Positions 1 through 64,000 of a stretch of DNA of 64,000 bases are shown here, one piece after another. The position numbers were made by a program, and so were the translations under genes. Every line of letters begins with the position of its first letter. Position 1 is the stretch's first letter. Source of the DNA: Brachybacterium endophyticum (lineage in GTDB: Bacteria; Actinomycetota; Actinomycetes; Actinomycetales; Dermabacteraceae); contig NZ_QFKX01000006.1 of NCBI RefSeq assembly GCF_003130585.1, positions 1 through 64,000 on the forward strand. The letters run 5' to 3'. The notes below the pieces were generated by a model, which ran no database searches, was not told where the DNA came from, and worked only from the letters and a program-made list of their open reading frames with translations.

Positions 1-139
1 GGGCGCGCGAGCGCGGCGCCGGCCGGCGCGGGGCGCCCGGCCTGGGCGCCCGCGGGCGCGACGATCCGCTGCGCGGGATGTCGTCGAACGGGTCCTCCTG
101 GTCGGAGGGGCGTGCCGAGCGTTCGTCCCGGTCGTCCAC
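1..139 (-). CDS. N-terminus of an unidentified protein (cut by window edge)
   Basis: A reading frame opens on the minus strand with GTG at 139, preceded by a GGAAGGA-type ribosome site 8 nt upstream, and stays open to the window edge. The visible 46 residues are an acidic start (DDRDERSA) followed by a low-complexity Pro/Arg/Ala stretch, which looks like a disordered cytoplasmic tail. A minus-strand TAGTCT hexamer at 202-207 could be its -10 box. It is divergent from the galactofuran cluster. No domain is visible, so no function is proposed. Confidence 0.45.
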   Translation of the reverse strand, partial: MDDRDERSARPSDQEDPFDDIPRSGSSRPRAPRPGAPRRPAPRSRA

Positions 140-201
140 GGGCAGGATCCTTCCGTCGTGTGCGCCGGCGCGGGGAAGCGGGGCCGGCGCGCGTGAGCGA
201 C

Positions 202-276
202 AGACTAGACCCGCGACCTCGACGCGCCCAGCGTGCGGGAGTCGAATGGGCGTTCCTCACGTCGGATCCGTACACT
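202..276. promoter_or_regulatory. Divergent promoter region for the galactofuran cluster
   Basis: The 198-bp gap between two divergent genes carries a TACACT hexamer at 271-276 on the plus strand, about 60 nt before the GTG at 338, and a TAGTCT hexamer at 202-207 read on the minus strand. Both match the TANNNT -10 consensus of actinobacterial housekeeping promoters. No convincing -35 element is visible for either. Confidence 0.35.
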
Positions 277-337
277 TCGACCCGAGTGCAGTCACCGCCG
301 TGACCTGCCGCTGATCGCCCACCCCGGAGGAGACCCC

Positions 338-1303
338 GTGGACCCGAGCGCACACGAGCACGAGGATGTGAGAGTCGTCGCGGTCGTGGTGACCTACAAC
401 CGCGCGGAGCTGCTCCAGGACTGCCTGGACGCCCTCGCCGCGCAGAGCAGACCGGTCGACGCGGTCGTGGTCATCGACAACGCCTCGACCGACGCCTCGG
501 GCGAGGTCGCCGACCGTCATCCGCTGCGCGCGGACGTCCTCCACCTGCACCTCAACGTGGGCGGCGCCGGCGGGTTCGCGAGCGGCATCGCCCGGGCCCT
601 GGTCGATCACCGCGCCGACTGGGTGTGGCTGATGGACGACGACACCATCCCGCGCCCCGGCGCGCTCGAGGCACTTCTCACGGTGGAGCGCGAGAGCCCT
701 TTGCGCCTGTCGGTGCTGAGCTCGCGCGCCGAGTGGATCGACGGCCGTGCCCATCCCATGAACCTGTCGCGCACCCGGGTCGGGGCGAGCGCCAGGGAGA
801 AGCGCGCGGCCGCCCGATCGGGCGGTCATCCGATCCGCACCGCGAGCTACGTCTCGGTGCTGCTGCGCGGGGAGGACGTGCGCCGCCTGGGCCTCCCTCA
901 TCCCGACTACTTCATCTGGTCCGACGACTTCGAGCACACCGGGCGCCTGCTGCGTCGTGGCCGGGGCCTGCACGTGCCGGGGTCCGTCGTCGAGCACCGC
1001 ACCAAGGTGTTCGCCAACGCCCAGGCCTCGCCGGGGGACCGCTTCTACTACGACGTGCGCAACCGGCTCTGGGCGCTGACCCGCACGCGGTCCTTCGCCC
1101 TCTGGGAGCGCGCGATGTACGGAGGTGCCACGGTGCGCGGATGGGCCCGCCAGCTCGTGCGTCACCCCGAGCTCGCCCCGATCGGCCTGCGCGGCCTGCG
1201 GGACGCCCTGCGAGGCGGCCCCCGGCCCTCCGCGGAGGTGCTCGCGGCGGACCCGGAGGCGGCGGAGGCCGTGGGCCGTATCGACGGAGCGGCCGGACGA
1301 TGA
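338..1303 (+). CDS. GlfT1-like galactofuranosyltransferase (GT2)
   Basis: This 321-residue GT-A fold glycosyltransferase resembles mycobacterial GlfT1 (Rv3782), which adds the first galactofuranose units to the lipid-linked linker at the inner membrane face. The order of motifs is typical: VVTYNR at residues 17-22, a DNAS turn near 47, NVGGAGGF at 73-80 (a GlfT-type signature) and the metal-binding DDD at 100-102. I chose GTG 338 because a GGAGGAG ribosome site lies just upstream; earlier in-frame starts lack one and precede the start of family similarity. It overlaps the next glycosyltransferase by 4 bp. The assignment as a starter transferase rests on motif resemblance and on glf and a GlfT2 homologue downstream; a rhamnosyl- or other GT2 activity cannot be excluded. 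Confidence 0.8.
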   Translation: MDPSAHEHEDVRVVAVVVTYNRAELLQDCLDALAAQSRPVDAVVVIDNASTDASGEVADRHPLRADVLHLHLNVGGAGGFASGIARALVDHRADWVWLMDDDTIPRPGALEALLTVERESPLRLSVLSSRAEWIDGRAHPMNLSRTRVGASAREKRAAARSGGHPIRTASYVSVLLRGEDVRRLGLPHPDYFIWSDDFEHTGRLLRRGRGLHVPGSVVEHRTKVFANAQASPGDRFYYDVRNRLWALTRTRSFALWERAMYGGATVRGWARQLVRHPELAPIGLRGLRDALRGGPRPSAEVLAADPEAAEAVGRIDGAAGR

Positions 1304-2160
1304 CGACCGCGGCGAAGGGGACCGCCCCGCCCGCCGCCGGGATCACCGTGCTGATGCCCGTCTGGCGCGGGGACCGGGCGGACAGGTTCGCCGCGGCCCT
1401 GGCCTCGGCGACCACTGCCCAGACCCTCGCCCCCGCCGAGCTGGTGCTGACCGTCGACGGGGAGCTGACCGCCGAGCTCGACGAGGTCGTCGCGAGCGTC
1501 GAGGCGGGGGAGTACGGCCCCGCGCGCGTGCTGCGCGCCGCCGAGCACCAGGGCCTCGCCCGCACCCTGCAGCGGGGGCTCGAGGCGGCCCGCACCGATC
1601 TGATCGCGCGCGCCGACGCCGACGACCTCTGCCGCCCCGAGCGTCTGCAGGTGCAGGAGACGGCGATGCGGGAGGGGCAGCTGGATCTGCTGAGCGCGAG
1701 CCTGCAGGAGTTCTCCGACGAGGTCCCGGTGGGCACCGGTCCGCTGCGCACGCGTCCGCTCACCCACGAGCAGATCCTCCGCTACCTGCCACGTCACAGC
1801 CCCTTCCAGCACCCGGCCGTGATGATGCGCCGCGATGTCGCCCTGGCCGTGGGCGGCTACCGCGAGCTGGACCACCTCGAGGACTACTGGCTGTGGGAAC
1901 GGATGCTGCTGGGCGGCGCCCGCAGCGCGAACCTTCCCGCCGTGCTCGTCGACTACCGGGTGGACTCTCGACTGTTCGCGCGCCGGGGAGGGGCGCGCAT
2001 GTTCGGGTCGGACCTCCGCCTGCAGTGGATCCTCCTGCGCGACCGCGTGACCACGCCCCAGGGAGCCGCCGCCAACCTCGTGCGCCGCGCCGCGTACCGC
2101 TTCGCCCCCGGCTGGATGCGACGCCTGGGCTACCGGTTCCTGGTCGAGAGGATGCAGTGA
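1300..2160 (+). CDS. Family-2 glycosyltransferase
   Basis: A 286-residue GT2 enzyme with the N-terminal strand ITVLMPVWRGD and an ADADD metal-binding motif near residues 104-110. The YxxxDHLEDYWLW segment (about 185-200) is the acceptor/catalytic-base region typical of capsular GT2 enzymes of the AmsE/WcaA kind. It starts with ATG inside the stop codon of the GlfT1-like gene (ATGA overlap), so the two are translationally coupled. There is no membrane segment, only a basic C-terminus, which suggests loose membrane association. Its sugar and acceptor are unknown; position suggests it decorates or extends the same galactofuran-containing polymer. Confidence 0.8.
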   Translation: MTTAAKGTAPPAAGITVLMPVWRGDRADRFAAALASATTAQTLAPAELVLTVDGELTAELDEVVASVEAGEYGPARVLRAAEHQGLARTLQRGLEAARTDLIARADADDLCRPERLQVQETAMREGQLDLLSASLQEFSDEVPVGTGPLRTRPLTHEQILRYLPRHSPFQHPAVMMRRDVALAVGGYRELDHLEDYWLWERMLLGGARSANLPAVLVDYRVDSRLFARRGGARMFGSDLRLQWILLRDRVTTPQGAAANLVRRAAYRFAPGWMRRLGYRFLVERMQ

Positions 2161-2288
2161 AGGCGTGACCTGCGCCGCATCGCGATCCAGCGGTGGTGAA
2201 CGGACGGTGACACGGGATGGGCCCGCGGGTGACGGGTCCGTGAGCGAACGGTGGGATCTGCGGGCAAAGCCCTGATCAGCGCGCGAAA

Positions 2289-3517
<1,229 letters not shown>

Positions 3518-3559
3518 ACCGACCGCCGCGCGCCGATCGTGCGGCCAGGAGGATCCCCA

Positions 3560-5722
3560 GTGAGCACCACCAGCACCCCTGAGACGACCACTCCGGCCTC
3601 CGGCCAGGACGAGGCGGAGGCGACCACCCATCGCGTGCTGCAGCGGCTGATCATGCCGCTCGAGCCCACGCCGGACATCGTCCCCCTCTACATCGAGGCG
3701 CAGGCGTCCCGTGCGGGCGTCGCCTCGGCCTCCTTCGGGCTGGGGACCGGCGGGACCGAGACGCACCACGGCCCCGAGCAGCCCGGCGGCTCCGGGAGCT
3801 CGGTCCGGCCCGACCTCGAGGAGCTGAGCGCTCGCCACAGCGTCGAGGTCGCCGCGCAGACCCTGCGCTCCTTCGGCACCTACTTCAACGCCTTCCCAGC
3901 GTCCTACTGGCGGCGCTGGACCCCGGTGCGGGAGGTGCGGCTGAGCGTGCGCACGGTCGGGCAGGGACAGGTGATCGTCTACCGCTCGAACGCGCGCGGC
4001 GTGATCCAGCGCCACGACATGCGGATCGTGCGGGGTGCGAGCGAGACGGTGTTCGAGCTGCCCCTGACCGCGTTCGGGGACGGAGGCTGGTACTGGTTCG
4101 ACGTGATCGCCGGGAGCGAGCCCCTCACCGTCGTCGACGCCCAGTGGAGCGCACCGGCGGAGCTCGCGCGCACCGAGGGCACGTTCTCGATCGGCATGAC
4201 CACGATGAACAAGGTCCCCTACTGCCTGGACAACATCCGCGTGATCAGCAAGGACGAGGACCTGCGTGCCGCGCTCGACGTGATGTACGTGGTGGACCAG
4301 GGATCGGACAGGCTCTCCGACCACGAGGAGCTCGAGCCCCTGCAGGCCGCCATGGGCGACCAGCTCCAGCTCATCGAGCAGGGCAACATCGGCGGCTCCG
4401 GCGGCTTCTCCCGCGGGATGTACGAGGCGGCCACCAACGGGCGCTCGACCTACGTCATCAACTGCGACGACGACATCGACATCGAGCCCGAGTCGCTGCT
4501 GCGGATGATCACCTTCGCCGACTTCGCGACCACGCCGACGCTGGTGGGCGCCCACATGTTCGACCTGAACAACCGTTCGGTCCTGCACGCCTTCGGCGAG
4601 AGCGTGGACCCCTGGGCGATCCAGCCGAAGGTGGCCACGCCCGGCGGCTGGCTGGGCCACGACTTCGCCCACGGTCCGCTCGCGGCGACCCCCTGGCTGC
4701 ACCGCCGCGCCGACGTCGACTACAACGGGTGGTGGACCTGCCTGATCCCCACCGAGACGGTCCGGGAGATCGGGCTCAGCCTGCCCGTCTTCATCAAGTG
4801 GGACGACGCCGAGTACGGCCTGCGGGCGAAGGCCGCCGGGTACCCCACGGTCTCCTTCCCGGGCGCGGCCGTCTGGCACATCACCTGGGGTGACAAGAGC
4901 GATGCGCTGGACTGGCAGATCTACTTCCACGAGCGCAACCGCATCATCACCGCGCTGCTCCACTCGGTGTACGACCACGGCGGGCACGTGATCACGGAGT
5001 CGCAGGGGATCGACCTCAAGCACCTGTTCTCCATGCAGTACTACACGGAGGCCGCGCGCCTGATGGCCCAGGAGGACGTGCTGCGCGGCCCGCTGGTCCT
5101 GCACGGCGAGATCGGCACCAAGCTGCCGGAGCTGAAGGCTCTGACCAAGGAGTTCGACGACTCCCTCTCGCAGAAGGACGCGGACGACTTCCCGGCCGTG
5201 CGGGTGACCAAGCCCCCGCGCAAGGGGCGAGACGTCCATCCGCCGCACCGCCGCACGCTGCCCCTGTGGACGGCCCGGCAGATGGCACGTCAGCTGTTCG
5301 CGCAGCCGAAGGAGACCTCCCGCTCGAACCCGCAGGCGGAGATCGCCCATCAGGACGCCCACTGGTGGCGCCTCGCCCACTACGACAGCGCCGTGGTCTC
5401 CAACGTCGGCGGCACCCAGCTGTCCTGGTACAAGCGCCGCCCCGAGCAGATGCGACAGATGCTCACCCGCACGGTGCGCACGCACGCGGATCTCTACCGT
5501 CACTGGAACCAGCTGCGCGAGACCTACCGCAGGGCGGCCCGCGAGATCACGTCCTTCGAGGCCTGGGAGAAGACCTTCGCGGCCCACCCGGCCCCGGTGC
5601 GGGACGCCGACCCGAAGGATCCCGCGGGATCGACGGGGACGGCCGCGGACGCGGCGCCGGTCACCGAGGTCGAGGGGCCGGCCACGACGGCGGAGGGCAC
5701 GGCCGAACGCACCGCCGGCTGA
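3560..5722 (+). CDS. GlfT2-like galactofuranosyltransferase (galactan polymerase)
   Basis: A 720-residue homologue of GlfT2 (Rv3808c), the processive enzyme that alternates beta-1,5 and beta-1,6 galactofuranose linkages in the galactan chain. An N-terminal beta-rich domain (about 1-220) precedes the GT-A core with NCDDDID near residues 301-307 (metal site), IGGSGGFSRG just before it, WDDAEYG near 413 (catalytic-base Asp) and VWHITWG near 437-443 (the conserved His). The protein is about 80 residues longer than the mycobacterial enzyme, with an Ala/Thr/Pro-rich tail. GTG 3560 has an AGGAGG site 6-7 nt upstream; the earlier GTG at 3539 has none. Function by homology is strong; product chain length is unknown. 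Confidence 0.9.
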   Translation: MSTTSTPETTTPASGQDEAEATTHRVLQRLIMPLEPTPDIVPLYIEAQASRAGVASASFGLGTGGTETHHGPEQPGGSGSSVRPDLEELSARHSVEVAAQTLRSFGTYFNAFPASYWRRWTPVREVRLSVRTVGQGQVIVYRSNARGVIQRHDMRIVRGASETVFELPLTAFGDGGWYWFDVIAGSEPLTVVDAQWSAPAELARTEGTFSIGMTTMNKVPYCLDNIRVISKDEDLRAALDVMYVVDQGSDRLSDHEELEPLQAAMGDQLQLIEQGNIGGSGGFSRGMYEAATNGRSTYVINCDDDIDIEPESLLRMITFADFATTPTLVGAHMFDLNNRSVLHAFGESVDPWAIQPKVATPGGWLGHDFAHGPLAATPWLHRRADVDYNGWWTCLIPTETVREIGLSLPVFIKWDDAEYGLRAKAAGYPTVSFPGAAVWHITWGDKSDALDWQIYFHERNRIITALLHSVYDHGGHVITESQGIDLKHLFSMQYYTEAARLMAQEDVLRGPLVLHGEIGTKLPELKALTKEFDDSLSQKDADDFPAVRVTKPPRKGRDVHPPHRRTLPLWTARQMARQLFAQPKETSRSNPQAEIAHQDAHWWRLAHYDSAVVSNVGGTQLSWYKRRPEQMRQMLTRTVRTHADLYRHWNQLRETYRRAAREITSFEAWEKTFAAHPAPVRDADPKDPAGSTGTAADAAPVTEVEGPATTAEGTAERTAG

Positions 5723-5780
5723 GCACCGAACGGGGCCCGGTGTCCGGACGAGGTCGGGCGCCGGGCGCCGCGGCCCTCCG

Positions 5781-6488
5781 TCAGTCCGCCTCGGAGGGGG
5801 CCGACCCGGGCGGGGCGTCGAGGGGCCTCGCGCCTTCCTGCTCCGCCTGCTCGGCCGTCAGCGGGTGAGCGGAGCCGACGATCCCGCGCCCGCACAGGAG
5901 TGCGGCGAGCGTCCCCGCCGGATCTTCGAGCCCGTCGGCGGCGACGAGCAGGCGGTGCCCGGGGTCAGCGGCCGGGGCGGGGCCGGCCCACCGGCCCAGG
6001 GGCACGCTCAGCTGATCGGGGTGGGCCCGGACCTCGCGGGCCCAGTCGTGGACCAGTGCGGGCAGGTCGCCCTCGAAGCGCAGGGCCAGGGACTGCGGCG
6101 CCAGCGCGAGGACCTCGTCGGCCTCGTCGGCGAGGGGTGTGCCGGGCCGATCCGTCGCGACGACGCGCACCTCCTCGTCCGCCGCGGCCGGGATCGTGCC
6201 GTCCTGCTGCGGGACCAGGACCCGTGCGCCGAGCCCCCAGGCGGCGAGGGCGAGCACGAGACGCTTCCAGTGCGGCGGGAGATCGAGCACGACGAGCTCG
6301 TCGGCCTCGAGCATGATCTCGGCCTCGAGGTGGCCGACGCTCTTGATCACCCAGTTGGCGAGCACATGGCCCGAGAGCTCGATGCGCCCCTCGGGCTCGT
6401 ACCAGACCAGGCAGGGACGCGGTCCCAGCTGCTCGAGAGCGCTCAGCAGTGCGCGCAGATCCGTCAGCGGCGGGGGAGTGGGGGTCAT
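5781..6488 (-). CDS. TIGR03089-like protein (truncated acyl-adenylate-enzyme fold)
   Basis: A 235-residue protein resembling the actinobacterial TIGR03089 family, which looks like only the N-terminal part of an ANL-superfamily adenylating enzyme. Visible are the substrate-side segments WYEPEGRIELSGHVLANWV (about residues 28-46), DLPPHWKRLVLALAAWGLGA (about 79-98) and a late GHRLLVAADGL strand. The ATP-binding P-loop and the C-terminal catalytic domain of true ligases are absent, so no ligase activity is expected. ATG 6488 overlaps the stop of the CofE-like gene by 4 bp, so it is the second gene of that operon. Its role is unknown. Confidence 0.7.
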   Translation of the reverse strand: MTPTPPPLTDLRALLSALEQLGPRPCLVWYEPEGRIELSGHVLANWVIKSVGHLEAEIMLEADELVVLDLPPHWKRLVLALAAWGLGARVLVPQQDGTIPAAADEEVRVVATDRPGTPLADEADEVLALAPQSLALRFEGDLPALVHDWAREVRAHPDQLSVPLGRWAGPAPAADPGHRLLVAADGLEDPAGTLAALLCGRGIVGSAHPLTAEQAEQEGARPLDAPPGSAPSEAD

Positions 6489-7630
6489 CGCCCCATCCTC
6501 CCGCGGGAGCTGTCCTCGCGCACGTCGCCCAGACGCACCCCGACCGGGAGCGGACGGGCGATAGATTCCGCGCCGATCGCGACCCGCAGCCGTTCCAGGA
6601 GCATCCCGGCGCTCGCCCATGCCACCCCGGTGTCGGCGGCCGGGTGCACGAGGAGGCGGCGCGGAGCGTGCTCGTCGCCGCCGAGCGGCACGTCCCCCTC
6701 CGGCTCCAGGAGGCCACCGCCCTCGCGCGAGAGCAGCGGGGCGGGGCCCGGGAGCGACGGGGTCCGGGCCACGTCGATCGCTCTCCTCAGCCGCACGGCA
6801 TCGTCCTCGGGGTCCATGGCGGCCACCGGCTCCTGCTCGGGGGAGAGACCGAGGGACTGCCAGACCGATTCGAGGCTCGGGCGTCGGAACCAGTCGCCGG
6901 CGTCGGTGCGGCTGAGGGCACGCGCCGGGACCGCCGAGTCCGGGGGCACCACGGCGCCCTCGAGCCCTCGCACGATCACGGCGGGCACCCCGCTCGCCTT
7001 CCCCTTCACCAGATCCGCTGCGGCGGCGATCTCGTCGGCCAGTGCGCGACGCGTCACGTGCAGGGTGCGGCCCTCGGCATCCTCGGTGCCTCGGAGGTCC
7101 TCGAGCGCACGCAGGCCCGCGGCACCGAGAGCGATGTCGCCCACTCCCACCCGCCAGATCCGCGAGGAGGTGTCCGAGAGCACCACGGCGACGTCGGCGG
7201 CGCCGGCCCGGGCCAGGGCGTCCCGCAGCTGCTCGGCCTCGGCGTCCGGGTCCTCGGGCAGCACCAGCAGGCCCTCGGGCGCGTTCGAGCCGTCGATGCC
7301 GGCGGCGGCCATCACCGGCCCGGCGGGCACCTCGACGATCGAGGTGGTGGTGCGCAGGTGACGGCGACGGGCGACCAGGCGCACGGTCTGCTCGAGGATG
7401 GTGCGCTGCTTGCGCTCGGCGGGGATGACAAGTCCCCTCGACTTCGAGATGATCTTCGCGGACACGCACAGCACGTCGCCGTCGACCAGCTCGAGGCCCT
7501 CTCGCCCGAGAGCGCCGACGAGCAGCTGGGCGAGATCGTCGCCCTCGCGGACCTCCGGGAGGGAGCGCAGGGGGATGATCCGCACGCCCCGATCCTCGCT
7601 CGAGGGGGCCGATCCGGGTCGGGTGGTCAT
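6485..7630 (-). CDS. CofE/FbiB-like coenzyme F420:L-glutamate ligase
   Basis: A 381-residue protein whose first ~245 residues match the F420-0:gamma-glutamyl ligase family: IIPLRSLPEVREGDDL at the start, DGDVLCVSAKIISKSRG around residue 50, LSDTSSRIWRVGVGDIALG around 155-175, and DLVKGKASGVPAVIVRGLE near 210-230. That enzyme uses GTP to add glutamate to F420-0. Mycobacterial FbiB adds a ~200-residue nitroreductase-like domain; here the tail is only ~130 residues with no clear FMN motif, so it is not a full FbiB. ATG 7630 has a CCAGGAG site. It sits divergently from whiB2, as fbiB does near whiB2 in mycobacteria, but no fbiA is present. Confidence 0.8.
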   Translation of the reverse strand: MTTRPGSAPSSEDRGVRIIPLRSLPEVREGDDLAQLLVGALGREGLELVDGDVLCVSAKIISKSRGLVIPAERKQRTILEQTVRLVARRRHLRTTTSIVEVPAGPVMAAAGIDGSNAPEGLLVLPEDPDAEAEQLRDALARAGAADVAVVLSDTSSRIWRVGVGDIALGAAGLRALEDLRGTEDAEGRTLHVTRRALADEIAAAADLVKGKASGVPAVIVRGLEGAVVPPDSAVPARALSRTDAGDWFRRPSLESVWQSLGLSPEQEPVAAMDPEDDAVRLRRAIDVARTPSLPGPAPLLSREGGGLLEPEGDVPLGGDEHAPRRLLVHPAADTGVAWASAGMLLERLRVAIGAESIARPLPVGVRLGDVREDSSRGRMGR

Positions 7631-7671
7631 CGCATCTCCTGGTCGCGCGCGGGTCACACTCCTGGTCCCGC

Positions 7672-7702
7672 TTGACGGGGAAGAGTTACACGGGTGTATT
7701 TT
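7672..7702 (+). promoter_or_regulatory. whiB2 promoter
   Basis: A perfect TTGACG -35 element at 7672-7677 is followed by TATTTT at 7697-7702 (19-bp spacer; TGTATT at 7695-7700 gives 17). It lies in the unusually A+T-rich part of the divergent region. Initiation near 7708 would leave a ~95-nt leader, which excludes translation starts before that point and supports ATG 7805. Confidence 0.55.
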
Positions 7703-7804
7703 AGGGTGACCGCGGCGGCTCCCCCCGCCTCATCCCGAAGCCCGACGGGCGGCCGTGACGGCGCCCACGACGTGAAGCGTCCACCTGAGGAAGGAACTGT
7801 GCCG

Positions 7805-8104
7805 ATGGAACGCATGCGCGACGAGGATGATGCGCAGTCGGAGGAGTTCTCGCTCCTGGCCCTGGTGGCCGACGGCGACGAGGCCGAGGTCTCCTGGCAG
7901 GAGCGTGCGCTGTGCGCACAGACGGACCCCGAGGCGTTCTTCCCCGAGAAGGGCGGCTCCACACGAGAGGCCAAGAAGGTCTGCGTCTCGTGCGAGGTCC
8001 GCGCCGAATGCCTCGAGTACGCCCTCGAGAACGACGAGAGGTTCGGCATCTGGGGCGGGCTCTCCGAGCGCGAGCGGCGCAAGCTCAAGCGTCGCGCCGT
8101 CTGA
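7805..8104 (+). CDS. whiB2: WhiB2/WhmD-like iron-sulfur transcription factor
   Basis: A 99-residue WhiB protein. The four cluster-binding cysteines are at residues 37, 60, 63 and 69 (C-x22-C-x2-C-x5-C), followed by the FGIWGGLSERER turn and a basic KLKRR DNA-binding tail. The segment CAQTDPEAFFPEKGGSTREAK is nearly identical to mycobacterial WhiB2, a regulator of septation and cell division that is essential in several actinobacteria. ATG 7805 lies 9 nt after AAGGA; a GTG at 7799 is too close to it. The promoter at 7672-7702 should drive it. The downstream glycosyltransferase begins 15 bp after the stop. Confidence 0.93.
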   Translation: MERMRDEDDAQSEEFSLLALVADGDEAEVSWQERALCAQTDPEAFFPEKGGSTREAKKVCVSCEVRAECLEYALENDERFGIWGGLSERERRKLKRRAV

Positions 8105-8119
8105 CCGCGCTCGCCCCCA

Positions 8120-11100
8120 GTGACCGCCCGCACCGTCACCGCCGTCGTCCTGCTCGGTGCAGGTGACGATCCCAGCCTGCTGCACGACGCACTCGCCGCC
8201 CTCTCCGCCCAGGAGAGGGCGGCGGATCGCGTCGCGGTCGTGCTGCGCGGGGAGCCAGGGGCCGAGCGCGAGGAGCAGGTCGAGGAGCTCGTGGCGGACG
8301 GCGCCGTCGCCGACGTGCTGCGGATCCCCGCGGCGGCCGGGCTGGCCAGCGCGATGCGCGAGATCCTGCGGTCCCTGTCCTCCGGTGTGCTCTCCGCCCA
8401 GGACGCCCTCGAGTCCCGGGACGCCGCACCTCGAGCGGGCGGTCACATGCGCCAGATCGACCGCGACGCCCATGAGCGCGGCCTCGTGCGCGAGGCCGAG
8501 CAGACCGCGCAGGTGCCCACCCGCTTGCGCGAGGGCGGTACCGGGATGGGCTCGTCCACCGCGGGGCGGCGTCGCGCCGCGGCCGAGACCGAGAACTGGT
8601 TCTGGCTGCTGACCGAGGACGCCCTGCCGGGACGCTCCTCGCTGCGTGCACTGCTGGAGACCGCCGAGTCCTCGCCCACGGCTGCCGTCATCGGCTCCAA
8701 GCGCCTGCGGCCCCCGCATCATGCCGACGACCTCGAGCGGCGCGGACGGTCGACCGCCGACGACGCCGACGTGCTCGTGGACGTGGGGCTCACCCTGACC
8801 CACAGCGGCCGGATCGTCACGGGCGTCGAGCCCGGGGAGATCGACCAGGGACAGTCGGACTGGCGCCAGGACGTCCTGGGTGTCGCGCTGCCGGGGATGC
8901 TCGTGCGCGAGAGCACCCTCTCCCGCCTGGGCGGCACCGATCCCGCGCTCGGCTCACCCTTCGCCGAGGTCGACCTGGGGCACCGGGTCTGGCGCGGCGG
9001 GGAGCGCGTCGAGGTCGCGGCGGACTCCCGCGTGCTGGTCCCGCAGCGGCATCGTGACGTGCCGGCGCTGGTGCACGAGCACCGGCGCGGCCAGCTCCTG
9101 CTGCTGCTGAAGCACAGGCCCCTGCTGGGTGCCCTGCTGACGCTGCTGCTCAGCATCCCGCTGGGGACGCTCGCGCGCATGATCGGCCAGGTCGCCGCCC
9201 AGTCGCCGCGTCGCGCGCTCGCCGAGCTGACGGCGGCGCTCGCCGCCTATCGCCGGGCGCCGGCGGTGATGGCCCGGGGCGCCGCCGCCTCCCATCGCGC
9301 ACGGGTCCCCCGTCGCCGGCTCGCGCCGCTCTACCTGCCGCGGACCGAGGCCCTCCGCCGCCGCGGCGAGGCCGTGTGGACCCGCCTGTTCGCCGACGAC
9401 GAGCGAGCCCGTCGTATCCGCCGCACGACCTGGGGGATCGCCGGCACCAGCCACGGCGCCGACGACGCCGACTTCGGCCGCCACGGCGTCTGGACCCTGA
9501 TCCTGGCCGCCCTCGCGCTGATCGGCGGCATGATCGGCGTGCGCCCGCTGCTCGCGCGCGGCCACCTCGAGGGCCCGCAGCTGATGACCCTGGCACCGGA
9601 TTGGCGCGAGAGCCTGCAGATCGCCTGGTCCAGCTGGGTGCCCGGAGGAGCCGGCGGCCTCGGTGCCCGCGGCCCGGGGGACGCCCTCATGCGCCTGGTC
9701 ACCGCGGTGCCGCTGCCCGAGGTGGCCCCGGCCGTGCTCCTCGTGCTCAGCATCCCGCTGGCCGCGATGGGCGCGTGGTGGGCCGCGGGTGCCCTCACCC
9801 GCGCCGTGGGCGCACGACTCGCGCTCGCCGTGGCCTGGGCTGTCGGCCCGCCGCTGCTCGCCTCGCTGAGCTCGGGGGCCTGGCCGCTCGTGCTCGTGCA
9901 CCTGCTGCTGCCCCTGCTCGCCCTCGCCGTCGGTCGCGCGATCGGCCTCGTGCACAAGGTGTCCCAGGCCAGCGTCTCCGCCGCCGCGGCCGGGGGACTG
10001 CTGCTGCTGGTGATCGGGGCCGTCCAGCCCGCGCTGGTGCTGCTCGTCGGCCTCGGTCTCGCCCTGCTCGCCCCGTTCGTCCCCGGGCGGCGCGCGCGTC
10101 TGATCTGGGTGCTCGTCCCCTCCCTCGCACTGCAGCTGCCGTACCTGCCCACGTTCGTCGCGCATCCCTCGACCCTCCTGCACGTGGCCGGGGTCCCCGC
10201 CGTCGCGGGGACGTCCTCCCCGCTCGGTCTGCTCGCCCTGTGGCCGGTCCCGGCGCCCGCCTGGACGCCGCTGAGCGGTCTGATCGGTTCGCACGCCGCC
10301 GAGCTCGCGCCCTACCTGCTGATGCTCCCGGTGCTGCTCGCCGCCCTCGTCGCCCCGTTCCAGAGGGCTGCCGCCGGCCGTGCAGGACGTCTCGCGCTGC
10401 TGATCGCCGCGCTCTGCCTGGGCGTCGTCCTCCTGGCCCGCGCTCTGCCCAGCGAGATCGGCGCCGACGAGCTCCGCAGCGTGCCGGCGGGCGGCCTGTT
10501 GAGCCTCGCGCTGCTCGCCCTCCTCATCGGCTGCGCCGCGACCGTCGACGTGCTCGCGCGCCGCAGCGGCCGGGAGGGCGCTGCGCGGCGCGCCGCCTCG
10601 AGCGTGATCGCCGGGGCCGTCGCCGCGTTCTGCCTGATCGCGACCATCGGCTGGGCGGTGAGCCTGCCCTCCGCGCTGCAGGTGCACCGCACCGACGCGA
10701 GCAGGATCCCCCAGGCCGCGAGGGATCTGGGGACCTCGCAGGACCGCGGACGCGTGCTCGTGCTGGAGCCCGCCGAGGGCGGTGACCAGGACGCGCTCAG
10801 CGCCCGACTCGTGGTCGACGGCGGTGAGAACGCCCAGCAGAGCTCCGGCGCCCAGGAGGCCCGCGCCCTCGCCTCCGTGCGCGGCGGCGGGGCGGTGGAC
10901 TCCGACCCCGGCTCCTCCGCGCTGCGCGAGGCGACCGGCGGCCTGCTCTCCTCCGGTCCGGCACAGCACCCGGAGGTGCTGCGCGGCCTCGCGATCGGCT
11001 ACGTCGTCGTCCCCGGCGCCCGTGACGACGCCCCGTCCCTGGTCGACGACCTGGACTCCTCCCCGCAGCTCGAGAAGGTCACCGAGAGCAGCTCGGGCAG

Positions 11101-11515
11101 CCTGTGGCGCGTGGTGGATCCCGGATCGCGGGTGAGCGTGCGCGCGGGCGACGGGTCCTCCGCCGCCGTGGAGACGACGCTGCCGAGCGGCGTCGTCGAC
11201 GCCGAGGGCCGTCTGGACGCCGACCAGGGTGAGCGCACGGTCGTGCTCTCCGAACGCCGGGAGAGCGGGTGGGAGGCGCACCTGGACGGCGCGAAGCTGA
11301 CACCGGTCACGGTGGACGGCTGGGCGCAGGGATTCACCGTGCCCGCCGGTGCCGACGGCGAGCTCGAGATCGGCCGGGACGATCCCCGGCGAGTCGTCCT
11401 CGCCCTCCTGCTCGCGGTGACCGTCCTGATCACCGCCGTGGTCGCGGTGCCGTGGAGGGCCGGGCCGGGACGCCGACGCGGTCCCGCTCCCTGGGAGGAG
11501 AGTGATGCCCTGTGA
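8120..11515 (+). CDS. Large membrane-bound family-2 glycosyltransferase
   Basis: A 1131-residue protein. Residues 1-340 form a degenerate GT2 domain, with VTAVVLLGAGDD at the start and a WFWLLTEDALP segment near 157-167 where a canonical enzyme has its DxD. After a basic stretch come roughly ten to twelve hydrophobic helices (about residues 450-860), and the last ~250 residues are mostly extracytoplasmic before a final helix (about 1095-1115). Homologues always sit between whiB2 and a DUF5719 gene in Actinomycetota, which points to a cell-envelope polymer role. GTG 8120 is the first start after whiB2 and lacks a strong ribosome site. The donor and acceptor are unknown. Confidence 0.8.
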   Translation: MTARTVTAVVLLGAGDDPSLLHDALAALSAQERAADRVAVVLRGEPGAEREEQVEELVADGAVADVLRIPAAAGLASAMREILRSLSSGVLSAQDALESRDAAPRAGGHMRQIDRDAHERGLVREAEQTAQVPTRLREGGTGMGSSTAGRRRAAAETENWFWLLTEDALPGRSSLRALLETAESSPTAAVIGSKRLRPPHHADDLERRGRSTADDADVLVDVGLTLTHSGRIVTGVEPGEIDQGQSDWRQDVLGVALPGMLVRESTLSRLGGTDPALGSPFAEVDLGHRVWRGGERVEVAADSRVLVPQRHRDVPALVHEHRRGQLLLLLKHRPLLGALLTLLLSIPLGTLARMIGQVAAQSPRRALAELTAALAAYRRAPAVMARGAAASHRARVPRRRLAPLYLPRTEALRRRGEAVWTRLFADDERARRIRRTTWGIAGTSHGADDADFGRHGVWTLILAALALIGGMIGVRPLLARGHLEGPQLMTLAPDWRESLQIAWSSWVPGGAGGLGARGPGDALMRLVTAVPLPEVAPAVLLVLSIPLAAMGAWWAAGALTRAVGARLALAVAWAVGPPLLASLSSGAWPLVLVHLLLPLLALAVGRAIGLVHKVSQASVSAAAAGGLLLLVIGAVQPALVLLVGLGLALLAPFVPGRRARLIWVLVPSLALQLPYLPTFVAHPSTLLHVAGVPAVAGTSSPLGLLALWPVPAPAWTPLSGLIGSHAAELAPYLLMLPVLLAALVAPFQRAAAGRAGRLALLIAALCLGVVLLARALPSEIGADELRSVPAGGLLSLALLALLIGCAATVDVLARRSGREGAARRAASSVIAGAVAAFCLIATIGWAVSLPSALQVHRTDASRIPQAARDLGTSQDRGRVLVLEPAEGGDQDALSARLVVDGGENAQQSSGAQEARALASVRGGGAVDSDPGSSALREATGGLLSSGPAQHPEVLRGLAIGYVVVPGARDDAPSLVDDLDSSPQLEKVTESSSGSLWRVVDPGSRVSVRAGDGSSAAVETTLPSGVVDAEGRLDADQGERTVVLSERRESGWEAHLDGAKLTPVTVDGWAQGFTVPAGADGELEIGRDDPRRVVLALLLAVTVLITAVVAVPWRAGPGRRRGPAPWEESDAL

Positions 11516-13131
11516 GCGCACGAGACACCCACGCGCCCCACGGTGAGCGCACGGAGCGCGGCGCCCGCCCGCTGCTGGGCCTGCTGTCCGTGCTGCCGCT
11601 GCTCGCCGTCGGCGGCATCGCCCTGTTCGCACCCGGTGACGCCCTCGCCCCGCGCGGCGACGTGAAGCACGAGAGCTCCACGGCCGCGCCGAGCACGACC
11701 GGTCTGGTCTGCCCCGGCCCGCTCACGGTGCCCGATGCGCTCGCCGACACCGGCGGCGACGCGGAGCTCGCCTCGAAGGGGCCCTCGGACGTGGTGGGCG
11801 TGCGGGGCCTGGCCCTCGACGCCGACTCCTCGCTGCTGTACGGCAGGGTCGCCGCCTCCACCACCCGGCAGGACGAGAACGGCGATCCGCTCGCCCCGAC
11901 CATCGAGACGAAGAGCTCGGACCGGAAGGCGGCGGGCCAGAAGGCGCGGGCGGCGGACCTCGGCGCCGCGGCCCTGACGATCCCGCAGGCCACCAAGCCT
12001 GCGGAGCTGACGCTGTCCGGGTCCTCGCAGGAAGTGGTCGGGGACGCCGTGCAGGCCTCGACGACCACGACGGGCGACTTCCGCTCCATGGCGCTCACCC
12101 GCTGCGCCGCACCCACCACCGAGGCGACCTTCCTGGGGTCGAGCACCCGCAGCGGGGCCAGCTCCTCGCTGTGGCTGTCCAACACCTCCGACCGCCCCGC
12201 CACGGCGTCGGTGCAGGTGCGCACGGCCGACGGCCCCGCCGACATGGGAGGACGCTCCCAGGTGGTGGTCGCCCCCGGGAAGCAGGAGCGGGTGCTGCTC
12301 GAATCGATCGTCCCCGACCAGGACGTGATCGGCGTCAGCGTCAGCACCGTCGGGGCCCCGCTGGCGATGGCCCTGCAGGGCACCGAGCGCGACGGTCTGA
12401 CGCCTCAGGGCGCGGAGATGCTCTCCGGCCTCCCCGAGCCCTCGCGGGACGCCACCGTGCCGGGCGTCCGGGTCGGCAAGGGCGGCAGCGGACAGGTCGT
12501 GATGATGAACGAGGGCGGGCGTGACGCGCAGGTGCGCCTGAGCGCCTCGGACACCGACGGCCCGGTCGACCTTCCCGGTCTCGGCGACGAGATCACCGTG
12601 CCCGCAGGCTCCGTCGCCACCGTCCCGCTCGACGGCGCCCAGGGCGACCTCACGATCACGTCCCGCTCCGACCAGCCCGTCAGCACCGCGGTGCGCTCCA
12701 GCGTGAAGTCCGACAAGCGCCTGGGCAAGACCATCGGCGCGCCGTCGGACCTCGCCGTCACCCAGCCCGCACCCGCCCTCACCGACGCCGGCGTGCTCGC
12801 CCTGCCGGCGGGCGGAGCCCACGGGACGCTGGCCCTGGCCTCCGACGCGGACACCTCGGCGACGGTGATCCCCGTCGGCGAGGACGGCGGCGGTGGGAGG
12901 CCCGTGCAGATGGACCTCGCCGAGGGCGCCACGGCGCAGGTCGCCGGCGGGGACCTCACCGGCGTCGAGGGCGAGGTCGCGGGCCTGGTCGTCGTCCCCG
13001 ACGACCCCGATGCGGTGCACGCCACGTGGATCCAGGCCGAGAGCGGGAAGAAGGACGGGCCCCTGCTCTCGAGCATCCCGGTGCTGCCGCGCTCCTCCGA
13101 TCGCGCCGCGGCGAGCGTCCAGCTGGGCTAG
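11512..13131 (+). CDS. DUF5719 family secreted protein
   Basis: A 539-residue exported protein. A short Arg-containing N-terminus and a hydrophobic helix (about residues 23-43) form a signal sequence or membrane anchor. The rest is a Gly/Ser/Thr-rich beta repeat region with recurrent short units such as WLSNTSDRPATASVQV and VVVAPGKQERVLLESI. This is the DUF5719 pattern, found next to the large membrane glycosyltransferase in many actinobacteria. The start codon overlaps the glycosyltransferase stop by 4 bp, so they are co-translated and probably act together at the outer face of the membrane. The biochemical role is unknown. Confidence 0.8.
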   Translation: MSARDTHAPHGERTERGARPLLGLLSVLPLLAVGGIALFAPGDALAPRGDVKHESSTAAPSTTGLVCPGPLTVPDALADTGGDAELASKGPSDVVGVRGLALDADSSLLYGRVAASTTRQDENGDPLAPTIETKSSDRKAAGQKARAADLGAAALTIPQATKPAELTLSGSSQEVVGDAVQASTTTTGDFRSMALTRCAAPTTEATFLGSSTRSGASSSLWLSNTSDRPATASVQVRTADGPADMGGRSQVVVAPGKQERVLLESIVPDQDVIGVSVSTVGAPLAMALQGTERDGLTPQGAEMLSGLPEPSRDATVPGVRVGKGGSGQVVMMNEGGRDAQVRLSASDTDGPVDLPGLGDEITVPAGSVATVPLDGAQGDLTITSRSDQPVSTAVRSSVKSDKRLGKTIGAPSDLAVTQPAPALTDAGVLALPAGGAHGTLALASDADTSATVIPVGEDGGGGRPVQMDLAEGATAQVAGGDLTGVEGEVAGLVVVPDDPDAVHATWIQAESGKKDGPLLSSIPVLPRSSDRAAASVQLG

Positions 13132-13566
13132 TCAGTCCTCGGTCCAGGCCTCGGGGTCGACGTCCTCGGGAGCCAGGTGCAGCAGGGACCCCACCTGGTC
13201 GGCGAGGACCTGGCGCACCAGCAGCTCGAGCTCGCCGGGCAGGGCGCAGCGGGTCTGGATCGGCCGCCGGAACAGCACCACGCGCGGGGCATGGTCACGA
13301 TCGGCGGGGAAGGCGCGCCCCAGCGCGACCGAGCTCTCCTCCCACGGCGCGGGGTCGCTCATCGGGACCTCCTCGACGGCGACCTCGAGGTGCTCGAGCC
13401 GTCGCGGATACTTCTCGACGAGCATGCGTGCCGCCTCCAGCACGGTGTCGTCGAACTCCTCGCGGCGGGAACGATGGCCGGGCAGGTGCGGGGGCAGGAG
13501 CTCCCCGCGCAGTCCGCGTCCGTGGCGGTCCCGGCGTCGGCCGGAGGAAGTTCGCTGGAGCGTCAT
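13132..13566 (-). CDS. Rv3259-like protein of the zincin-like metallopeptidase family
   Basis: A 144-residue protein resembling Rv3259, which databases place in a zincin-like metallopeptidase family. The core segments are LPGHRSRREEFDDTVLEAA, HLEVAVEEVP and PRVVLFRRPI, then a C-terminal helix. Where true family peptidases have an HExxH zinc motif, this protein reads LLVRQVLADQVG, with no histidine pair, so peptidase activity is doubtful. ATG 13566 was chosen over an earlier start because it leaves the upstream promoter of the divergent DUF3499 gene free. The stop is adjacent to the convergent DUF5719 stop. Gene order mirrors Rv3260c-Rv3257c. Confidence 0.75.
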   Translation of the reverse strand: MTLQRTSSGRRRDRHGRGLRGELLPPHLPGHRSRREEFDDTVLEAARMLVEKYPRRLEHLEVAVEEVPMSDPAPWEESSVALGRAFPADRDHAPRVVLFRRPIQTRCALPGELELLVRQVLADQVGSLLHLAPEDVDPEAWTED

Positions 13567-13621
13567 GCACCGCACCCTAACGCGCTCGTGTCGCAGGTCC
13601 GGGCAGTGCTCTCGCACTGCG

Positions 13622-13637
13622 TACACTCGAGGGCGTG
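13622..13637 (+). promoter_or_regulatory. Leaderless promoter of the DUF3499 gene
   Basis: A TACACT -10 hexamer at 13622-13627 ends 7 nt before GTG 13635, and no Shine-Dalgarno sequence precedes the GTG. Initiation 7-8 nt after the hexamer would put the start codon at or beside the 5' end of the mRNA. The same layout recurs in front of several other genes of this window. Confidence 0.55.
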
Positions 13638-13988
13638 CCTGCTCGCGACTGCTCGAAGACCGGATGTGCCGACCCCGCCGTCAGCTCCCTGACGTTCGTC
13701 TACGAGGACTCCACCCTCGTGGTGGGGCCGCTGGCCCGCACGGCCGATCCCAACGCCTACGACCTCTGCGAGACGCACGCCGCGCGCATGACACCGCCGC
13801 GCGGCTGGGAGATGATCCGTGTCACCGGCAGTGCGGACGCGGTCGACGACCTCGTGGCGCTCGCCGCCGCCGTCGACCCCCGCGAGCAGGAGGAGGCCCC
13901 TCTGCCTCCCGCCCCGAGTGCGCAGTCCGGCGCGCAGGCCGGTGGAGGCCGGCACCTTCACGTGGTGAGGCCCTCCGATGAGTCCTGA
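13635..13988 (+). CDS. DUF3499 family protein
   Basis: A 117-residue protein matching DUF3499 (Rv3258c), found only next to manB in actinobacteria. It has an N-terminal pair of cysteines (CSKTGC, residues 6-11) and a later CETHAARM segment (about residue 46), a C-x4-C...C-x2-H arrangement that could bind zinc. FVYEDSTLVVGPLA forms a beta hairpin between them. The last ~30 residues are Pro/Gly-rich. It overlaps the phosphomannomutase gene by 11 bp, so the two are coupled. Function is unknown. Confidence 0.85.
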   Translation: MPARDCSKTGCADPAVSSLTFVYEDSTLVVGPLARTADPNAYDLCETHAARMTPPRGWEMIRVTGSADAVDDLVALAAAVDPREQEEAPLPPAPSAQSGAQAGGGRHLHVVRPSDES

Positions 13989-15729
13989 CCTCCGGGGCAT
14001 CGTGCTGGCCAACGACGTGCGCGGCGTCGCCGGCGAGCAGCTCGACGAACAGGTCGCCCGCGCCTTCGGCGCCGCCTTCGCCGACAGTCTCGAGGTCAAG
14101 GACCTGATCCTTGCGCACGACATGCGCGACAGCTCCCCGGCGCTGGCGCGTGCCTTCGCCGACGGGGCCGCCCGCCGCGGTGCCCGGGTGGGTCTGGCGG
14201 GTCTGTGCGCGACCGACGAGCTGTACTGCGCGTCCGGGCTCTACCGTGCGGCCGGCGCGATGATCACGGCCAGCCACAACCCCGCCCCGTACAACGGCAT
14301 CAAGTTCTGCCTCCCCGGTGCCCGCCCGGTCGGCAGGGACAGCGGGCTGGAGGCACTGCGCGTGCGGGCCGAGGAGCTGCTGGGGGAGGGCGAGATCCCC
14401 GAGGTCCCCGGCGGCCACCAGGAGGAGTTGGACTGCCTCGAGGACTACATCGCGATCCTGCTGCACCTGGTCGGGATCCCCGCGCGCCGGCCGCTGCGCG
14501 TCGTGGTCGATGCCGGCAACGGCATGGCCGGACTGACCGTGCCGGCCCTGGCCGAGCGCGTCCCGACCCTCGAGCTGATCGGTCTCCACCTCGACCTCGA
14601 CGGCAGCTTCCCCCACCATCCGGCCGATCCGACGGACCCCGAGAACCTCGTCGAGCTCTCGGCCGCGGTGCGTGAGCACGGCGCCGACGTGGGTCTCGCC
14701 TTCGACGGCGATGCCGACCGCTGCGTGGTGGTCGACGAGACCGGGGCCCCTGTGCCGCCCTCCGCTCTCACGGCGCTGATCGCGCTCGCCGAGATCGACC
14801 GCGCCCGGGCCGCGGGCGATCAGCGACCCGCGGTGGTCGCCAACGTGGTGACCTCCCGGCACGTGCGTGAGACGGTCGAGTCCGCGGGCGGGCGCTATGT
14901 GCGCACCCCCGTCGGCCACTCGTACATCAAGGCGGTGATGGCCGACGAGCACGCCGTCGTCGGCGGGGAGCACTCGGCCCACTACTACTTCCGCGACTTC
15001 TTCAACGCCGACTCCGGCCTGCTGGCGGCCCTGCACGTGCTGGCAGCCCTTGCAGGCGGCGACCGGCCGATGTCGGAGCTGGTCGCGGCGCATTCCCCCT
15101 ATGCCGCGAGCGGGGAGAAGGACCTGCGGGTCGCGGACGCACAGGCCGCCCGGGACACCGTCCGGGCCGCCTTCGAAGGGCGCCGGGGCACCGAGATCGA
15201 CGAGCTCGACGGCCTCACGGTGACCCACTGGGGCGACACCGGTGCCGCAACGACCGGCGACGCCGGCACCGCGATCGGGACCGGCGACGCCGATGACGCC
15301 GTGGCGGCCGGGCACTGGTGGTTCTCGCTGCGCTCCTCCAACACCGAGCCCCTGCTGAGGCTGAACGTCGAGGCTGCCGAGGGGACCACGATGCGAGCTG
15401 TCCGGACGGAGGTCCTCGCTCTGCTCGGGGAGGGGACCGGGACGGCGGAGCAGGCCGAGCACGACGCCGCGAGCCGATCGACCACGGCGGCCGACGGCGG
15501 AGCCGCGCAGCCTTCGCGGCCGGCGTCCGCCGGATCCACCGAGGACGCTCTCGAGCTGCCGTCCTGGCTGCGTGAGGCCCTGCGCTGCCCGCGCTGCGGC
15601 GCGAGCCTCGTGCACGACGCCGAGCAGCTGATCTGCGCCGACGATCCCTCGCACGTCTTCGAGGTGCGCGGCGGCGTGCCCGTGCTCGTCCCCGAGGGCG
15701 AGGTGCCCGGGGCCGAGAGCCACGGCTGA
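13978..15729 (+). CDS. manB: Phosphomannomutase/phosphoglucomutase fused to a Trm112-like zinc ribbon
   Basis: A 583-residue protein. Residues 1-~490 are an alpha-D-phosphohexomutase that would supply mannose-1-phosphate for GDP-mannose. The phosphoserine loop TASHNP is at about 97-102, the magnesium loop DGDADRC at about 243-249, the sugar-specificity loop EHSAHYY at about 324-330, and the phosphate-binding RSSNTEP near 454-460. After an Ala/Ser/Thr linker, residues ~525-583 form a Trm112/UPF0434-type domain with a CPRC knuckle and a second single Cys in LICADD. In relatives the Trm112-like protein is a separate downstream gene, so this is a fusion. ATG 13978 lies inside the DUF3499 gene. 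Confidence 0.9.
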   Translation: MSPDLRGIVLANDVRGVAGEQLDEQVARAFGAAFADSLEVKDLILAHDMRDSSPALARAFADGAARRGARVGLAGLCATDELYCASGLYRAAGAMITASHNPAPYNGIKFCLPGARPVGRDSGLEALRVRAEELLGEGEIPEVPGGHQEELDCLEDYIAILLHLVGIPARRPLRVVVDAGNGMAGLTVPALAERVPTLELIGLHLDLDGSFPHHPADPTDPENLVELSAAVREHGADVGLAFDGDADRCVVVDETGAPVPPSALTALIALAEIDRARAAGDQRPAVVANVVTSRHVRETVESAGGRYVRTPVGHSYIKAVMADEHAVVGGEHSAHYYFRDFFNADSGLLAALHVLAALAGGDRPMSELVAAHSPYAASGEKDLRVADAQAARDTVRAAFEGRRGTEIDELDGLTVTHWGDTGAATTGDAGTAIGTGDADDAVAAGHWWFSLRSSNTEPLLRLNVEAAEGTTMRAVRTEVLALLGEGTGTAEQAEHDAASRSTTAADGGAAQPSRPASAGSTEDALELPSWLREALRCPRCGASLVHDAEQLICADDPSHVFEVRGGVPVLVPEGEVPGAESHG

Positions 15730-15754
15730 CCCCGACGGGGGCGGCGATCAGCAG

Positions 15755-15775
15755 GGAGCGCGCGCTGCGCGCGCG
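15755..15775. terminator. GC-rich hairpin between convergent genes
   Basis: Alternating GC sequence at about 15755-15775 can fold into a hairpin with GCGCGCG arms. It lies in the 79-bp gap between the convergent manB and RDD genes and has no U-tract, so it is only a plausible bidirectional terminator. Confidence 0.3.
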
Positions 15776-15808
15776 GCGCCGCACCGCCCCGGCGCTGCGG
15801 TCCCGGCG

Positions 15809-16636
15809 TCACGCCGAGAACGGGACCGTTCGGACGTCGAGGGCGAGCTCCTGCTCGCGGGCCGTGCGCCGACGCAGGTGCTCCTCGTCGCGACGCGACC
15901 GCTCGGCCAGGACCGCACGCAGGAACAGCTCCGGATCGGTACCCGGCGGCGGGGCGGGCGTCACGGAGGGCATCGTGCGCTGCAGCAGATCCCTCGCGAT
16001 CCGACGGCGCGACTCGGGGTTCAGCGACCCCGCACGCGGCAGGAAGGCGCGGATGTCCTGCAGCAGCGGCAGGGGCAGTCGGCCCACGTCCGCGCCGGCG
16101 GCCCAGCTGCTCAGCTCGGAGGGCATCTGCTCGCGCACGGGACGCGGAGCCCGCATCCGCTCCTGGATGACCATCGTGCCCGCCAGCAGGTCCCCGATCC
16201 GACGGGAACGACGGTCCACGAGCGAGGTCACCAGCGCGAGGGCGCCCGAGGTCGACCAGATCTCGAGCATCGCCATCACGGCCCGCAGCAGGCTCTGGCG
16301 CACGTGCACCGGCCCGCCGTCCTCACGGACCACCCGGGTGCCGGTGGCCAGACGCCCCACGCTGCGACCGTCGGTGAGCATCTCCAGCAGCACGGGGTAC
16401 CCCAGGAACGTCAGCACGCTCGCGAGCACCAGCCCGGCCTGCAGGAAGCCCGCGTCGAGGCCCGTCGAGGTGGACGCGGCGTAGATGCCGACGGTCATCC
16501 CGAGGGAGAGGGAGAGCATGATCGCCCCGTCGACCAGGTAGGACAGCAGCCGGGTCGCGAACGAGGCCGGGCGCAGATCCAGGTGGACGGCCTCACCGGT
16601 GACGAGCGCATCGGTGGTCGAGGAGGCGGGGGTCAT
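15809..16636 (-). CDS. RDD family membrane protein
   Basis: A 275-residue integral membrane protein with the RDD domain (about residues 22-160): RPASFATRLLSYLVDGAIML at the start and SVGRLATGTRVVRE in the first loop after two hydrophobic helices. DRRSRRIGDLLAGTMVI, near 142-158, is the last conserved segment. The C-terminal ~110 residues are cytoplasmic, charged and helical. RDD proteins are of uncertain function, some being proposed ion transporters. A minus-strand CAGACT hexamer 6 nt before ATG 16636 suggests a leaderless mRNA. It is divergent from the SpoIIM-like gene, with which RDD proteins are commonly paired in actinobacteria. Confidence 0.85.
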   Translation of the reverse strand: MTPASSTTDALVTGEAVHLDLRPASFATRLLSYLVDGAIMLSLSLGMTVGIYAASTSTGLDAGFLQAGLVLASVLTFLGYPVLLEMLTDGRSVGRLATGTRVVREDGGPVHVRQSLLRAVMAMLEIWSTSGALALVTSLVDRRSRRIGDLLAGTMVIQERMRAPRPVREQMPSELSSWAAGADVGRLPLPLLQDIRAFLPRAGSLNPESRRRIARDLLQRTMPSVTPAPPPGTDPELFLRAVLAERSRRDEEHLRRRTAREQELALDVRTVPFSA

Positions 16637-16753
16637 GGCGACAGTCTGTCAGCGGCGGGCACGCAGCGCCTCACCCTCCGGTCGACCCGCGCCGGTCCTC
16701 GCCTCGACTTTCGTCGCACGTGCCCGGTGGGCGCCCCACCTAGTCTGGGAGCG
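16636..16753. promoter_or_regulatory. Back-to-back leaderless promoters (RDD and SpoIIM genes)
   Basis: On the minus strand CAGACT (16643-16648) is followed after 6 nt by the RDD ATG at 16636. On the plus strand TAGTCT (16741-16746) is followed after 6 nt by GTG 16753. Neither start has a Shine-Dalgarno sequence. Both therefore look like leaderless transcripts from one 116-bp divergent region. Confidence 0.5.
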
Positions 16754-17748
16754 TGGACACCGACGCCTTCATCGCCGTGCATCAGGGGGACTGGGACCGC
16801 CTGGGCCTCCTCACGCGCACCCGCACCCTCGATGCCGAGGGCGTCGAGGAGCTGATCGCCCTGTATCGGCGCACCGCCACCCACCTGTCGATCATCCGCT
16901 CGACCAATCCCGACCCGGTGCTGACGGCACGGCTGTCCGTGCTGCTGCAGCGCGCGCGACTGCGGATCACCGGGGCGCGGGTGCCGATGTGGCGCCGGCT
17001 GCGCGACGTGCTGTGGGAGGACGTCCCCGCGGCGATGTACGACGCGCGCTGGTGCATCGCGGTCTGCGGCGCCCTGCTCCTGCTGTCCGCCGTGATCAGC
17101 GGGATCTGGTTCGGCGTGGATCCCTCGGCGCGCTCGGCCGTGCTCAGCGCGGACGAGCAGCGGCAGCTCGCCGAGCACGACTTCGTCGGCTACTACTTCG
17201 AAGGCCATGCCAGCGGGTTCGCCGCGAACGTGTGGACCAACAACGCCTGGATCGCCCTGCAGTCCGTGGTGCTCGGCGTGACCGGCGTGTGGCCGCTGTG
17301 GATGATCCTCAGCAACGGACTGAACATCGGGGTCTCGGCCGGGGTGCTGGGAGCGCACGGGCAGATCGGGACGCTGCTGGTGTACCTGCTGCCGCACGGG
17401 CTCCTCGAGATCACGGCCATCTGCGTGGGGGCGGGCGCGGGCCTGCGGCTGTTCTGGGCCTGGGTGCGGCCCGGCCCGCTGCCGCGCACCTGGGCCCTCG
17501 CTCACGCCGCCCGCGCGATGATCACGGTGGGGATCGGACTGGTGCTCGTGCTGCTGGTCTCCGGCGTCCTCGAGGCCTTCGTGACCCCCAGCCCGCTGCC
17601 TGCACCGCTGCGGATCGCGATCGGCGTGATCGCCTGGGCCGGGTTCCTCGCCGTGCTCCTGATCCGGGGGCGCACCGTCCACCGTGCGGGGATCACCGGC
17701 GACCTCGACGAGGAGTCCGTGGGCGACACCGTCGCCGTCGCCGCCTGA
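16753..17748 (+). CDS. SpoIIM-like membrane protein (stage II sporulation protein M family)
   Basis: A 331-residue membrane protein of the SpoIIM/DUF95 family. A cytoplasmic, helical N-terminus (about 1-95) is followed by a first membrane helix near 98-115, an outer loop containing FVGYYFEGHASGFAANVWTNN (about 142-162), and four further helices up to residue ~300. PHGLLEITAICVGAGAG near 216-232 is the conserved family segment. In non-sporulating actinobacteria this family accompanies RDD, DUF58 and MoxR genes, as here; the role is unknown and not sporulation. The stop is 15 bp from the convergent DUF58 stop. Confidence 0.85.
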   Translation: MDTDAFIAVHQGDWDRLGLLTRTRTLDAEGVEELIALYRRTATHLSIIRSTNPDPVLTARLSVLLQRARLRITGARVPMWRRLRDVLWEDVPAAMYDARWCIAVCGALLLLSAVISGIWFGVDPSARSAVLSADEQRQLAEHDFVGYYFEGHASGFAANVWTNNAWIALQSVVLGVTGVWPLWMILSNGLNIGVSAGVLGAHGQIGTLLVYLLPHGLLEITAICVGAGAGLRLFWAWVRPGPLPRTWALAHAARAMITVGIGLVLVLLVSGVLEAFVTPSPLPAPLRIAIGVIAWAGFLAVLLIRGRTVHRAGITGDLDEESVGDTVAVAA

Positions 17749-17763
17749 GGCGGCCGGCGCCCT

Positions 17764-19062
17764 TCAGAGCCGCCCGGCCGCCTTCAGCGCGAGGTACTGA
17801 TCGGCCACGGCCTGCGGCAGGTCGTCGGGCACGACGTCCACCACGTGGGCGCCGCTGCGCTCGAGCGCCCGGGAGACGCCGTCCCTCTCCAGCCCGTCCT
17901 GCGCGGCCGACGCCGCCCGGTAGACCGCACCGATGCTCCCGCGCTCGGCGGCCATCGACTCCAGGTCCGGATCGGCGACGGAGCCGATCACCAGCGGGTG
18001 CTCGGCCGCGACCCGTGCGGCGACCGGCAGCAGCCCCTGCTGCACGGCACCCGGCTCGATCGGGGTCAGCAGCACCACCAGTGCCCCGCGGCGCGCGCGA
18101 CGGGCGATCTGGGCGGCCATCATCTCCCAATCGGTCTCCACCAGCGCAGGTTCCACGGGCGCGGTCGCCGCGACCACGTCGTGCAGCACGGTGCGGGGGT
18201 TGCCGGCGGCGACCGAGAGGTGGGGGATGCGGTCCGCGCACAGCACGTCGACCCGGTCGCCCGCCTGCGAGGCGAGCGCCATCAGCAGCAGGGTCGCATC
18301 GAGCGCCGCATCCAGGCGGGGTGCGTCCCCGACGCGCCCCGCCGAGGTGCGGGAGGTGTCCACGACGATCAGCACGTGCCGGTCGCGCTCGGGTCGCCAG
18401 GTGCGCACCACCACGCTGCGCCGACGGGCGGTGGCGCGCCAGTCGATCGAGCGCACGTCGTCGCCGTCCACGAAGTCCCGCAGCGAGTCGAACTCCGTGC
18501 CCTGGCCGCGCTGATGGACGGCCGCGAGGCCCTCGATCTCCCGCAGCCGACGCGTGCGCGAGGGCAGATGGCGCCGGGAGCCGAAGGCATGCAGGGCGAG
18601 CAGCTCACCGGGCACGACGCGGTGCGCACGCCGCTCGAGGAGCCCCAGCCGCCCACGGATGGCGAGCACGAGGATGCGGCTGCGGTGGCGACCACGTCGA
18701 ACAGGATGGAAGGACTGCTCGACGGCTCGGCGCTCGTGCGGGGGCAGCCGCAGCCCCGCCCTCTGCTCCGCGAGCCCGGCGGTGGGATTCCAGCAGTCCC
18801 GCAGGCGCAGCACCACTGGCCTCTCGGCGGTGTTGGTGACCAGCAGGCGGCCGCTCGCGTCCTCGCCCAGCCGCACCTGGCCCGGGGAGGTGCGGCGCAC
18901 GTCCAGGCGCCGCGGCGAGGGCGTGATCGACAGATCGGTCAGCAGCGCGGCGCACCACAGCACCGCACACACCACCAGGGTGATCCAGTGCGGGGCGAGC
19001 ACGATGGGCAGCACGGCCAGGACGCCCAGCAGGGCGCCGCGGAGGGTCAGGGCGATGCGCAC
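17764..19062 (-). CDS. DUF58 domain protein
   Basis: A 432-residue protein with two N-terminal membrane helices (about 5-42), a beta-rich domain, and the DUF58 signature near residues 190-215 (FDSLRDFVDGDDVRSIDWRATAR). A following von Willebrand A-like region has VLIVVDTSRTS (a degenerate MIDAS, DxSxx). DUF58 proteins are encoded beside MoxR ATPases and are thought to be their clients. GTG 19062 is 23 bp after the MoxR stop, so it is the last gene of a five-gene operon. The preceding frame into moxR is not used. Confidence 0.85.
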   Translation of the reverse strand: MRIALTLRGALLGVLAVLPIVLAPHWITLVVCAVLWCAALLTDLSITPSPRRLDVRRTSPGQVRLGEDASGRLLVTNTAERPVVLRLRDCWNPTAGLAEQRAGLRLPPHERRAVEQSFHPVRRGRHRSRILVLAIRGRLGLLERRAHRVVPGELLALHAFGSRRHLPSRTRRLREIEGLAAVHQRGQGTEFDSLRDFVDGDDVRSIDWRATARRRSVVVRTWRPERDRHVLIVVDTSRTSAGRVGDAPRLDAALDATLLLMALASQAGDRVDVLCADRIPHLSVAAGNPRTVLHDVVAATAPVEPALVETDWEMMAAQIARRARRGALVVLLTPIEPGAVQQGLLPVAARVAAEHPLVIGSVADPDLESMAAERGSIGAVYRAASAAQDGLERDGVSRALERSGAHVVDVVPDDLPQAVADQYLALKAAGRL

Positions 19063-19085
19063 GGGGTCCGGGTTCCCGTCCGGCC

Positions 19086-20062
<977 letters not shown>

Positions 20063-20066
<4 letters not shown>

Positions 20067-21229
20067 CGGTCGATCTCCTTCTCGAGCGCGTCGAGCGCCT
20101 CGGTCAGGCGCAGCAGCTCCTGATCGCTGCGCACGGGGGTGGGGCCCAGCAGCTCGTGCAGCTGCGAGGCGGTCAGGGAGGTGTGGGGCAGGAGCGCGGC
20201 CACCAGGGTGTCCAGGCGGTCCTCGCGGCGCACGCCCAGCCGGGAGGCCAGACGCAGCGACGTGGCAGCGCGCAGGGAACGCGCCGCGGCCTGGTGGCCG
20301 TCGGCCCGGTGCAGGAGGTGTGCGCGACCGACGGTCAGCTCCCTCGCGCGCACGCTCACCGGCAGCGGCTCGAGGACGACGGGGCCCAGGCGGCGCGAGA
20401 GGGCGAGCAGCACGGCGATCGCCACCAGGCACGCCCACAGGGCGAGGGGCAGGGCGAAATCCGGAAGTCGGTCGAGCAGCGAGGGCTGCTGATCGGCGAG
20501 CGGGTCGGTGGGTGAGGGCACGTACCAGGTCAGCGCCTCGTCGGCCCCGAGCGCGGTGAGCGCGACGCCGGCGTTGTCCAGCTGACCCACCCCGTCGTTC
20601 GTCAGCAGGGTCGCCGATCCCAGGACGACGACACCGTCGGAGACGACGACCGCGGCGTCCCCGCCCTCGCGGTAGCAGGAGTCGGCCGGGGGACCCGCGC
20701 GGTAGAGCGCTGCCGAGTCGGAGACGTCCTCCGCGGGTCCGACGCGGATCGCGCGCCCCTGGAGGCCCGCCGCCCCGCAGTCCTCCCCGGCCTGCAGCGA
20801 GGTGGCGGTGGTGACCTTGCCCGCGGGGGAGACGCCGGGGGCGAGGCCCTTGAGCGCATCGGCGTCGGGACGTACCAGCACCAGCTGCCCGCCACCGCTC
20901 GTGCGGGCCTCGCTGAGGCGCTCCATCTGTTCGGTGTCGAGGGTGGAGGGGTCGGTGACGAGCACGGTGCCGCCGTCGGCGAGGGCGTCCGCGGCATCGG
21001 CCGTGTACCGGCGCACCTCGACGTCGGTGCCGTCGTCCTCGAGGACCCGCACCACGGCCTTCGACCCCTGCGCGGTGGGCGCCCCCGGCTCCAGGGGACC
21101 GTCGCGGAAGCTGCCCCGCAGGGCGACCACGACCACGGCGACGCCCACCACCAGGGCCAGCACGATCACCAGCACCCGTGAGGAACGTCGTTCCGGGGCA
21201 GCGGTCGCCGGCTGCACGGCGGCGCTCAT
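20063..21229 (-). CDS. DUF4350 domain membrane protein
   Basis: A 388-residue protein with a first membrane helix at about 18-38, an outer domain (about 40-250) of the DUF4350 type with TVLVTDPSTLDTEQMERL in a GATase-like fold, and a second helix near 272-292. The C-terminal ~95 residues are cytoplasmic and helical. Such proteins are fixed members of actinobacterial MoxR-DUF58-DUF4129 clusters. GAGGTG before ATG 21229 supports the start. Function is unknown. Confidence 0.8.
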
Positions 21230-21245
21230 GAGGTCACCTCGATGC

Positions 21246-21887
21246 TCATGCGTCCTCCCCGGCGAGCAGGCGCGGGGTCGCCTCGGCGACGTACTCGGCC
21301 AGGCGCACCACGTCCTCGGCGCTCTTGGCATCGATGCGGTGGCGGGAGTAGGCGGCGGTGTCGAAGACGTCGGCCGCGCGCAGCAGCCGATGGCGCAGGG
21401 CGGGGAAGGCGAGCGCGGCCTCCGCAGCGGCCTCGTGCGCCGTCTTGCCCTCCGTGACCTCCGACAGGGTGCGCTCCTGCAGGTCCCGCACGAGGGCGCG
21501 CATGCCCAGAACGGCCGCATCGGAATGACGGGACTCCCCGGCCGCGGCCCGTGCCCGGCGCCGCAGCTCCTCGGCGCTCAGCACCGGGTCGGCGTCCAGT
21601 CGCGAGGACACCCCCAGCGCCGTGTCCCGACGCAGACGGCCGCTGCGCCGGGCCACCAGCAGGCCGATCCCGAGCAGGACGACGGCGATCACCACCATGA
21701 TCACGATCAGGGCGGCGGAGGAGCCGCCGGCCCCACCGGACAGGGAGTCCAGCCAGTCCTCGAGCAGACCCAGCACCCGGCTCAGGAAGCCGTCGTCCCG
21801 GTGGTACTCGCCCTTGGCGAGCTCCTCGAGGACCCGTCGGCGGGCCTCGTCGGGGTCCACCGGCGCCGCCGGCACCGGCGGTGTCAT
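21246..21887 (-). CDS. DUF4129 domain membrane protein
   Basis: A 213-residue protein with one membrane helix (about residues 60-80) and a C-terminal DUF4129 domain: [21 protein letters not shown] near 109-128 and RLLRAADVFDTAAYSRHRID near 170-190. The final YSRHRID-type motif is typical. It starts 4 bp inside the stop of the upstream membrane protein gene, and the DUF4350 gene follows 16 bp later, so the operon is tightly packed. In some bacteria DUF4129 is joined to transglutaminase domains, which is not the case here. Role unknown. Confidence 0.85.
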   Translation of the reverse strand: MTPPVPAAPVDPDEARRRVLEELAKGEYHRDDGFLSRVLGLLEDWLDSLSGGAGGSSAALIVIMVVIAVVLLGIGLLVARRSGRLRRDTALGVSSRLDADPVLSAEELRRRARAAAGESRHSDAAVLGMRALVRDLQERTLSEVTEGKTAHEAAAEAALAFPALRHRLLRAADVFDTAAYSRHRIDAKSAEDVVRLAEYVAEATPRLLAGEDA

Positions 21888-23047
21888 CGTGCGATCCCGG
21901 CGTCGTCCCCGCCGCTCGCCTCGAACTGCGCACGCCGCAGCTCGATGTCCCAGGACTCGTGGCGCATCCGCAGGTCCGCGTACAGCGCCGTCAGCCCGGC
22001 GGCCCAGAACGGGGCGACCACGACCGTCGCCGCGAAGGTGCCCAGGAAGCTCAGCACCAGCATCACGATCATCCCGATCACCAGGGCCTGTCCCTGGGAG
22101 GCCAGCAGCACCGCGATGTAGATGCCGGTCGCGATCACCCCGAAGACGCCGGCGACCGCCTGCTGGGCGATGATCTGGCAGACGGTGAGGAGCAGGGCGA
22201 TGCCCAGCGGCCGCCAGAGCCGGCGTCCACGGGTGAGCACGAAGGAGCGGCGCACCGCACCGATCGGCCCCGTGTCCTCGGTGACCAGGATCGGCGTCGC
22301 GAACAGCACGCGTCCCCAGACCCAGAGGGCCGCCAGCAGGCCCAGCAGCAGGAACAGGAAGACGGGAGCGATCGTGTACCAGCGGGGCGCCTGCACGATC
22401 GCCAGAGGGACCGCGCCCAGCAGCGAGATCAGCAGGAAGGGCACGAAGGTCAGCAGCGAGTTGAGCAGCCCGGTGAGGACGGCCCGCCAGCCGTGGCTGC
22501 GCAGGCTCGCGCGCAGCTGCGCGTCGCTCGCCTCGCGTCCGGTCGCCTCGGTCAGCGTCAGCCGCGTCAGCACCACCAGGACCAGCTGCATGGCCACGAG
22601 CGTGATCAGCGAGGTGGCCAGCGAGGAGCCCACCGTGCCCAGGATCTGGCCGAGGGACCCGCCGAAGGTCTCCGCGGGACCACCGCCGGACGCGGTCTCG
22701 GGGCTCTGCGCGATCGACTGCAGCTGCACGGCGGTGGGGGCCATGCCGATGCCGCCGACGACGGAGGTCAGCACGAAGGCGACGCCGAAGACCAGGGCGC
22801 TGAGTCCGAACACGAGCTTGGGGCGGCGTCGGTAGATCCCGACGCCCGCGCCGAAGATCTCGCCCAGGGCGAGCGGACGCAGGGGGAACAGTCCGGGACG
22901 GCGCACGAGCTCACGCTGCAGCGGGGCGGGGCCCTCCGCCGTCGGGTACGCCCGCGGGCCCGGCGCCTGCGGGCCGGGGGAGGGGTCCACCCCTCCGGGT
23001 GCGCTCCAGGGACTGCTGGGTCCGTCCACGTCTCCTCCGTCCTGCAC
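21884..23047 (-). CDS. Membrane protein with glycerophosphodiesterase-type membrane domain
   Basis: A 387-residue protein with a Pro/Gly-rich cytoplasmic head (1-50), the short motif RPLALGEIFGAGVGIYRRRP (about 56-75), and six hydrophobic helices typical of the membrane domain often found with GlpQ-like phosphodiesterases or standing alone in this operon type. No phosphodiesterase catalytic domain is present. The GTG at 23047 is preceded by CAGAGT 5 nt upstream and may be leaderless; a GTG at 23029 behind GGAGGA is an alternative. It heads the five-gene minus-strand operon ending with DUF58. Confidence 0.75.
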   Translation of the reverse strand: MQDGGDVDGPSSPWSAPGGVDPSPGPQAPGPRAYPTAEGPAPLQRELVRRPGLFPLRPLALGEIFGAGVGIYRRRPKLVFGLSALVFGVAFVLTSVVGGIGMAPTAVQLQSIAQSPETASGGGPAETFGGSLGQILGTVGSSLATSLITLVAMQLVLVVLTRLTLTEATGREASDAQLRASLRSHGWRAVLTGLLNSLLTFVPFLLISLLGAVPLAIVQAPRWYTIAPVFLFLLLGLLAALWVWGRVLFATPILVTEDTGPIGAVRRSFVLTRGRRLWRPLGIALLLTVCQIIAQQAVAGVFGVIATGIYIAVLLASQGQALVIGMIVMLVLSFLGTFAATVVVAPFWAAGLTALYADLRMRHESWDIELRRAQFEASGGDDAGIAR

Positions 23048-23162
23048 GGTCGACTCTGCTCCGGTGTCGCCACCACGCTACGGGGCGCGGCGCGGTCGCA
23101 CCGTACGACGATGGTCGAGACCTGCAGCGACGTCGGTCCCCGGAGATGCGCGTCGCAGGTGG

Positions 23163-23177
23163 CACAATGTGGACATG
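23163..23177 (+). promoter_or_regulatory. Probable leaderless promoter of mtrA
   Basis: CACAAT at 23163-23168 lies 6 nt before the mtrA ATG at 23175, and no ribosome-binding sequence precedes it. The hexamer deviates from TANNNT only at the first base. The layout matches other leaderless genes of this window. Confidence 0.4.
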
Positions 23178-23861
23178 ACGACGTCCTCACGCATCCTGGT
23201 GGTCGATGACGACCAGGCGATCGCGGAGATGGTGGGCATCGTGCTGCGGGGGAAGGGCTACGACGTGGTCACCACGGCCGACGGCGCCTCCGCCCTGGAT
23301 GCCTTCGATCGCCTGAGTCCCGATCTCGTGCTCCTCGACCTCATGCTCCCCGGAATGGACGGGATCGAGGTGTGCCGCCGCCTGCGCCGACGCTCGGGCG
23401 TCCCGGTCCTCATGCTCACCGCCCGCTCCGACACCGCCGACGTCGTCGAGGGCCTCGAGGCCGGGGCCGACGACTACCTCACCAAGCCCTTCGAGCCCGA
23501 CGAGCTGGTCGCGCGGATCAAGGCCCGAGTGCGCCGCAGCGAGGCGCCCTCGACCGAGCAGCTGAGCATCGGCGACCTCGAGATCGACGTCGACGGCCAC
23601 GAAGTGCGCCGCGAGGGCACGACGATCCCCCTGACCCCGCTCGAGTTCGAGCTGCTGGTCCAGCTCGCGCGCCGCCCCTGGCAGGTGTTCACCCGCGAGA
23701 CGCTCCTCAAGGAGGTGTGGGGGTACCGCCACAGCGCCGACACCCGCCTGGTCAACGTGCACGTGCAGCGTCTGCGCTCGAAGATCGAACTGGATCCCGA
23801 GCATCCGCGCATCGTCGTCACCGTGCGCGGCGTGGGGTACCGCGCGGGCGGCGGGTCCTGA
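23175..23861 (+). CDS. mtrA: MtrA response regulator
   Basis: A 228-residue OmpR-family regulator, the same length as mycobacterial MtrA. The receiver domain (1-~120) carries the acidic DDD pocket at residues 11-13, the phospho-acceptor Asp55 in LVLLDLMLPG and Lys near 105 in TKPFEP. The winged-helix domain (about 130-228) ends in LVNVHVQRLRSKIE and VRGVGYRAG. MtrA controls cell-wall remodelling, division and DNA replication timing in actinobacteria. It is immediately followed by mtrB and lpqB, its sensor and lipoprotein partner. Confidence 0.97.
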   Translation: MTTSSRILVVDDDQAIAEMVGIVLRGKGYDVVTTADGASALDAFDRLSPDLVLLDLMLPGMDGIEVCRRLRRRSGVPVLMLTARSDTADVVEGLEAGADDYLTKPFEPDELVARIKARVRRSEAPSTEQLSIGDLEIDVDGHEVRREGTTIPLTPLEFELLVQLARRPWQVFTRETLLKEVWGYRHSADTRLVNVHVQRLRSKIELDPEHPRIVVTVRGVGYRAGGGS

Positions 23862-23866
23862 GTGCC

Positions 23867-25561
23867 ATGAGCCGGGCGTCCGGCCTGCTGGGGGCGGTGC
23901 GTCGGACGGATCCCCGCCACCTGATCGATCCCCGGCGCTGGACTCTCGCCGTACGGGTCGTGGTGCTCACGATCGTGCTCTCCGCGATCGCCGTGTTCAC
24001 CGTGGGCACCTACCTCTCCTCCGTGATCTCGGACGGCCTCTACGAGCAGCGTCGCGCGCAGGTGCTCGACGAGTCCACGACGATTCGCCTGAACCTCTCC
24101 GAGACCCTCAACGGCACCGCGGGCGCCACCTCGACCCAGGCCCAGGACGCCGCCGCGGGATTCGTCCAGGGTCTGCGCAGCACGGACAGCGGCACCCGGC
24201 GGGACGCCGCCCTGGTGCCCGTGGACACCACCAGCTCCACCTCGACGATCGCCTCGGACCGCGCGGTGCTCGATCTCGTGGACTCCGATCTGCGCTCCGA
24301 GGTCGCCTCCAGCTCGGACTCCCTGGTGTGGCGCAGCGTGGGCCGTCCCGACGCCTCCGGGACGGTCGAGCCCCAGCTGCTGGTCGGCACGCGTGTGGTC
24401 GTCCCCAGCAGCGGCACCTACGACCTGTTCCTCCTGTACTCGCTCTCGCAGGAGCAGCAGACCCTCGTCCTGGTCCAGCGCGCGATGCTCGGCGGCGGCG
24501 CCGTCATGCTGGCGCTGGTGGTCGGGATCGCGATCGTGGTGGCGCGGCTGGTGACCTCGCCCCTGCAGCGGGCCGCGAGCGCGGCGGAGAAGATCGCCGC
24601 CGGGGACCTCGGCAGCAGGGTCGAGACCAGCGGCAGCGACGAGATCGCGAAGGTGGGGCGGTCCTTCAACGCGATGGCCACGAACCTCGAGCAGAAGATC
24701 GAGGACCTCACCGAGCTCTCCCGTGTGCAGCAGCGCTTCGTCTCGGACGTCTCCCACGAGCTGCGCACCCCGCTGACCACCATCCGGATGGCGACCGCCG
24801 TGCTCGAGGACCACCGCGAGCAGTTCGACCCGGATCTCGCGCGCACCACGACGCTGCTGTCGGCCCAGGTGCGTCGCTTCGAGACCCTGCTGGCCGACCT
24901 GCTGGAGATCTCCCGCTTCGACGCGGGCGCAGCGGTGCTCGAGGCCCGGCCGATGGATCTGGGCGACCTGGTGATGCGGGCGGCGGAGGACGCGCGCCCG
25001 CTGGCCGGTTCGCGCGGCTCGCTGCTGGACGTGGTGCTCTCCTCGAGGTCGACCGAGGCGGTGATGGACCCGCGCCGCATCGAGCGGGTGCTGCGCAACC
25101 TGCTGACCAACGCCATCGAGCACGGCGCCGGTCGGCCCGTCGTGGTCCGGACCGGGGCCGACGACGACGCCGTCGCGGTCGTCGTCCAGGACTTCGGGGT
25201 GGGGCTCAGCCCGGACGACGCCGAGCAGGTCTTCGCACGCTTCTGGCGCGCCGATCCCTCGCGCGCCCGCACCCTGGGCGGCACCGGCCTGGGACTGGCG
25301 ATCTCCCTCGAGGACGCCCATCTGCACGACGGCTGGCTGCAGGCGTGGGGTCGCAAGGGGCAGGGTGCCGTGTTCCGCCTGACCCTCCCGCGGCGCCCCG
25401 GGACCCAGCTGGTGCGCTCCCCGCTCGCCCTCGAACGCTCCTTCACGGGACCGGAACGGGGGCAGGCGAGCGTCGGCACCGTCACCGTGGAGGAGCCGGT
25501 GCGGGCGGACGCCCTCCCGCTGCTGAGCTCGACCAGTGCCCAGGAGGCGGACGATGCCTGA
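23867..25561 (+). CDS. mtrB: MtrB sensor histidine kinase
   Basis: A 564-residue membrane kinase. The first helix (about 30-52) and second helix (about 200-222) enclose an outer sensor region; HAMP follows to about 275. The dimerisation helix has VSHELRTPLTTI with the phosphorylated His near 298, and the ATPase domain has NLLTNAIEHG, DFGVGLSP and GGTGLGLAI. ATG 23867 lies 5 bp after the mtrA stop. The C-terminal tail after about 500 is Ser/Thr-rich. It overlaps lpqB by 8 bp. Confidence 0.96.
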   Translation: MSRASGLLGAVRRTDPRHLIDPRRWTLAVRVVVLTIVLSAIAVFTVGTYLSSVISDGLYEQRRAQVLDESTTIRLNLSETLNGTAGATSTQAQDAAAGFVQGLRSTDSGTRRDAALVPVDTTSSTSTIASDRAVLDLVDSDLRSEVASSSDSLVWRSVGRPDASGTVEPQLLVGTRVVVPSSGTYDLFLLYSLSQEQQTLVLVQRAMLGGGAVMLALVVGIAIVVARLVTSPLQRAASAAEKIAAGDLGSRVETSGSDEIAKVGRSFNAMATNLEQKIEDLTELSRVQQRFVSDVSHELRTPLTTIRMATAVLEDHREQFDPDLARTTTLLSAQVRRFETLLADLLEISRFDAGAAVLEARPMDLGDLVMRAAEDARPLAGSRGSLLDVVLSSRSTEAVMDPRRIERVLRNLLTNAIEHGAGRPVVVRTGADDDAVAVVVQDFGVGLSPDDAEQVFARFWRADPSRARTLGGTGLGLAISLEDAHLHDGWLQAWGRKGQGAVFRLTLPRRPGTQLVRSPLALERSFTGPERGQASVGTVTVEEPVRADALPLLSSTSAQEADDA

Positions 25562-27263
25562 TCACCTCCCGACGTCGCGCCGCGCCCTCGTGCGCGGCGG
25601 GGCCGCCATCGCCGTCTCCGCGGTGCTGGCCAGCTGCGCCCGCATCCCGGCCGCCGGCAGCGTGCACCACGAGTCCCTCTCGGGCGCCGCCAATCCCGAC
25701 GTCCCCTACGTCCAGCCGCAGCCCCCGGCCGATGGCGCGGCCCCCGAGGAGATCGTCTCGGGGTTCGTGCTCGCCGGGGTCGGCCCCGAGGACGACTTCG
25801 GCGTCGCCCGCAAGTACCTCAGCGACGAGGCCCGCAGCAGCTGGGATCCCCGGGCGGGGGTCACGCTGTACTCGGCCGGGGACGAGCTCGCGGTCTCGGC
25901 CGAGGACGAGGGCACCGTGACCCTCACGGTGCAGGCGATGGGCCAGGTGGACCGCTCCGGCGTCCGCACCCTGCACGGCTCCCCGAGCGCGCGGACCGTC
26001 GAGCTCGGCGTGACGAAGGAGGACGGCCAGTGGCGCATCAGCCGCCCGCCCGACGGGATCTTCCTCTCCGATTCCGCCTTCTCGCTGCTGTTCCGGGCGG
26101 CGCGGCTGTACTTCCCCGAGCCTCGCCTGCTGCACCTGGTGCCCGATCCGCGTTGGTTCTTCGCCCGGGAGGTCACCGCGGCCGCCCTCGCCGCTCTCGA
26201 GGAGGGCCCCGCCGATCCTCTGGTCAAGGCGGTGCGCACCGTGATCCCCGATGGTGCACATCTGTCCTCCGCCCCGGTCAGCGCGGGCGGCGACGGGATC
26301 CTGCAGCTCGACCTGCCGGGCACCATCACCTCGCTGAGCGCGGGCCGGCGCAGGGTCGCGATCGCACAGATCCAGGCGACCCTGCGCTCCGTGCCCGCGC
26401 TCTCGGACGTGCGCATGCTCGCCGACGGCAAGGACGCCGACCCCGGTGACAAGGGCCCCACCCGCGCCCTGCCCGGCCATCGACCGATCGCCGCCGGCCG
26501 CACCGGGGTGATCTCGCTCGCCGACATCAGCGCCGCCGACGCCGATCAGCTGGTGCCCGCGCTCGCGAAGGAGTCCGTGCGCGCTCCTGCCCTCTCGCAG
26601 GCCTCGCCGCTGGTGGCGGCGCTGCGCAAGGACAGCGCGGCGGTGATCCTGTGCTCGAGCGACGACAGCGTCGACCGGCGCGAGGTGGCCGTCGGGCCGG
26701 ACCTGCTGCCGCCGCGGATCGACGACGCGGGGTACGTCTGGGCGCCCACGACGGTGACCTCGGCCGCGCTGCTGGCGCTGTCGAGTCGCCGGCCCGACGA
26801 CGACGCGAAGGTCGGGGCGTCCTGGCTCTCCGGTCGTCGCCTCGTCGGTTTCGACCTCGCCGCCGATGCCACCCGTGCGCTCGTGCTCTCGCGCGAGGAC
26901 GGCGATCCGCGCCTGGACCTGTGCGCCGTGGTGCGCAACGAGCACGGCGTCCCGCTCTCGTTGAGCGAGCCGGTGCAGCTGAGCACGTCGCTGGGGTCGC
27001 TGCGCCAGGCCACCTGGTACGACGAGTCCTCGGTGCTGCTGCTGGGGGAGGACACCGAGAGCGGGGCGCTGCGCGCCCAGGTGATGGAGCTGCAGGGGGA
27101 CGGCGACCGTCTGCCCGCGCCGCCCGAGACCATCGACTGGGTGGTGGGCAGCGGGATGACCGTGGCGGTCTGGGCGTGCACGTCCGACGGCCGCCTGCTG
27201 CGGGTCGAGGGGTCGTCCTGGGGGGATGTCGACCTGCAGGCGATCGACCCCGCGTTCTACTGA
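25554..27263 (+). CDS. lpqB: LpqB family lipoprotein
   Basis: A 569-residue lipoprotein. The signal peptide has twin Arg at 9-10 and a lipobox LASC with the modified Cys at residue 28. Residues ~45-180 and ~190-315 include the LpqB N-terminal and GerMN-like domains, and the remainder is a degenerate beta-propeller with repeats such as LVGFDLAADATRALVLSRE. LpqB binds the outer part of MtrB and tunes MtrAB signalling. AGGAGG precedes ATG 25554. Tandem 13-bp repeats follow the stop. Confidence 0.93.
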   Translation: MPDHLPTSRRALVRGGAAIAVSAVLASCARIPAAGSVHHESLSGAANPDVPYVQPQPPADGAAPEEIVSGFVLAGVGPEDDFGVARKYLSDEARSSWDPRAGVTLYSAGDELAVSAEDEGTVTLTVQAMGQVDRSGVRTLHGSPSARTVELGVTKEDGQWRISRPPDGIFLSDSAFSLLFRAARLYFPEPRLLHLVPDPRWFFAREVTAAALAALEEGPADPLVKAVRTVIPDGAHLSSAPVSAGGDGILQLDLPGTITSLSAGRRRVAIAQIQATLRSVPALSDVRMLADGKDADPGDKGPTRALPGHRPIAAGRTGVISLADISAADADQLVPALAKESVRAPALSQASPLVAALRKDSAAVILCSSDDSVDRREVAVGPDLLPPRIDDAGYVWAPTTVTSAALLALSSRRPDDDAKVGASWLSGRRLVGFDLAADATRALVLSREDGDPRLDLCAVVRNEHGVPLSLSEPVQLSTSLGSLRQATWYDESSVLLLGEDTESGALRAQVMELQGDGDRLPAPPETIDWVVGSGMTVAVWACTSDGRLLRVEGSSWGDVDLQAIDPAFY

Positions 27264-27272
27264 CCAACCCGG

Positions 27273-27298
27273 CTGACCGCGCCTGCTGACCGCGCCTG
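27273..27298 (+). repeat. Tandem 13-bp duplication after lpqB
   Basis: The 13-mer CTGACCGCGCCTG occurs twice back to back (27273-27285 and 27286-27298), immediately after the lpqB stop. It contains an in-frame TGA-like sequence and is most likely a simple slippage duplication. Confidence 0.7.
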
Positions 27299-27410
27299 CT
27301 CCCCGCTCCTGCCGGCCGCTCTCCCTCAGGACCGTTCCTCCCCGACGCCCGATCTCCACATCGCGAGCGCGACACAGGTGCGCGGGGCCCTCCGGTGCTG
27401 TGCTGAGGGG

Positions 27411-28151
27411 ATGAGAGACGCACTGACGGCCGTGCTGCGGGAGACCTGCGGGCTGCTCGTGCCGCTGGTCTGCCCCTGCGGCGCCGAGGGACGCCTGCTG
27501 TGCGCGGACTGCGCGGCGCTGCTCGCATCGACCCCCGTCCGTGTCGATGCCGCCTGTGACGCACTGCAGCTGGTGAGTGCCGCGCGCGTCCGTGAAGGAC
27601 CCGTGGGTGAGCCGGTGGGTGTCGATCACTCCTCGCTGCTGCCCGTGCACGCGCTCGGCGAGTACGCGGGGTCTCTGCAGGATCTGGTGCTGGCCTGGAA
27701 GAACGGGGGCCGGGCTCATCTCGTCCCCGCCATCTCCCGCGGTCTCGCGCCGGCCGTCGAGGCGGTGGCCGACGGTGACGAGGCGATGCTGGTGCCGGTT
27801 CCCAGTCGTCTCTCGGCGCGGCTGCGACGCGGGGAGGACCACACGGCCTTGCTCGCGGCCACGCTGTCCCGGCGCACCGGGCTGCCGTTCGAGCGGCTGA
27901 CGGCGCGCACGGGGGAGGGGCAGAAGGGCCGCAGCGCGCGTCAGCGCCGCACCCGCCACCTGTACCCCGCTCCGCGTGCGCTGGCACGCACGCGCCGGGA
28001 CCGGGCCCCGGTGATCCTGGTGGACGACGTCGTCACCACCGGTGCGACCCTGCGTTCGTGCGTCGAGGGGCTCGCCGGGATCGGCGTGGACGTGAAGGGC
28101 GCCGTCGTGCTCGCCGCGGCCCGGATGCCCGCCCCTCGGACCATCCCCTGA
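27411..28151 (+). CDS. ComF family phosphoribosyltransferase-like protein
   Basis: A 246-residue ComF-type protein. The N-terminus has a cysteine zinc-knuckle pattern (CPCG near residue 22 and CADC near 34), and the C-terminal phosphoribosyltransferase fold has VILVDDVVTTGATL near residues 202-215. WKNGGRAHLVPAI and VPSRLSARLRRG are conserved family segments. In naturally competent bacteria ComF helps DNA uptake; here the gene is a fixed neighbour of lpqB and hpf, and no competence genes are in view. ATG 27411 was chosen because the earlier ATG precedes the conserved start. Confidence 0.85.
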   Translation: MRDALTAVLRETCGLLVPLVCPCGAEGRLLCADCAALLASTPVRVDAACDALQLVSAARVREGPVGEPVGVDHSSLLPVHALGEYAGSLQDLVLAWKNGGRAHLVPAISRGLAPAVEAVADGDEAMLVPVPSRLSARLRRGEDHTALLAATLSRRTGLPFERLTARTGEGQKGRSARQRRTRHLYPAPRALARTRRDRAPVILVDDVVTTGATLRSCVEGLAGIGVDVKGAVVLAAARMPAPRTIP

Positions 28152-28291
28152 CGCCGCACGGGGATCCGTGCCATGCTGTACGTCACACTCGCGATGGACG
28201 AGTGGATCCCTCGCATCAGGAGGTGGCAGTCGGACCAGCCGAAGCGGCCGGGCTGATCGGCGGCCGCATCTGTTTGAACGAGGAGGACCTC

Positions 28292-28987
28292 ATGGAGATC
28301 AACGTCGTCGGACGCCACATGGACGTCCCGGAGCGCTTCCGCCGCCATCTGTCGGAGAAGCTCGAGAAGGTCACCCAGCTCGCGCCCGCGGTCATGCGGG
28401 TGGACGTGGAGCTCTCGGAGGAGAGCAACCCGCGCCAGTCCGAGCAGGCATCACGCGTGGAGCTCACGGTGCATGACGACGGCGCCGTGATCCGCTCGGA
28501 GGCTCGTGCCGATGACCTCTTCGGCGCACTCGACGTCGCCTACGGCAAGCTGCTGGAGCGCCTGCGCCGCGCCCGCGACCGCCGCAAGGACCATCGCCGT
28601 GGGCGCGGCAAGGGCCACGGTGCCGAGAGCGTGCGCACGACGGGCATGACCGGAGAGATCCCGCTGCTCCCCGAGGACTCCGTCGCCGCCGCCTCGGCGG
28701 ACGAGGCCCCCGCGCCGGCCCCGAGCGAGGACGAGGCGGATGCGAGCCCCGTCGTGATCCGCGAGAAGAAGCACAAGGCCGCGCCCATGGGCATCGACGA
28801 CGCCTTGAACCGCATGGAGCTGGTCGGCCACGACTTCTTCCTGTTCATCGACGAGGCGACCGGCAACCCGAAGGTGGTCTACCGCCGCCGAGGATGGCAC
28901 TACGGCGTGATCGAGCTCGAGCGCGTCGAGGGCGAGGCCGACGTCGAGGACACCGTGGAGGAGGAGTTCGTGGCGCGGTCCGCCTGA
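28292..28987 (+). CDS. hpf: Long-form ribosome hibernation promoting factor
   Basis: A 231-residue long HPF. The N-terminal S30AE/YfiA domain (1-~105) starts with MEINVVGRHMDVPERFRRHL, and the C-terminal dimerisation domain (about 160-225) shows RMELVGHDFFLFIDEATG and VVYRRRGWHYGVIEL. An Ala/Pro/acidic linker joins them. It binds idle 70S ribosomes and pairs them into 100S dimers. GAGGAGG lies 5-6 nt before ATG 28292. The 140-bp gap after comF probably contains its own promoter. Confidence 0.95.
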   Translation: MEINVVGRHMDVPERFRRHLSEKLEKVTQLAPAVMRVDVELSEESNPRQSEQASRVELTVHDDGAVIRSEARADDLFGALDVAYGKLLERLRRARDRRKDHRRGRGKGHGAESVRTTGMTGEIPLLPEDSVAAASADEAPAPAPSEDEADASPVVIREKKHKAAPMGIDDALNRMELVGHDFFLFIDEATGNPKVVYRRRGWHYGVIELERVEGEADVEDTVEEEFVARSA

Positions 28988-29118
28988 GGACCGCCGCACT
29001 CAGCGTCCACCCCCATCGCTCCGCCCGTCGCCCTGCGCGGCGGGCGGAGCCGCGTGAGGGAGACCCGACGCTGCCCTCCCGGACCCTCCAACCCCGCTCG
29101 TCCGTCCCCGCCCCCACC

Positions 29119-29133
29119 TAGGATCACCCCATG
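29119..29133 (+). promoter_or_regulatory. Leaderless promoter of the winged-helix gene
   Basis: TAGGAT at 29119-29124 ends 6 nt before ATG 29131, and no ribosome site is present. This is one of the clearest leaderless starts in the window. Confidence 0.55.
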
Positions 29134-30462
29134 TCCGATCGACTCAGCTGGACGGCGGCCCGACGCATCGCCCTGCGTGCGCAGGGGATCGGGGGCGCCC
29201 GCGCCGAGGAGCCCGTCGACGCCGCGCGCAGCCGGCGCAGCCTGCGTCGGACCCTCGAGACGACCCACCTGCTCCAGATCGACTCGGTCAGCGTCTTCGC
29301 GCGTGCTCACCACATGCCGGTGTTCACGCGCCGCGGCTGCTGGGACACGAGCGTGCTGGACCGTGCCAGCCGGCCGGGCCGCGGTCGGCTGGTGGAGGAG
29401 GCCCTCGCCCACGAGGCCGCCTACACGACCTTCGAGGTCCACGACCTGCTGGACTTCCGTCGCCGACGCGCGGCGACACGGGACTGGGGCGCGGTGCGAC
29501 GTGCCGCCGGATCCGATCCCGGGGTCATCGACCGGGTGCTGACGGAGATCGGGCGCAACGCGCCCATCAGCGCCGCCGGTCTCGCCCGGCACCTCGGGGA
29601 CCACGAGCGGCCCGAGAAGGGATGGGGGTGGCGGCGCTCGGACACGCAGTGGCTCGTCGAGTACCTCTTCCGCTCGGGACGCCTGGACTGCGTGGGCCGC
29701 AGCGCCCAGTTCGAGCGCCTCTACGACCTGCCCGCCCAAGGGACCAGGGCCGCGCCGTCCGGGGACGCAGACCGGCTCGAGGCGGAGACCGGTGCCGAGG
29801 AGGCCCGCGACGCCGAGGACGCGCACGCCCGACTCACCGAGCTCGCAGCGGCCGCCCTGGGCATCGCGACCCCGGCCGACATCACCGACTACTTCCGCCT
29901 GCGTGCGGCCGAGGTCACCCCGCACCTGGGGAGGATGGTGGACCAGGGCACACTGCGCGAGGTCACGGTGCGCCATCCGCGGGGCGAGAGGACGATGCTC
30001 CTGCACCACGGGGCGCCGCGCCCCGCCCCCGTCAGCGCCGCCGCACTGCTGAGTCCCTTCGATCCCGTCGCCTTCCACCGGCCCCGTCTGCGGGACCTCT
30101 TCGACGTGGACTACCGCATCGGCATCTACACCCCGCGAGAGAAGCGCACCCACGGCTACTACGCGCTGCCCCTCTTGCTGGACGACCGGATCATGGCCCG
30201 CGTCGACCTGCGCAGCGACCGTCGGCGCGGGGTCCTCGAGGTGCGCGAGGCCCACCTCGAGCCGCTGCCGGCGATGCGGAAGAACGAGAAGATGCAGGGC
30301 CCGGAGAGGATCGGTTCCGCCCTCGCCCAGGAGCTCGCTCGGGCCGCGCGCTGGCAGGGGCTGGGATCGATCGAGATCCACGAGGTCGGCGATCTCGCCC
30401 CGGCCCTGGCGACGGCCGTCGCCGAGCGTGGTGGCACGGACCTCTCGGAGCGTGTGCTCTGA
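29131..30462 (+). CDS. YcaQ-type winged-helix DNA-binding protein
   Basis: A 443-residue protein of the HTH_42 (YcaQ/AlkX) superfamily, whose members are DNA glycosylases that open interstrand crosslinks. Visible signatures are RIALRAQGIG near the N-terminus, LLQIDSVSVFARAHHMPVF near 50-68, the extended winged-helix repeats, and LLSPFDPVAFHRPRLRDLFDVDYRIGIY near 305-332, close to the QxQ-region of AlkX. It lies alone between hpf and secA. Whether it repairs crosslinks here is inference from family. Confidence 0.85.
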   Translation: MSDRLSWTAARRIALRAQGIGGARAEEPVDAARSRRSLRRTLETTHLLQIDSVSVFARAHHMPVFTRRGCWDTSVLDRASRPGRGRLVEEALAHEAAYTTFEVHDLLDFRRRRAATRDWGAVRRAAGSDPGVIDRVLTEIGRNAPISAAGLARHLGDHERPEKGWGWRRSDTQWLVEYLFRSGRLDCVGRSAQFERLYDLPAQGTRAAPSGDADRLEAETGAEEARDAEDAHARLTELAAAALGIATPADITDYFRLRAAEVTPHLGRMVDQGTLREVTVRHPRGERTMLLHHGAPRPAPVSAAALLSPFDPVAFHRPRLRDLFDVDYRIGIYTPREKRTHGYYALPLLLDDRIMARVDLRSDRRRGVLEVREAHLEPLPAMRKNEKMQGPERIGSALAQELARAARWQGLGSIEIHEVGDLAPALATAVAERGGTDLSERVL

Positions 30463-30489
30463 CCCACGGCGTTCCAAGGATGGGGCACG

Positions 30490-30495
30490 TAGGAT
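30490..30495 (+). promoter_or_regulatory. secA -10 hexamer
   Basis: TAGGAT at 30490-30495 would start transcription near 30502, giving a ~50-nt leader with GAGGAG 6-7 nt before the secA GTG at 30553. Unlike the leaderless cases this gene keeps a leader and ribosome site. Confidence 0.45.
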
Positions 30496-30552
30496 GGGGC
30501 GGCGCCGCGCCCGACCCGGGCCAGCACCCCGATCCGCCCACGAGGAGCACGA

Positions 30553-33540
<2,988 letters not shown>

Positions 33541-33555
33541 TCCGCCCGCGGCCCG

Positions 33556-33957
33556 TCAGCCGATCTCGAGGACGGTCACCCGCCAGCCGGTGTGCCGCAG
33601 TTCCCAGCGCATCGCGAGGAACCGGGCGCGATCGGGCTCGCGCACCACGGCGCTCGCCTCGACGACCTTCTCGGTCACGACGCAGGTGCGCACGCCCGCG
33701 ATCGCCAGGCGTACCTTCGGGGCGCGCCCGGTCAGTCCGCGGATCCGGCGCGTGAGCGCCGCGCGGCGCGCCAGGTAGGCGGAGACCTCGGGGGCCACCA
33801 CCCGCGAGAGAGTGCTGACGGGGCGACTGTCCCGCACGATCTCGACCGCGCATCGGGCCACGCCCTCGACGAGTCGCAGGCCGGCTTCGGGGTCGCGCGG
33901 GTCGAGCCCCGCTGCGAGTTGCTGGTCGGTGGGGACGAGGTTGTTCGCGGTCGTCAT
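33556..33957 (-). CDS. Rv3235-like protein (DUF6459)
   Basis: A 133-residue protein with the Rv3235/DUF6459 pattern: GVARCAVEIVRDSRPVSTLSR in the middle (about residues 31-51), a Val/Leu-rich beta region with VRLAIAGVRTCVVTEKVVEA, and a final WELRHTGWRVTVLEIG (about 118-133). It is a standard neighbour of secA in actinobacteria; function is unknown. CAGGAG before ATG 33957 supports the start, which overlaps the LysM gene stop by 4 bp. It converges on secA with a 15-bp gap. Confidence 0.8.
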   Translation of the reverse strand: MTTANNLVPTDQQLAAGLDPRDPEAGLRLVEGVARCAVEIVRDSRPVSTLSRVVAPEVSAYLARRAALTRRIRGLTGRAPKVRLAIAGVRTCVVTEKVVEASAVVREPDRARFLAMRWELRHTGWRVTVLEIG

Positions 33958-34970
33958 GACTTCTCCTGGGGGATGGGGAGGGATGCGGGGACGGTGAGCT
34001 CCTGGCCCGGTTCGATGCGGGCGGGATCCGGTCCGATCCGCTCGGCGTTGGCGGTGTAGAGGTCGGGCCAGACCTCGGCGATGTCCGTGGTGGGCACGTC
34101 GTCGTCGCCCAGGAGGTCGGCGCTGATCGACCACAGCGAATCACCCTCCTCGACGGTCACCGTGCGGACGTCGCCCCCGCCGTCACGGGGCTCGGGATCG
34201 TCGTGTCCGGAGGCGTTCTTGGAGGTGTTCTCGGACGTCCGGGGCGAGGGCGCCGCGGCGGTGTCCTGAGATGAGTCGTCGTGAGGCGCGGCGTCGTCCG
34301 TGGTCGCCGGGCTCTCGTCCCAGCCGAGCCCGGGCAGGTCCTCGTCGCCCGAGCCGTCCGCGGGAGCGGTCGAGGGAGTGGCCGAGGGGGCGGCCGGCTC
34401 AGGGGCCCCGCGCTTCTCCACGGGAAGTGCCGCTCGACGCTCGGACGGCCCCGCATCGTCATGGGCGCCCGCCTCGGGGTCCTCGTCCACGGGGTCCGGC
34501 AGACGGATGAGCGGTGTGGCCCGGGAGACCTCTGCTGCAGGGATCGGGGCGGAGGCGGTGGGCGTGTGCGCCTGGGCCGGGCCTGCCAGGAGGCCGGCCG
34601 CCGTCGTCGTCACCGCGAGCGTCGTCAGCGCGCGGACGGCGAGGCGAGGGGCGAGCACCCGCAGTGCACCCAGCAGCGCTCCGGCGCCGGGTGCTCGGGG
34701 GCCGATCAGCATCAGGACGCCCGCCATCGCGTGCACCATGGCCAGGTAGGCGCACAGCAGGACTCCCGCGCAGGCGACCGTGAGCAGCACGAGGACGATC
34801 AGGGCCTGCGTGCCGAAGCTCGATCGCTCCATCGTCAGCAGCGTGCGCGCGGCGAGCACGAGCACGAGGCCGACGCCCGCGCTGAGCGCCGAGATCACGA
34901 GCATCGTGGCCGCGCCGCGGATGCCTTGTGGTCGGCGAGGCGCGGGAACGGGTCGAGAGGTGCTGGTCAT
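33954..34970 (-). CDS. Membrane protein with C-terminal LysM domain
   Basis: A 338-residue protein. Three hydrophobic helices lie in the first ~140 residues (about 20-41, 51-74 and 100-125), then an Ala/Pro/Asp-rich spacer, and a LysM domain at about 268-335 (VEEGDSLWSISADLLG ... IEPGQELTVP), which binds the glycan of peptidoglycan. ATG 34970 has GGGGGAG just upstream. The gene is coupled to the Rv3235-like gene. LysM next to secA suggests an envelope role. Confidence 0.85.
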   Translation of the reverse strand: MTSTSRPVPAPRRPQGIRGAATMLVISALSAGVGLVLVLAARTLLTMERSSFGTQALIVLVLLTVACAGVLLCAYLAMVHAMAGVLMLIGPRAPGAGALLGALRVLAPRLAVRALTTLAVTTTAAGLLAGPAQAHTPTASAPIPAAEVSRATPLIRLPDPVDEDPEAGAHDDAGPSERRAALPVEKRGAPEPAAPSATPSTAPADGSGDEDLPGLGWDESPATTDDAAPHDDSSQDTAAAPSPRTSENTSKNASGHDDPEPRDGGGDVRTVTVEEGDSLWSISADLLGDDDVPTTDIAEVWPDLYTANAERIGPDPARIEPGQELTVPASLPIPQEKS

Positions 34971-35112
34971 CGTCTCCCCCTGGGGCACCGGTGCGAAGGG
35001 AACAGGCTGCGGTGCCGTTCTTCGCGTTAGATGCAGTTTGATGGTGTTTGCTGCGATGTGAGGGAAGATACCGCGGTGTGATGTGCTTCGCAAGTGTGCG
35101 GCGTGCGCCGCC

Positions 35113-35127
35113 TAGAGTGTCCTCATG
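35113..35127 (+). promoter_or_regulatory. Leaderless promoter of the Sm-like-repeat gene
   Basis: TAGAGT at 35113-35118 ends 6 nt before ATG 35125 with no ribosome site. The ~150 bp upstream, shared with the divergent LysM gene, is the most A+T-rich stretch of the region. Confidence 0.5.
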
Positions 35128-35679
35128 AGCCTGGAGCGGATGTTCGAGGACCTCGAGTCGCGCATGGACCACCTCGAGAGCGAGGAGAGGCGCGCGGTCA
35201 CCGAGGAGCTCACGCGCGCCGAGCTCTCTCAGATCCCGGTGATGGATCGACTGCGCGGAGCGGTCGGTGCGCATCTCGGGCTCCGCCTGCGCGGCGGTGC
35301 GCTGGTGGAGGGCGAGCTCGCCGAGGTGGGCGCGGACTGGGTGAGGATGCGGATCGCGCCGGACTCCCGCTCGGCATGGGTGCCGCTGGGTGCGCTGGTG
35401 ATGATCGAATCGTTGGCGGCGCGCGTGCGTGAGGCCGCACCTGGTCCTCTGCGTCCGTCCGGTCTCGGGCACGAGCTGCGCTCACTCGCACGGGACCGCG
35501 TGGTCGTGCAGGTCGCGACCGAGGCAGGAGAGTTCCGCGGGCACATCGCCGCGGTGGGGCAGGACGCGATGGACCTGCGGCTGCTCGCCACGGGGGACAG
35601 GCTCGCCGAAGGATCGGCGCGTCGGGTGACGATCCTGCTGTCGGCGGTCCTCGTCCTCAGCGCCGAACGCCGGGACTGA
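35125..35679 (+). CDS. Conserved protein with two Sm-like repeats
   Basis: A 184-residue protein of unknown function. After a charged helix (1-50, MFEDLESRMDHLESEERRA) come two similar beta-rich segments: GGALVEGELAEVGADWVRM with VPLGALVMIESL, and AGEFRGHIAAVGQDAMDLR with ILLSAVLVLSAE. The spacing (G...V/F-x-G-x-hh-xVGxDxhxh, then an L/V strand) resembles Sm/LSm beta-barrels. The internal duplication is seen directly; the fold and any RNA binding are inference. The leaderless start is supported by TAGAGT. Confidence 0.65.
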   Translation: MSLERMFEDLESRMDHLESEERRAVTEELTRAELSQIPVMDRLRGAVGAHLGLRLRGGALVEGELAEVGADWVRMRIAPDSRSAWVPLGALVMIESLAARVREAAPGPLRPSGLGHELRSLARDRVVVQVATEAGEFRGHIAAVGQDAMDLRLLATGDRLAEGSARRVTILLSAVLVLSAERRD

Positions 35680-35705
35680 TCGCCGTCGCCGTCGCCGTTG
35701 GTGTG

Positions 35706-35948
35706 TCAGGCGTCGGTGCGGCGGGACCCGGCGTCGGTGCCGAGGCGCTCCTGCTCGAGGAGCGACTCCGTGGCGGCGTACGAACGCTCGATGTACTCCT
35801 CCAGCGCGCTGAGCTCGACCCGCCACTGACCGCGGCCGCCCACCTTGATGGCGCGCAGCTCACCGGAGCGCACCAGGGCGTATGCCTGGGACGCGGAGAT
35901 GGACAGCTGCTCGGCGACGTCCGAGAGCGGAATGAAGCGCGGGGTCAT
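35706..35948 (-). CDS. Small HTH protein (excisionase/BldC-like fold)
   Basis: An 80-residue protein with a MerR-type winged HTH: LSDVAEQLSISASQAYALVRSGELRAIKVG (about residues 8-37), then RGQWRVELSALEEYI. This is the AlpA/Xis/BldC-like fold used by small DNA-binding regulators. The C-terminus is charged. It is transcribed away from the CpaB/CpaE-like pair and may regulate it, but no operator was identified. Confidence 0.8.
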   Translation of the reverse strand: MTPRFIPLSDVAEQLSISASQAYALVRSGELRAIKVGGRGQWRVELSALEEYIERSYAATESLLEQERLGTDAGSRRTDA

Positions 35949-36083
35949 GCGTCTCCTCAGGAGGGAAGGACTCCATTGTGGCACCGCTGCTCGCGCTCCG
36001 GGTGCACCGTGTGGCCGAGACCCCCGCGTCGGCCTCCGTCCACAGGATCCCCCCGTTCCCGGGCGGGCGCTTCGAGGGTGCCG

Positions 36084-36089
36084 TAGCCT
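36084..36089 (+). promoter_or_regulatory. -10 hexamer before the SAF/CpaB-like gene
   Basis: TAGCCT at 36084-36089 would start transcription near 36096 and leave a leader of about 60 nt containing GGAGG 8 nt before GTG 36155. A GTG 7 nt after the hexamer opens another frame, but that frame has no recognisable product. Confidence 0.35.
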
Positions 36090-36154
36090 CTGGCCTGTGG
36101 ATCGGCTCCCCGAGTCCCCGCCGGTCCGCATCCCGCTCCCCGGAGGTGTTGACC

Positions 36155-36793
36155 GTGCCCGCTGCCCCCACCCTGATGCGCCTGCGCCGGCCGCGCTGGA
36201 AGGATCCCCGGCTGCTCGTGGGCATCGTGCTGGTGGTGCTCAGCGTCCTGCTGGGCGCGCTGCTGGCCTCCCGCGCCTCGGCGACCACCACGGTGCTGAT
36301 CGCCAAGGACGAGGTCGTCGTCGGTGACGAGCTCACCGCGAGCTCCTTCACCTCCGCGGAGGTGCGGCTGGGCGAGCAGGCGGAGGGGTACGCGCGAGCG
36401 CCGAAGGACATCCCCGAAGGATCCACCGCGCTGCAGTCCGTCCATCCCGGCGAGCTGCTGCCCGTCTCCGTGATCGGGCAGGGCGGCGGCGAGGACCTGC
36501 GTCCCGTCGTGATCCCCGTCGAGAGCGCGGTCGCCGACGCCGTGGGGCCAGGGCGCCCGGTCGAGCTGTGGCGCACCGAGGCGGACGACCAGGAGAAGGA
36601 CGCGCTGGCCGAGAACCTCGTCCAGGACGCGACCGTGCGGCGCGTCTTCGAGGGCAGCACGCTGGGCATGCGCTCGATGAGCATCGAGGTGCTCGTCCCC
36701 TCCGACGAGCTACCCGCCGTGCTCGAGGCCCTCGGCTCCGGGGACCGGATCGACGTCATCGGCGTCCCGGGGGAGAAGGGCCTGGATTCGTGA
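36155..36793 (+). CDS. SAF domain (CpaB-like) membrane protein
   Basis: A 212-residue protein with one N-terminal helix (about 22-44), then a SAF domain beginning TTTVLIAKDEVVVGDELTAS and a second region with VVIPVESAVADAVGPGRPVEL, the RcpC/CpaB arrangement. In type IVc (Tad) systems CpaB helps assemble the secretin, but many actinobacteria keep only this gene and the CpaE-like one beside secA. The GTG 36155 is chosen on GGAGG spacing. It overlaps the CpaE-like gene by 4 bp. Confidence 0.8.
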   Translation: MPAAPTLMRLRRPRWKDPRLLVGIVLVVLSVLLGALLASRASATTTVLIAKDEVVVGDELTASSFTSAEVRLGEQAEGYARAPKDIPEGSTALQSVHPGELLPVSVIGQGGGEDLRPVVIPVESAVADAVGPGRPVELWRTEADDQEKDALAENLVQDATVRRVFEGSTLGMRSMSIEVLVPSDELPAVLEALGSGDRIDVIGVPGEKGLDS

Positions 36794-38052
36794 TCGACAT
36801 CGTCCTGTGCGCCTCCGGTCGCGACGAGGTGCGCATCGTCCACGACGTCGCCCGCGGGCCCGGATCCGGTGCCAGGATCGTCCGTCGCTGCGCGGACCTC
36901 GCCGAGACCACGGCCGTGGCCGCGGCCGGCATCGGCGACGTGGTCGTCATCGACCTCGGCGTCCGGGGGCTGGATCGTGACGCCGCCGCCGATCTGCTGC
37001 GTGCCGGCACCGCCGTCGTGGGTCTGCGGTCCGAGGAGGGCGCGGCCACGCGCACGTCCCTGGGTCTGCGGACCGTGGTGGATGCCTCTGCCTCGCTCCC
37101 CGAGCTTCTCGAGGCGTGCGAGAGGGCGATCGGCGGGGAGGGCGCCTCCGGAGCCGAGGAGCCGTGGGTGCAGGACGCGGGGGAGGGCGACGAGGCCGAC
37201 GAGCACCGGGTCCCTCCGGCACCCCTGCTCGCGGTCTGGGGCCCCGGTGGCGCGCCCGGGCGTTCCACCGTGGCGGCCAACCTCGCCGCCGAGCTCGCCG
37301 ACGCCGGCACCGGGACCGTGCTGGTGGATGCCGACACCCACAACCCCGCGCTCAGCCAGATGCTCGGCGTCCTCGACGAATCACCGGGCCTGGTCGCCGC
37401 CTGCCGGGCCGCCGCCCGGGACACCCTGGACGCCGACACCCTCGATGCGCTCCTGCCCTCGGCGCGCGGTCGCCTGCACCTGCTCAGCGGGATCGGCGTC
37501 CCCGCCCGCTGGGCGGAGGTCCACCGCGCCTCCCTCGACGACGTCTGGACGGGACTGCGCGGCCGCGGTGGGATCGTCGTCGCCGACGTCGGGGCTCCTC
37601 TGGAGGAGGACGAGGAGCTCAGCTACGACACGGCCGCCCCGCAGCGCAATGCCGCCGCGCTGAGTGCGCTCTCCCGCGCGGACACGGTGATCGCCGTGGT
37701 CTCGGCCGACCCGATCTCGATCACCCGCCTGGCGCGGGAGCGGGACCGGCTCGGGGAACTGGGAGTCGGGGAGATGCACGTGGTCGTGAACAGGGTGGGG
37801 CCACCGGCGAACGCCGCCCGTGTCACCGAGCTCATCAGGGGGCGACTGCCGGCCGCCTCGGTGACCTGCCTCCCCGAGGACTCCTCGGTCTGCCGACGTG
37901 CCGCCTGGGACGGCGCGCTGCTCGCGGAGACCGCTCCGCGCAGCGCCCTGCGCAGAGCGCTGCGGGACCTCGCCGCGGCCCTGCGACCCCCGGAGGACAC
38001 CGGCGGGGGCGTGACGAGCGAGCCGGCCCGTGAGAGCGCCATGGCAGGATGA
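36790..38052 (+). CDS. CpaE/Ssd-like MinD-family protein
   Basis: A 420-residue protein with an N-terminal receiver-like region (1-~120), a linker, and a MinD/ParA-type domain. The P-loop reads GPGGAPGRSTVA near residues 150-161: the signature lysine of the deviant Walker A is Arg here, as in mycobacterial Ssd. Later segments are VLVDADTHNP and VVVNRVG. ATP hydrolysis may therefore be lost or altered. The start GTG lies in the SAF stop (GTGA). It is likely a positioning or septum regulator, by family. Confidence 0.75.
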   Translation: MIDIVLCASGRDEVRIVHDVARGPGSGARIVRRCADLAETTAVAAAGIGDVVVIDLGVRGLDRDAAADLLRAGTAVVGLRSEEGAATRTSLGLRTVVDASASLPELLEACERAIGGEGASGAEEPWVQDAGEGDEADEHRVPPAPLLAVWGPGGAPGRSTVAANLAAELADAGTGTVLVDADTHNPALSQMLGVLDESPGLVAACRAAARDTLDADTLDALLPSARGRLHLLSGIGVPARWAEVHRASLDDVWTGLRGRGGIVVADVGAPLEEDEELSYDTAAPQRNAAALSALSRADTVIAVVSADPISITRLARERDRLGELGVGEMHVVVNRVGPPANAARVTELIRGRLPAASVTCLPEDSSVCRRAAWDGALLAETAPRSALRRALRDLAAALRPPEDTGGGVTSEPARESAMAG

Positions 38053-38057
38053 GGCAC

Positions 38058-38498
38058 ATGAGGATCTTCGTGCCCGTGACCGTGGATGACGCCCCCGTGC
38101 TGCGCTCCGGGACGACCCGTCTGCCGCTTGCGGCCGACAGGATCGTCTGGGGCGTCGGTGACGAGGCACGGACCGACCGTCCCGACGTCGATCTCGAGGA
38201 GCTCGAGTACGACGCCCTGCAGGATGCCGTCTTCAGCGCGCTCCAGGACGTCGCGCCGACCGAGCGCGCCGTCGTGCTCGCCGGGGACCTGCCGGATGGT
38301 GCCCTCGCAGGAGCCGGCGACGAGGCGGGTGCGTTCGGGCTGCGCTTGACGAGCGAGGAGACGCTCCGGATCGTCAGCGCCCACGCCACGGAGCTCGACG
38401 CCGCCGGGGCCGAGGCCGACGACACCGATCCCGCCCTGCTGTGGTTCGACGCGGTCGAGCTCGGCGCAGCCCTGGACTACGCGAGCACGGCGCGCTGA
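38058..38498 (+). CDS. DUF6912-like protein
   Basis: A 146-residue acidic protein beginning MRIFVPVTVDDAPVLRSGT and containing ELEYDALQDAVFSAL near 52-66, the pattern of DUF6912 proteins. No catalytic motif is visible. ATG 38049 (overlapping the upstream stop) is an alternative; ATG 38058 is favoured because CAGGAT lies 7 nt before it, as in leaderless starts elsewhere. Its stop abuts the convergent DUF2505 stop. Function unknown. Confidence 0.6.
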   Translation: MRIFVPVTVDDAPVLRSGTTRLPLAADRIVWGVGDEARTDRPDVDLEELEYDALQDAVFSALQDVAPTERAVVLAGDLPDGALAGAGDEAGAFGLRLTSEETLRIVSAHATELDAAGAEADDTDPALLWFDAVELGAALDYASTAR

Positions 38499-38499
38499 A

Positions 38500-39006
38500 T
38501 CAGGCGGACCCGGCGTCCCGGTAGGACTTCGCCGAGCGCTCCTCGGCGTGCAGAACCTTGGTCACGTACGGCTTCGCGGCCTTCTCGAGCCGCCCGCCCA
38601 CCAGCGGGACCTTGGCCGTCAGCTCGCCGTCGATGCGCACGACCGACGCGTCGTCGCCGTCGGGACGCAGCTCCAGGTGGCCGCTCATCGATGCCGGCGT
38701 GCCCTCGACCTTGAGCTCGATCGTGCCCTGGCGTGCACCGCCCTCCGCGGGGGCCTCCCAGGTCTGCACCTCGGTGATCCTCACGCTCTGGCCCACGAAG
38801 GGACGGGCGATGTCGGGGATGCCCTGAGTGGTCAGCTCGAGGGTGGTGCTGACGGTGAACTCACCGCTCGCCTCCCCGGAGACCTCCGCACGACCCGAGC
38901 GGGCGTGCAGGGTCTGCGCACGGACCTCCGCGTAGCCGGGGTCGGCGTACATCTCGGCGACGCCGTCGGTCGGCAGCGGCAGGTTCATGGTCTCGCTCAG
39001 TCGCAC
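38500..39006 (-). CDS. DUF2505 family protein
   Basis: A 168-residue protein of the DUF2505 family, which has an SRPBCC/START-like fold. Visible are VRLSETMNLPLPTDGVAEMY at the start, ITEVQTWEAP in the middle and KVPLVGGRLEKAAKPYV (about 139-155) at the end. The fold is a hydrophobic-ligand-binding cup; no ligand is known. GTG 39006 has AGGAGG upstream. A minus-strand CATAGT near 39058-39063 could be the -10 box. Confidence 0.85.
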   Translation of the reverse strand: MRLSETMNLPLPTDGVAEMYADPGYAEVRAQTLHARSGRAEVSGEASGEFTVSTTLELTTQGIPDIARPFVGQSVRITEVQTWEAPAEGGARQGTIELKVEGTPASMSGHLELRPDGDDASVVRIDGELTAKVPLVGGRLEKAAKPYVTKVLHAEERSAKSYRDAGSA

Positions 39007-39144
39007 GGATCCTCCTGGTGGGCTCGGTCCGGGCCGCGCGGCCCGTGGGTGCCCAACTATGCCAGCAGAGTCGGCTGCTCGTCGCCTCCGCGACGGGGCG
39101 GTCCCGCGGCTCGGCCCGATGTCGGACGCAGCCGGTCGAGGACC

Positions 39145-39160
39145 TATCCTGGTGCGCATG
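39145..39160 (+). promoter_or_regulatory. Leaderless promoter of the PdtaS-like gene
   Basis: TATCCT at 39145-39150 ends 7 nt before ATG 39158, with no ribosome site. This supports ATG 39158, which also gives exactly the length of mycobacterial PdtaS. Confidence 0.5.
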
Positions 39161-40663
39161 CCGAGCCTCGCCAAATACCTCTCCGACGTGCCCGGGATGG
39201 ACGAGAAGACCTCCGAGTGGTTGCAGCTCCTGGTGGGGGATTGGGGACTGCTCTCCGACCTGCTGCGCGCGGACCTCGTGCTGTGGGTGCAGACACCTGA
39301 CGGCGCCCTCGCGGTCGCCCACTGTCGCCCCTCCACCGGCCCCACGGTCTACTACGAGGACCCGGTCGGCGACATGGCCGGCGCGGAGGACTCCTCGTGC
39401 GTGCGGACCGTGCTCGAGGGCGGTGCCCCTCCCGAGCAGGCCACGGCGATCCTGCGCGAGGGCGAGGAGGCGCTGCGGCAGCTCGCCCCCGTGCGCCACG
39501 ACGGCCGCACCATCGGGGCGCTGGCCATCGAGACCCCGGTGCGCAGCACCGAGCCGAGCCGCAACGAGGTCCGCCAGCACGAGCTGGGAGAGCGTCTGCT
39601 GCGGATGATGGGGGAGGGCGCGTACCCGATCGCGGGCGCCCCGATCCCGCCCCGGCGCGGTGCACCCCGTGTGGGGGACGGCATCGTGGAGCTCGATGCG
39701 CAGGGCGTGATGATCTGGGGCTCGCCCAACGCGCTCTCGGCCTTCCACCGCTTCGGCATCGCCGGCGACATGACCGGCAGCACCCTCGCCGAGCTCACCA
39801 CCGAGCTTCTGCAGACCCGGGCCCCCGTCGACGAGTCGCTGCCATTGGTGCTGATGGGCCGCGCCGCCTGGCGCTCGGACATGCAGGCCCGCGGCGGCAC
39901 CCTGTCGCTGCGCGCCATCCCGCTCACCGAGGGTGGTGCCCGCAGCGGGGCGATCATCCTGGTCCGCGACGTCAGCGAGCTGCGGCGCCGCGAACGGGAG
40001 CTGATCACGAAGGAGGCGACGATCCGGGAGGTCCACCATCGGGTGAAGAACAACCTCCAGACCGTCGCGGCGCTACTGCGCCTGCAGTCCCGTCGCATGA
40101 AGTCCGACGAGGCCCGCGACGCGCTCGCCGAGGCGCAGCGTCGCGTGGCCACCATCGCGCTGGTGCACGAGTCCATGCTGCAGGGCAGCGAGGAGGCGGT
40201 GTTCTTCGACGAGGTGATCGAGCGCTGCCTGCGCCTCGCGGTGGACGCCGCGAGCGCCTCGGTGCACGCCGCGGGCACCGAGGGCGCCGACCCGCACCAG
40301 GTCGAGGTGCGCACCGAGCGAGCGGGGAAGGTCGGCCCGGTGCGACCGGAGGAGGCGACACCGCTCGCCCTCGTGGTCACCGAGCTCGCGACGAACGCCG
40401 TCGAGCACGGGCTCTCCGAGACCGGCGGGACGCTCATGATCCGTGCCGAGCGCACCGGCAGCCACCTGGTGATCCACATCGAGGACGACGGCGCCGGGAT
40501 GCGGTCCACGCAGCCTACGGGGCTGGGCACGAACATCGCCCAGACGCTCGTGCAGGGGGAGCTCGGCGGTGCGCTCACCTGGGAGAACCGCCCCGAAGGC
40601 GGGACACAGGCGACGATCGACGTCTACCTGGACCCCGTCAGCGTCGATCCGGCGAGCGCCTGA
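39158..40663 (+). CDS. pdtaS: PdtaS-like cytosolic sensor histidine kinase
   Basis: A 501-residue kinase of the HisKA_2 family. A GAF-like domain (1-~150) and a PAS domain (about 180-280) precede the phosphorylation helix EVHHRVKNNLQTVAALLRLQ (His near 291) and an HWE-type ATPase domain with ELATNAVEHGLSE and EDDGAGM. In mycobacteria PdtaS signals to the RNA-binding antiterminator PdtaR. The gene is next to whiB1 here too. No membrane helix, so it is soluble. A PdtaR partner is not in view. Confidence 0.9.
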   Translation: MPSLAKYLSDVPGMDEKTSEWLQLLVGDWGLLSDLLRADLVLWVQTPDGALAVAHCRPSTGPTVYYEDPVGDMAGAEDSSCVRTVLEGGAPPEQATAILREGEEALRQLAPVRHDGRTIGALAIETPVRSTEPSRNEVRQHELGERLLRMMGEGAYPIAGAPIPPRRGAPRVGDGIVELDAQGVMIWGSPNALSAFHRFGIAGDMTGSTLAELTTELLQTRAPVDESLPLVLMGRAAWRSDMQARGGTLSLRAIPLTEGGARSGAIILVRDVSELRRRERELITKEATIREVHHRVKNNLQTVAALLRLQSRRMKSDEARDALAEAQRRVATIALVHESMLQGSEEAVFFDEVIERCLRLAVDAASASVHAAGTEGADPHQVEVRTERAGKVGPVRPEEATPLALVVTELATNAVEHGLSETGGTLMIRAERTGSHLVIHIEDDGAGMRSTQPTGLGTNIAQTLVQGELGGALTWENRPEGGTQATIDVYLDPVSVDPASA

Positions 40664-40694
40664 GTCCGGGAGCGGACCGGCGTCGGACATGACA

Positions 40695-40723
40695 CGGCGG
40701 GCGGCCCGAGGGACCGCCCGCCG
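40695..40723. terminator. Strong hairpin between pdtaS-like gene and whiB1
   Basis: Perfect 10-bp arms CGGCGGGCGG (40695-40704) and CCGCCCGCCG (40714-40723) with a 9-nt loop lie in the 90-bp gap between convergent genes. No U-tract follows, as is common for actinobacterial terminators. It can serve both directions. Confidence 0.6.
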
Positions 40724-40753
40724 CGTGAAGACTGCGGGAGTGGGGGAGGGAGC

Positions 40754-41002
40754 TCAGCCGGCGCGGCGCGCGCGGGCGTTACGACGCTTGAGCGAGCGGC
40801 GCTCGTCCTCCGACAGGCCTCCCCAGACGCCCGAGTCCTGGCCGGACTCCAGGGCGAACTTCAGGCACGAGGTCATGACCTCGCAGCGCTGGCACACCGC
40901 CTTCGCCTCCTGGATCTGGGTGATCGCGGGACCCGTGTTCCCGATCGGGAAGAACAGCTCAGGGTCCTGGGTCAGGCATTCCGCGCGGTGGCGCCAATCC
41001 AT
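40754..41002 (-). CDS. whiB1: WhiB1-like iron-sulfur transcription factor
   Basis: An 82-residue WhiB protein with cysteines at residues 9, 37, 40 and 46, the exact positions of mycobacterial WhiB1. The GVWGGLSEDER turn and a basic C-terminus (KRRNARARR) follow. WhiB1 is an essential nitric-oxide-responsive partner of the housekeeping sigma factor. Length, motif spacing and the neighbour pdtaS all agree. The 265-bp upstream region has a TTGAAC sequence on the minus strand near 41130-41140, which could be a -35 element. Confidence 0.95.
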   Translation of the reverse strand: MDWRHRAECLTQDPELFFPIGNTGPAITQIQEAKAVCQRCEVMTSCLKFALESGQDSGVWGGLSEDERRSLKRRNARARRAG

Positions 41003-41254
41003 CTGTTACTCACTTTCCGGGTCACCCCGCAGCGGCTCGTGAGCCGCGGCGCGGCGGGTGGTCGCCTCGTGAGGGGCGAACGGATCTACGGGCGGACCGG
41101 TACCTCGCGGCCGATCCTGGGTTCACTCCATTGTTCAAGCACGCCCGCCGAGCCACAAGAGCCCTCGCTCGGCTCCTGGGTGGGACTTCCCACAGCGACC
41201 GCGAACGCTCGGACCGGCCTGCCCGCAGCCGATCGATCCTGCGGCGGCTGTCGA

Positions 41255-41270
41255 TAGAGTGCCGTTCATG
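41255..41270 (+). promoter_or_regulatory. Leaderless promoter of the small membrane protein gene
   Basis: TAGAGT at 41255-41260 ends 7 nt before ATG 41268. An in-frame GTG at 41259 overlaps the hexamer and therefore cannot be the start if this promoter is used. Confidence 0.5.
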
Positions 41271-41747
41271 GCCTCCACCTCACAAAAGCCCTCCGCCCCG
41301 CAGGAGCCGGGCACCGCCGACCGGCCCGCGACCCGGCGTCTGGGAACCGTTCTGCTGGCGGTCGAGACCCTGGCGCTCGCTGCGCTCGGGGTCTTCATGC
41401 TCTCGCGCGTGGGGTCGGAGGACGTGGGCGCCTCCCTCGCAGTCGGACTGGCGGTCTTCATCCTGCTGTTCGCCCTCGCCGTGGGCATCGCCGCCTACTC
41501 CCTGTTCCGACGAGGGCGCTTCGGGCTCGGCTTCGGCATCACCTGGCAGCTGTTCCAGGCCCTGGTCTCCGCGAGCATGCTGCGGGCCAACATCCTGGTT
41601 GCGGGCGGGGTCGGCCTGCTGCTGGCGATCGCAGCGTTCGTGGTGCTGCTGATGCTCGTGCGCGCGACCCCCTTGCCCTTCGAGAACGATGCGAACGCGG
41701 GAAGCACGGACCGCCGAGGCGGCGGGACCGGCGGCACACGCCGCTGA
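41268..41747 (+). CDS. Small four-helix membrane protein
   Basis: A 159-residue protein of unknown function. A Ser/Pro/Ala-rich cytoplasmic N-terminus is followed by four hydrophobic helices at about 26-45, 53-75, 83-104 and 109-130, and a Gly/Thr-rich tail. The segment RRGRFGLGFGITWQLFQAL lies between helices 2 and 3. It stands alone between whiB1 and a convergent ABC permease. I recognise no family with certainty. Confidence 0.7.
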   Translation: MASTSQKPSAPQEPGTADRPATRRLGTVLLAVETLALAALGVFMLSRVGSEDVGASLAVGLAVFILLFALAVGIAAYSLFRRGRFGLGFGITWQLFQALVSASMLRANILVAGGVGLLLAIAAFVVLLMLVRATPLPFENDANAGSTDRRGGGTGGTRR

Positions 41748-41821
41748 CCCCGCCGCCCCGCTCCGCCTTCGCCTCACCTCACCAGCCCTGCCTCAGCTGC
41801 CCGCCTCACCCCGCCGGGTCT

Positions 41822-41837
41822 CCCGCCGCGCGGCGGG
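41822..41837. terminator. Palindromic hairpin between convergent genes
   Basis: The perfect palindrome CCCGCCGCGCGGCGGG (41822-41837) lies in the 110-bp gap between two convergent genes. It could form a 6-bp stem with a GCGC loop. It lacks a U-tract. Confidence 0.35.
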
Positions 41838-41857
41838 TCCGTCGGCGGGCGGTGCGC

Positions 41858-44368
41858 TCACTCGTCGGCCGCGGCGAGAGCGCGCGCCGGCTGCGTGCGG
41901 GCCGCCCTCCGGCCCGGCAGGGCCGAGGCGAGGAGCCCTGCCGCGAGCGCCAGCGCCAGCACCAGGCCGATCTGGCCCCACGGGATCGTGATCATCAGCG
42001 GGTACTGGCCACCCAGGACCGTGGAGATCCCGAGCACCCCGTAGACGCTGCCCAGGGCGATGCCGAGCACGGCACCGATCACGGCGAGCAGCAGACCCTC
42101 CCAGGCGAGCATCGCCCGCATCTGCCCACGCGTCGTGCCCAGTGCCCGCAGCAGGGCGTTCTCGCCGGTGCGTTCGATGACGCCCAGGCTGAGGGTGTTG
42201 GCGACGCCCACGAGGGCCACCAGCACCGCGACCGCGAGCAGGCCCACGGTGATGCCCAGCATCACCGAGAGGATCTGCCCGTACATCTCGCGCTCGGCCC
42301 CGGATGCATCCACCTCCGCCTGCGGCGCGCCGTTCTCCGCGGCGGCCTTCTGGATGTCGCCGACGACGGCGAGCGCGTCGCGCCCTTCCCGCGGGGCGGT
42401 CCCCACGTCGTCGAAGTCGACCAGCAGGGCGGGTGAGGAATCTGAGCCCAGGAGCTGCTCGAGCGTGGCGGGGGAGACCAGGGACATCTGCAGGTTCGCG
42501 TCCACGTGCACGCGCAGGTCGTGGGACTTCCCGTCGGCGCCCGGGAGGTGGAGGACCTGCCCGTCGGTGAGGCCGAAGGACTGGGCGCGCTCCTTCCCGA
42601 GCACCACGGTGCCGCTGGTGACCGTGTCGGCGAGCTCGGGCCTGTGCGAGGTCGACCGGACCTGATCCGGGGTCGCCGCGTACAGGGTCATCGGTTCCTT
42701 CGCGCCCACGTCGATGTCGCCGCGCTCGGTGGCCTGCGCGCTGTGCACGCCGGGGACCTCGGAGATCGCCTCCACGGCAGCACGCGGGAGCTTCTCGGCG
42801 GTGACCACCGAGTCGATGGGCCGGCGGCTGTCGAGCTCCGTGGTCAGCGTGGTCTCCGTGGTGCGTGCGCCGACGGCCATCATCGTCATCAGCGTGGTGC
42901 CGATCAGGAGCGCGGCGACGGTGGCCGCGCTGCGGCGGGGGTTGCGGGAGGTGTTCGCTCCTGCGATGCGGGCGGGCAGACCACCGATCCTCGCCGCCGC
43001 GGCTCCGGCGAGACGGGCCAGCGGACGTGTGACCAGCACGAGCCCCACCAGGAGCCCCGCGAAGCTGACGACGCCGCCGAGCATGCCCAGGGCGATCCCG
43101 AGTCCTGACGGCCCCGCCAGGGAGATCCCGACGGCTCCGACCAGGGCCAGCAGCCCCAGGACCACAGCCACCAGGCTGAGCACGCCGCGCACGCCCAGTC
43201 GACGCGCGGGGGCCGGCGGCGCGGGCCGAAGGGCCTGCAGCGGGGCGACGCGGGTGGCCGCGCGCACCGGCCCCAGCCCTGCGATCGCGGTCAGCACCGT
43301 TCCCGCCACGAGCGGGGCGATCACGGAGGCGAGGGTCACGGGAACGATCAGGACGCCGTCCAACAGCCCCACGGCGGCGGCACCGGCGAGGGCGGCCTGT
43401 GCCAGCAGGTGCGCGCCGATCATGCCGAGGACGGCCCCCGCGAACCCCACCAGCGCGCTCTCGCGCAGCACGTTCGCGGCGACCTGACGGCGGGTGGACC
43501 CGAGGGTGCGCAGCAGCGCGAGGGAGCGGGTGCGCTGTGCCAGGGTCACCGCGAACGTGTTGGTGATGACCACGGCGCTGGTCACCAGGGCGATCACCAC
43601 GAACACGGCGAACACCATCGCGAGGGCCTCGAAGCCCTTCGTGACCTCGGAGGTCTTCTCGTCGATGACGTCCTGTGCGCTGCGCACCTCCAGCCCCTGG
43701 TGGGTGAGCGAGCTGATCGTGGCGTCCCGGTCGGCGCCCGGCTCCAGGGCGAGCAGCCAGGTGGATCCGGGGCCGCCGCCGGCCAGGGTCCGTTCGTTGT
43801 GGGAGTTGACGTGCACGATCGGGGTGCCACCGAGCGCCGTGCTGGTCGATCCTGCGGCGATCCCGGTGACACGGAGGGTGAGGTCCTCGTGCTCGGCGTC
43901 CAGTCGTGAGTCCGCCGGCAGCACCACGTCCTGGCCTGCGCTCACGCCGAGATGGTCGGCGGCCGCCTCGTCGAGGACGACCTCGTCGGCCTTCGCGGCG
44001 TCGCGCCCGGAGGTCAGGTCGAGGGTCTGCACGGAGGCGGGAGGATCGGCCTGTTCCTGGAGGAACACTGCCGCGGAGGACCCGGGAGCCTGCAGCTGCA
44101 GGTACCCGTCGGTCCGCGGCCAGGAAGCCTTCACCCCGGGGGCGTCCGGGGCAGCGGCCGAGGCGTCGGCGTCCGGGTTCTCGCCGGCGTCCTCGGGAGC
44201 GACCACGAGATCGGCCCCCTGGTACGCCTGGGTGACCCCGGCGGAGAGCGAGGTGGTCAGCAGGTTCGCGGCGATGATCATGACCGCGAGGAACCCGCTG
44301 GAGATCGCCACGGTGATCAGAGCGGCGAGATGACGGCGGGGCGGGGTGAGGCGGATGCGGCGGCTCAT
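41858..44368 (-). CDS. FtsX-like ABC transporter permease
   Basis: An 836-residue permease with two FtsX-type domains. An N-terminal helix (about 13-35) and a large outer domain (about 40-240) precede helices near 255-390 (first FtsX core), then a cluster of helices near 410-480, a second outer domain (about 500-690), and the last three helices (about 705-825). Such MacB-like permeases export or sense peptides and lipids by mechanotransmission rather than ordinary transport. It starts 4 bp inside the ATPase gene stop. Together with the upstream two-component genes it forms an export/stress module. Confidence 0.9.
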   Translation of the reverse strand: MSRRIRLTPPRRHLAALITVAISSGFLAVMIIAANLLTTSLSAGVTQAYQGADLVVAPEDAGENPDADASAAAPDAPGVKASWPRTDGYLQLQAPGSSAAVFLQEQADPPASVQTLDLTSGRDAAKADEVVLDEAAADHLGVSAGQDVVLPADSRLDAEHEDLTLRVTGIAAGSTSTALGGTPIVHVNSHNERTLAGGGPGSTWLLALEPGADRDATISSLTHQGLEVRSAQDVIDEKTSEVTKGFEALAMVFAVFVVIALVTSAVVITNTFAVTLAQRTRSLALLRTLGSTRRQVAANVLRESALVGFAGAVLGMIGAHLLAQAALAGAAAVGLLDGVLIVPVTLASVIAPLVAGTVLTAIAGLGPVRAATRVAPLQALRPAPPAPARRLGVRGVLSLVAVVLGLLALVGAVGISLAGPSGLGIALGMLGGVVSFAGLLVGLVLVTRPLARLAGAAAARIGGLPARIAGANTSRNPRRSAATVAALLIGTTLMTMMAVGARTTETTLTTELDSRRPIDSVVTAEKLPRAAVEAISEVPGVHSAQATERGDIDVGAKEPMTLYAATPDQVRSTSHRPELADTVTSGTVVLGKERAQSFGLTDGQVLHLPGADGKSHDLRVHVDANLQMSLVSPATLEQLLGSDSSPALLVDFDDVGTAPREGRDALAVVGDIQKAAAENGAPQAEVDASGAEREMYGQILSVMLGITVGLLAVAVLVALVGVANTLSLGVIERTGENALLRALGTTRGQMRAMLAWEGLLLAVIGAVLGIALGSVYGVLGISTVLGGQYPLMITIPWGQIGLVLALALAAGLLASALPGRRAARTQPARALAAADE

Positions 44369-45105
44369 CGCAGCACCTCGTCGTCCGCGATGCGACCATC
44401 GGCCAGGGTGACGATGCGATCGGCCTGCTCGGCGGCCTCGCGCTCATGGGTGACCATGACGACGCTCTGGCCGAACTCCTCGACGCTCACGCGCAGGAAC
44501 CGCAGCACCTCCTCCGTGGTCGCGGAGTCGAGGTTGCCGGTCGGCTCGTCGGCGAAGACCACCGCGGGTGAGGTGACCAGGGCCCGGGCGATCGCCACCC
44601 GTTGGATCTGGCCGCCGGAGAGCTGGGAGGGCAGGTGGTCCAGGCGTTCGGTGATGCCGAACGCGGTGGTGATGGTGTGCAGCCAGGTGCGGTCGGGACG
44701 ACGCCCGGCGAGGTCGAGCGGGAGCAGGATGTTCTGCTCGGCGCTCAGCATCGGCAGCAGGTTGAAGGACTGGAAGACGAAGCCGATGCGATCGCGGCGC
44801 AGGCGGGTCAGGGCGTCGTCGCCGAGCCCGGTGATCTCGGTGCCGTCCAGGACGATCGACCCCGCATCGACCGTGTCCAGTCCCGCGAGGGTGTGCAGGA
44901 GGGTGGACTTGCCGGACCCCGAGGGGCCCATGATCGCGGTGAAGGCGCCCCGGGCGATGTCGAGATCCACCCCGTCCAGCGCGAGCACCTGGTTCTGGCC
45001 CTGTCCGTAGGACTTGCGCAGGCCGCGGGCGCTCAGCACGGCGTCGGCGGGCAGATCGGGAGCGGGGTCGGCAGCGTGGGTGCGGTGGGGGTCAGGGCAC
45101 ATCAT
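44365..45105 (-). CDS. MacB/LolD-type ABC transporter ATPase
   Basis: A 246-residue ATPase. Walker A is GPSGSGKST (about 60-68), Q-loop in FQSFNLLPML, signature LSGGQIQRVAIARAL (about 162-176), Walker B VVFADEPTGNLDS (about 181-193) and the switch histidine in MVTHE. The sequence FQSFNLLPMLSAEQNI is characteristic of MacB/LolD/FtsE exporters, which pair with FtsX-like permeases as here. GGAGG precedes ATG 45105. Confidence 0.96.
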   Translation of the reverse strand: MMCPDPHRTHAADPAPDLPADAVLSARGLRKSYGQGQNQVLALDGVDLDIARGAFTAIMGPSGSGKSTLLHTLAGLDTVDAGSIVLDGTEITGLGDDALTRLRRDRIGFVFQSFNLLPMLSAEQNILLPLDLAGRRPDRTWLHTITTAFGITERLDHLPSQLSGGQIQRVAIARALVTSPAVVFADEPTGNLDSATTEEVLRFLRVSVEEFGQSVVMVTHEREAAEQADRIVTLADGRIADDEVLR

Positions 45106-45124
45106 CGGGTCCTCCGGGGATCGC

Positions 45125-45142
45125 GGGGCCGTCAGCGGCCCC
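45125..45142 (-). promoter_or_regulatory. Hairpin just before the ABC ATPase gene
   Basis: Arms GGGGCC (45125-45130) and GGCCCC (45137-45142) can form a 6-bp stem with a 6-nt loop, about 20 nt before the ATPase start on the minus strand. It sits in the 173-bp gap after the response regulator gene and could be a weak terminator or leader element. Confidence 0.3.
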
Positions 45143-45278
45143 TGCGGATTCGTACCCCACCAGGATCTCGGGACGCAGGACCCGCGTCGTCAGCACCCGG
45201 TCGCGACCGCGCTCGCTCCCACCCGACCGGGGTGGCGCAGCCGTGTCGTCCCGGAGTATGAGGTCCGGGCGAGGGACG

Positions 45279-46019
45279 TCAGACGCCGGGCTCGACCAGG
45301 CCGGATTCGAAGGCGAGGATCACGGCCTGGACGCGATCGCGGGCGTTGAGCTTCGAGAGGACACGGCCGACGTGGGTCTTCACGGTCGCCTCGGCGACGA
45401 ACAGCTCGGCCCCGATCTCCTGATTGGAGAAGCCCCGTGCCATCAGCACGAGCACCTCCTTCTCGCGGTCCGTGAGCGGCTCGAGGATCGAGTCGTCGCG
45501 CTCACCGGGCGGGGGAGTGCTGACCATCCGGGTCATCAGGCGTCGCGTGGCGGAGGGGGCGATGACCGCATCGCCGCGGTCCACGGTGCGGATCGCCGCG
45601 AGCAGCTCCTCGGGCTGGGCGTCCTTGAGCAGGAATCCGCTCGCGCCCGCGCGGATCGCGGCCATCACGTAGTCGTCGATGTCGAAGGTCGTGAGCACGA
45701 CGATCTTGGGTTCGCGTCCGTCGGGGGCGTCCTCGAGGATGCGTCGTGTCGCCTCGATGCCGTCCATCCTGGGCATCCGCACGTCCATCAGCACCACATC
45801 GACCCTGCGGGCGCGGATCTGCTCGACGGCCTCGGCGCCGTCGGAGGCCTGCAGGGCGACCTCGAGGTCGTCCTGGGAGTCGATCACCATCGCGAAGCCG
45901 GCCCGCACGAGCGGCTGGTCATCGACCAGGGCGATCCGCAGGGGAGCGGAAGGGGAGGGGGCGGCCGCGTTCGAGCCGGTGCCGGAGTCGTCGGGGGTCT
46001 CAGGGGTCTCGGGGCTCAT
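45279..46019 (-). CDS. NarL/LuxR-family response regulator
   Basis: A 246-residue regulator. A Pro/Ser-rich extension (1-25) precedes the receiver with ALVDDQPLVRAG near 30-41 and phospho-acceptor Asp in VVLMDVRMPRMDG near 78; KD (Lys near 128) completes the site. The C-terminal LuxR HTH is LTDREKEVLVLMARGFSNQEI with ATVKTHVGRVLSKL. It overlaps the kinase gene stop by 4 bp, so the pair is coupled. It likely controls the ABC genes downstream. Confidence 0.95.
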   Translation of the reverse strand: MSPETPETPDDSGTGSNAAAPSPSAPLRIALVDDQPLVRAGFAMVIDSQDDLEVALQASDGAEAVEQIRARRVDVVLMDVRMPRMDGIEATRRILEDAPDGREPKIVVLTTFDIDDYVMAAIRAGASGFLLKDAQPEELLAAIRTVDRGDAVIAPSATRRLMTRMVSTPPPGERDDSILEPLTDREKEVLVLMARGFSNQEIGAELFVAEATVKTHVGRVLSKLNARDRVQAVILAFESGLVEPGV

Positions 46020-47275
46020 CGGGTTGTCCTTCCGTCCAGAGGGATGCGCACGCTCACGCGGAACCCGCGATCGGGCAGCGGACCGGTGTGCAGGGTGCCG
46101 CGGAACAGGTTGACGCGCTCACGCATGCCGGTCAGGCCATGGCCGAGACCGTCGGAGGCGGGGTCCACGCCCTGACCGTCGTCGGTCACGTCCAGGGCGA
46201 GCTGGTGGGGATCGCGACGCAGCAGGACACGGGCGCTGACGTCCGGCCCGGCGTGCTTCATCACGTTGGTCAGGGCCTCCTGCACCACCCGGTACAGCGT
46301 CAGCCCCATCGGTCCGGGCAGGCCGTCGACGTCGCCCTCGCGCACGAGATCCACGGGCAGACCCGCGGCGCGGACCTGCTCGACGAGCTCACCGAGCGAC
46401 TCCAGCCCCGGCTGCGGACCCAGGTCCTGCGACTCGTCGTTGCGCAGCACCCCCAGCAGGCTGCGCATGTCCGCGAGGGCGCGGCGGCCGGTCTGGCCGA
46501 CCGTGCCCAGGACGTCCGCTGCCGCGCTCGGGTCCTGGGAGGCGATGAAGCGGCCGCCGTCGGCCTGGGCGATGATCACCGACAGCGAGTGGGCGACCAC
46601 GTCGTGCATCTCGCGGGCGATGCGGGCGCGCTCGTCGGCCACGGCGAGGCGGGTGCGCTGCTCGCGCTCCCGGACGGCCTGCGCGGCGGCCTCACGGGCC
46701 ATCCGCAGCTGGTCGACGCGCACCCGCTGGTAGCGCCCCGTGGCCCAGACCGCCAGCACCAGAGCGGTGCCGAAGACGAAGAAGACGACGGACGAGACGG
46801 TCACGAAGTACCACGGCTCGCTCGAGAGCATCGCGAACGTGGTGGCGACCGCTTGCATGCCCGCGCCGATGACCCCGGCGACGAGGGCGAACGTGGGGAC
46901 GCGTCCGCGGCCGTGCACCGTCGCGCAGTACAGGGCGTAGAAGATCATCACGTCGCCGAGGACCACCGGGTAGCCACCGAGGAAGTGGGCGACGGCGAGC
47001 ACCGCGATCAGGAGCGTGGCCCACCCCGTGCGGGTGCGCAGGAAGGCGCCGGCGACGAACATCGGGATCGACCAGAACAGCCAGGCATCGACCGACAGCG
47101 TGCTGACCAGGGGGATCGACCCGAGCATGAGGACGGCGGCGATGCTCCCGAAGACGGTCGCGTCGACGATCTGCGGATGGCTCGCGAGCCATCGGAACGG
47201 TGCGTCCAGACGGCTCGGCGGCGGGTCCACCGGCTCGGGGTCGATCGTCCCCCGGGACGGCAGCGGCATGGTCAT
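46016..47275 (-). CDS. NarL-type sensor histidine kinase
   Basis: A 419-residue kinase with six or so hydrophobic helices in residues ~30-185, no large outer loop, then a HisKA_3 helix with REMHDVVAHSLSVIIAQA (His near 222) and an ATPase domain ending LGHGLTGMRERV. The six-helix, loop-poor input resembles kinases that sense membrane stress or bind ABC exporters. A minus-strand TAGGCT ending 6 nt before ATG 47275 suggests leaderless transcription. Confidence 0.93.
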   Translation of the reverse strand: MTMPLPSRGTIDPEPVDPPPSRLDAPFRWLASHPQIVDATVFGSIAAVLMLGSIPLVSTLSVDAWLFWSIPMFVAGAFLRTRTGWATLLIAVLAVAHFLGGYPVVLGDVMIFYALYCATVHGRGRVPTFALVAGVIGAGMQAVATTFAMLSSEPWYFVTVSSVVFFVFGTALVLAVWATGRYQRVRVDQLRMAREAAAQAVREREQRTRLAVADERARIAREMHDVVAHSLSVIIAQADGGRFIASQDPSAAADVLGTVGQTGRRALADMRSLLGVLRNDESQDLGPQPGLESLGELVEQVRAAGLPVDLVREGDVDGLPGPMGLTLYRVVQEALTNVMKHAGPDVSARVLLRRDPHQLALDVTDDGQGVDPASDGLGHGLTGMRERVNLFRGTLHTGPLPDRGFRVSVRIPLDGRTTR

Positions 47276-47281
47276 GGCACG

Positions 47282-47287
47282 AGCCTA
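47282..47287 (-). promoter_or_regulatory. Leaderless promoter of the sensor kinase gene
   Basis: Read on the minus strand, TAGGCT (47282-47287) is followed by 6 nt and the ATG at 47275. No ribosome site precedes the ATG. It marks the start of the kinase-regulator-ABC transcript. Confidence 0.5.
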
Positions 47288-47354
47288 GGAGATCGCGGGG
47301 CCGTGGTCGTCCTCCCGGAGGGGGACGGCGCTCCGCCCGCGGTCGCAGGGACGT

Positions 47355-48122
47355 TCAGAAGAGCCGCTGTGTCTCCTCGATCAGTTCCGGGCCCTCGCTG
47401 CGCGTGTTCCCGACGGCCGCGTCGACGGGCCGCAGTTCGAGGTCCTCGCCGTCGCGGACGCGGGCGTCGTCCTGCAGCCACTGCTCGACCTCCCCGCGAT
47501 CGTCCATGGCAGGGTCGAGATAGGCGTCGACCGCATCGCGCGGGAGCATCAGCGGAGTGCGGTCGTGGATGTCGGCGAGGGTGCCGCTCGCCTCACGGGT
47601 GATGATCGTGGCGCTCAGCAGCCAGGCGCCGTCCCCGCTCGCGGCCGGTCCCTCGTGGCCGCCGGGGCCCTTCCACCAGGAGACCAGGCCTGCGAGGTAG
47701 AGGGGTTCCCCGCTCGGGTCGGAGATGAAGAAGGGCTGCTTGCGCTTGGATCCGGCCTCCTGCTTCCACTCGTAGTAGCCGGAGATCGGGATGATCGCCC
47801 GGTACCGCGACAGGCTGCCGCGGAAGCTGGGCTTGGACCCCAGGGACTCGCGGCGGGCGTTGAAGGTGCGGGCGCCGAACGCGAGATCCTCGGCGAAGGG
47901 CGGCAGCAGCCCCCAGCGGGCCACGCGCAGGGCGCGCAGCACCTCACCGGGGGCGCCGGGCTCCCGGTCGTCGTCCTTCGCCAGGGACTCGGTGACCACG
48001 TAGATCGGGGCCGTGGGCGCGACGTTCCACCGCGTGCGCAGATGGGGATCGGCCAGGTCGACGGCATCGAGGTCGTCGATCAGCGGCTCGATCTCCTGGA
48101 AGAAGGCGAAGCGCCCGCACAC
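47355..48122 (-). CDS. SRAP (YedK/HMCES) abasic-site protein
   Basis: A 255-residue SOS response-associated peptidase-like protein. After Met removal the catalytic Cys2 is exposed (MCGRF), and the conserved NVAPTAPIYV near 32-42, Arg/Asn-rich NARRES near 90, FRGSLSRYRAIIPISGYYEW near 99-118 (the active-site Glu) and the late LMLPRDAVDAYLDP are present. The protein crosslinks to abasic sites in single-stranded DNA to protect them. GTG 48122 was chosen for the Cys2 start. It follows the YihY gene by 6 bp. Confidence 0.95.
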   Translation of the reverse strand: MCGRFAFFQEIEPLIDDLDAVDLADPHLRTRWNVAPTAPIYVVTESLAKDDDREPGAPGEVLRALRVARWGLLPPFAEDLAFGARTFNARRESLGSKPSFRGSLSRYRAIIPISGYYEWKQEAGSKRKQPFFISDPSGEPLYLAGLVSWWKGPGGHEGPAASGDGAWLLSATIITREASGTLADIHDRTPLMLPRDAVDAYLDPAMDDRGEVEQWLQDDARVRDGEDLELRPVDAAVGNTRSEGPELIEETQRLF

Positions 48123-48128
48123 GGGGTC

Positions 48129-49334
48129 TCAGCCCTTCCGGCCCTCGGAGGGAGCGGAGCCCTCGGCATCGTCGGCCGGCTCGGTGGCGACGTCGCCGGG
48201 CTGTTCCGCGATCGAGCCGGTGGGCGTGCGGGCGGTGATCCGCGCGTTCTCGCCGGTGTAGGAGCCCTGGTCGCGGTGGAGGTTCTGGAGACGGAGGTCG
48301 CGGCCCTGATCCACGAGCTTCTCGTACTTCTGCTCCTTCTTCTCCGCGCCCTTCTCGCCGCGCAGCGGGACCTCGAAGCCGTTCTCCGCGGGAAGGCCCG
48401 CCTGCAGCTCCTTCGCACGCTCGTACTCGGCGTCGACCTCGGCACCCAGGATGATCACGATGTTCATGATCCACAGGGCGAACAGGACGGCCATCACGCC
48501 GCCGATCGCGCCGTAGCTGGAGTAGCTCGCGAAGCTGCTCATGTAAATCGCGAGGACCACCGCGGCGACCGCGATGCCGACGATCGCGAACACGCCACCG
48601 GGGGAGATCAGGCGGAAGGGCTTGGCGATGTTCGGGGCCGCCCAGTACAGCACCGAGACCAGCACGAACAGGAGCAGGACGATGACGGGCCACTTCACCC
48701 ACGCCCAGATCGGCAGGAACGACTCCAGCAGGAAGGCGACGAAGCCCTCGAGGTGCAGCGGCTGGGCGATCGGCTTCAGCAGGCTCTCGGCGAGGGTCTC
48801 GTTGAGCAGGAACGAGATCCCGATGACCAGCAGGCCGATGACCAGGGTGGCGGTCACGGCGAGCATGCCGAGGTTGAAGCGGATGGCGCTGCGCCCCTCG
48901 GGGATCTCGTAGACGTCGTTCGCGGTCCGGGAGAACGCCTTGACGTAGCCGGAGGCGGACCAGAGGGCGGTCGCAATACCGATGATCAGAGCGATGATGC
49001 CGCCGGAGGCGCTCCCCATGAGCGACTCGAGCGTCGTGCTGACGATGTCGCCGAGCCCGCTGACCTGCTTCCCGAGGCCGGAGCTCGTCACGCCGTCCGT
49101 GATCAGCTTCGCGATCTGGTCCTTGACCGGAGCCAGGATCAGCGTGGCCAGCGAGAACACGGCCAGCAGGGTGGGCGCGATCGACAGCACCATGAAGTAG
49201 GTCAGCTTGGCGGCCTGGTCGGTGCCGCCGTCACGACCGAACTCGCTGAACGCGCGCTTGACGAGGTACAGGATCGTGGGCCGCTGCAGACGGACCTTCT
49301 CGTCCTCGGCGCTGCCGCTGGGGTTCTCGGCCAT
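48129..49334 (-). CDS. YihY/virulence factor BrkB family membrane protein
   Basis: A 401-residue integral membrane protein with the YihY pattern: LVKRAFSEFGRDGGTDQAAKLTYF near 20-43, a helix to ~65, IGIATALWSASGYVKAFSRTANDVYE near 115-140, and further helices near 155-180, 200-225, 235-260 and 265-300. The C-terminal ~100 residues are cytoplasmic and charged. The family was once mislabelled ribonuclease BN; its transport role is unknown. GGAGG precedes ATG 49334; the earlier in-frame start is in a hairpin. Confidence 0.88.
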   Translation of the reverse strand: MAENPSGSAEDEKVRLQRPTILYLVKRAFSEFGRDGGTDQAAKLTYFMVLSIAPTLLAVFSLATLILAPVKDQIAKLITDGVTSSGLGKQVSGLGDIVSTTLESLMGSASGGIIALIIGIATALWSASGYVKAFSRTANDVYEIPEGRSAIRFNLGMLAVTATLVIGLLVIGISFLLNETLAESLLKPIAQPLHLEGFVAFLLESFLPIWAWVKWPVIVLLLFVLVSVLYWAAPNIAKPFRLISPGGVFAIVGIAVAAVVLAIYMSSFASYSSYGAIGGVMAVLFALWIMNIVIILGAEVDAEYERAKELQAGLPAENGFEVPLRGEKGAEKKEQKYEKLVDQGRDLRLQNLHRDQGSYTGENARITARTPTGSIAEQPGDVATEPADDAEGSAPSEGRKG

Positions 49335-49344
49335 CGTTGCCTCC

Positions 49345-49369
49345 GCGGGTCTCAGGGGAAGGGACCCGC
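49345..49369 (-). terminator. Hairpin between marR-type gene and yihY
   Basis: Arms GCGGGTC (49345-49351) and GACCCGC (49363-49369) enclose an 11-nt loop. It lies after the MarR gene stop and directly before the YihY ribosome site, so it may be a terminator for the MarR transcript. Confidence 0.4.
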
Positions 49370-49461
49370 CCATCGTGCCACGCGACGCCGTCCTGGCCGG
49401 GGAGAACGGTCGCGAGGGGACGGCGACCCACCGGCCGGAGGGTCCTCGGCGGGGCGGTCGA

Positions 49462-49911
49462 CTATCGGTCGGCGCGGGCGGCTCGACGAGCCGCCACGCC
49501 CTCCTCGAGGCGGGCGAGCGAAGAGGTGAGGGCGTCCAGGACCTCCGGCTCCTCGATGATGTCCGCGAGCGCCGTGCGCCAGACGCCGTGCAGGTCCTCC
49601 AGATCCTGGCCCGCGCGCTCGGTCGGGAACAGGCGTGTGCGTCGGGCGTCTGTCTCGTGCTTCTCCCGATACACCATGCCCTTCTCCTCGAGTGCCCTGA
49701 GCGTGCGGGCGACGTTGCTGGAGTGGAGGACCGTCGCCTTCGCGATCTCGTGGGGAGAGGCCCCGGGGTTCTGCGTGATGTGTCGGATCACCGCGGATTC
49801 GACGGTGGTGCAGGTCTGGGTCTCGCTCTCCTGGAGGGCTCTCAGATGTCGGCCGATGGCGAGGACGCGGTCTGCGAGCTCGAACAAGCGATGGTCGGTG
49901 TTGGTGGACAT
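49462..49911 (-). CDS. MarR-family transcriptional repressor
   Basis: A 149-residue winged-helix protein with the MarR order: a helical N-terminus, VIRHITQNPGASPHEIAKATVLHSSNVARTLRALEEKGMV (about 41-80) as the DNA-reading helices, a wing with EKHETDARRTRLF, and a long C-terminal dimer helix. It is divergent from an SDR gene, and an inverted repeat lies between them. It is expected to repress the SDR gene and itself, relieved by a small ligand. Confidence 0.92.
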   Translation of the reverse strand: MSTNTDHRLFELADRVLAIGRHLRALQESETQTCTTVESAVIRHITQNPGASPHEIAKATVLHSSNVARTLRALEEKGMVYREKHETDARRTRLFPTERAGQDLEDLHGVWRTALADIIEEPEVLDALTSSLARLEEGVAARRAARADR

Positions 49912-49923
49912 TCTCTGATGGTA

Positions 49924-49959
49924 TAACCTATCGAGCGATAGTGACCACGTGATAGGTTA
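49924..49959. promoter_or_regulatory. Inverted-repeat operator between marR-type and SDR genes
   Basis: Perfect 9-bp arms TAACCTATC (49924-49932) and GATAGGTTA (49951-49959) are separated by 18 bp. The left arm also overlaps a second palindrome CTATCG-AG-CGATAG. The element is A+T-rich and lies in the 68-bp gap between the divergent genes, where it would cover both promoters. It is the probable MarR-type binding site. Confidence 0.7.
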
Positions 49960-49979
49960 ATTCACGGAAAGGGGCGATC

Positions 49980-50732
49980 ATGAGTACGGATCTCGCCGGC
50001 AGGATCATCATCGTGACGGGCGCGTCATCAGGGATCGGAGAAGCGGTCGCGCGCCGATCCGCGGCGTCGGGGGCGACGACAGTCCTCCTCGCGCGGCGCG
50101 AGGGGCGGCTGAGGGAGTTGTCGGCCGAGTTGGAGGAGTCGCTCGCGCTCCCGTGCGACGTCACGGATCAGCAGGCGGTCGCCGATGCCGTCCAGGCGGT
50201 GATCAGCAGGTACGGCCGCATCGACGTGCTGGTGAACAACGCCGGTCGCGGGCTCCAGGCCCCGATCGATCACCTCGACGTCGAGGATCTGCGTGAGGTG
50301 CTCGAGCTGAACCTCGTGGCACCCCTGCGCATGATGCAGCTGGTGCTGCCGCACATGCGGGCACGGCGCAGCGGGAGCATCGTGAACATCGGCTCGGGCA
50401 TCACCTTCCAGCACCTCCCGGGGACCGGTGGCTACGCCGCTTCCAAGGCTGCACTGGCGCAGCTCTCGGGCGTCGCGCGCGCGGAACTCGAGGGCAGCGG
50501 GATCACGGTGTCCACCGTGTACCCCTTCATCACGGCCACGGAGTTCTCCGGCTCGCTCCTGGGGTCGCGATCGGACGCGGCGCAGCTCGAGGCCGGGCAC
50601 GCCCCCACCCCTCGTGATCCGGGGGAGGTCGCCGAGGCGGTCCTCGAGGCGGCCGTCACCGGGGTGCCACAGATCGACCTCGTGCCCGAACGCTTCGGAG
50701 GGAGCATCCGTGAGGACCACCCGGCGATCTGA
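49980..50732 (+). CDS. Short-chain dehydrogenase/reductase
   Basis: A 250-residue classical SDR. The cofactor motif TGASSGIG is at about 13-20, NNAG near 88-91, the catalytic Ser in IVNIGSGI near 138, and Tyr/Lys in YAASK near 153-157. The Arg after the second strand (LARREGR) favours NADPH. A GAAAGGGG site precedes ATG 49980. The substrate is unknown; control by the divergent MarR protein suggests a response to a small organic compound. Confidence 0.93.
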   Translation: MSTDLAGRIIIVTGASSGIGEAVARRSAASGATTVLLARREGRLRELSAELEESLALPCDVTDQQAVADAVQAVISRYGRIDVLVNNAGRGLQAPIDHLDVEDLREVLELNLVAPLRMMQLVLPHMRARRSGSIVNIGSGITFQHLPGTGGYAASKAALAQLSGVARAELEGSGITVSTVYPFITATEFSGSLLGSRSDAAQLEAGHAPTPRDPGEVAEAVLEAAVTGVPQIDLVPERFGGSIREDHPAI

Positions 50733-50789
50733 CGCCACGGACGTCGGTCATCCCGATTCCCGCCACCACCGCGCGGGGGAGGACTCACC

Positions 50790-50891
50790 ATGCGCATCTT
50801 CATGACAGGAGCATCGGGGAACATCGGGTCCGCGCTCATCCCGGAGTTGTCGGCGGCACCCTTTTACGTACCATATAACACTGATACATAG
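50790..50891 (+). pseudogene. Truncated NAD-dependent epimerase/dehydratase N-terminus
   Basis: ATG 50790, after GGGGGAGG, opens a frame that starts exactly like an atypical SDR (MRIFMTGASGNIGSALIPEL) but is only 33 residues long. Similarity ends near 50857 (…LSAA) and the frame then runs into A+T-rich sequence and stops at 50889-50891. It is the 5' stub of a gene whose remainder was lost at a DNA junction. It lies just downstream of the SDR gene and would have been in its operon. Confidence 0.75.
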
Positions 50892-50900
50892 CACTTTTAC
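50862..50900. other. A+T-rich junction with CTTTTACG direct repeat
   Basis: Directly after the truncation point the sequence turns A+T-rich and the 8-mer CTTTTACG occurs twice, about 30 bp apart (near 50862 and 50894), flanking an ACCATATAACACTGATACA segment. It could be a recombinase or transposase site or simply the edge of foreign DNA. No insertion sequence is recognisable here. Confidence 0.35.
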
Positions 50901-50928
50901 GGTGCGAGCGCTCATCGCTGGCTCCCGC

Positions 50929-51081
50929 TCACGCGACGTGCCGGTGCCGCTCGATGCGCTCAAGCGCAACGAACAGGGCAGTGATGCCGAATCCGCCGAC
51001 GATCACCACGAGCGCACACAGCGTCTCAGCGGGCATCGGCAGGACGATCAGGGGGACGGGTGCTACATGTACCATCGCCAC
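50929..51081 (-). CDS. Small single-helix membrane protein (unrecognised)
   Basis: A 50-residue frame with one hydrophobic helix (about residues 21-40, ETLCALVVIVGGFGITALFV) and a basic tail ending in RIERHRHVA. GTG 51081 has GAAGGTG 6 nt upstream; ATG 51075 is the alternative. It lies inside the patchwork between the truncated epimerase and the TadC-like fragment, so it may be phage- or transposon-derived. The coding assignment rests on hydrophobic pattern and ribosome site only. Confidence 0.4.
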   Translation of the reverse strand: MAMVHVAPVPLIVLPMPAETLCALVVIVGGFGITALFVALERIERHRHVA

Positions 51082-51168
51082 GATGGCACCTTCTATTCAG
51101 GTGCTGTCTCGCCCCGTCCGGTGTTCGCGCACCTGGCGGGGCATCTCTATGCGTGGCATCCCGAACGG

Positions 51169-51258
51169 TTAACCATCCCGGTGGTGTTCTTCGTCCTGCC
51201 GCTGGTGATCGTGTTCGCGATCTTCCCCGGCCTCGCTGTCCTGGACATCGCGCTGTGA
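51169..51258 (+). pseudogene. C-terminal fragment of a TadC-like (GspF-family) pilus protein
   Basis: From 51169 the plus-strand frame reads LTIPVVFFVLPLVIVFAIFP and ends at a TGA at 51256-51258. This is the final membrane helix of TadC/GspF-family proteins of type IVc pilus systems. In-frame sequence before 51169 does not resemble the family, so only the 3' end is left. Identification rests on a short hydrophobic stretch but is supported by the DUF4244-like stub 150 bp downstream, which follows tadC in actinobacteria. Confidence 0.45.
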
Positions 51259-51410
51259 GCCGCCCGTGAGCCCTCCATCGATCCCCCCCCCACCCCGACC
51301 CCACCATCCACCACCGACCTCAATCCCTACCCCGAACTCCTCTCATCAGCAGATCTCATACGACTGCATCCCCGATCCCCGAGACCGTCGAAGGGCTGCA
51401 GAAGGAGACC

Positions 51411-51545
51411 ATGATGACCGTCCACCGCCAGACCATGCTGCGTCGACCTCTCCCGCGCATCGCCCCACGCCAGCGACGAGAGTCAGTCGGGCGGCGGCCT
51501 CTCAACCCCAGACCGAGGAGTGAGGGGACGTACCCGGGTGGGTGA
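51411..51545 (+). pseudogene. Truncated DUF4244-like N-terminus; possible prophage junction
   Basis: ATG 51411 or 51414 follows a strong GAAGGAG site and encodes a basic start (MTVHRQTMLRR...RQRRES) like DUF4244 proteins, which sit next to tadC. Similarity is lost near 51485, before the expected alanine-rich pilin helix, and the frame ends at 51543-51545 without it. The loss point is a candidate chromosome/prophage junction. The assignment depends mainly on gene order. Confidence 0.35.
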
Positions 51546-51784
51546 TGATTACGCTCGTGACTAATGCCTGAACAATCGTTGCGCTGACCGGGGGGAATGG
51601 CCCCTGGACGGCGTTTGTAGGTGGGTCGGGACATTCTGTCGTCCATGCATAAGGGGTATCAGATGATCGTGTGGGAGCTGCGGCCGCGCGTGCTGCACGT
51701 GGAGCAGTCGACGTTCCTGCGGCTACCCAAGCCTGCACCTCATCCGCTGACGGCTTCAGCGCGTTTGTGCCAGGTCGAGAGTGC

Positions 51785-52126
51785 ATGAGCGATCTCGACC
51801 AGTACGCGGCAGGGGAGCGGATCGAGCAGATCGTCTCGTCGGTCCTCATCGGCTACCGCCTCACGATCCGCGGTCCGCGCGTGGAGTCGATGCCCTGGCA
51901 CCGCGACCAGACGCTGCCTCGCTACTCGGTGCGGGTCGCTACGCCGGATGACTCCATTGTCTATACGGCACTCGTGTGGTCCGGCTGGGACGACGAGCTC
52001 GAGGAGCATCTGCGGCGGTGGCTGCTCGAGCGGATCCACCTCGAGGGCACGAAGCGCGGGCACGGCCGGCGTCCGGACCCGTGGTGGGTGAAGGTCTGGA
52101 AGGCGGCGAATCCCGGGCGGAGGTGA
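51785..52126 (+). CDS. Prophage hypothetical protein (113 aa)
   Basis: A 113-residue frame starting MSDLDQYAAGERIEQIVSSVLIG. It has a mixed alpha/beta look, with a Trp-rich second half (VWSGWDDELEEHLRRWLLERIHLEG) and a basic, Pro/Trp-rich tail. I do not recognise the family. It is the first of the plus-strand genes at the left end and is followed by a phage-type promoter. An AGGTCGAGAG ribosome site lies before ATG 51785. Confidence 0.6.
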   Translation: MSDLDQYAAGERIEQIVSSVLIGYRLTIRGPRVESMPWHRDQTLPRYSVRVATPDDSIVYTALVWSGWDDELEEHLRRWLLERIHLEGTKRGHGRRPDPWWVKVWKAANPGRR

Positions 52127-52151
52127 TGTACGCCGCCGGACTCCACTACAA

Positions 52152-52172
52152 ACATGATTGCTCATGTATACT
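52152..52172 (+). promoter_or_regulatory. Phage promoter with overlapping operator-like repeat
   Basis: TATACT (52167-52172) preceded by TG is an extended -10 box close to consensus. An inverted repeat ACATGA (52152-52157) TTGC TCATGT (52162-52167) overlaps its 5' edge. This is the arrangement expected of a repressor-controlled early phage promoter. Transcription would start near 52179 and run into the three small genes. Confidence 0.6.
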
Positions 52173-52185
52173 AAGAGGGTCGGAC

Positions 52186-52234
52186 GGGGGAGACCCCCGA
52201 AGACAGGAAAAGCCCCCCGGGTAGGCCGGGGGGC
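52186..52234. promoter_or_regulatory. Leader hairpins; minus-strand terminator
   Basis: Two G/C hairpins lie in the leader: GGGGG-AGA-CCCCC (52186-52198) and GCCCCCCGG (52212-52220) with CCGGGGGGC (52226-52234), loop GTAGG. On the minus strand the second is followed by TTTTCC (52206-52211), a textbook intrinsic terminator that would stop leftward late transcription. On the plus strand the C and G runs of the two hairpins could pair with each other, so alternate folds are possible. Confidence 0.6.
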
Positions 52235-52255
52235 GGGATAGGAAGGAGGACGACG

Positions 52256-52363
52256 ATGATCCTGCAAATCATCGGAATCCTGGTCAGCCTTCCTGGAGCG
52301 ATCGTAGCACTCGTGACCATCGGCCACCTGCTACGGCCCCGAGAGGGGAAGCACAGGAAGTAA
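52256..52363 (+). CDS. Small prophage membrane peptide (35 aa)
   Basis: ATG 52256 follows GGAAGGAGG at ideal spacing and opens a 35-codon frame. The product is one hydrophobic helix (MILQIIGILVSLPGAIVALV) followed by a basic tail ending in EGKHRK. Such peptides are common in phage early regions, but no function is known. The strong ribosome site makes translation likely. Confidence 0.55.
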   Translation: MILQIIGILVSLPGAIVALVTIGHLLRPREGKHRK

Positions 52364-52425
52364 CTGACCGGCCCCGGGGGCGACCCCGGGGCGCTTCCTC
52401 CCCCTCGCACGAGAGGAGCCCCATC

Positions 52426-52587
52426 ATGAACACTCGCACCCCCATCGCCCTTGCCGCAGTCGGCACCACCGCCCTGCTCGCCCTCGCGCCCCTCGCCCAC
52501 GCGCCCATCTGGGCCACCGCGACCCTCGGCGTGTTCGTCGGCTTGGAGGTGACCGCTCTGTGGATGCTCAGCAAGAGGAACGCATGA
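52426..52587 (+). CDS. Small prophage membrane protein (53 aa)
   Basis: ATG 52426 has GAGAGGAG upstream. The 53-residue product has an N-terminal hydrophobic helix (PIALAAVGTTALLALAPLA) and a second (ATLGVFVGLEVTALWML), joined by a short Ala/Pro/Trp loop and ending in KRNA. Its stop codon overlaps the ATG of the next gene (ATGA). Function unknown. Confidence 0.55.
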   Translation: MNTRTPIALAAVGTTALLALAPLAHAPIWATATLGVFVGLEVTALWMLSKRNA

Positions 52588-52778
52588 CGATCCACTACCT
52601 CGCCCGCGCCGACGTAGCCGAGCGGATCGGCGTGAAGCCCGCGACGCTCTCCCGCTACAAGCTGCCCACCCCGGACGCGATCACCGGCACGCGCCACAAC
52701 GCGGCACGTGGCTGGCTGCCCGAGACGATCGACCGTTGGAACGCCCAGCGACCCGGTCGAGGTCGCCGCGCCGACTGA
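52584..52778 (+). CDS. Small HTH DNA-binding protein (AlpA/Xis-like)
   Basis: A 64-residue protein that is almost only a MerR-type HTH: IHYLARADVAERIGVKPATLSRYKLPTPDA, then a wing with GWLPETIDRW. This matches AlpA-like regulators or excisionases of actinophages. ATG 52584 overlaps the upstream stop; an in-frame ATG at 52560 lies inside that gene. Position near the left end would suit an excisionase, which is inference. Confidence 0.7.
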   Translation: MTIHYLARADVAERIGVKPATLSRYKLPTPDAITGTRHNAARGWLPETIDRWNAQRPGRGRRAD

Positions 52779-52793
52779 ACCTGGATGCACGAA

Positions 52794-52825
52794 AGTGCCC
52801 CACCTCCCGTAGGAGATGGGGCGCT
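52794..52825. terminator. Hairpin H1 after the HTH gene
   Basis: Arms at 52795-52807 (GTGCCCCACCTCC) and 52812-52824 (GGAGATGGGGCGC) pair over 13 positions with one C-A mismatch and a G-T wobble; loop CGTA. It follows the HTH stop by 16 nt and so could end the rightward transcript. On the minus strand it is followed by TTTC. Confidence 0.6.
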
Positions 52826-52831
52826 GGGGAA

Positions 52832-52886
52832 AGCGGAGGGAGAGGCGGCGTCGTCACCCCCAAGACCGTGAGCGCCGCCCCTCCGC
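52832..52886. repeat. Hairpin with bulge between H1 and H2
   Basis: AGCGGAGG (about 52832-52839) and GGCGGCG (about 52844-52850) pair with CGCCGCC and CCTCCGCT (about 52872-52886), leaving a GAGA bulge and a 22-nt loop. It shares no sequence with H1, H2, H4 or H5. Confidence 0.45.
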
Positions 52887-52907
52887 TGTCAGTCTCCCAC
52901 GACGTGC

Positions 52908-52944
52908 GAGACGCCCTCATCTCCGGAGGAGATGGGGGCGTCTC
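52908..52944. repeat. Hairpin H2 (17-bp stem)
   Basis: GAGACGCCCTCATCTCC (52908-52924) and GGAGATGGGGGCGTCTC (52928-52944) form a 17-bp stem with one T-G wobble and a GGA loop. It is the most regular member of the family and has no T-run on either side. Confidence 0.7.
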
Positions 52945-53047
52945 AGTGTGGAGCGATGATGCTCCGCGATGCGGTGACCTCCCAGGGCCGTGTGTCTGGG
53001 CTGCCATCGCCTGGAAGAGTACGCCGGCTCACGAGGTATCGCTAGGT

Positions 53048-53086
53048 GCCCTCGCCCGCCAGCCACCACTGGAGGCGGGCGAGGGC
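53048..53086. repeat. Hairpin H3 (13-bp stem)
   Basis: GCCCTCGCCCGCC (53048-53060) and GGCGGGCGAGGGC (53074-53086) are a perfect 13-bp inverted repeat around a 13-nt loop. Its sequence is distinct from the H1/H2/H4/H5 family. Confidence 0.7.
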
Positions 53087-53213
53087 CGCGGCGAGGCTGT
53101 GCTCCTCAGACCGGAGAGAAGGAAGAGACGCCTACGAACCGCACCGGCACGGTATAGGGCGGGAGGTTCCCCGTGCGCGCCACGCTCAACCAATGAGCGC
53201 TCAGGCGCAAGAA

Positions 53214-53251
53214 AGCGCCCCCACCCCCCAAAGACGGGAGATGGGGGCGTT
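53214..53251 (-). terminator. Hairpin H4
   Basis: The arm 53214-53229 pairs with 53236-53251 with two C-A mismatches and a 6-nt loop (AAAGAC). On the minus strand the stem is followed by TTTCTT. It shares the GCCCCCA/GATGGGGGC core with H1 and H2. Confidence 0.55.
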
Positions 53252-53359
53252 CTCTGTGTCACTCCAGCGGAGTCCTCCCGGGTTTCAGTCAGGAGAAGCC
53301 GCCACGAATCAGCGTACGCCGCGACTGATCTGTATGGGACCAATCGGGACAACTTGCGG

Positions 53360-53398
53360 AAAGTGCCCTCATCTCGAGGAAGGAGGTGAGGGCACTTT
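53360..53398. terminator. Hairpin H5, terminator of the late operon
   Basis: AAAGTGCCCTCA (53360-53371) and TGAGGGCACTTT (53387-53398) are a perfect 12-bp repeat extended inward by four more pairs. It has TTT on both strands, lies 77 bp beyond the last leftward gene, and so is the likely first terminator of the late operon; it can also work rightward. Confidence 0.6.
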
Positions 53399-53474
53399 GA
53401 GCGGAGCGACGACCCCGCTCGAGGCGACCAGCCCCTACCGGAGCCCCCGATGGCCGCCCTAGGGCCACGGTATG

Positions 53475-53597
53475 TCAGCGGTGGCGCTGCCGGGCGCGTT
53501 CAGCACGGTCGGCGTCCGCGTCCGAGAAAGCACACCGCTCTGCTGCCGCAGCAGATCCGTACTGGGCGCCGCACTCCTCGCACTGATAGTCAGCCAT
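53475..53597 (-). CDS. Small zinc-finger-like prophage protein (40 aa)
   Basis: A 40-residue frame, MADYQCEECGAQYGSAAAAE then RCAFSD and a basic tail of Arg, Ala and Asp ending in RQRHR. The C-x2-C at residues 6-9 and the later Cys near 22 suggest a small zinc ribbon. The ATG at 53597 overlaps the end of the holin-like gene by 8 bp, so it is probably translated by coupling. It is the last gene of the late operon and is too short for usual gene finders. Confidence 0.6.
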   Translation of the reverse strand: MADYQCEECGAQYGSAAAAERCAFSDADADRAERARQRHR

Positions 53598-53994
53598 CGT
53601 CGCCTGCCCGATGCGTGTGGGCGCGAACCGCCTGATCGACCTGCCCGGCCTCGTCGGCGGTCAGTGCAGCCTCAGCGTCCGGGACACCCTCGAGGGCGCC
53701 GACGTCACGGACCTTGGTGCCGGTGGCGAGCTCGGATGCCTGCCCGGCCACGACCGTCGCGCCTCGGATGGACTCGACGACGTTGGAGTTCGCCGTGACC
53801 TTCGTGCGGGAGATGAGCCCGGCAACGATGGGGCCGGCGGCAGCGACGACACCGATGATCGCGGCCTCGAGGCCCTCGGGAAGATTCACGCCGAGGACGA
53901 CGACGAGGGCGATGACCGCGGAGATGACCGCGGACAGGCTGCCGATGGTGACAGCGGGCTCGGATCGGACGACAGGAGTGCGGGTGCCAGTCAT
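53590..53994 (-). CDS. Holin-like membrane protein
   Basis: A 134-residue protein with two hydrophobic helices (about 19-36 and 43-60, separated by VNLPEGL) and a charged, Glu/Asp/Ala-rich C-terminus. Short, two-helix proteins next to an endolysin are typical phage holins that permeabilise the membrane at lysis. AAGGAG precedes ATG 53994, which overlaps the upstream stop. No family was identified with certainty. Confidence 0.65.
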   Translation of the reverse strand: MTGTRTPVVRSEPAVTIGSLSAVISAVIALVVVLGVNLPEGLEAAIIGVVAAAGPIVAGLISRTKVTANSNVVESIRGATVVAGQASELATGTKVRDVGALEGVPDAEAALTADEAGQVDQAVRAHTHRAGDDG

Positions 53995-54314
53995 GACTTC
54001 TCCTTGAGGGATGGGACGTTGTCGTGGATGTACTCCAGGACGAGGGTGTGCGCGGGCGGCGGGACGCGCTGCAGCCGCTCGATGACGCCGACGAGGGTGC
54101 GACGGTAGGTCCGGTTCTCCGTAGTGACCACCTCGATTTTTTCGTCCATCGCCGCGATCTTGATGTCCTGCCGCTCGACCGCGGACTTCCAGTAGCTGGC
54201 TGCCTGGGCGAGGTCGGTGCCCTGGTTCGTAGACCGGGTCGCCTTCAACCCGATCCAGGCGCCGCCGATCGTGACGGCGGCGGAGACGATGATGCCGATG
54301 ATGGTGGAGTCCAT
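53991..54314 (-). CDS. Membrane protein with coiled coil (DUF2746/holin-like)
   Basis: A 107-residue protein with one N-terminal helix (TIIGIIVSAAVTIGGAWIGL) followed by a charged helical segment (SYWKSAVERQDIKIAAMDEK then TENRTYRRTL). This single-pass plus coiled-coil design is frequent in actinophage lysis cassettes (DUF2746-like) and resembles second holins or antiholins. It overlaps the upstream membrane protein region and the holin-like gene by 4 bp on the downstream side. Confidence 0.55.
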   Translation of the reverse strand: MDSTIIGIIVSAAVTIGGAWIGLKATRSTNQGTDLAQAASYWKSAVERQDIKIAAMDEKIEVVTTENRTYRRTLVGVIERLQRVPPPAHTLVLEYIHDNVPSLKEKS

Positions 54315-54803
54315 TCAGTCATCACCCCACGCCTCGGAGATCTCCTCCGATTCCAAGTGCAGTCGCGCCACGCAATAGGCCATCGAGAAGGCGACGTAAG
54401 ACGCGGCCGTGATCCAGCCGCGCTGGGAGCCACCGTCGACGGGCAGCAGGGCGTACACCCACGACACGGTGAAGTAGAGCGCCGTGATCGCGGGAGTGGC
54501 GATCAACCCGAACCAAGCCACCTTGTGCAGCGCCAGGGCCCGGGTGCGAGAGGCGACGGCGGCCCACAGTCCGGCCAGCATCCACACGCCGCCAATCATC
54601 CAGGGCTGGATCAGGTCCATCCACTCGATACCCGCGGCTCGCCCAGCGGAGGGCTGCACGATCCACGAAAGACCGATCAGGGCGATCGCCAGCCCCTTGC
54701 CGCCCATGTAGCGCAACGCCCAGGTGCGGTTGCGGGCCAGGACGTGGCCGATGACTCCGACGGGGGACTCGATGGAGCCCGTGTCGGTGACCTCGCGGCT
54801 CAC
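54315..54803 (-). CDS. Prophage four-helix membrane protein
   Basis: A 162-residue integral membrane protein with hydrophobic helices at about 37-54, 68-92, 100-122 and 130-150, and an acidic tail (SEEISEAWGDD). GTG 54803 lies in the stop codon of the endolysin gene (GTGA). Position directly after the endolysin makes a lysis or superinfection role plausible, but no family is recognised. Confidence 0.6.
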   Translation of the reverse strand: MSREVTDTGSIESPVGVIGHVLARNRTWALRYMGGKGLAIALIGLSWIVQPSAGRAAGIEWMDLIQPWMIGGVWMLAGLWAAVASRTRALALHKVAWFGLIATPAITALYFTVSWVYALLPVDGGSQRGWITAASYVAFSMAYCVARLHLESEEISEAWGDD

Positions 54804-56461
54804 GCCAACCACGCCGCGAAGAACGTCGTCGGGCCGATCTTCCCGTCCACGGTGAGGCCGGCCTTCGCCTGCAGGGTGCGGGCGGCCTTGTCGGTGCCGG
54901 GGCCGAAGCGGCCGTCGGCGGTGATGCCGACCTTCTTCTGCCAGGCCTTGAGGCCGTGCGCGCCGGAGGACTTCCCGGATCCGAAGATCTCCCCGGGCAC
55001 GAGGGAGTTCGCGGATTTGCCGGAGACGGCCTCGAGCTTCGACTCGTCGCCGTAGTAACACTTGTGCTCCGACGTTCGCAGGAGCGGGAAGTCAGGCAGA
55101 TCCTTGAGCTTCATCAGTAGCGCCTTCCCCTCGGGCAGCGTGACCGAGGACGTGGGAGTGGTGACGGGCTTGCCGGTGACAGCGGCGGGCGCGCCGCCGG
55201 CGAGGTCGAGCAGCCGGGCGACGGGGAACGCGCCGGGGTCCCAGTGCGAGTTGGCCACGACGTGCGTGTGTCCGCAGACACCCGTGTACGCCGCCCACTG
55301 CGAGGCAGACATGCGCTGCGGAGCGGTCGTGTAGGCGGCGTTCGTGGTCGGCCAGGAGAGACCATCCGCGGTCAGCGGGATGCCGTGTGCGGCGGAGATC
55401 CACGCGAGCACGGAGGCGAGTCCAGCGAGGTCCTGATCCTGGGCGTCCTCGGTGAAGAACAACCCGTTCTTCACGGCGTAGGCGCGGTCGCAGGAGCCGA
55501 TGAACTCGATCTGGATGCAACCACCGTTGTTCGTCTCCGGCGTCCCGGCAGGATGCTCGAGCGCCTTCGCCGACTTGGTCGTCTCGATGTGCTGGCGCAC
55601 GGTGCCATCGCGGTGAACGGTGAAGTGAGGTGCAGATCCACCGCCCCCGTAGGTGGGCCACGAGCCGCCCTCGGTGGTGTGCAGGACGATCTTCGTGACC
55701 GGTGCCTTGTGGGAGTTGCCCGTCCAGGTCTGCGAGCGGTCCGCGCCGGGCATCCATCCGGGCGTGGCCGACGCGACGACGGTGGCGGGCTTCGCGGTCG
55801 TCGTTGCCCCGGCAGTGGTCACTGCCGGGGCGTCACCTTTTCCCGCCAGCAGCTTCTTCTTCGTGGCTGGACCGATTTTCCCGTCCACCGTCAGCCCGTG
55901 CGCCTTCTGGAACGCCTTGATCTTCGCGACGGTTCCCGTGCCGATCTTCCCGTCAGCCGTGACACCGAGGGCTTTCTGCACGTCGTAGTGATTCAGGCGG
56001 CCCTCGGACGTGTACTGGTCCTTCGAGGCGATGTAGCGGAAGTGCCAGTTCTCGCCCACGCGGCGGCCCTCGTCCCAGGACCACCCGAACCGGAGGCCGT
56101 TGGTCTTGATCCACGCCTGGATGGCAGCGGGGTGAATGTCGACGGCGAGACCGTCTTCATGGTTCGACCCGAGATCGGGGGACGCGACGGAGACCCCGCC
56201 GGCCTTTCGCTTCCAGATCCGCCCCTGATAGGAGCGGTCGGTGGACAGGGTGCGGCCGCGGCCTGCGGGCGTGTAGTTCGCCGTGAACAGGGCAACTTGA
56301 TCAGCGTGGGTGCGCAGCGCCGACCAGATCGAGAAGTTCGCCCCGGTCTCGGCAACGGCGCGCGGCAGCATCCGGGTCAGCGAGTCGAATGCGTCCTTGC
56401 GGAGCCGTTCGACCTTCTTCTTGTTCGACCACGAGGCGGGCATTTTGCTGTAGGTGACCAC
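54800..56461 (-). CDS. Modular endolysin: M15 peptidase, amidase, two peptidoglycan-binding domains
   Basis: A 553-residue lysin with four modules. Residues ~1-145 are an M15/VanY-type D-Ala-D-Ala or L-Ala-D-Glu peptidase with zinc ligands His101, Asp108 (SNHEDGLAVDIH) and His140 (ENWHF). Residues ~160-210 are a peptidoglycan-binding domain (VTADGKIGTGTVAKIKAFQK). After a Thr/Ala linker, ~250-415 is an amidase_2 domain with zinc ligands His261 (IVLHTT) and His406 plus Asp408 (SHWDPG). Residues ~465-553 are a second binding domain. It can cut both the stem peptide and the glycan-peptide bond. GTG 56461 has AAAGGA upstream. Confidence 0.9.
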   Translation of the reverse strand: MVTYSKMPASWSNKKKVERLRKDAFDSLTRMLPRAVAETGANFSIWSALRTHADQVALFTANYTPAGRGRTLSTDRSYQGRIWKRKAGGVSVASPDLGSNHEDGLAVDIHPAAIQAWIKTNGLRFGWSWDEGRRVGENWHFRYIASKDQYTSEGRLNHYDVQKALGVTADGKIGTGTVAKIKAFQKAHGLTVDGKIGPATKKKLLAGKGDAPAVTTAGATTTAKPATVVASATPGWMPGADRSQTWTGNSHKAPVTKIVLHTTEGGSWPTYGGGGSAPHFTVHRDGTVRQHIETTKSAKALEHPAGTPETNNGGCIQIEFIGSCDRAYAVKNGLFFTEDAQDQDLAGLASVLAWISAAHGIPLTADGLSWPTTNAAYTTAPQRMSASQWAAYTGVCGHTHVVANSHWDPGAFPVARLLDLAGGAPAAVTGKPVTTPTSSVTLPEGKALLMKLKDLPDFPLLRTSEHKCYYGDESKLEAVSGKSANSLVPGEIFGSGKSSGAHGLKAWQKKVGITADGRFGPGTDKAARTLQAKAGLTVDGKIGPTTFFAAWLA

Positions 56462-56490
56462 GACAGTCGTCCTTTCCGAGTGGGCATGAG

Positions 56491-56519
56491 AAAGACCCCT
56501 GCCGTGTGGCGAAGGGGCC
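56491..56519 (-). terminator. Terminator upstream of the endolysin gene
   Basis: On the minus strand the stem GGCCCCT/AGGGGTC encloses an inner GCC-ACAC-GGC helix and is followed by TTTCT (56489-56493). It lies between a small late gene and the endolysin start, so it could limit read-through into the lysis cassette until needed. Confidence 0.55.
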
Positions 56520-56538
56520 TTGGTGCTGCGGGGGTTGG

Positions 56539-56634
56539 TCAGGCGTCGATCTGGTCGTCCGTGATCCAGGGGTCGTCTTCGTCGACCTCGTATAGGTCTA
56601 CGCCGCCGTCGTGACGGTCCGTGGGGTCATTCAT
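56539..56634 (-). CDS. Small acidic prophage protein (31 aa)
   Basis: A 31-codon frame from ATG 56634 encodes MNDPTDRHDGGVDLYEVDED and a second acidic half with DDPWITDDQIDA. It is strongly acidic with no helix-forming hydrophobic part. The ATG overlaps the end of the upstream gene by 8 bp, so it is probably coupled. Function unknown. Confidence 0.45.
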   Translation of the reverse strand: MNDPTDRHDGGVDLYEVDEDDPWITDDQIDA

Positions 56635-56824
56635 CGGTGTCCTTGAGGGCTGTCTCCACGGTCTGCCGGACCGTCGAGTCGCTGATCCCGGCGTCCGTGG
56701 CGTCGTGGATCATCGCGGCGATCTGTTCCGGAAGGACGTTGCGGCGGGTGCGGCGCGAGGATTCCTCGTCCACATCTCGCTTGTGGGCATAGAACTCGTC
56801 ATCGCTGATGCTTGCGAGGTCCAT
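56627..56824 (-). CDS. Prophage hypothetical protein (65 aa)
   Basis: A 65-residue, charged and likely helical protein beginning MDLASISDDEFYAHKRDVDE and containing VLPEQIAAMIHDATDAGISD. Start ATG 56824 has GAAGGAG 5-6 nt upstream; a longer form from ATG 56890 lacks a clear site. Small proteins of this shape often precede lysis genes in actinophages. No family recognised. Confidence 0.55.
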   Translation of the reverse strand: MDLASISDDEFYAHKRDVDEESSRRTRRNVLPEQIAAMIHDATDAGISDSTVRQTVETALKDTDE

Positions 56825-57013
56825 CTGGGCTCCTTCGAAGGGTGGGCGTGGGCAGAACGTGTCAGGCTCTACGCAGTCGATAACGGACATGTCTCTTTTT
56901 GGCCCCGGAATGGTCACGATGCTCCGGAGCCAGCCCGCACCCGCGCCCGCCTGGCTATGTTCCGACAAGGAACGGGACTACCTGCGGGTAGATCGAAGGG
57001 GGCTTGAGGGCGC

Positions 57014-57166
57014 GTGCTTGACGTAGACACGGGTGAATACACCTGTGAGAAGTGCGAAGCTGTATGGCTGCCGCTTCCCGGACTCTTGAACCTCGGGCAT
57101 CAGTGCGGGACCGATGGCACGGTCGCCAAGTACGTGGTTCCCGAAGACACGCGGTCGGACCAATGA
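57014..57166 (+). CDS. Small zinc-ribbon protein of the plus-strand cassette (50 aa)
   Basis: GTG 57014 opens a 51-codon frame; the in-frame TGA at 57005-57007 excludes any earlier start. The product reads MLDVDTGEYTCEKCEAVWLP followed by a GHQCGTDG turn and a strand. C-x2-C at 11-14 plus His30 and Cys32 form a plausible zinc ribbon. Its stop overlaps the glycosyltransferase-like ATG (ATGA), which shows the two genes are a unit. Too short for routine calling but the overlap and cysteines support it. Confidence 0.6.
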   Translation: MLDVDTGEYTCEKCEAVWLPLPGLLNLGHQCGTDGTVAKYVVPEDTRSDQ

Positions 57167-58665
57167 CCGCGACCTCGGAAGAGCGCGCAGTCGAGATCGC
57201 GGCGCATGCTACGTCGATCGGTGCTGGTCGAGTGGTCTTCATGACGGGCGACGGGTTCGCGTTCAGCCCCATCACGCTCGAGGGGATGCTCGAAGTCCTC
57301 CAGGAGAAGGCGCCCCAGAAGTACAAGCTGCAGCGTGAGCTCGACGGCCGCTGGCGGGACGCCTCGAAGTACACGATGCTCGACTCGTCCGGCGAGGTCA
57401 TTGATGCCGTTCGAGCCGGGCACAGCACAGACCTCGACGGCATGCCGCTCGACGTGATCCGCCGCGCCGGCGAAGCCGAGCCGAACATGTTCCGCACCGC
57501 CCTCCGGACGCTTAACCGTGGCACCGCTGAACGGCTCTCCAAGCACTTCTCGGCCAGCTCTTTGTTGAACGCTCGCGACGTCGCGCTCCGCGTCAACGAG
57601 GCCGTCGACACTCGCACCACTCGCTACCTCGCGGCGTCCCTTGACGCCGTGCATGGACTGACCCAGTTCCCGATCGAAGAGCTCCTCACTGGGACAGCCA
57701 CGACTGCGCTCGGGGTCATGAGCGAACGCGTCGGAAGCGTTCCCGACCTGTACGCGATGCCCGCCGCCGAAGCGGCCGTGGCCGCGCTACGGGGGAAGGT
57801 GCTCAGCGTCGTGTCCCGCGAGGACGCCTCACGGGAGTTCGCCAAGGCCCGAGAGGGAGCCGACGCGATCAAAGCCCTGTACGTCGACATGGGGGCACTC
57901 ACTTACTTCGACACTCCGGACATCGACAACAACGCCGAGCAGCTCGCCGACACGATCCGTCGGAGCGTCTTCGCCGCCGACCCCGGCGGATTACGGAACC
58001 ACACGGCCGTCGCCATGTCCGTCGACGCGAACTACCTCCGCATCTACGCGCCGATCCTCATGCACTACGCCCAGCAGATGCCCGACGTCGACCACAACAT
58101 CATCCTGTGCGGCGACTCCGGCGACACTGTAGAGGAGCTGCAGGCGTTCCGCACCGCGCTTGCCGTGATGAATCGATCGGGCGCACCGGACAACGTCCGC
58201 ATCTACGAGGTACCAGTCCCGGCCGAAGTCGTGGAGCCGCGCACGTTCTACGCGTGCGCCCGGTTCTTCGCGATCGACGCGCTGCTCGAGCAATACCCGA
58301 GCGTCTACGTGATGGACATCGACCTCACGACAAACGAAGACCCGCGCTCATACTTCCGGAGCCTCACCCACGTTCCGTTCGCTGTTCCCACGAGTCGGGG
58401 ATTCGACGCCCTCTCGCCGTGGCGGCGATACATGGCGGGGAACCTGGCCGTGAACCGTGACGCGCTCGAGACGAACATCGTCAGCGACGTGCAGAGCTAC
58501 CTCGCGCATGGGCTGACCCAGCCGAACAGCTGGATGCTGGACCAGAACGCGCTCACGTACACGATCGAGCGCAACCCGGAGGCGTTCATGCCACTGGACC
58601 CGTTCCTTCGCCCATTCACCCAGCCGCGTTTCCGTACCGTGTGGGAGAAAGCCTTCCGGGCCTAG
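57163..58665 (+). CDS. Prophage-encoded GT-A-like protein (accessory moron gene)
   Basis: A 500-residue protein on the opposite strand to all neighbouring late genes. The N-terminal ~240 residues are helical with no recognised motif. The C-terminal half resembles a GT-A nucleotide-sugar transferase: HTAVAMSVDANYLRIYAPIL near residues 270-290, ARFFAIDALLEQYPSVYVMD near 365-384, and DIDLTTN near 384-390 as a DxD metal site. It could modify host surface glycans, a common role for such phage genes, but substrate and activity are unknown. ATG 57163 is coupled to the zinc-ribbon gene. Confidence 0.6.
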   Translation: MTATSEERAVEIAAHATSIGAGRVVFMTGDGFAFSPITLEGMLEVLQEKAPQKYKLQRELDGRWRDASKYTMLDSSGEVIDAVRAGHSTDLDGMPLDVIRRAGEAEPNMFRTALRTLNRGTAERLSKHFSASSLLNARDVALRVNEAVDTRTTRYLAASLDAVHGLTQFPIEELLTGTATTALGVMSERVGSVPDLYAMPAAEAAVAALRGKVLSVVSREDASREFAKAREGADAIKALYVDMGALTYFDTPDIDNNAEQLADTIRRSVFAADPGGLRNHTAVAMSVDANYLRIYAPILMHYAQQMPDVDHNIILCGDSGDTVEELQAFRTALAVMNRSGAPDNVRIYEVPVPAEVVEPRTFYACARFFAIDALLEQYPSVYVMDIDLTTNEDPRSYFRSLTHVPFAVPTSRGFDALSPWRRYMAGNLAVNRDALETNIVSDVQSYLAHGLTQPNSWMLDQNALTYTIERNPEAFMPLDPFLRPFTQPRFRTVWEKAFRA

Positions 58666-58688
58666 CCGCCCCGTAACTCACGTTTCAT

Positions 58689-61091
58689 TCAGATCGCGGC
58701 GAGCAGTGGCTCGCCCTGGATGGTCAGGTTCGGTCCTCCGACCCGCGCGGTCATCTGCGTGATCGACCGGTCCCGCGGGAGAGTGAGGTTCAGGCGGTAC
58801 GTGCGAAGAATGCCGTCGCCGGGGACGTCGAACGTCCGCTCCGTCTTCCAGTTGCCCGGGTTGCCGAGCTGCTCCATGGACAGGGTGAGCGTGGTCGCCG
58901 TGTCTGCCTTCGCCTGGATCACGAGCTCGTGGGCCGCGCCCATCGCCCACCCGAACCGGGTGAACAGCAGCATTCCCTGAGACATGGTCGAGGCGTTGCC
59001 GTTGGAGACGGCCTGGTAGCCATCGCCTTCGCCGGTGCGGGTCCAGCCGGATCCGGACCAGGAGCCGCGCATAAGGATGTTCTCCCGGCGCCCGTGGTGG
59101 ATGTCGGCGAAGTTCCCGCCGCCCGCCGACATCACCATGATCCGTCCGGCGTCCCTCTCGGCCTTGAGCCACTCGCACACCCGGCGGAAGTCGTCGGTGG
59201 TCTGGTAGACGATGTGTCCGTTGGTGGTGGCCCACTCGCGCATCGCCGCATCCGTGGGGAAGTTCTGCACCTCGCCGGTCGCCCCGGACGGGGTCACGGT
59301 GCGGGAGCCGTCCTGCCCGTACGTCACGGACCAGGCCTGGGTGCCCACGAGGATGGTGTCGAGCAGGCCGGGGTGGAGGTAGATCGTCAGTCCTCGGTTG
59401 ACCTGCTGGGCGAACTGGACCGTGCTGATCGTCTGGTCGCTGGACTGCCGGTCGATTGAGAAGTGGGACTGGCCGATCTGCGGCTCACCGGTCAGCGGGG
59501 GATAGAACCCGCCGATCTTGCCCTCCACGATGGCGTGCTCGCCCATGACGAGCCGGCCCGCGTAAGACTCTGTGAACGCCTCCAGGGACCGGCCGAGATC
59601 CAGGCCCTCGTCGCCGTCGATGTCGGAGGCGATCAGGTAGGCGGAGCCGTGTTCCTGCCAGGTCTCCACTGCCACGCGCGGCATGGCCTTCTCGAGGTTG
59701 CGGCGCCCGTCGACGATCTCGTGGTAGATCGCGGCCTGCGTGTTCACGTTCGTGTGCGTGGACCCGTGGTTGGCGATCTCGATGCCGTCGTACTGGTTCC
59801 ACGCCTGCACGTGCTCCCACGTGATCGAGCCGCCGCCGTTCTGCTCATTGCCCAGGTTGTCGTAGTTGACGTTCAGGGTGCCCACGAGGGAGTTGTCCTG
59901 CAGGGCGGGCAGGCACTTGTCGCGGAACGCCACCAGCCAGTGATCGAAGCGGATCATGACCACAGGGACGCCGTTGGTGCCGATGCCGCCACCGCGCCGC
60001 GCCCGCGCGTACTCCACGCGGGCGGCGTGGTCGGAGGTCTGCACGTCCGCCTGGACAGCGCGGCCAGAGTTGGCCGTGCCGCCCCCGCCGCCTGCAGCCG
60101 CGGGCTCGTTCAGCAGGTCCCACTCGATGCCGGTCCAGCCGCCCGTCGAGAGGGAGTAGCGATGCCAGACGCGAATGTCGTCGTTGGCGACGCGCTCGGT
60201 GAACCGCTGCATCGACAGGGAGAACCCCTGGTTCGTGACGACCTCGAGCAGGCCGAGCCCACTACCGGGAAGACCGGAGATGTTGGAGCGAGTCGTGATC
60301 GCCCATGCTCCCGGCGTCCGGTAGGTGTCGATGTTCACCGGGGCGTCAGCGGTCCCAGCGATCTTGCCCTTGATCCATTCCGGAGACGACCACGGCCCCC
60401 ACGACGTGTTCAGCGCCGACAGCGTCGCCCGGTCATAGATCTCCGCGGGGGCGGTCGCAGACACCATCGCGACGACCCGCTGCGACGTCATCGCCGAACC
60501 GTCGTTGGACCACACCTCGATGGTGGCTGCCCGCTTCGTGGGGAAGTTCAGCAGGGTGCCGGCGACGGCGACGGTCGGCACCGAGTAGATGCCGGGCTCG
60601 CGCAGAGTGTTCACGTCCGTACCGGAGGCGACGACGCCCCGGAAGACCGGGCTTGCCTCCTCATCGTCGTCGGTGTCCTGGCCGCCCAGGGGAATGTCGC
60701 GCCACTGGTCCCAGGTCCCGTAGTAGTTGCGGGTGGACCAGCGCGCGTTTGCGTTCGGGTCGAACGTGACATACCGCTGGGTGACCTGGGTGCCCAGGGT
60801 GTTGGCGGTGACGATCAGGTGCCCTGCCCGCGGGTAGGGGTAGCCCTGCGCGGTGGTCGCGTAGTTGGCGTAGGACTGCCAGTACACGCCCGGGGTCTTC
60901 ATCTGATCGAGGTGGCGGGTGCCGATCTCCTCGGCCTTCCATCCGCCAGCACCCATGCCGGCCAGCAGCACCGCCAGCTGCGCATCGACCGACGCGCCGA
61001 GGGCGCGGGTCTCCGCCACACCGGTGACGCTGATCGTTTCGCCGCCGTCCGCATTGGGCACCACGACACCGTTGGGCAGGGTCTCGGCCAT
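58689..61091 (-). CDS. Tail receptor-binding protein with knob repeats and NodB deacetylase-like domain
   Basis: An 800-residue tail protein. Three repeats of a pyocin-knob-like unit (pattern PGxY...xLxVxxxxxxxQxhxxxxxxxxWxxW) fill about residues 60-335. A NodB/carbohydrate-esterase-4-like domain follows (about 370-650): VVMIRFDHW near 377-385, the metal motif NHGSTHTN near 438-445, and YLHPG near 571-575. The C-terminal ~150 residues are a beta-rich binding domain. It probably binds and deacetylates a surface polysaccharide or peptidoglycan during infection. GGAGGAC precedes ATG 61091. Confidence 0.8.
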   Translation of the reverse strand: MAETLPNGVVVPNADGGETISVTGVAETRALGASVDAQLAVLLAGMGAGGWKAEEIGTRHLDQMKTPGVYWQSYANYATTAQGYPYPRAGHLIVTANTLGTQVTQRYVTFDPNANARWSTRNYYGTWDQWRDIPLGGQDTDDDEEASPVFRGVVASGTDVNTLREPGIYSVPTVAVAGTLLNFPTKRAATIEVWSNDGSAMTSQRVVAMVSATAPAEIYDRATLSALNTSWGPWSSPEWIKGKIAGTADAPVNIDTYRTPGAWAITTRSNISGLPGSGLGLLEVVTNQGFSLSMQRFTERVANDDIRVWHRYSLSTGGWTGIEWDLLNEPAAAGGGGGTANSGRAVQADVQTSDHAARVEYARARRGGGIGTNGVPVVMIRFDHWLVAFRDKCLPALQDNSLVGTLNVNYDNLGNEQNGGGSITWEHVQAWNQYDGIEIANHGSTHTNVNTQAAIYHEIVDGRRNLEKAMPRVAVETWQEHGSAYLIASDIDGDEGLDLGRSLEAFTESYAGRLVMGEHAIVEGKIGGFYPPLTGEPQIGQSHFSIDRQSSDQTISTVQFAQQVNRGLTIYLHPGLLDTILVGTQAWSVTYGQDGSRTVTPSGATGEVQNFPTDAAMREWATTNGHIVYQTTDDFRRVCEWLKAERDAGRIMVMSAGGGNFADIHHGRRENILMRGSWSGSGWTRTGEGDGYQAVSNGNASTMSQGMLLFTRFGWAMGAAHELVIQAKADTATTLTLSMEQLGNPGNWKTERTFDVPGDGILRTYRLNLTLPRDRSITQMTARVGGPNLTIQGEPLLAAI

Positions 61092-61092
61092 G

Positions 61093-63366
61093 TCAGTCCT
61101 CCGCTCCGAGGGGATCCGCTCCCCACTGGTTCCAGGTGCCGCCCTGGTCGGCGGCCCATTGCTTCCACGTGTCCGGCCGGACCGTGCTGGCCCACTCCGC
61201 CCACGTGGCGCCGCCATTGCGGGACACCGCCGTGGGCCGGAAGCGGATGGTGTGCGTCATGTCCAGACCGCTACCGCTGGTGGAGATCGACCGCGAGTCG
61301 GCGTAGATGACGCCCTGATAGGTCAGTCGTGAGATCAGGGGGTCGCTGATGGTGATCTTGTCGCCCAACTGCAGGCCGGGCGCGGGGACGATGCTGACGT
61401 CGGACAGCTCCGGGGAAGGCGTGGTGACGACGCCGGCAAGACGGTCCGCGAGGTTCTGTGCCTCGTCCTCGTACTGGATCCACCGGCCGACATCGACCGT
61501 CATCTCCTGCGTGCCCGCCGGGCCCGACTGGGTGGATGTGGTCGCCGCGTCGTTGAGGATGTACTTCATCCGGCCCCGGAGGATCGGCAGGTTGAACGAG
61601 CGGCGGATTCTCCACAGGGCGGATTCGGCCTCGGAGTCCAGGGTGCGGGCGACCACCGTCGCCGTGCCGTTCCATGTGGTGGTGGTCTTGAAGGCGGCGT
61701 CGGTGATTTTTTGGATGGTGAACCCGAGGACTCCGGCGGTCGAGGACCAGTAGTCCGGGGTGTCGCCCTCGCCGGGCACGACGCCACCGAAGAACGACCC
61801 GATCGCGTGATTGAAGTCGAACGAGTAGCCGACGGAGCCGGCGCGCGTGAACGCCAGGTCCGGCATCAGCCACACTTCGTTGTCCGGGGCGGTGATGAAG
61901 TCCTCGAGGGTGTCGCCGGGGGAGATCGTCTCCCCGTTGCCCTGCCACAGGTCGATCCGTTCCTTGAAGGACACAGACAGGGCAGTCGTCTTCCATTTCA
62001 CGACGACACGGGAGTAGACCGACGCGAGACTGTTCGACCACTTCATCGCCGTGACGTGGTCCGCGGTCGTGAGGGTCGCGACGGATCCGCGGGCGGCGAG
62101 CCGGTCGAGGTCCCACCATTGCAGGACCCCGGTCTCATCGATCCAGTAGGTCGCATACTCTGCTGTCGCGAGCTGCTCGAGCATGTCCGCGCAGTTCTCA
62201 CCCTCCGCCGGCGGAAGCACCTGCAGACGGTTGGGGATCCCGGCGCGGGCATGGATGACCGCTGACGGGCGCCACCCCTGGATGCTGAACGGCACGGAGG
62301 GGAAGGACACCTGAAACGCGCCGATCCGGCCCTCGCCGTACACGGAGACGGTCTCCAGGTTGCTGGTCATGACGCCGTCGGTCAGCGCCGTCTCGCCGGT
62401 GCCCGACGTGGTGCCCCGGTTGGTGCGGATCTCCACGACGACACGGCCCGCAGCGCGGCGGGTGACCCGCGCGGTGATCGCCTCGTCCGTCCCGATCGCG
62501 GTGCGGGAGAGCGTGACCACGTTCGCGAATGATCCGACGGGCTGCTCGACGGACACGAACACCTGGACGTCCGACCAGACCAGCTGGACGCGGCGACCGG
62601 CGAACCAGCACACGATGCGGGCGGTGCCCGAGTCCGGCGGGAGCATGGTGGTGATCTCGAGGCCGTTGTCGGAGATGGCCCGTTGCGCGATCGGCGTGTA
62701 GGTCAGCGTCGCGTCTCTGGCCTGCATCCCCCAGGGGGACGTGATCCAGCCCGGCGCGGCCCCCGGGACGGACAGGCGTTCCGCACGGTCCAGCTTCCCG
62801 GCCTCCGGCCACGCCGACCCCTGCATGGGGGCAGACACAATCGTGCCCGGGATCCGGTAGGGCGTCGCGTACCAGCCGCAATGCCGGAAGATCCGGTCCA
62901 CCACCGACACGCCGAACAGGCCCGGGTTCCGCCAGTAGCCACCGTCTCCCTCGGCGACCATGCGGGAGGCCATCGCGTCCCACGAGATCGACTGGTCCAA
63001 CGACCGGTACAGGTCTGTGAAGCCGACGGTGACGTCGCGAGAGGAAAGAGCCCCGGAGGCGTCCGCGACGCGACCCTGGGGCAGGACTGGCACGGGGCCG
63101 ACACCTGCGTTCAGCGACAGGGAAACCGTGTCTTCGGGGGAGGGGACACCCGGTGTGGGGGCCCACGGCGTGGACACCTGTGAGACGACGTCCGCGCCCG
63201 GCGTGTAGGTGACCTCGCCGGAGGCTGCTGTGAACGACCCGCCGCCGGGGAGCCCGTCGGCGTACTCGCGGTCGATGGACACTGCTGACGGGTCGACCGT
63301 TCTGCCGCCGAGGGTCGTGGTGACGCTTCCGCGGAGGGTGTGGCCGGAGGGGAGTCCTCGCTGCAT
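61093..63366 (-). CDS. Minor tail protein with C-terminal TWxxW repeats
   Basis: A 757-residue protein. The middle (about 300-650) has the look of a tail-tip/gp27-like protein (SVYSRVVVKWKTTALSVSF, AESALWRIRRSFNLPILRGR). The last ~40 residues contain TWAEW, TWKQW and TWNQW spaced by 12-15 residues. The ORF stop abuts the receptor-binding protein start, so the two are coupled. It is probably part of the baseplate or tail tip. Family membership is not proven from sequence alone. Confidence 0.7.
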   Translation of the reverse strand: MQRGLPSGHTLRGSVTTTLGGRTVDPSAVSIDREYADGLPGGGSFTAASGEVTYTPGADVVSQVSTPWAPTPGVPSPEDTVSLSLNAGVGPVPVLPQGRVADASGALSSRDVTVGFTDLYRSLDQSISWDAMASRMVAEGDGGYWRNPGLFGVSVVDRIFRHCGWYATPYRIPGTIVSAPMQGSAWPEAGKLDRAERLSVPGAAPGWITSPWGMQARDATLTYTPIAQRAISDNGLEITTMLPPDSGTARIVCWFAGRRVQLVWSDVQVFVSVEQPVGSFANVVTLSRTAIGTDEAITARVTRRAAGRVVVEIRTNRGTTSGTGETALTDGVMTSNLETVSVYGEGRIGAFQVSFPSVPFSIQGWRPSAVIHARAGIPNRLQVLPPAEGENCADMLEQLATAEYATYWIDETGVLQWWDLDRLAARGSVATLTTADHVTAMKWSNSLASVYSRVVVKWKTTALSVSFKERIDLWQGNGETISPGDTLEDFITAPDNEVWLMPDLAFTRAGSVGYSFDFNHAIGSFFGGVVPGEGDTPDYWSSTAGVLGFTIQKITDAAFKTTTTWNGTATVVARTLDSEAESALWRIRRSFNLPILRGRMKYILNDAATTSTQSGPAGTQEMTVDVGRWIQYEDEAQNLADRLAGVVTTPSPELSDVSIVPAPGLQLGDKITISDPLISRLTYQGVIYADSRSISTSGSGLDMTHTIRFRPTAVSRNGGATWAEWASTVRPDTWKQWAADQGGTWNQWGADPLGAED

Positions 63367-64000
63367 TCAGCCCACCTCCGTGACGGTCGCGTTGATCGAG
63401 CCGTATGCCCCGTTCTGGTCGAAGCCCGTGAGGTCCTCGCTGAGGTCGGAGACGATCGCCTGCGGGCAGCCCTTCCCGGGGCCAGAGGTGACGGTGCTGC
63501 CCCAGCGGACAGCGGGACGGGCGTACTGGGCGCCGGCGGAGACGGCGAGGGAGAGGTAGGCGGCCCCCGCGGGGGGTGTGAGAGTGGTGTGGGCCCACTG
63601 CCACCCAGTGAAGGTCTGGGTGGGGGTGGACCATGAGGACACGGATGCAAGGTTGATGTCTCGCCAGAAACCGGTGAAGCGGGTTCCGTTCAGTCCCCAG
63701 GCGCCGACGGTGACGTTCTCGCCGGGGCGCACGGGGACACCTTCGAACGTGCCGTGCGCGTCACCGATGGTGATGGTGCCTGTTCCGGTGTGGATGATGC
63801 TCTGTGCGACGTCACCGTCGGGGAGTGCGACGAGCCCCGCGGGAGCGGCGTTACTGGGCACGCTCTCGAAGGAGACGGCCTGCGGGGACAGCATGTTCCC
63901 GCCGAGCGCGTCTGCCGGATACCACAGGACGCTGCTGCTGATGCGTGCGACCTCGATGAGACCGGCGATTTCCCGAGAGCTGACCGGGTTGAAGGAGACC
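63367..64000 (-). CDS. Tail protein, C-terminal part (N-terminus outside window)
   Basis: A minus-strand frame that is open from the window edge and ends at 63367, one base from the next gene. At least 210 residues are visible. The sequence is beta-rich and Gly/Thr-rich (VPVRPGENVTVGAWGLNGTR, PAGAAYLSLAVSAGAQYARP), the pattern of carbohydrate-binding domains in tail or distal-tail proteins. The ATG at 63894 is internal. Function is inferred from position only. Confidence 0.65.
   Translation of the reverse strand, partial: VSFNPVSSREIAGLIEVARISSSVLWYPADALGGNMLSPQAVSFESVPSNAAPAGLVALPDGDVAQSIIHTGTGTITIGDAHGTFEGVPVRPGENVTVGAWGLNGTRFTGFWRDINLASVSSWSTPTQTFTGWQWAHTTLTPPAGAAYLSLAVSAGAQYARPAVRWGSTVTSGPGKGCPQAIVSDLSEDLTGFDQNGAYGSINATVTEVG

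Follow-up and report, generated by a model that had tools for sequence, protein, structure and literature searches.

A two-gene cassette convergent with a prophage tail gene in a high-GC actinobacterium, a candidate lysogenic-conversion moron with a probable GT8-like glycosyltransferase

A cassette of two overlapping plus-strand genes (57014-57166 and 57163-58665, from the ORF calls in the window) lies in a prophage of about 43 kb, with the last tail gene on one side and the lysis genes on the other. It is probably a lysogenic-conversion moron, which would act by remodelling the host's polysaccharide receptor. This main reading follows from a second phage, L038, and from the polysaccharide loci in which cellular relatives of the second gene are found, and not from a further phage, L091, considered below. 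What is notable, judged from sequence comparisons, is that the enzyme family has no profile, that a second phage too carries the gene in this slot, and that relatives of the tail domain, the zinc ribbon and the glycosyltransferase are found in one kind of host locus. The window (the whole stretch of DNA analysed, 64,000 nucleotides) covers positions 1 to 64,000 of a contig of 209,883 bp from a high-GC actinobacterium, probably a Brachybacterium, and the features discussed are the following, in window coordinates.

54800-56461, minus strand: endolysin, with VanY, Amidase_2 and peptidoglycan-binding domain matches
56627-56824, minus strand: small late gene, 65 aa, divergent from the cassette, with a weak phrog_7100 match (E 6.1e-4)
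56825-57013, no strand: divergent intergenic region, from the sequence the expected site of a cassette promoter
57014-57166, plus strand: gene 1, small CxxC...HxC protein, probable zinc ribbon, 50 aa (P0002), start GTG
57044-57055 and 57095-57106, plus strand: ligand pattern of gene 1, CxxC...HxC
57163-58665, plus strand: gene 2, glycosyltransferase-like protein, 500 aa (P0001), from the ORF, homologues, alignment and Foldseek
57163-57402, plus strand: N-terminal region of P0001, residues 1-80, from alignment and profile search
58018-58035, plus strand: motif SVDANY, residues 286-291, aligning with VDANYL of E. coli WaaJ
58309-58326, plus strand: DxD motif VMDIDL (D385, D387), both Asp invariant (8/8)
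58429-58455, plus strand: motif YMAGNLAVN (A425, G426), both invariant (8/8)
58531-58554, plus strand: motif WMLDQNAL, with W457, D460, Q461, N462 and A463 invariant (8/8)
58666-58688, no strand: convergent junction of cassette and tail gene, 23 bp, without a terminator-like site
58689-61091, minus strand: tail protein, 800 aa, probable receptor-binding protein (phrog_11373, E 1.6e-70)
59361-59993, minus strand: polysaccharide-deacetylase-like domain of the tail protein, residues 367-577 (PF01522)

The prophage is marked by a tape-measure protein (phrog_305, E 7.3e-147) and an integrase (phrog_95, E 3.4e-91) in PHROGs, and IMG/VR lists it as a viral genome of 43,244 bp; matching of coordinates to that record places its left end at about 51.8 kb, and GC content is 0.727 in the first 50 kb versus 0.675 in 51785-64000. 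A 13-bp repeat (51671 and 96328), longer than any other att candidate in the compared stretches, is not trusted. Within the cassette, the ATG of gene 2 at 57163 sits inside the stop codon of gene 1 (an ATGA overlap), and a ribosome-binding-like AAGGGGG at 56996-57002 lies 11 nt ahead of the GTG at 57014. The flanking genes, specifically the small gene at 56627-56824, the endolysin gene and the tail gene, are all on the minus strand, opposite to the cassette, and 23 bp separate the end of gene 2 from the stop codon of the tail gene. These coordinates and strands bear out the earlier note, made from the sequence alone, which had described an opposite-strand two-gene unit within the late region, divergent from the small gene ending at 56824 and convergent with the tail gene at 23 bp.

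An antisense position relative to lytic genes is described as characteristic of moron loci in an extract of PMC7067206. A consensus scan of 56400-58900 returned zero promoter-like and zero terminator-like sites (shuffle means 0.3 and 1.2, respectively, with a sigma-70 consensus that may not fit this host), and no convincing promoter was common to the window and the other divergent intergenic regions compared; a 9-mer, GGCTATGTT, common to the window and L043 intergenic regions, was rejected as not beyond chance. The empty promoter scan and the location amid late genes, beside the tail gene, would suit a glycosyltransferase that acts late in lytic growth, decorating virion proteins or phage DNA or keeping new virions off lysing cells. 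We consider this unlikely, given that the cassette is on the strand opposite to the late operon, when one would expect a virion-modifying enzyme to be transcribed with the late genes, and that the relatives are mainly in cellular polysaccharide loci.

Comparison of eight tail/lysis junctions, those of the window and of the seven loci whose endolysins are most strongly related to that of the window within the family (L040, L041, L042, L043, L044, L046 and L047), showed an opposite-strand gene at three and none at five, according to our gene caller. The three occupied slots hold the cassette in the window, a 68-aa orphan in G012 and a GDSL/SGNH hydrolase (Pfam E 1e-12) in G004, and the cassette gene is absent from all seven of the other junctions. 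The G004 hydrolase gene follows a small ORF that was read as a membrane protein. The metagenomic phage L038 carries a P0001 relative in the same slot and orientation, overlapping the convergent tail gene by 4 bp, and the tail fragment encoded there is weakly similar to the window tail protein (30% over 57 aa, E 0.001). Among Arthrobacter phages, MooKitty has tail and then endolysin genes with 14 bp between them, and neither MooKitty nor Correa has an opposite-strand gene annotated beside the tail gene. A moron-like independent unit, as had been proposed from the sequence, is thus in keeping with slots that are empty or hold other genes in related phages and with a homologue in one other phage.

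The close convergence (23 bp here, the 4-bp overlap in L038 and a 14-bp overlap in L043), together with the empty terminator scan, would also fit antisense control, in which a cassette transcript would run on beyond the 23-bp junction to cover the 3' end of the tail gene, repressing that gene, with the proteins being secondary. For Salmonella BTP1, an extract of PMC7067206 describes antisense RNA of this kind at the tailspike gene. The intact enzyme frames favour a protein function, and we regard antisense control as very unlikely. Convergent genes often overlap without known regulation.

The gene 2 family extends beyond chance similarity, as indicated by homologues in five other genomes, with 27-43% identity over most of the length of P0001, and by the phage-borne one in L038. 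Specifically, three other genomes among the 47 of the family encode proteins with 41% (G026), 43% (G028) and 35% (G008) identity to P0001, the order sample of 396 genomes contributed G292 (36%) and G288 (30% over the C-terminal part), and Zobellella iuensis has a relative with 27% identity. The L038 protein, from the one other viral contig with a relative, is 45% identical over residues 204-499. In a phylum sample of 396 genomes, P0001 itself was the only member at E <= 1e-6 (1/396). Matches in G217 and G223 of the order sample (E 8.4e-4 and 4.8e-4; L011/L018 and L010/L017) were dropped as chance because they are partial, cover the N-terminal half only and lie in unrelated neighbourhoods, one of them with an internal stop. 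P0001 has no credible Pfam or PHROGs match (best E 0.42 and 0.24), no NCBIfam match at E <= 0.5 and no match in phage or plasmid records at E <= 0.01, and PDB sequence searches gave chance matches only (best E 0.074 and 0.083); the PADLOC anti-phage defence models yielded zero families at E <= 0.1 for P0001 and P0002. Viral scans returned no relative with the Zobellella protein, the phage's own contig only with the L038 protein, and just the two known loci in a second scan with the alignment.

An alignment of eight members (the window protein, six cellular relatives and the L038 protein) has 30 invariant residues, 27 of which are in the C-terminal half. The earlier note's view of the N-terminal half as unrecognised stands insofar as no known fold was found, but the half belongs to the family, with its first ~80 residues occurring in six of the eight members; a profile of these six carriers, searched over the collected loci, did not detect the region in G028 or L038. 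A suggestive similarity was seen between the family N-terminal region and a neighbouring Zobellella protein (E 0.017 pairwise and 0.064 by profile).

The C-terminal half of P0001 appears, with a real margin of doubt, to be a GT-A, GT8-like glycosyltransferase that is not a member of PF01501, an assignment drawn from structure comparison and motifs, with no profile match. The full-length model is poor (pLDDT 42.8), and the model of the C-terminal 250 residues is of low confidence (pLDDT 54.9, pTM 0.60). With this low-confidence model, a Foldseek search of the PDB placed glycosyltransferases in 41 of the 50 top rows (best E 9.6e-4, TM about 0.35), including LH3, glycogenin, LgtC, an A. prevotii GT8, LARGE1 and UGGT, and non-glycosyltransferases, for example TtuA/NcsA, in the other nine. 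Against viral models, three of 50 rows named family 8 and many more named merely a glycosyltransferase, and VIA gave Z of 5.5-6.5 to glycosyltransferases in the rows shown, with the tool warning that Z < 8 may mean merely a common arrangement. Alignment of the family profile to a four-member GT8 set by hhalign gave E 2.7e-4 over 140 collinear columns, although the GT8 sets were tried one after another and this best value is partly chosen. The score with that set was 34.8, versus 25.9 for the reversed control and no more than 20.7 over 30 shuffles, and a two-member set gave 26.4 versus controls of 19.6 and 18.3; with a twelve-member set, the reversed control scored above the real profile (34.0 vs 29.0).

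The likeness to GT8, i.e., PF01501, lies in the order of the motifs VDANY, DxD, AG and DQN, seen by eye, and in the frequency of that family among the top structural matches; LgtC, glycogenin and WaaJ/WaaO are proteins that we take to be members of CAZy family GT8 and Pfam PF01501. The differences are the lack of a profile match, a C-terminal His motif that was not seen and an extra N-terminal half of ~250 residues. Specifically, PF01501 had no match at E <= 1 in P0001 or the six cellular relatives and none at E <= 0.1 in the L038 protein, no Pfam glycosyltransferase family matches any of the eight members, and PF01501 was also not found in searches of 19 relatives and of 14 of the 119 genomes of the order. 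Sub-threshold Pfam matches among the members were to DUF4174, TatD and DUF707. In GT8 enzymes, the C-terminal His of the HxxGxxKPW motif is a metal ligand; at the position judged equivalent by eye, seven of the eight members have R/K-P and G288 has V-P, none having His, and the GT8 profile alignment ends short of this position. The GT-A-like C-terminus claimed from the sequence is therefore favoured by the 41 Foldseek rows and by the DxD metal-binding motif, with D385 and D387 invariant in all eight aligned members, and weakened by the quality of the model and by the missing Pfam match.

For the small protein P0002, the 47 genomes contain two credible homologues outside the window, in G018 (51% over 39 aa, E 2.9e-9) and G024 (E 0.0017, or 3.1e-7 with a two-sequence profile). 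CxxC...HxC is kept in all three proteins, with four putative Cys/His ligands in two knuckles, which supports the zinc ribbon named in the earlier note, but scores against Pfam zinc ribbons are below cut-off (PF08271, 17.3 bits vs 29; PF17180, 14.2 vs 27). The codon usage of gene 1 is poor (-0.18 per codon, vs at least 0.08 in the 25 shortest of 49 prophage genes that were themselves picked by that score). Sequence comparison nonetheless indicates that the family is real, as each of the two chromosomal homologues is likewise convergent with a deacetylase-like gene, at a distance of 42 bp in G018 and 49 bp in G024. The G018 pair is inside a polysaccharide locus; around the G024 pair, no such locus was seen in the 3.1 kb read.

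The ribbon gene points at a deacetylase-domain gene in all three cases, with the glycosyltransferase gene intervening in the window, and L038 has no zinc ribbon and 101 bp between the genes there. Given this orientation and the L038 arrangement, the ribbon's partner seems to be the deacetylase-like gene rather than the glycosyltransferase, and the pairing of ribbon and glycosyltransferase put forward earlier is not fixed. A profile search found no ribbon homologue beside six other chromosomal or phage deacetylase-like genes among the collected loci (L013, L046, L076, L079, L080 and L081). Matches of P0002 in G035, in G011 and at a second place in G000 (E 0.04-0.09) were set aside as chance; the one in G035 is among genes resembling ribosomal-protein genes by eye. 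Phage records gave chance matches only (E 4-5), and a viral scan with P0002 recovered the window's own record only.

The tail protein beside the cassette was matched to phrog_11373 with a longer start (61217), the start at 61091 coming from gene calling, and its domain matches PF01522 at E 2.5e-5 (24.7 bits vs a cut-off of 23.1). This domain is 29% identical over 214 aa (E 6e-21) to the deacetylase-like protein of the host's own polysaccharide locus on contig C10, and 29% identical over 215 aa to its counterpart in the G028 locus. Neither this relation of the tail protein nor the host locus features in the earlier note. The deacetylase-like protein of the G018 locus is up to 45% identical to Arthrobacter phage minor tail proteins (37 records), and the domain is widespread in Arthrobacter phage tails. 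Being common to phage tails and polysaccharide loci generally, the domain is a weaker proof of one substrate, yet it supports the general idea.

A viral scan with the deacetylase domain returned four contigs, the window's own included. In phage L091, the gene for a protein related to the tail protein (32% identity in an alignment of 456 columns that spans the deacetylase-like domain) is convergent, at 52 bp, with a D-glucuronyl C5-epimerase-domain gene (PF06662, E 1.2e-20). By eye, this pair lies past the lysis genes; thus, the pairing recurs and the slot does not. L092 and L093 have no convergent glycan-enzyme gene beside the deacetylase-domain tail gene. A convergent glycan enzyme is consequently present in two of the four deacetylase-domain viral contigs, or three of five with L038, counts that are small, have no matched random control and include in L038 a contig found through the enzyme and not an independent draw.

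Surface-polysaccharide loci house five of the six cellular P0001 relatives, one of the five, Zobellella, being judged by eye from a neighbourhood similar to such loci. Profile or protein searches found GT4 and heparinase II/III genes near four of the six. In G026, G028 and G292, the relative's gene is grouped with GT4 glycosyltransferase and heparinase II/III proteins, and in G008, a GT4 gene adjoins it with a heparinase gene about 7 kb away; a UDP-sugar dehydrogenase was recognized by eye in the G028, G008 and G292 loci. The exception is G288, where the gene stands behind an FtsX-like gene, outside any polysaccharide locus, with copies of a 147-bp direct repeat, 96% identical, on both sides. 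The window's host has a polysaccharide locus of the same type on contig C10. The GT4 protein encoded there shares 72% identity with the G028 one, and the locus also encodes a UDP-sugar dehydrogenase and a protein in which GT4 and heparinase are fused; a further heparinase-like protein and a deacetylase-like protein (PF01522, E 0.0018) both score below cut-off. Beside the GT4 gene of this locus, where G008 has the glycosyltransferase gene, is an unrelated 523-aa orphan, for which comparison with the P0001 family was negative; the prophage copy is the only one of the glycosyltransferase in the host genome, with no chromosomal copy.

Such loci also raise the question of whether the cassette is a neutral passenger, a piece of a polysaccharide locus taken up with the tail domain by recombination and with no selected function. 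The deacetylase-like gene and convergent zinc-ribbon gene of G018 and G024 fit this origin, as does the rarity of the P0001 family in the phylum sample. We nevertheless consider it quite unlikely, as the gene 2 frame is intact with invariant motifs and an independent phage, L038, has a 45% homologue in the same slot.

The receptor-remodelling moron that we favour can be envisaged as follows. The cassette pair would be made in the lysogen, where gene 2, in a well-supported step, would act as a GT-A-fold, GT8-like sugar-nucleotide transferase. The enzyme would add an extra sugar to the surface polysaccharide, of uronate type, that the host chromosomal locus produces, or would alter one of its linkages, and the adjoining tail protein, with its deacetylase-like domain related to a protein of that locus, would stop recognising the altered polysaccharide. 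The lysogen would then exclude the same and related phages, and progeny would not adsorb to debris. The zinc-ribbon protein may be expressed together with the enzyme in an accessory role, perhaps as its helper or as a regulator.

More tentatively, the tail enzyme and its convergent genes could form a mobile key-and-lock module that moves between chromosomal polysaccharide loci and prophages. Such a module would combine a deacetylase-like, receptor-recognising tail domain with opposite-strand genes that rewrite the same polysaccharide, namely the glycosyltransferase here and the uronate C5-epimerase in L091, with or without a zinc ribbon. If so, each temperate phage would bring along a key for its receptor as well as a way of changing the lock once inside, and swapping whole modules would alter the choice of receptor and superinfection exclusion at once.

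Several known systems resemble the cassette in part. First, the gtr genes of BTP1 are described, in an extract of PMC7067206, as prophage glycan-modifying genes that are highly expressed in the lysogen and inhibit superinfection. The gtr operons of P22-like Salmonella prophages and the cassette are alike as prophage-borne glycan-modifying genes, lysogen expression and exclusion being what we infer for the cassette; they differ in the target of gtr, the Gram-negative O-antigen, and in its flippase gene, a kind of gene not seen in the cassette. The gtr operons also occupy a different slot and orientation. Second, TarP of S. aureus prophages is a glycosyltransferase that converts a phage receptor and blocks some podophages after lysogenisation, as described in an extract of PMC9650247. 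It is likewise a Gram-positive prophage glycosyltransferase and is among the VIA structure-comparison rows, but TarP glycosylates wall teichoic acid, whereas P0001 is related to polysaccharide-locus proteins and lies beside a deacetylase-like tail protein, and PDB searches gave no sequence match of P0001 to TarP. To our knowledge, the receptor-modifying morons that have been tested experimentally act on Gram-negative O-antigen and staphylococcal teichoic acid. Finally, temperate-phage tail proteins with capsule-modifying enzyme domains are described for Klebsiella prophages in an extract of PMC13123978, where the fold is SGNH, in contrast to the deacetylase-like tail domain with a convergent glycosyltransferase cassette found here.

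Literature searches, short of a full review, found no report of a lysogen moron on the opposite strand between tail and lysis genes, and none linking heparinase, glycosyltransferase and deacetylase exopolysaccharide genes to actinobacterial prophages. For prophage morons that combine glycan-modifying transferases with receptor-binding tail fibres, they returned the Klebsiella study alone. The principle of receptor conversion is known from gtr and TarP; on the basis of these limited searches and of the family libraries, the enzyme family and its pairing with a tail domain appear new. The cassette thus offers a candidate case in a high-GC Gram-positive host, from a family without a Pfam, PHROGs or NCBIfam match. 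If the proposed reading is true, it would also provide a rule for finding receptor-conversion genes, which is to inspect the genes that converge on the receptor-binding tail gene.

The slot that the cassette occupies at the tail/lysis junction of the prophage is filled in the G004 prophage by a GDSL/SGNH hydrolase gene (L043:6039-6979), likewise on the opposite strand and preceded by a small ORF that, from its sequence, encodes a putative membrane protein. The sequence GGCTATGTT, at 56953-56961 in the window and 5' of the cassette, recurs in the G004 prophage before its opposite-strand genes, and this match between the two does not exceed chance. A viral contig carrying a relative of the window's tail protein encodes a D-glucuronyl C5-epimerase domain (L091:5229-6584), in a gene convergent with a deacetylase-like gene, the pair being situated beyond the lysis genes.

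Two further genes were observed near the prophage ends. Close to the left end, a 40-aa ORF (53475-53597, minus strand) carries a CxxC pair and is possibly an additional small zinc protein. Immediately right of the IMG/VR prophage end lies a SocA/Panacea-domain gene (L020:12023-12454; contig C14, about 96.0-96.5 kb; PF13274, E = 2.6e-19), a possible antitoxin-like accessory gene.

Among the host polysaccharide genes, galactofuran-type genes occupy 338-5722 of the window, specifically two GT2 genes, a UDP-galactopyranose mutase, and a GlfT2-like transferase. In a separate host polysaccharide locus, a 523-aa protein (L076:11439-13010) adjoins a GT4 gene; its Pfam search returned zero matches at E <= 0.01, and a G020 protein (L081:5138-6706) begins similarly.

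In G288, a cellular relative outside polysaccharide loci, a 147-bp direct repeat (L016:8653-8799 and 10477-10623), 96% identical between copies, lies on either side of the glycosyltransferase homologue. The repeat is a duplication of an FtsX-like gene's 3' end, and this arrangement suggests that the G288 homologue was inserted as a mobile piece.
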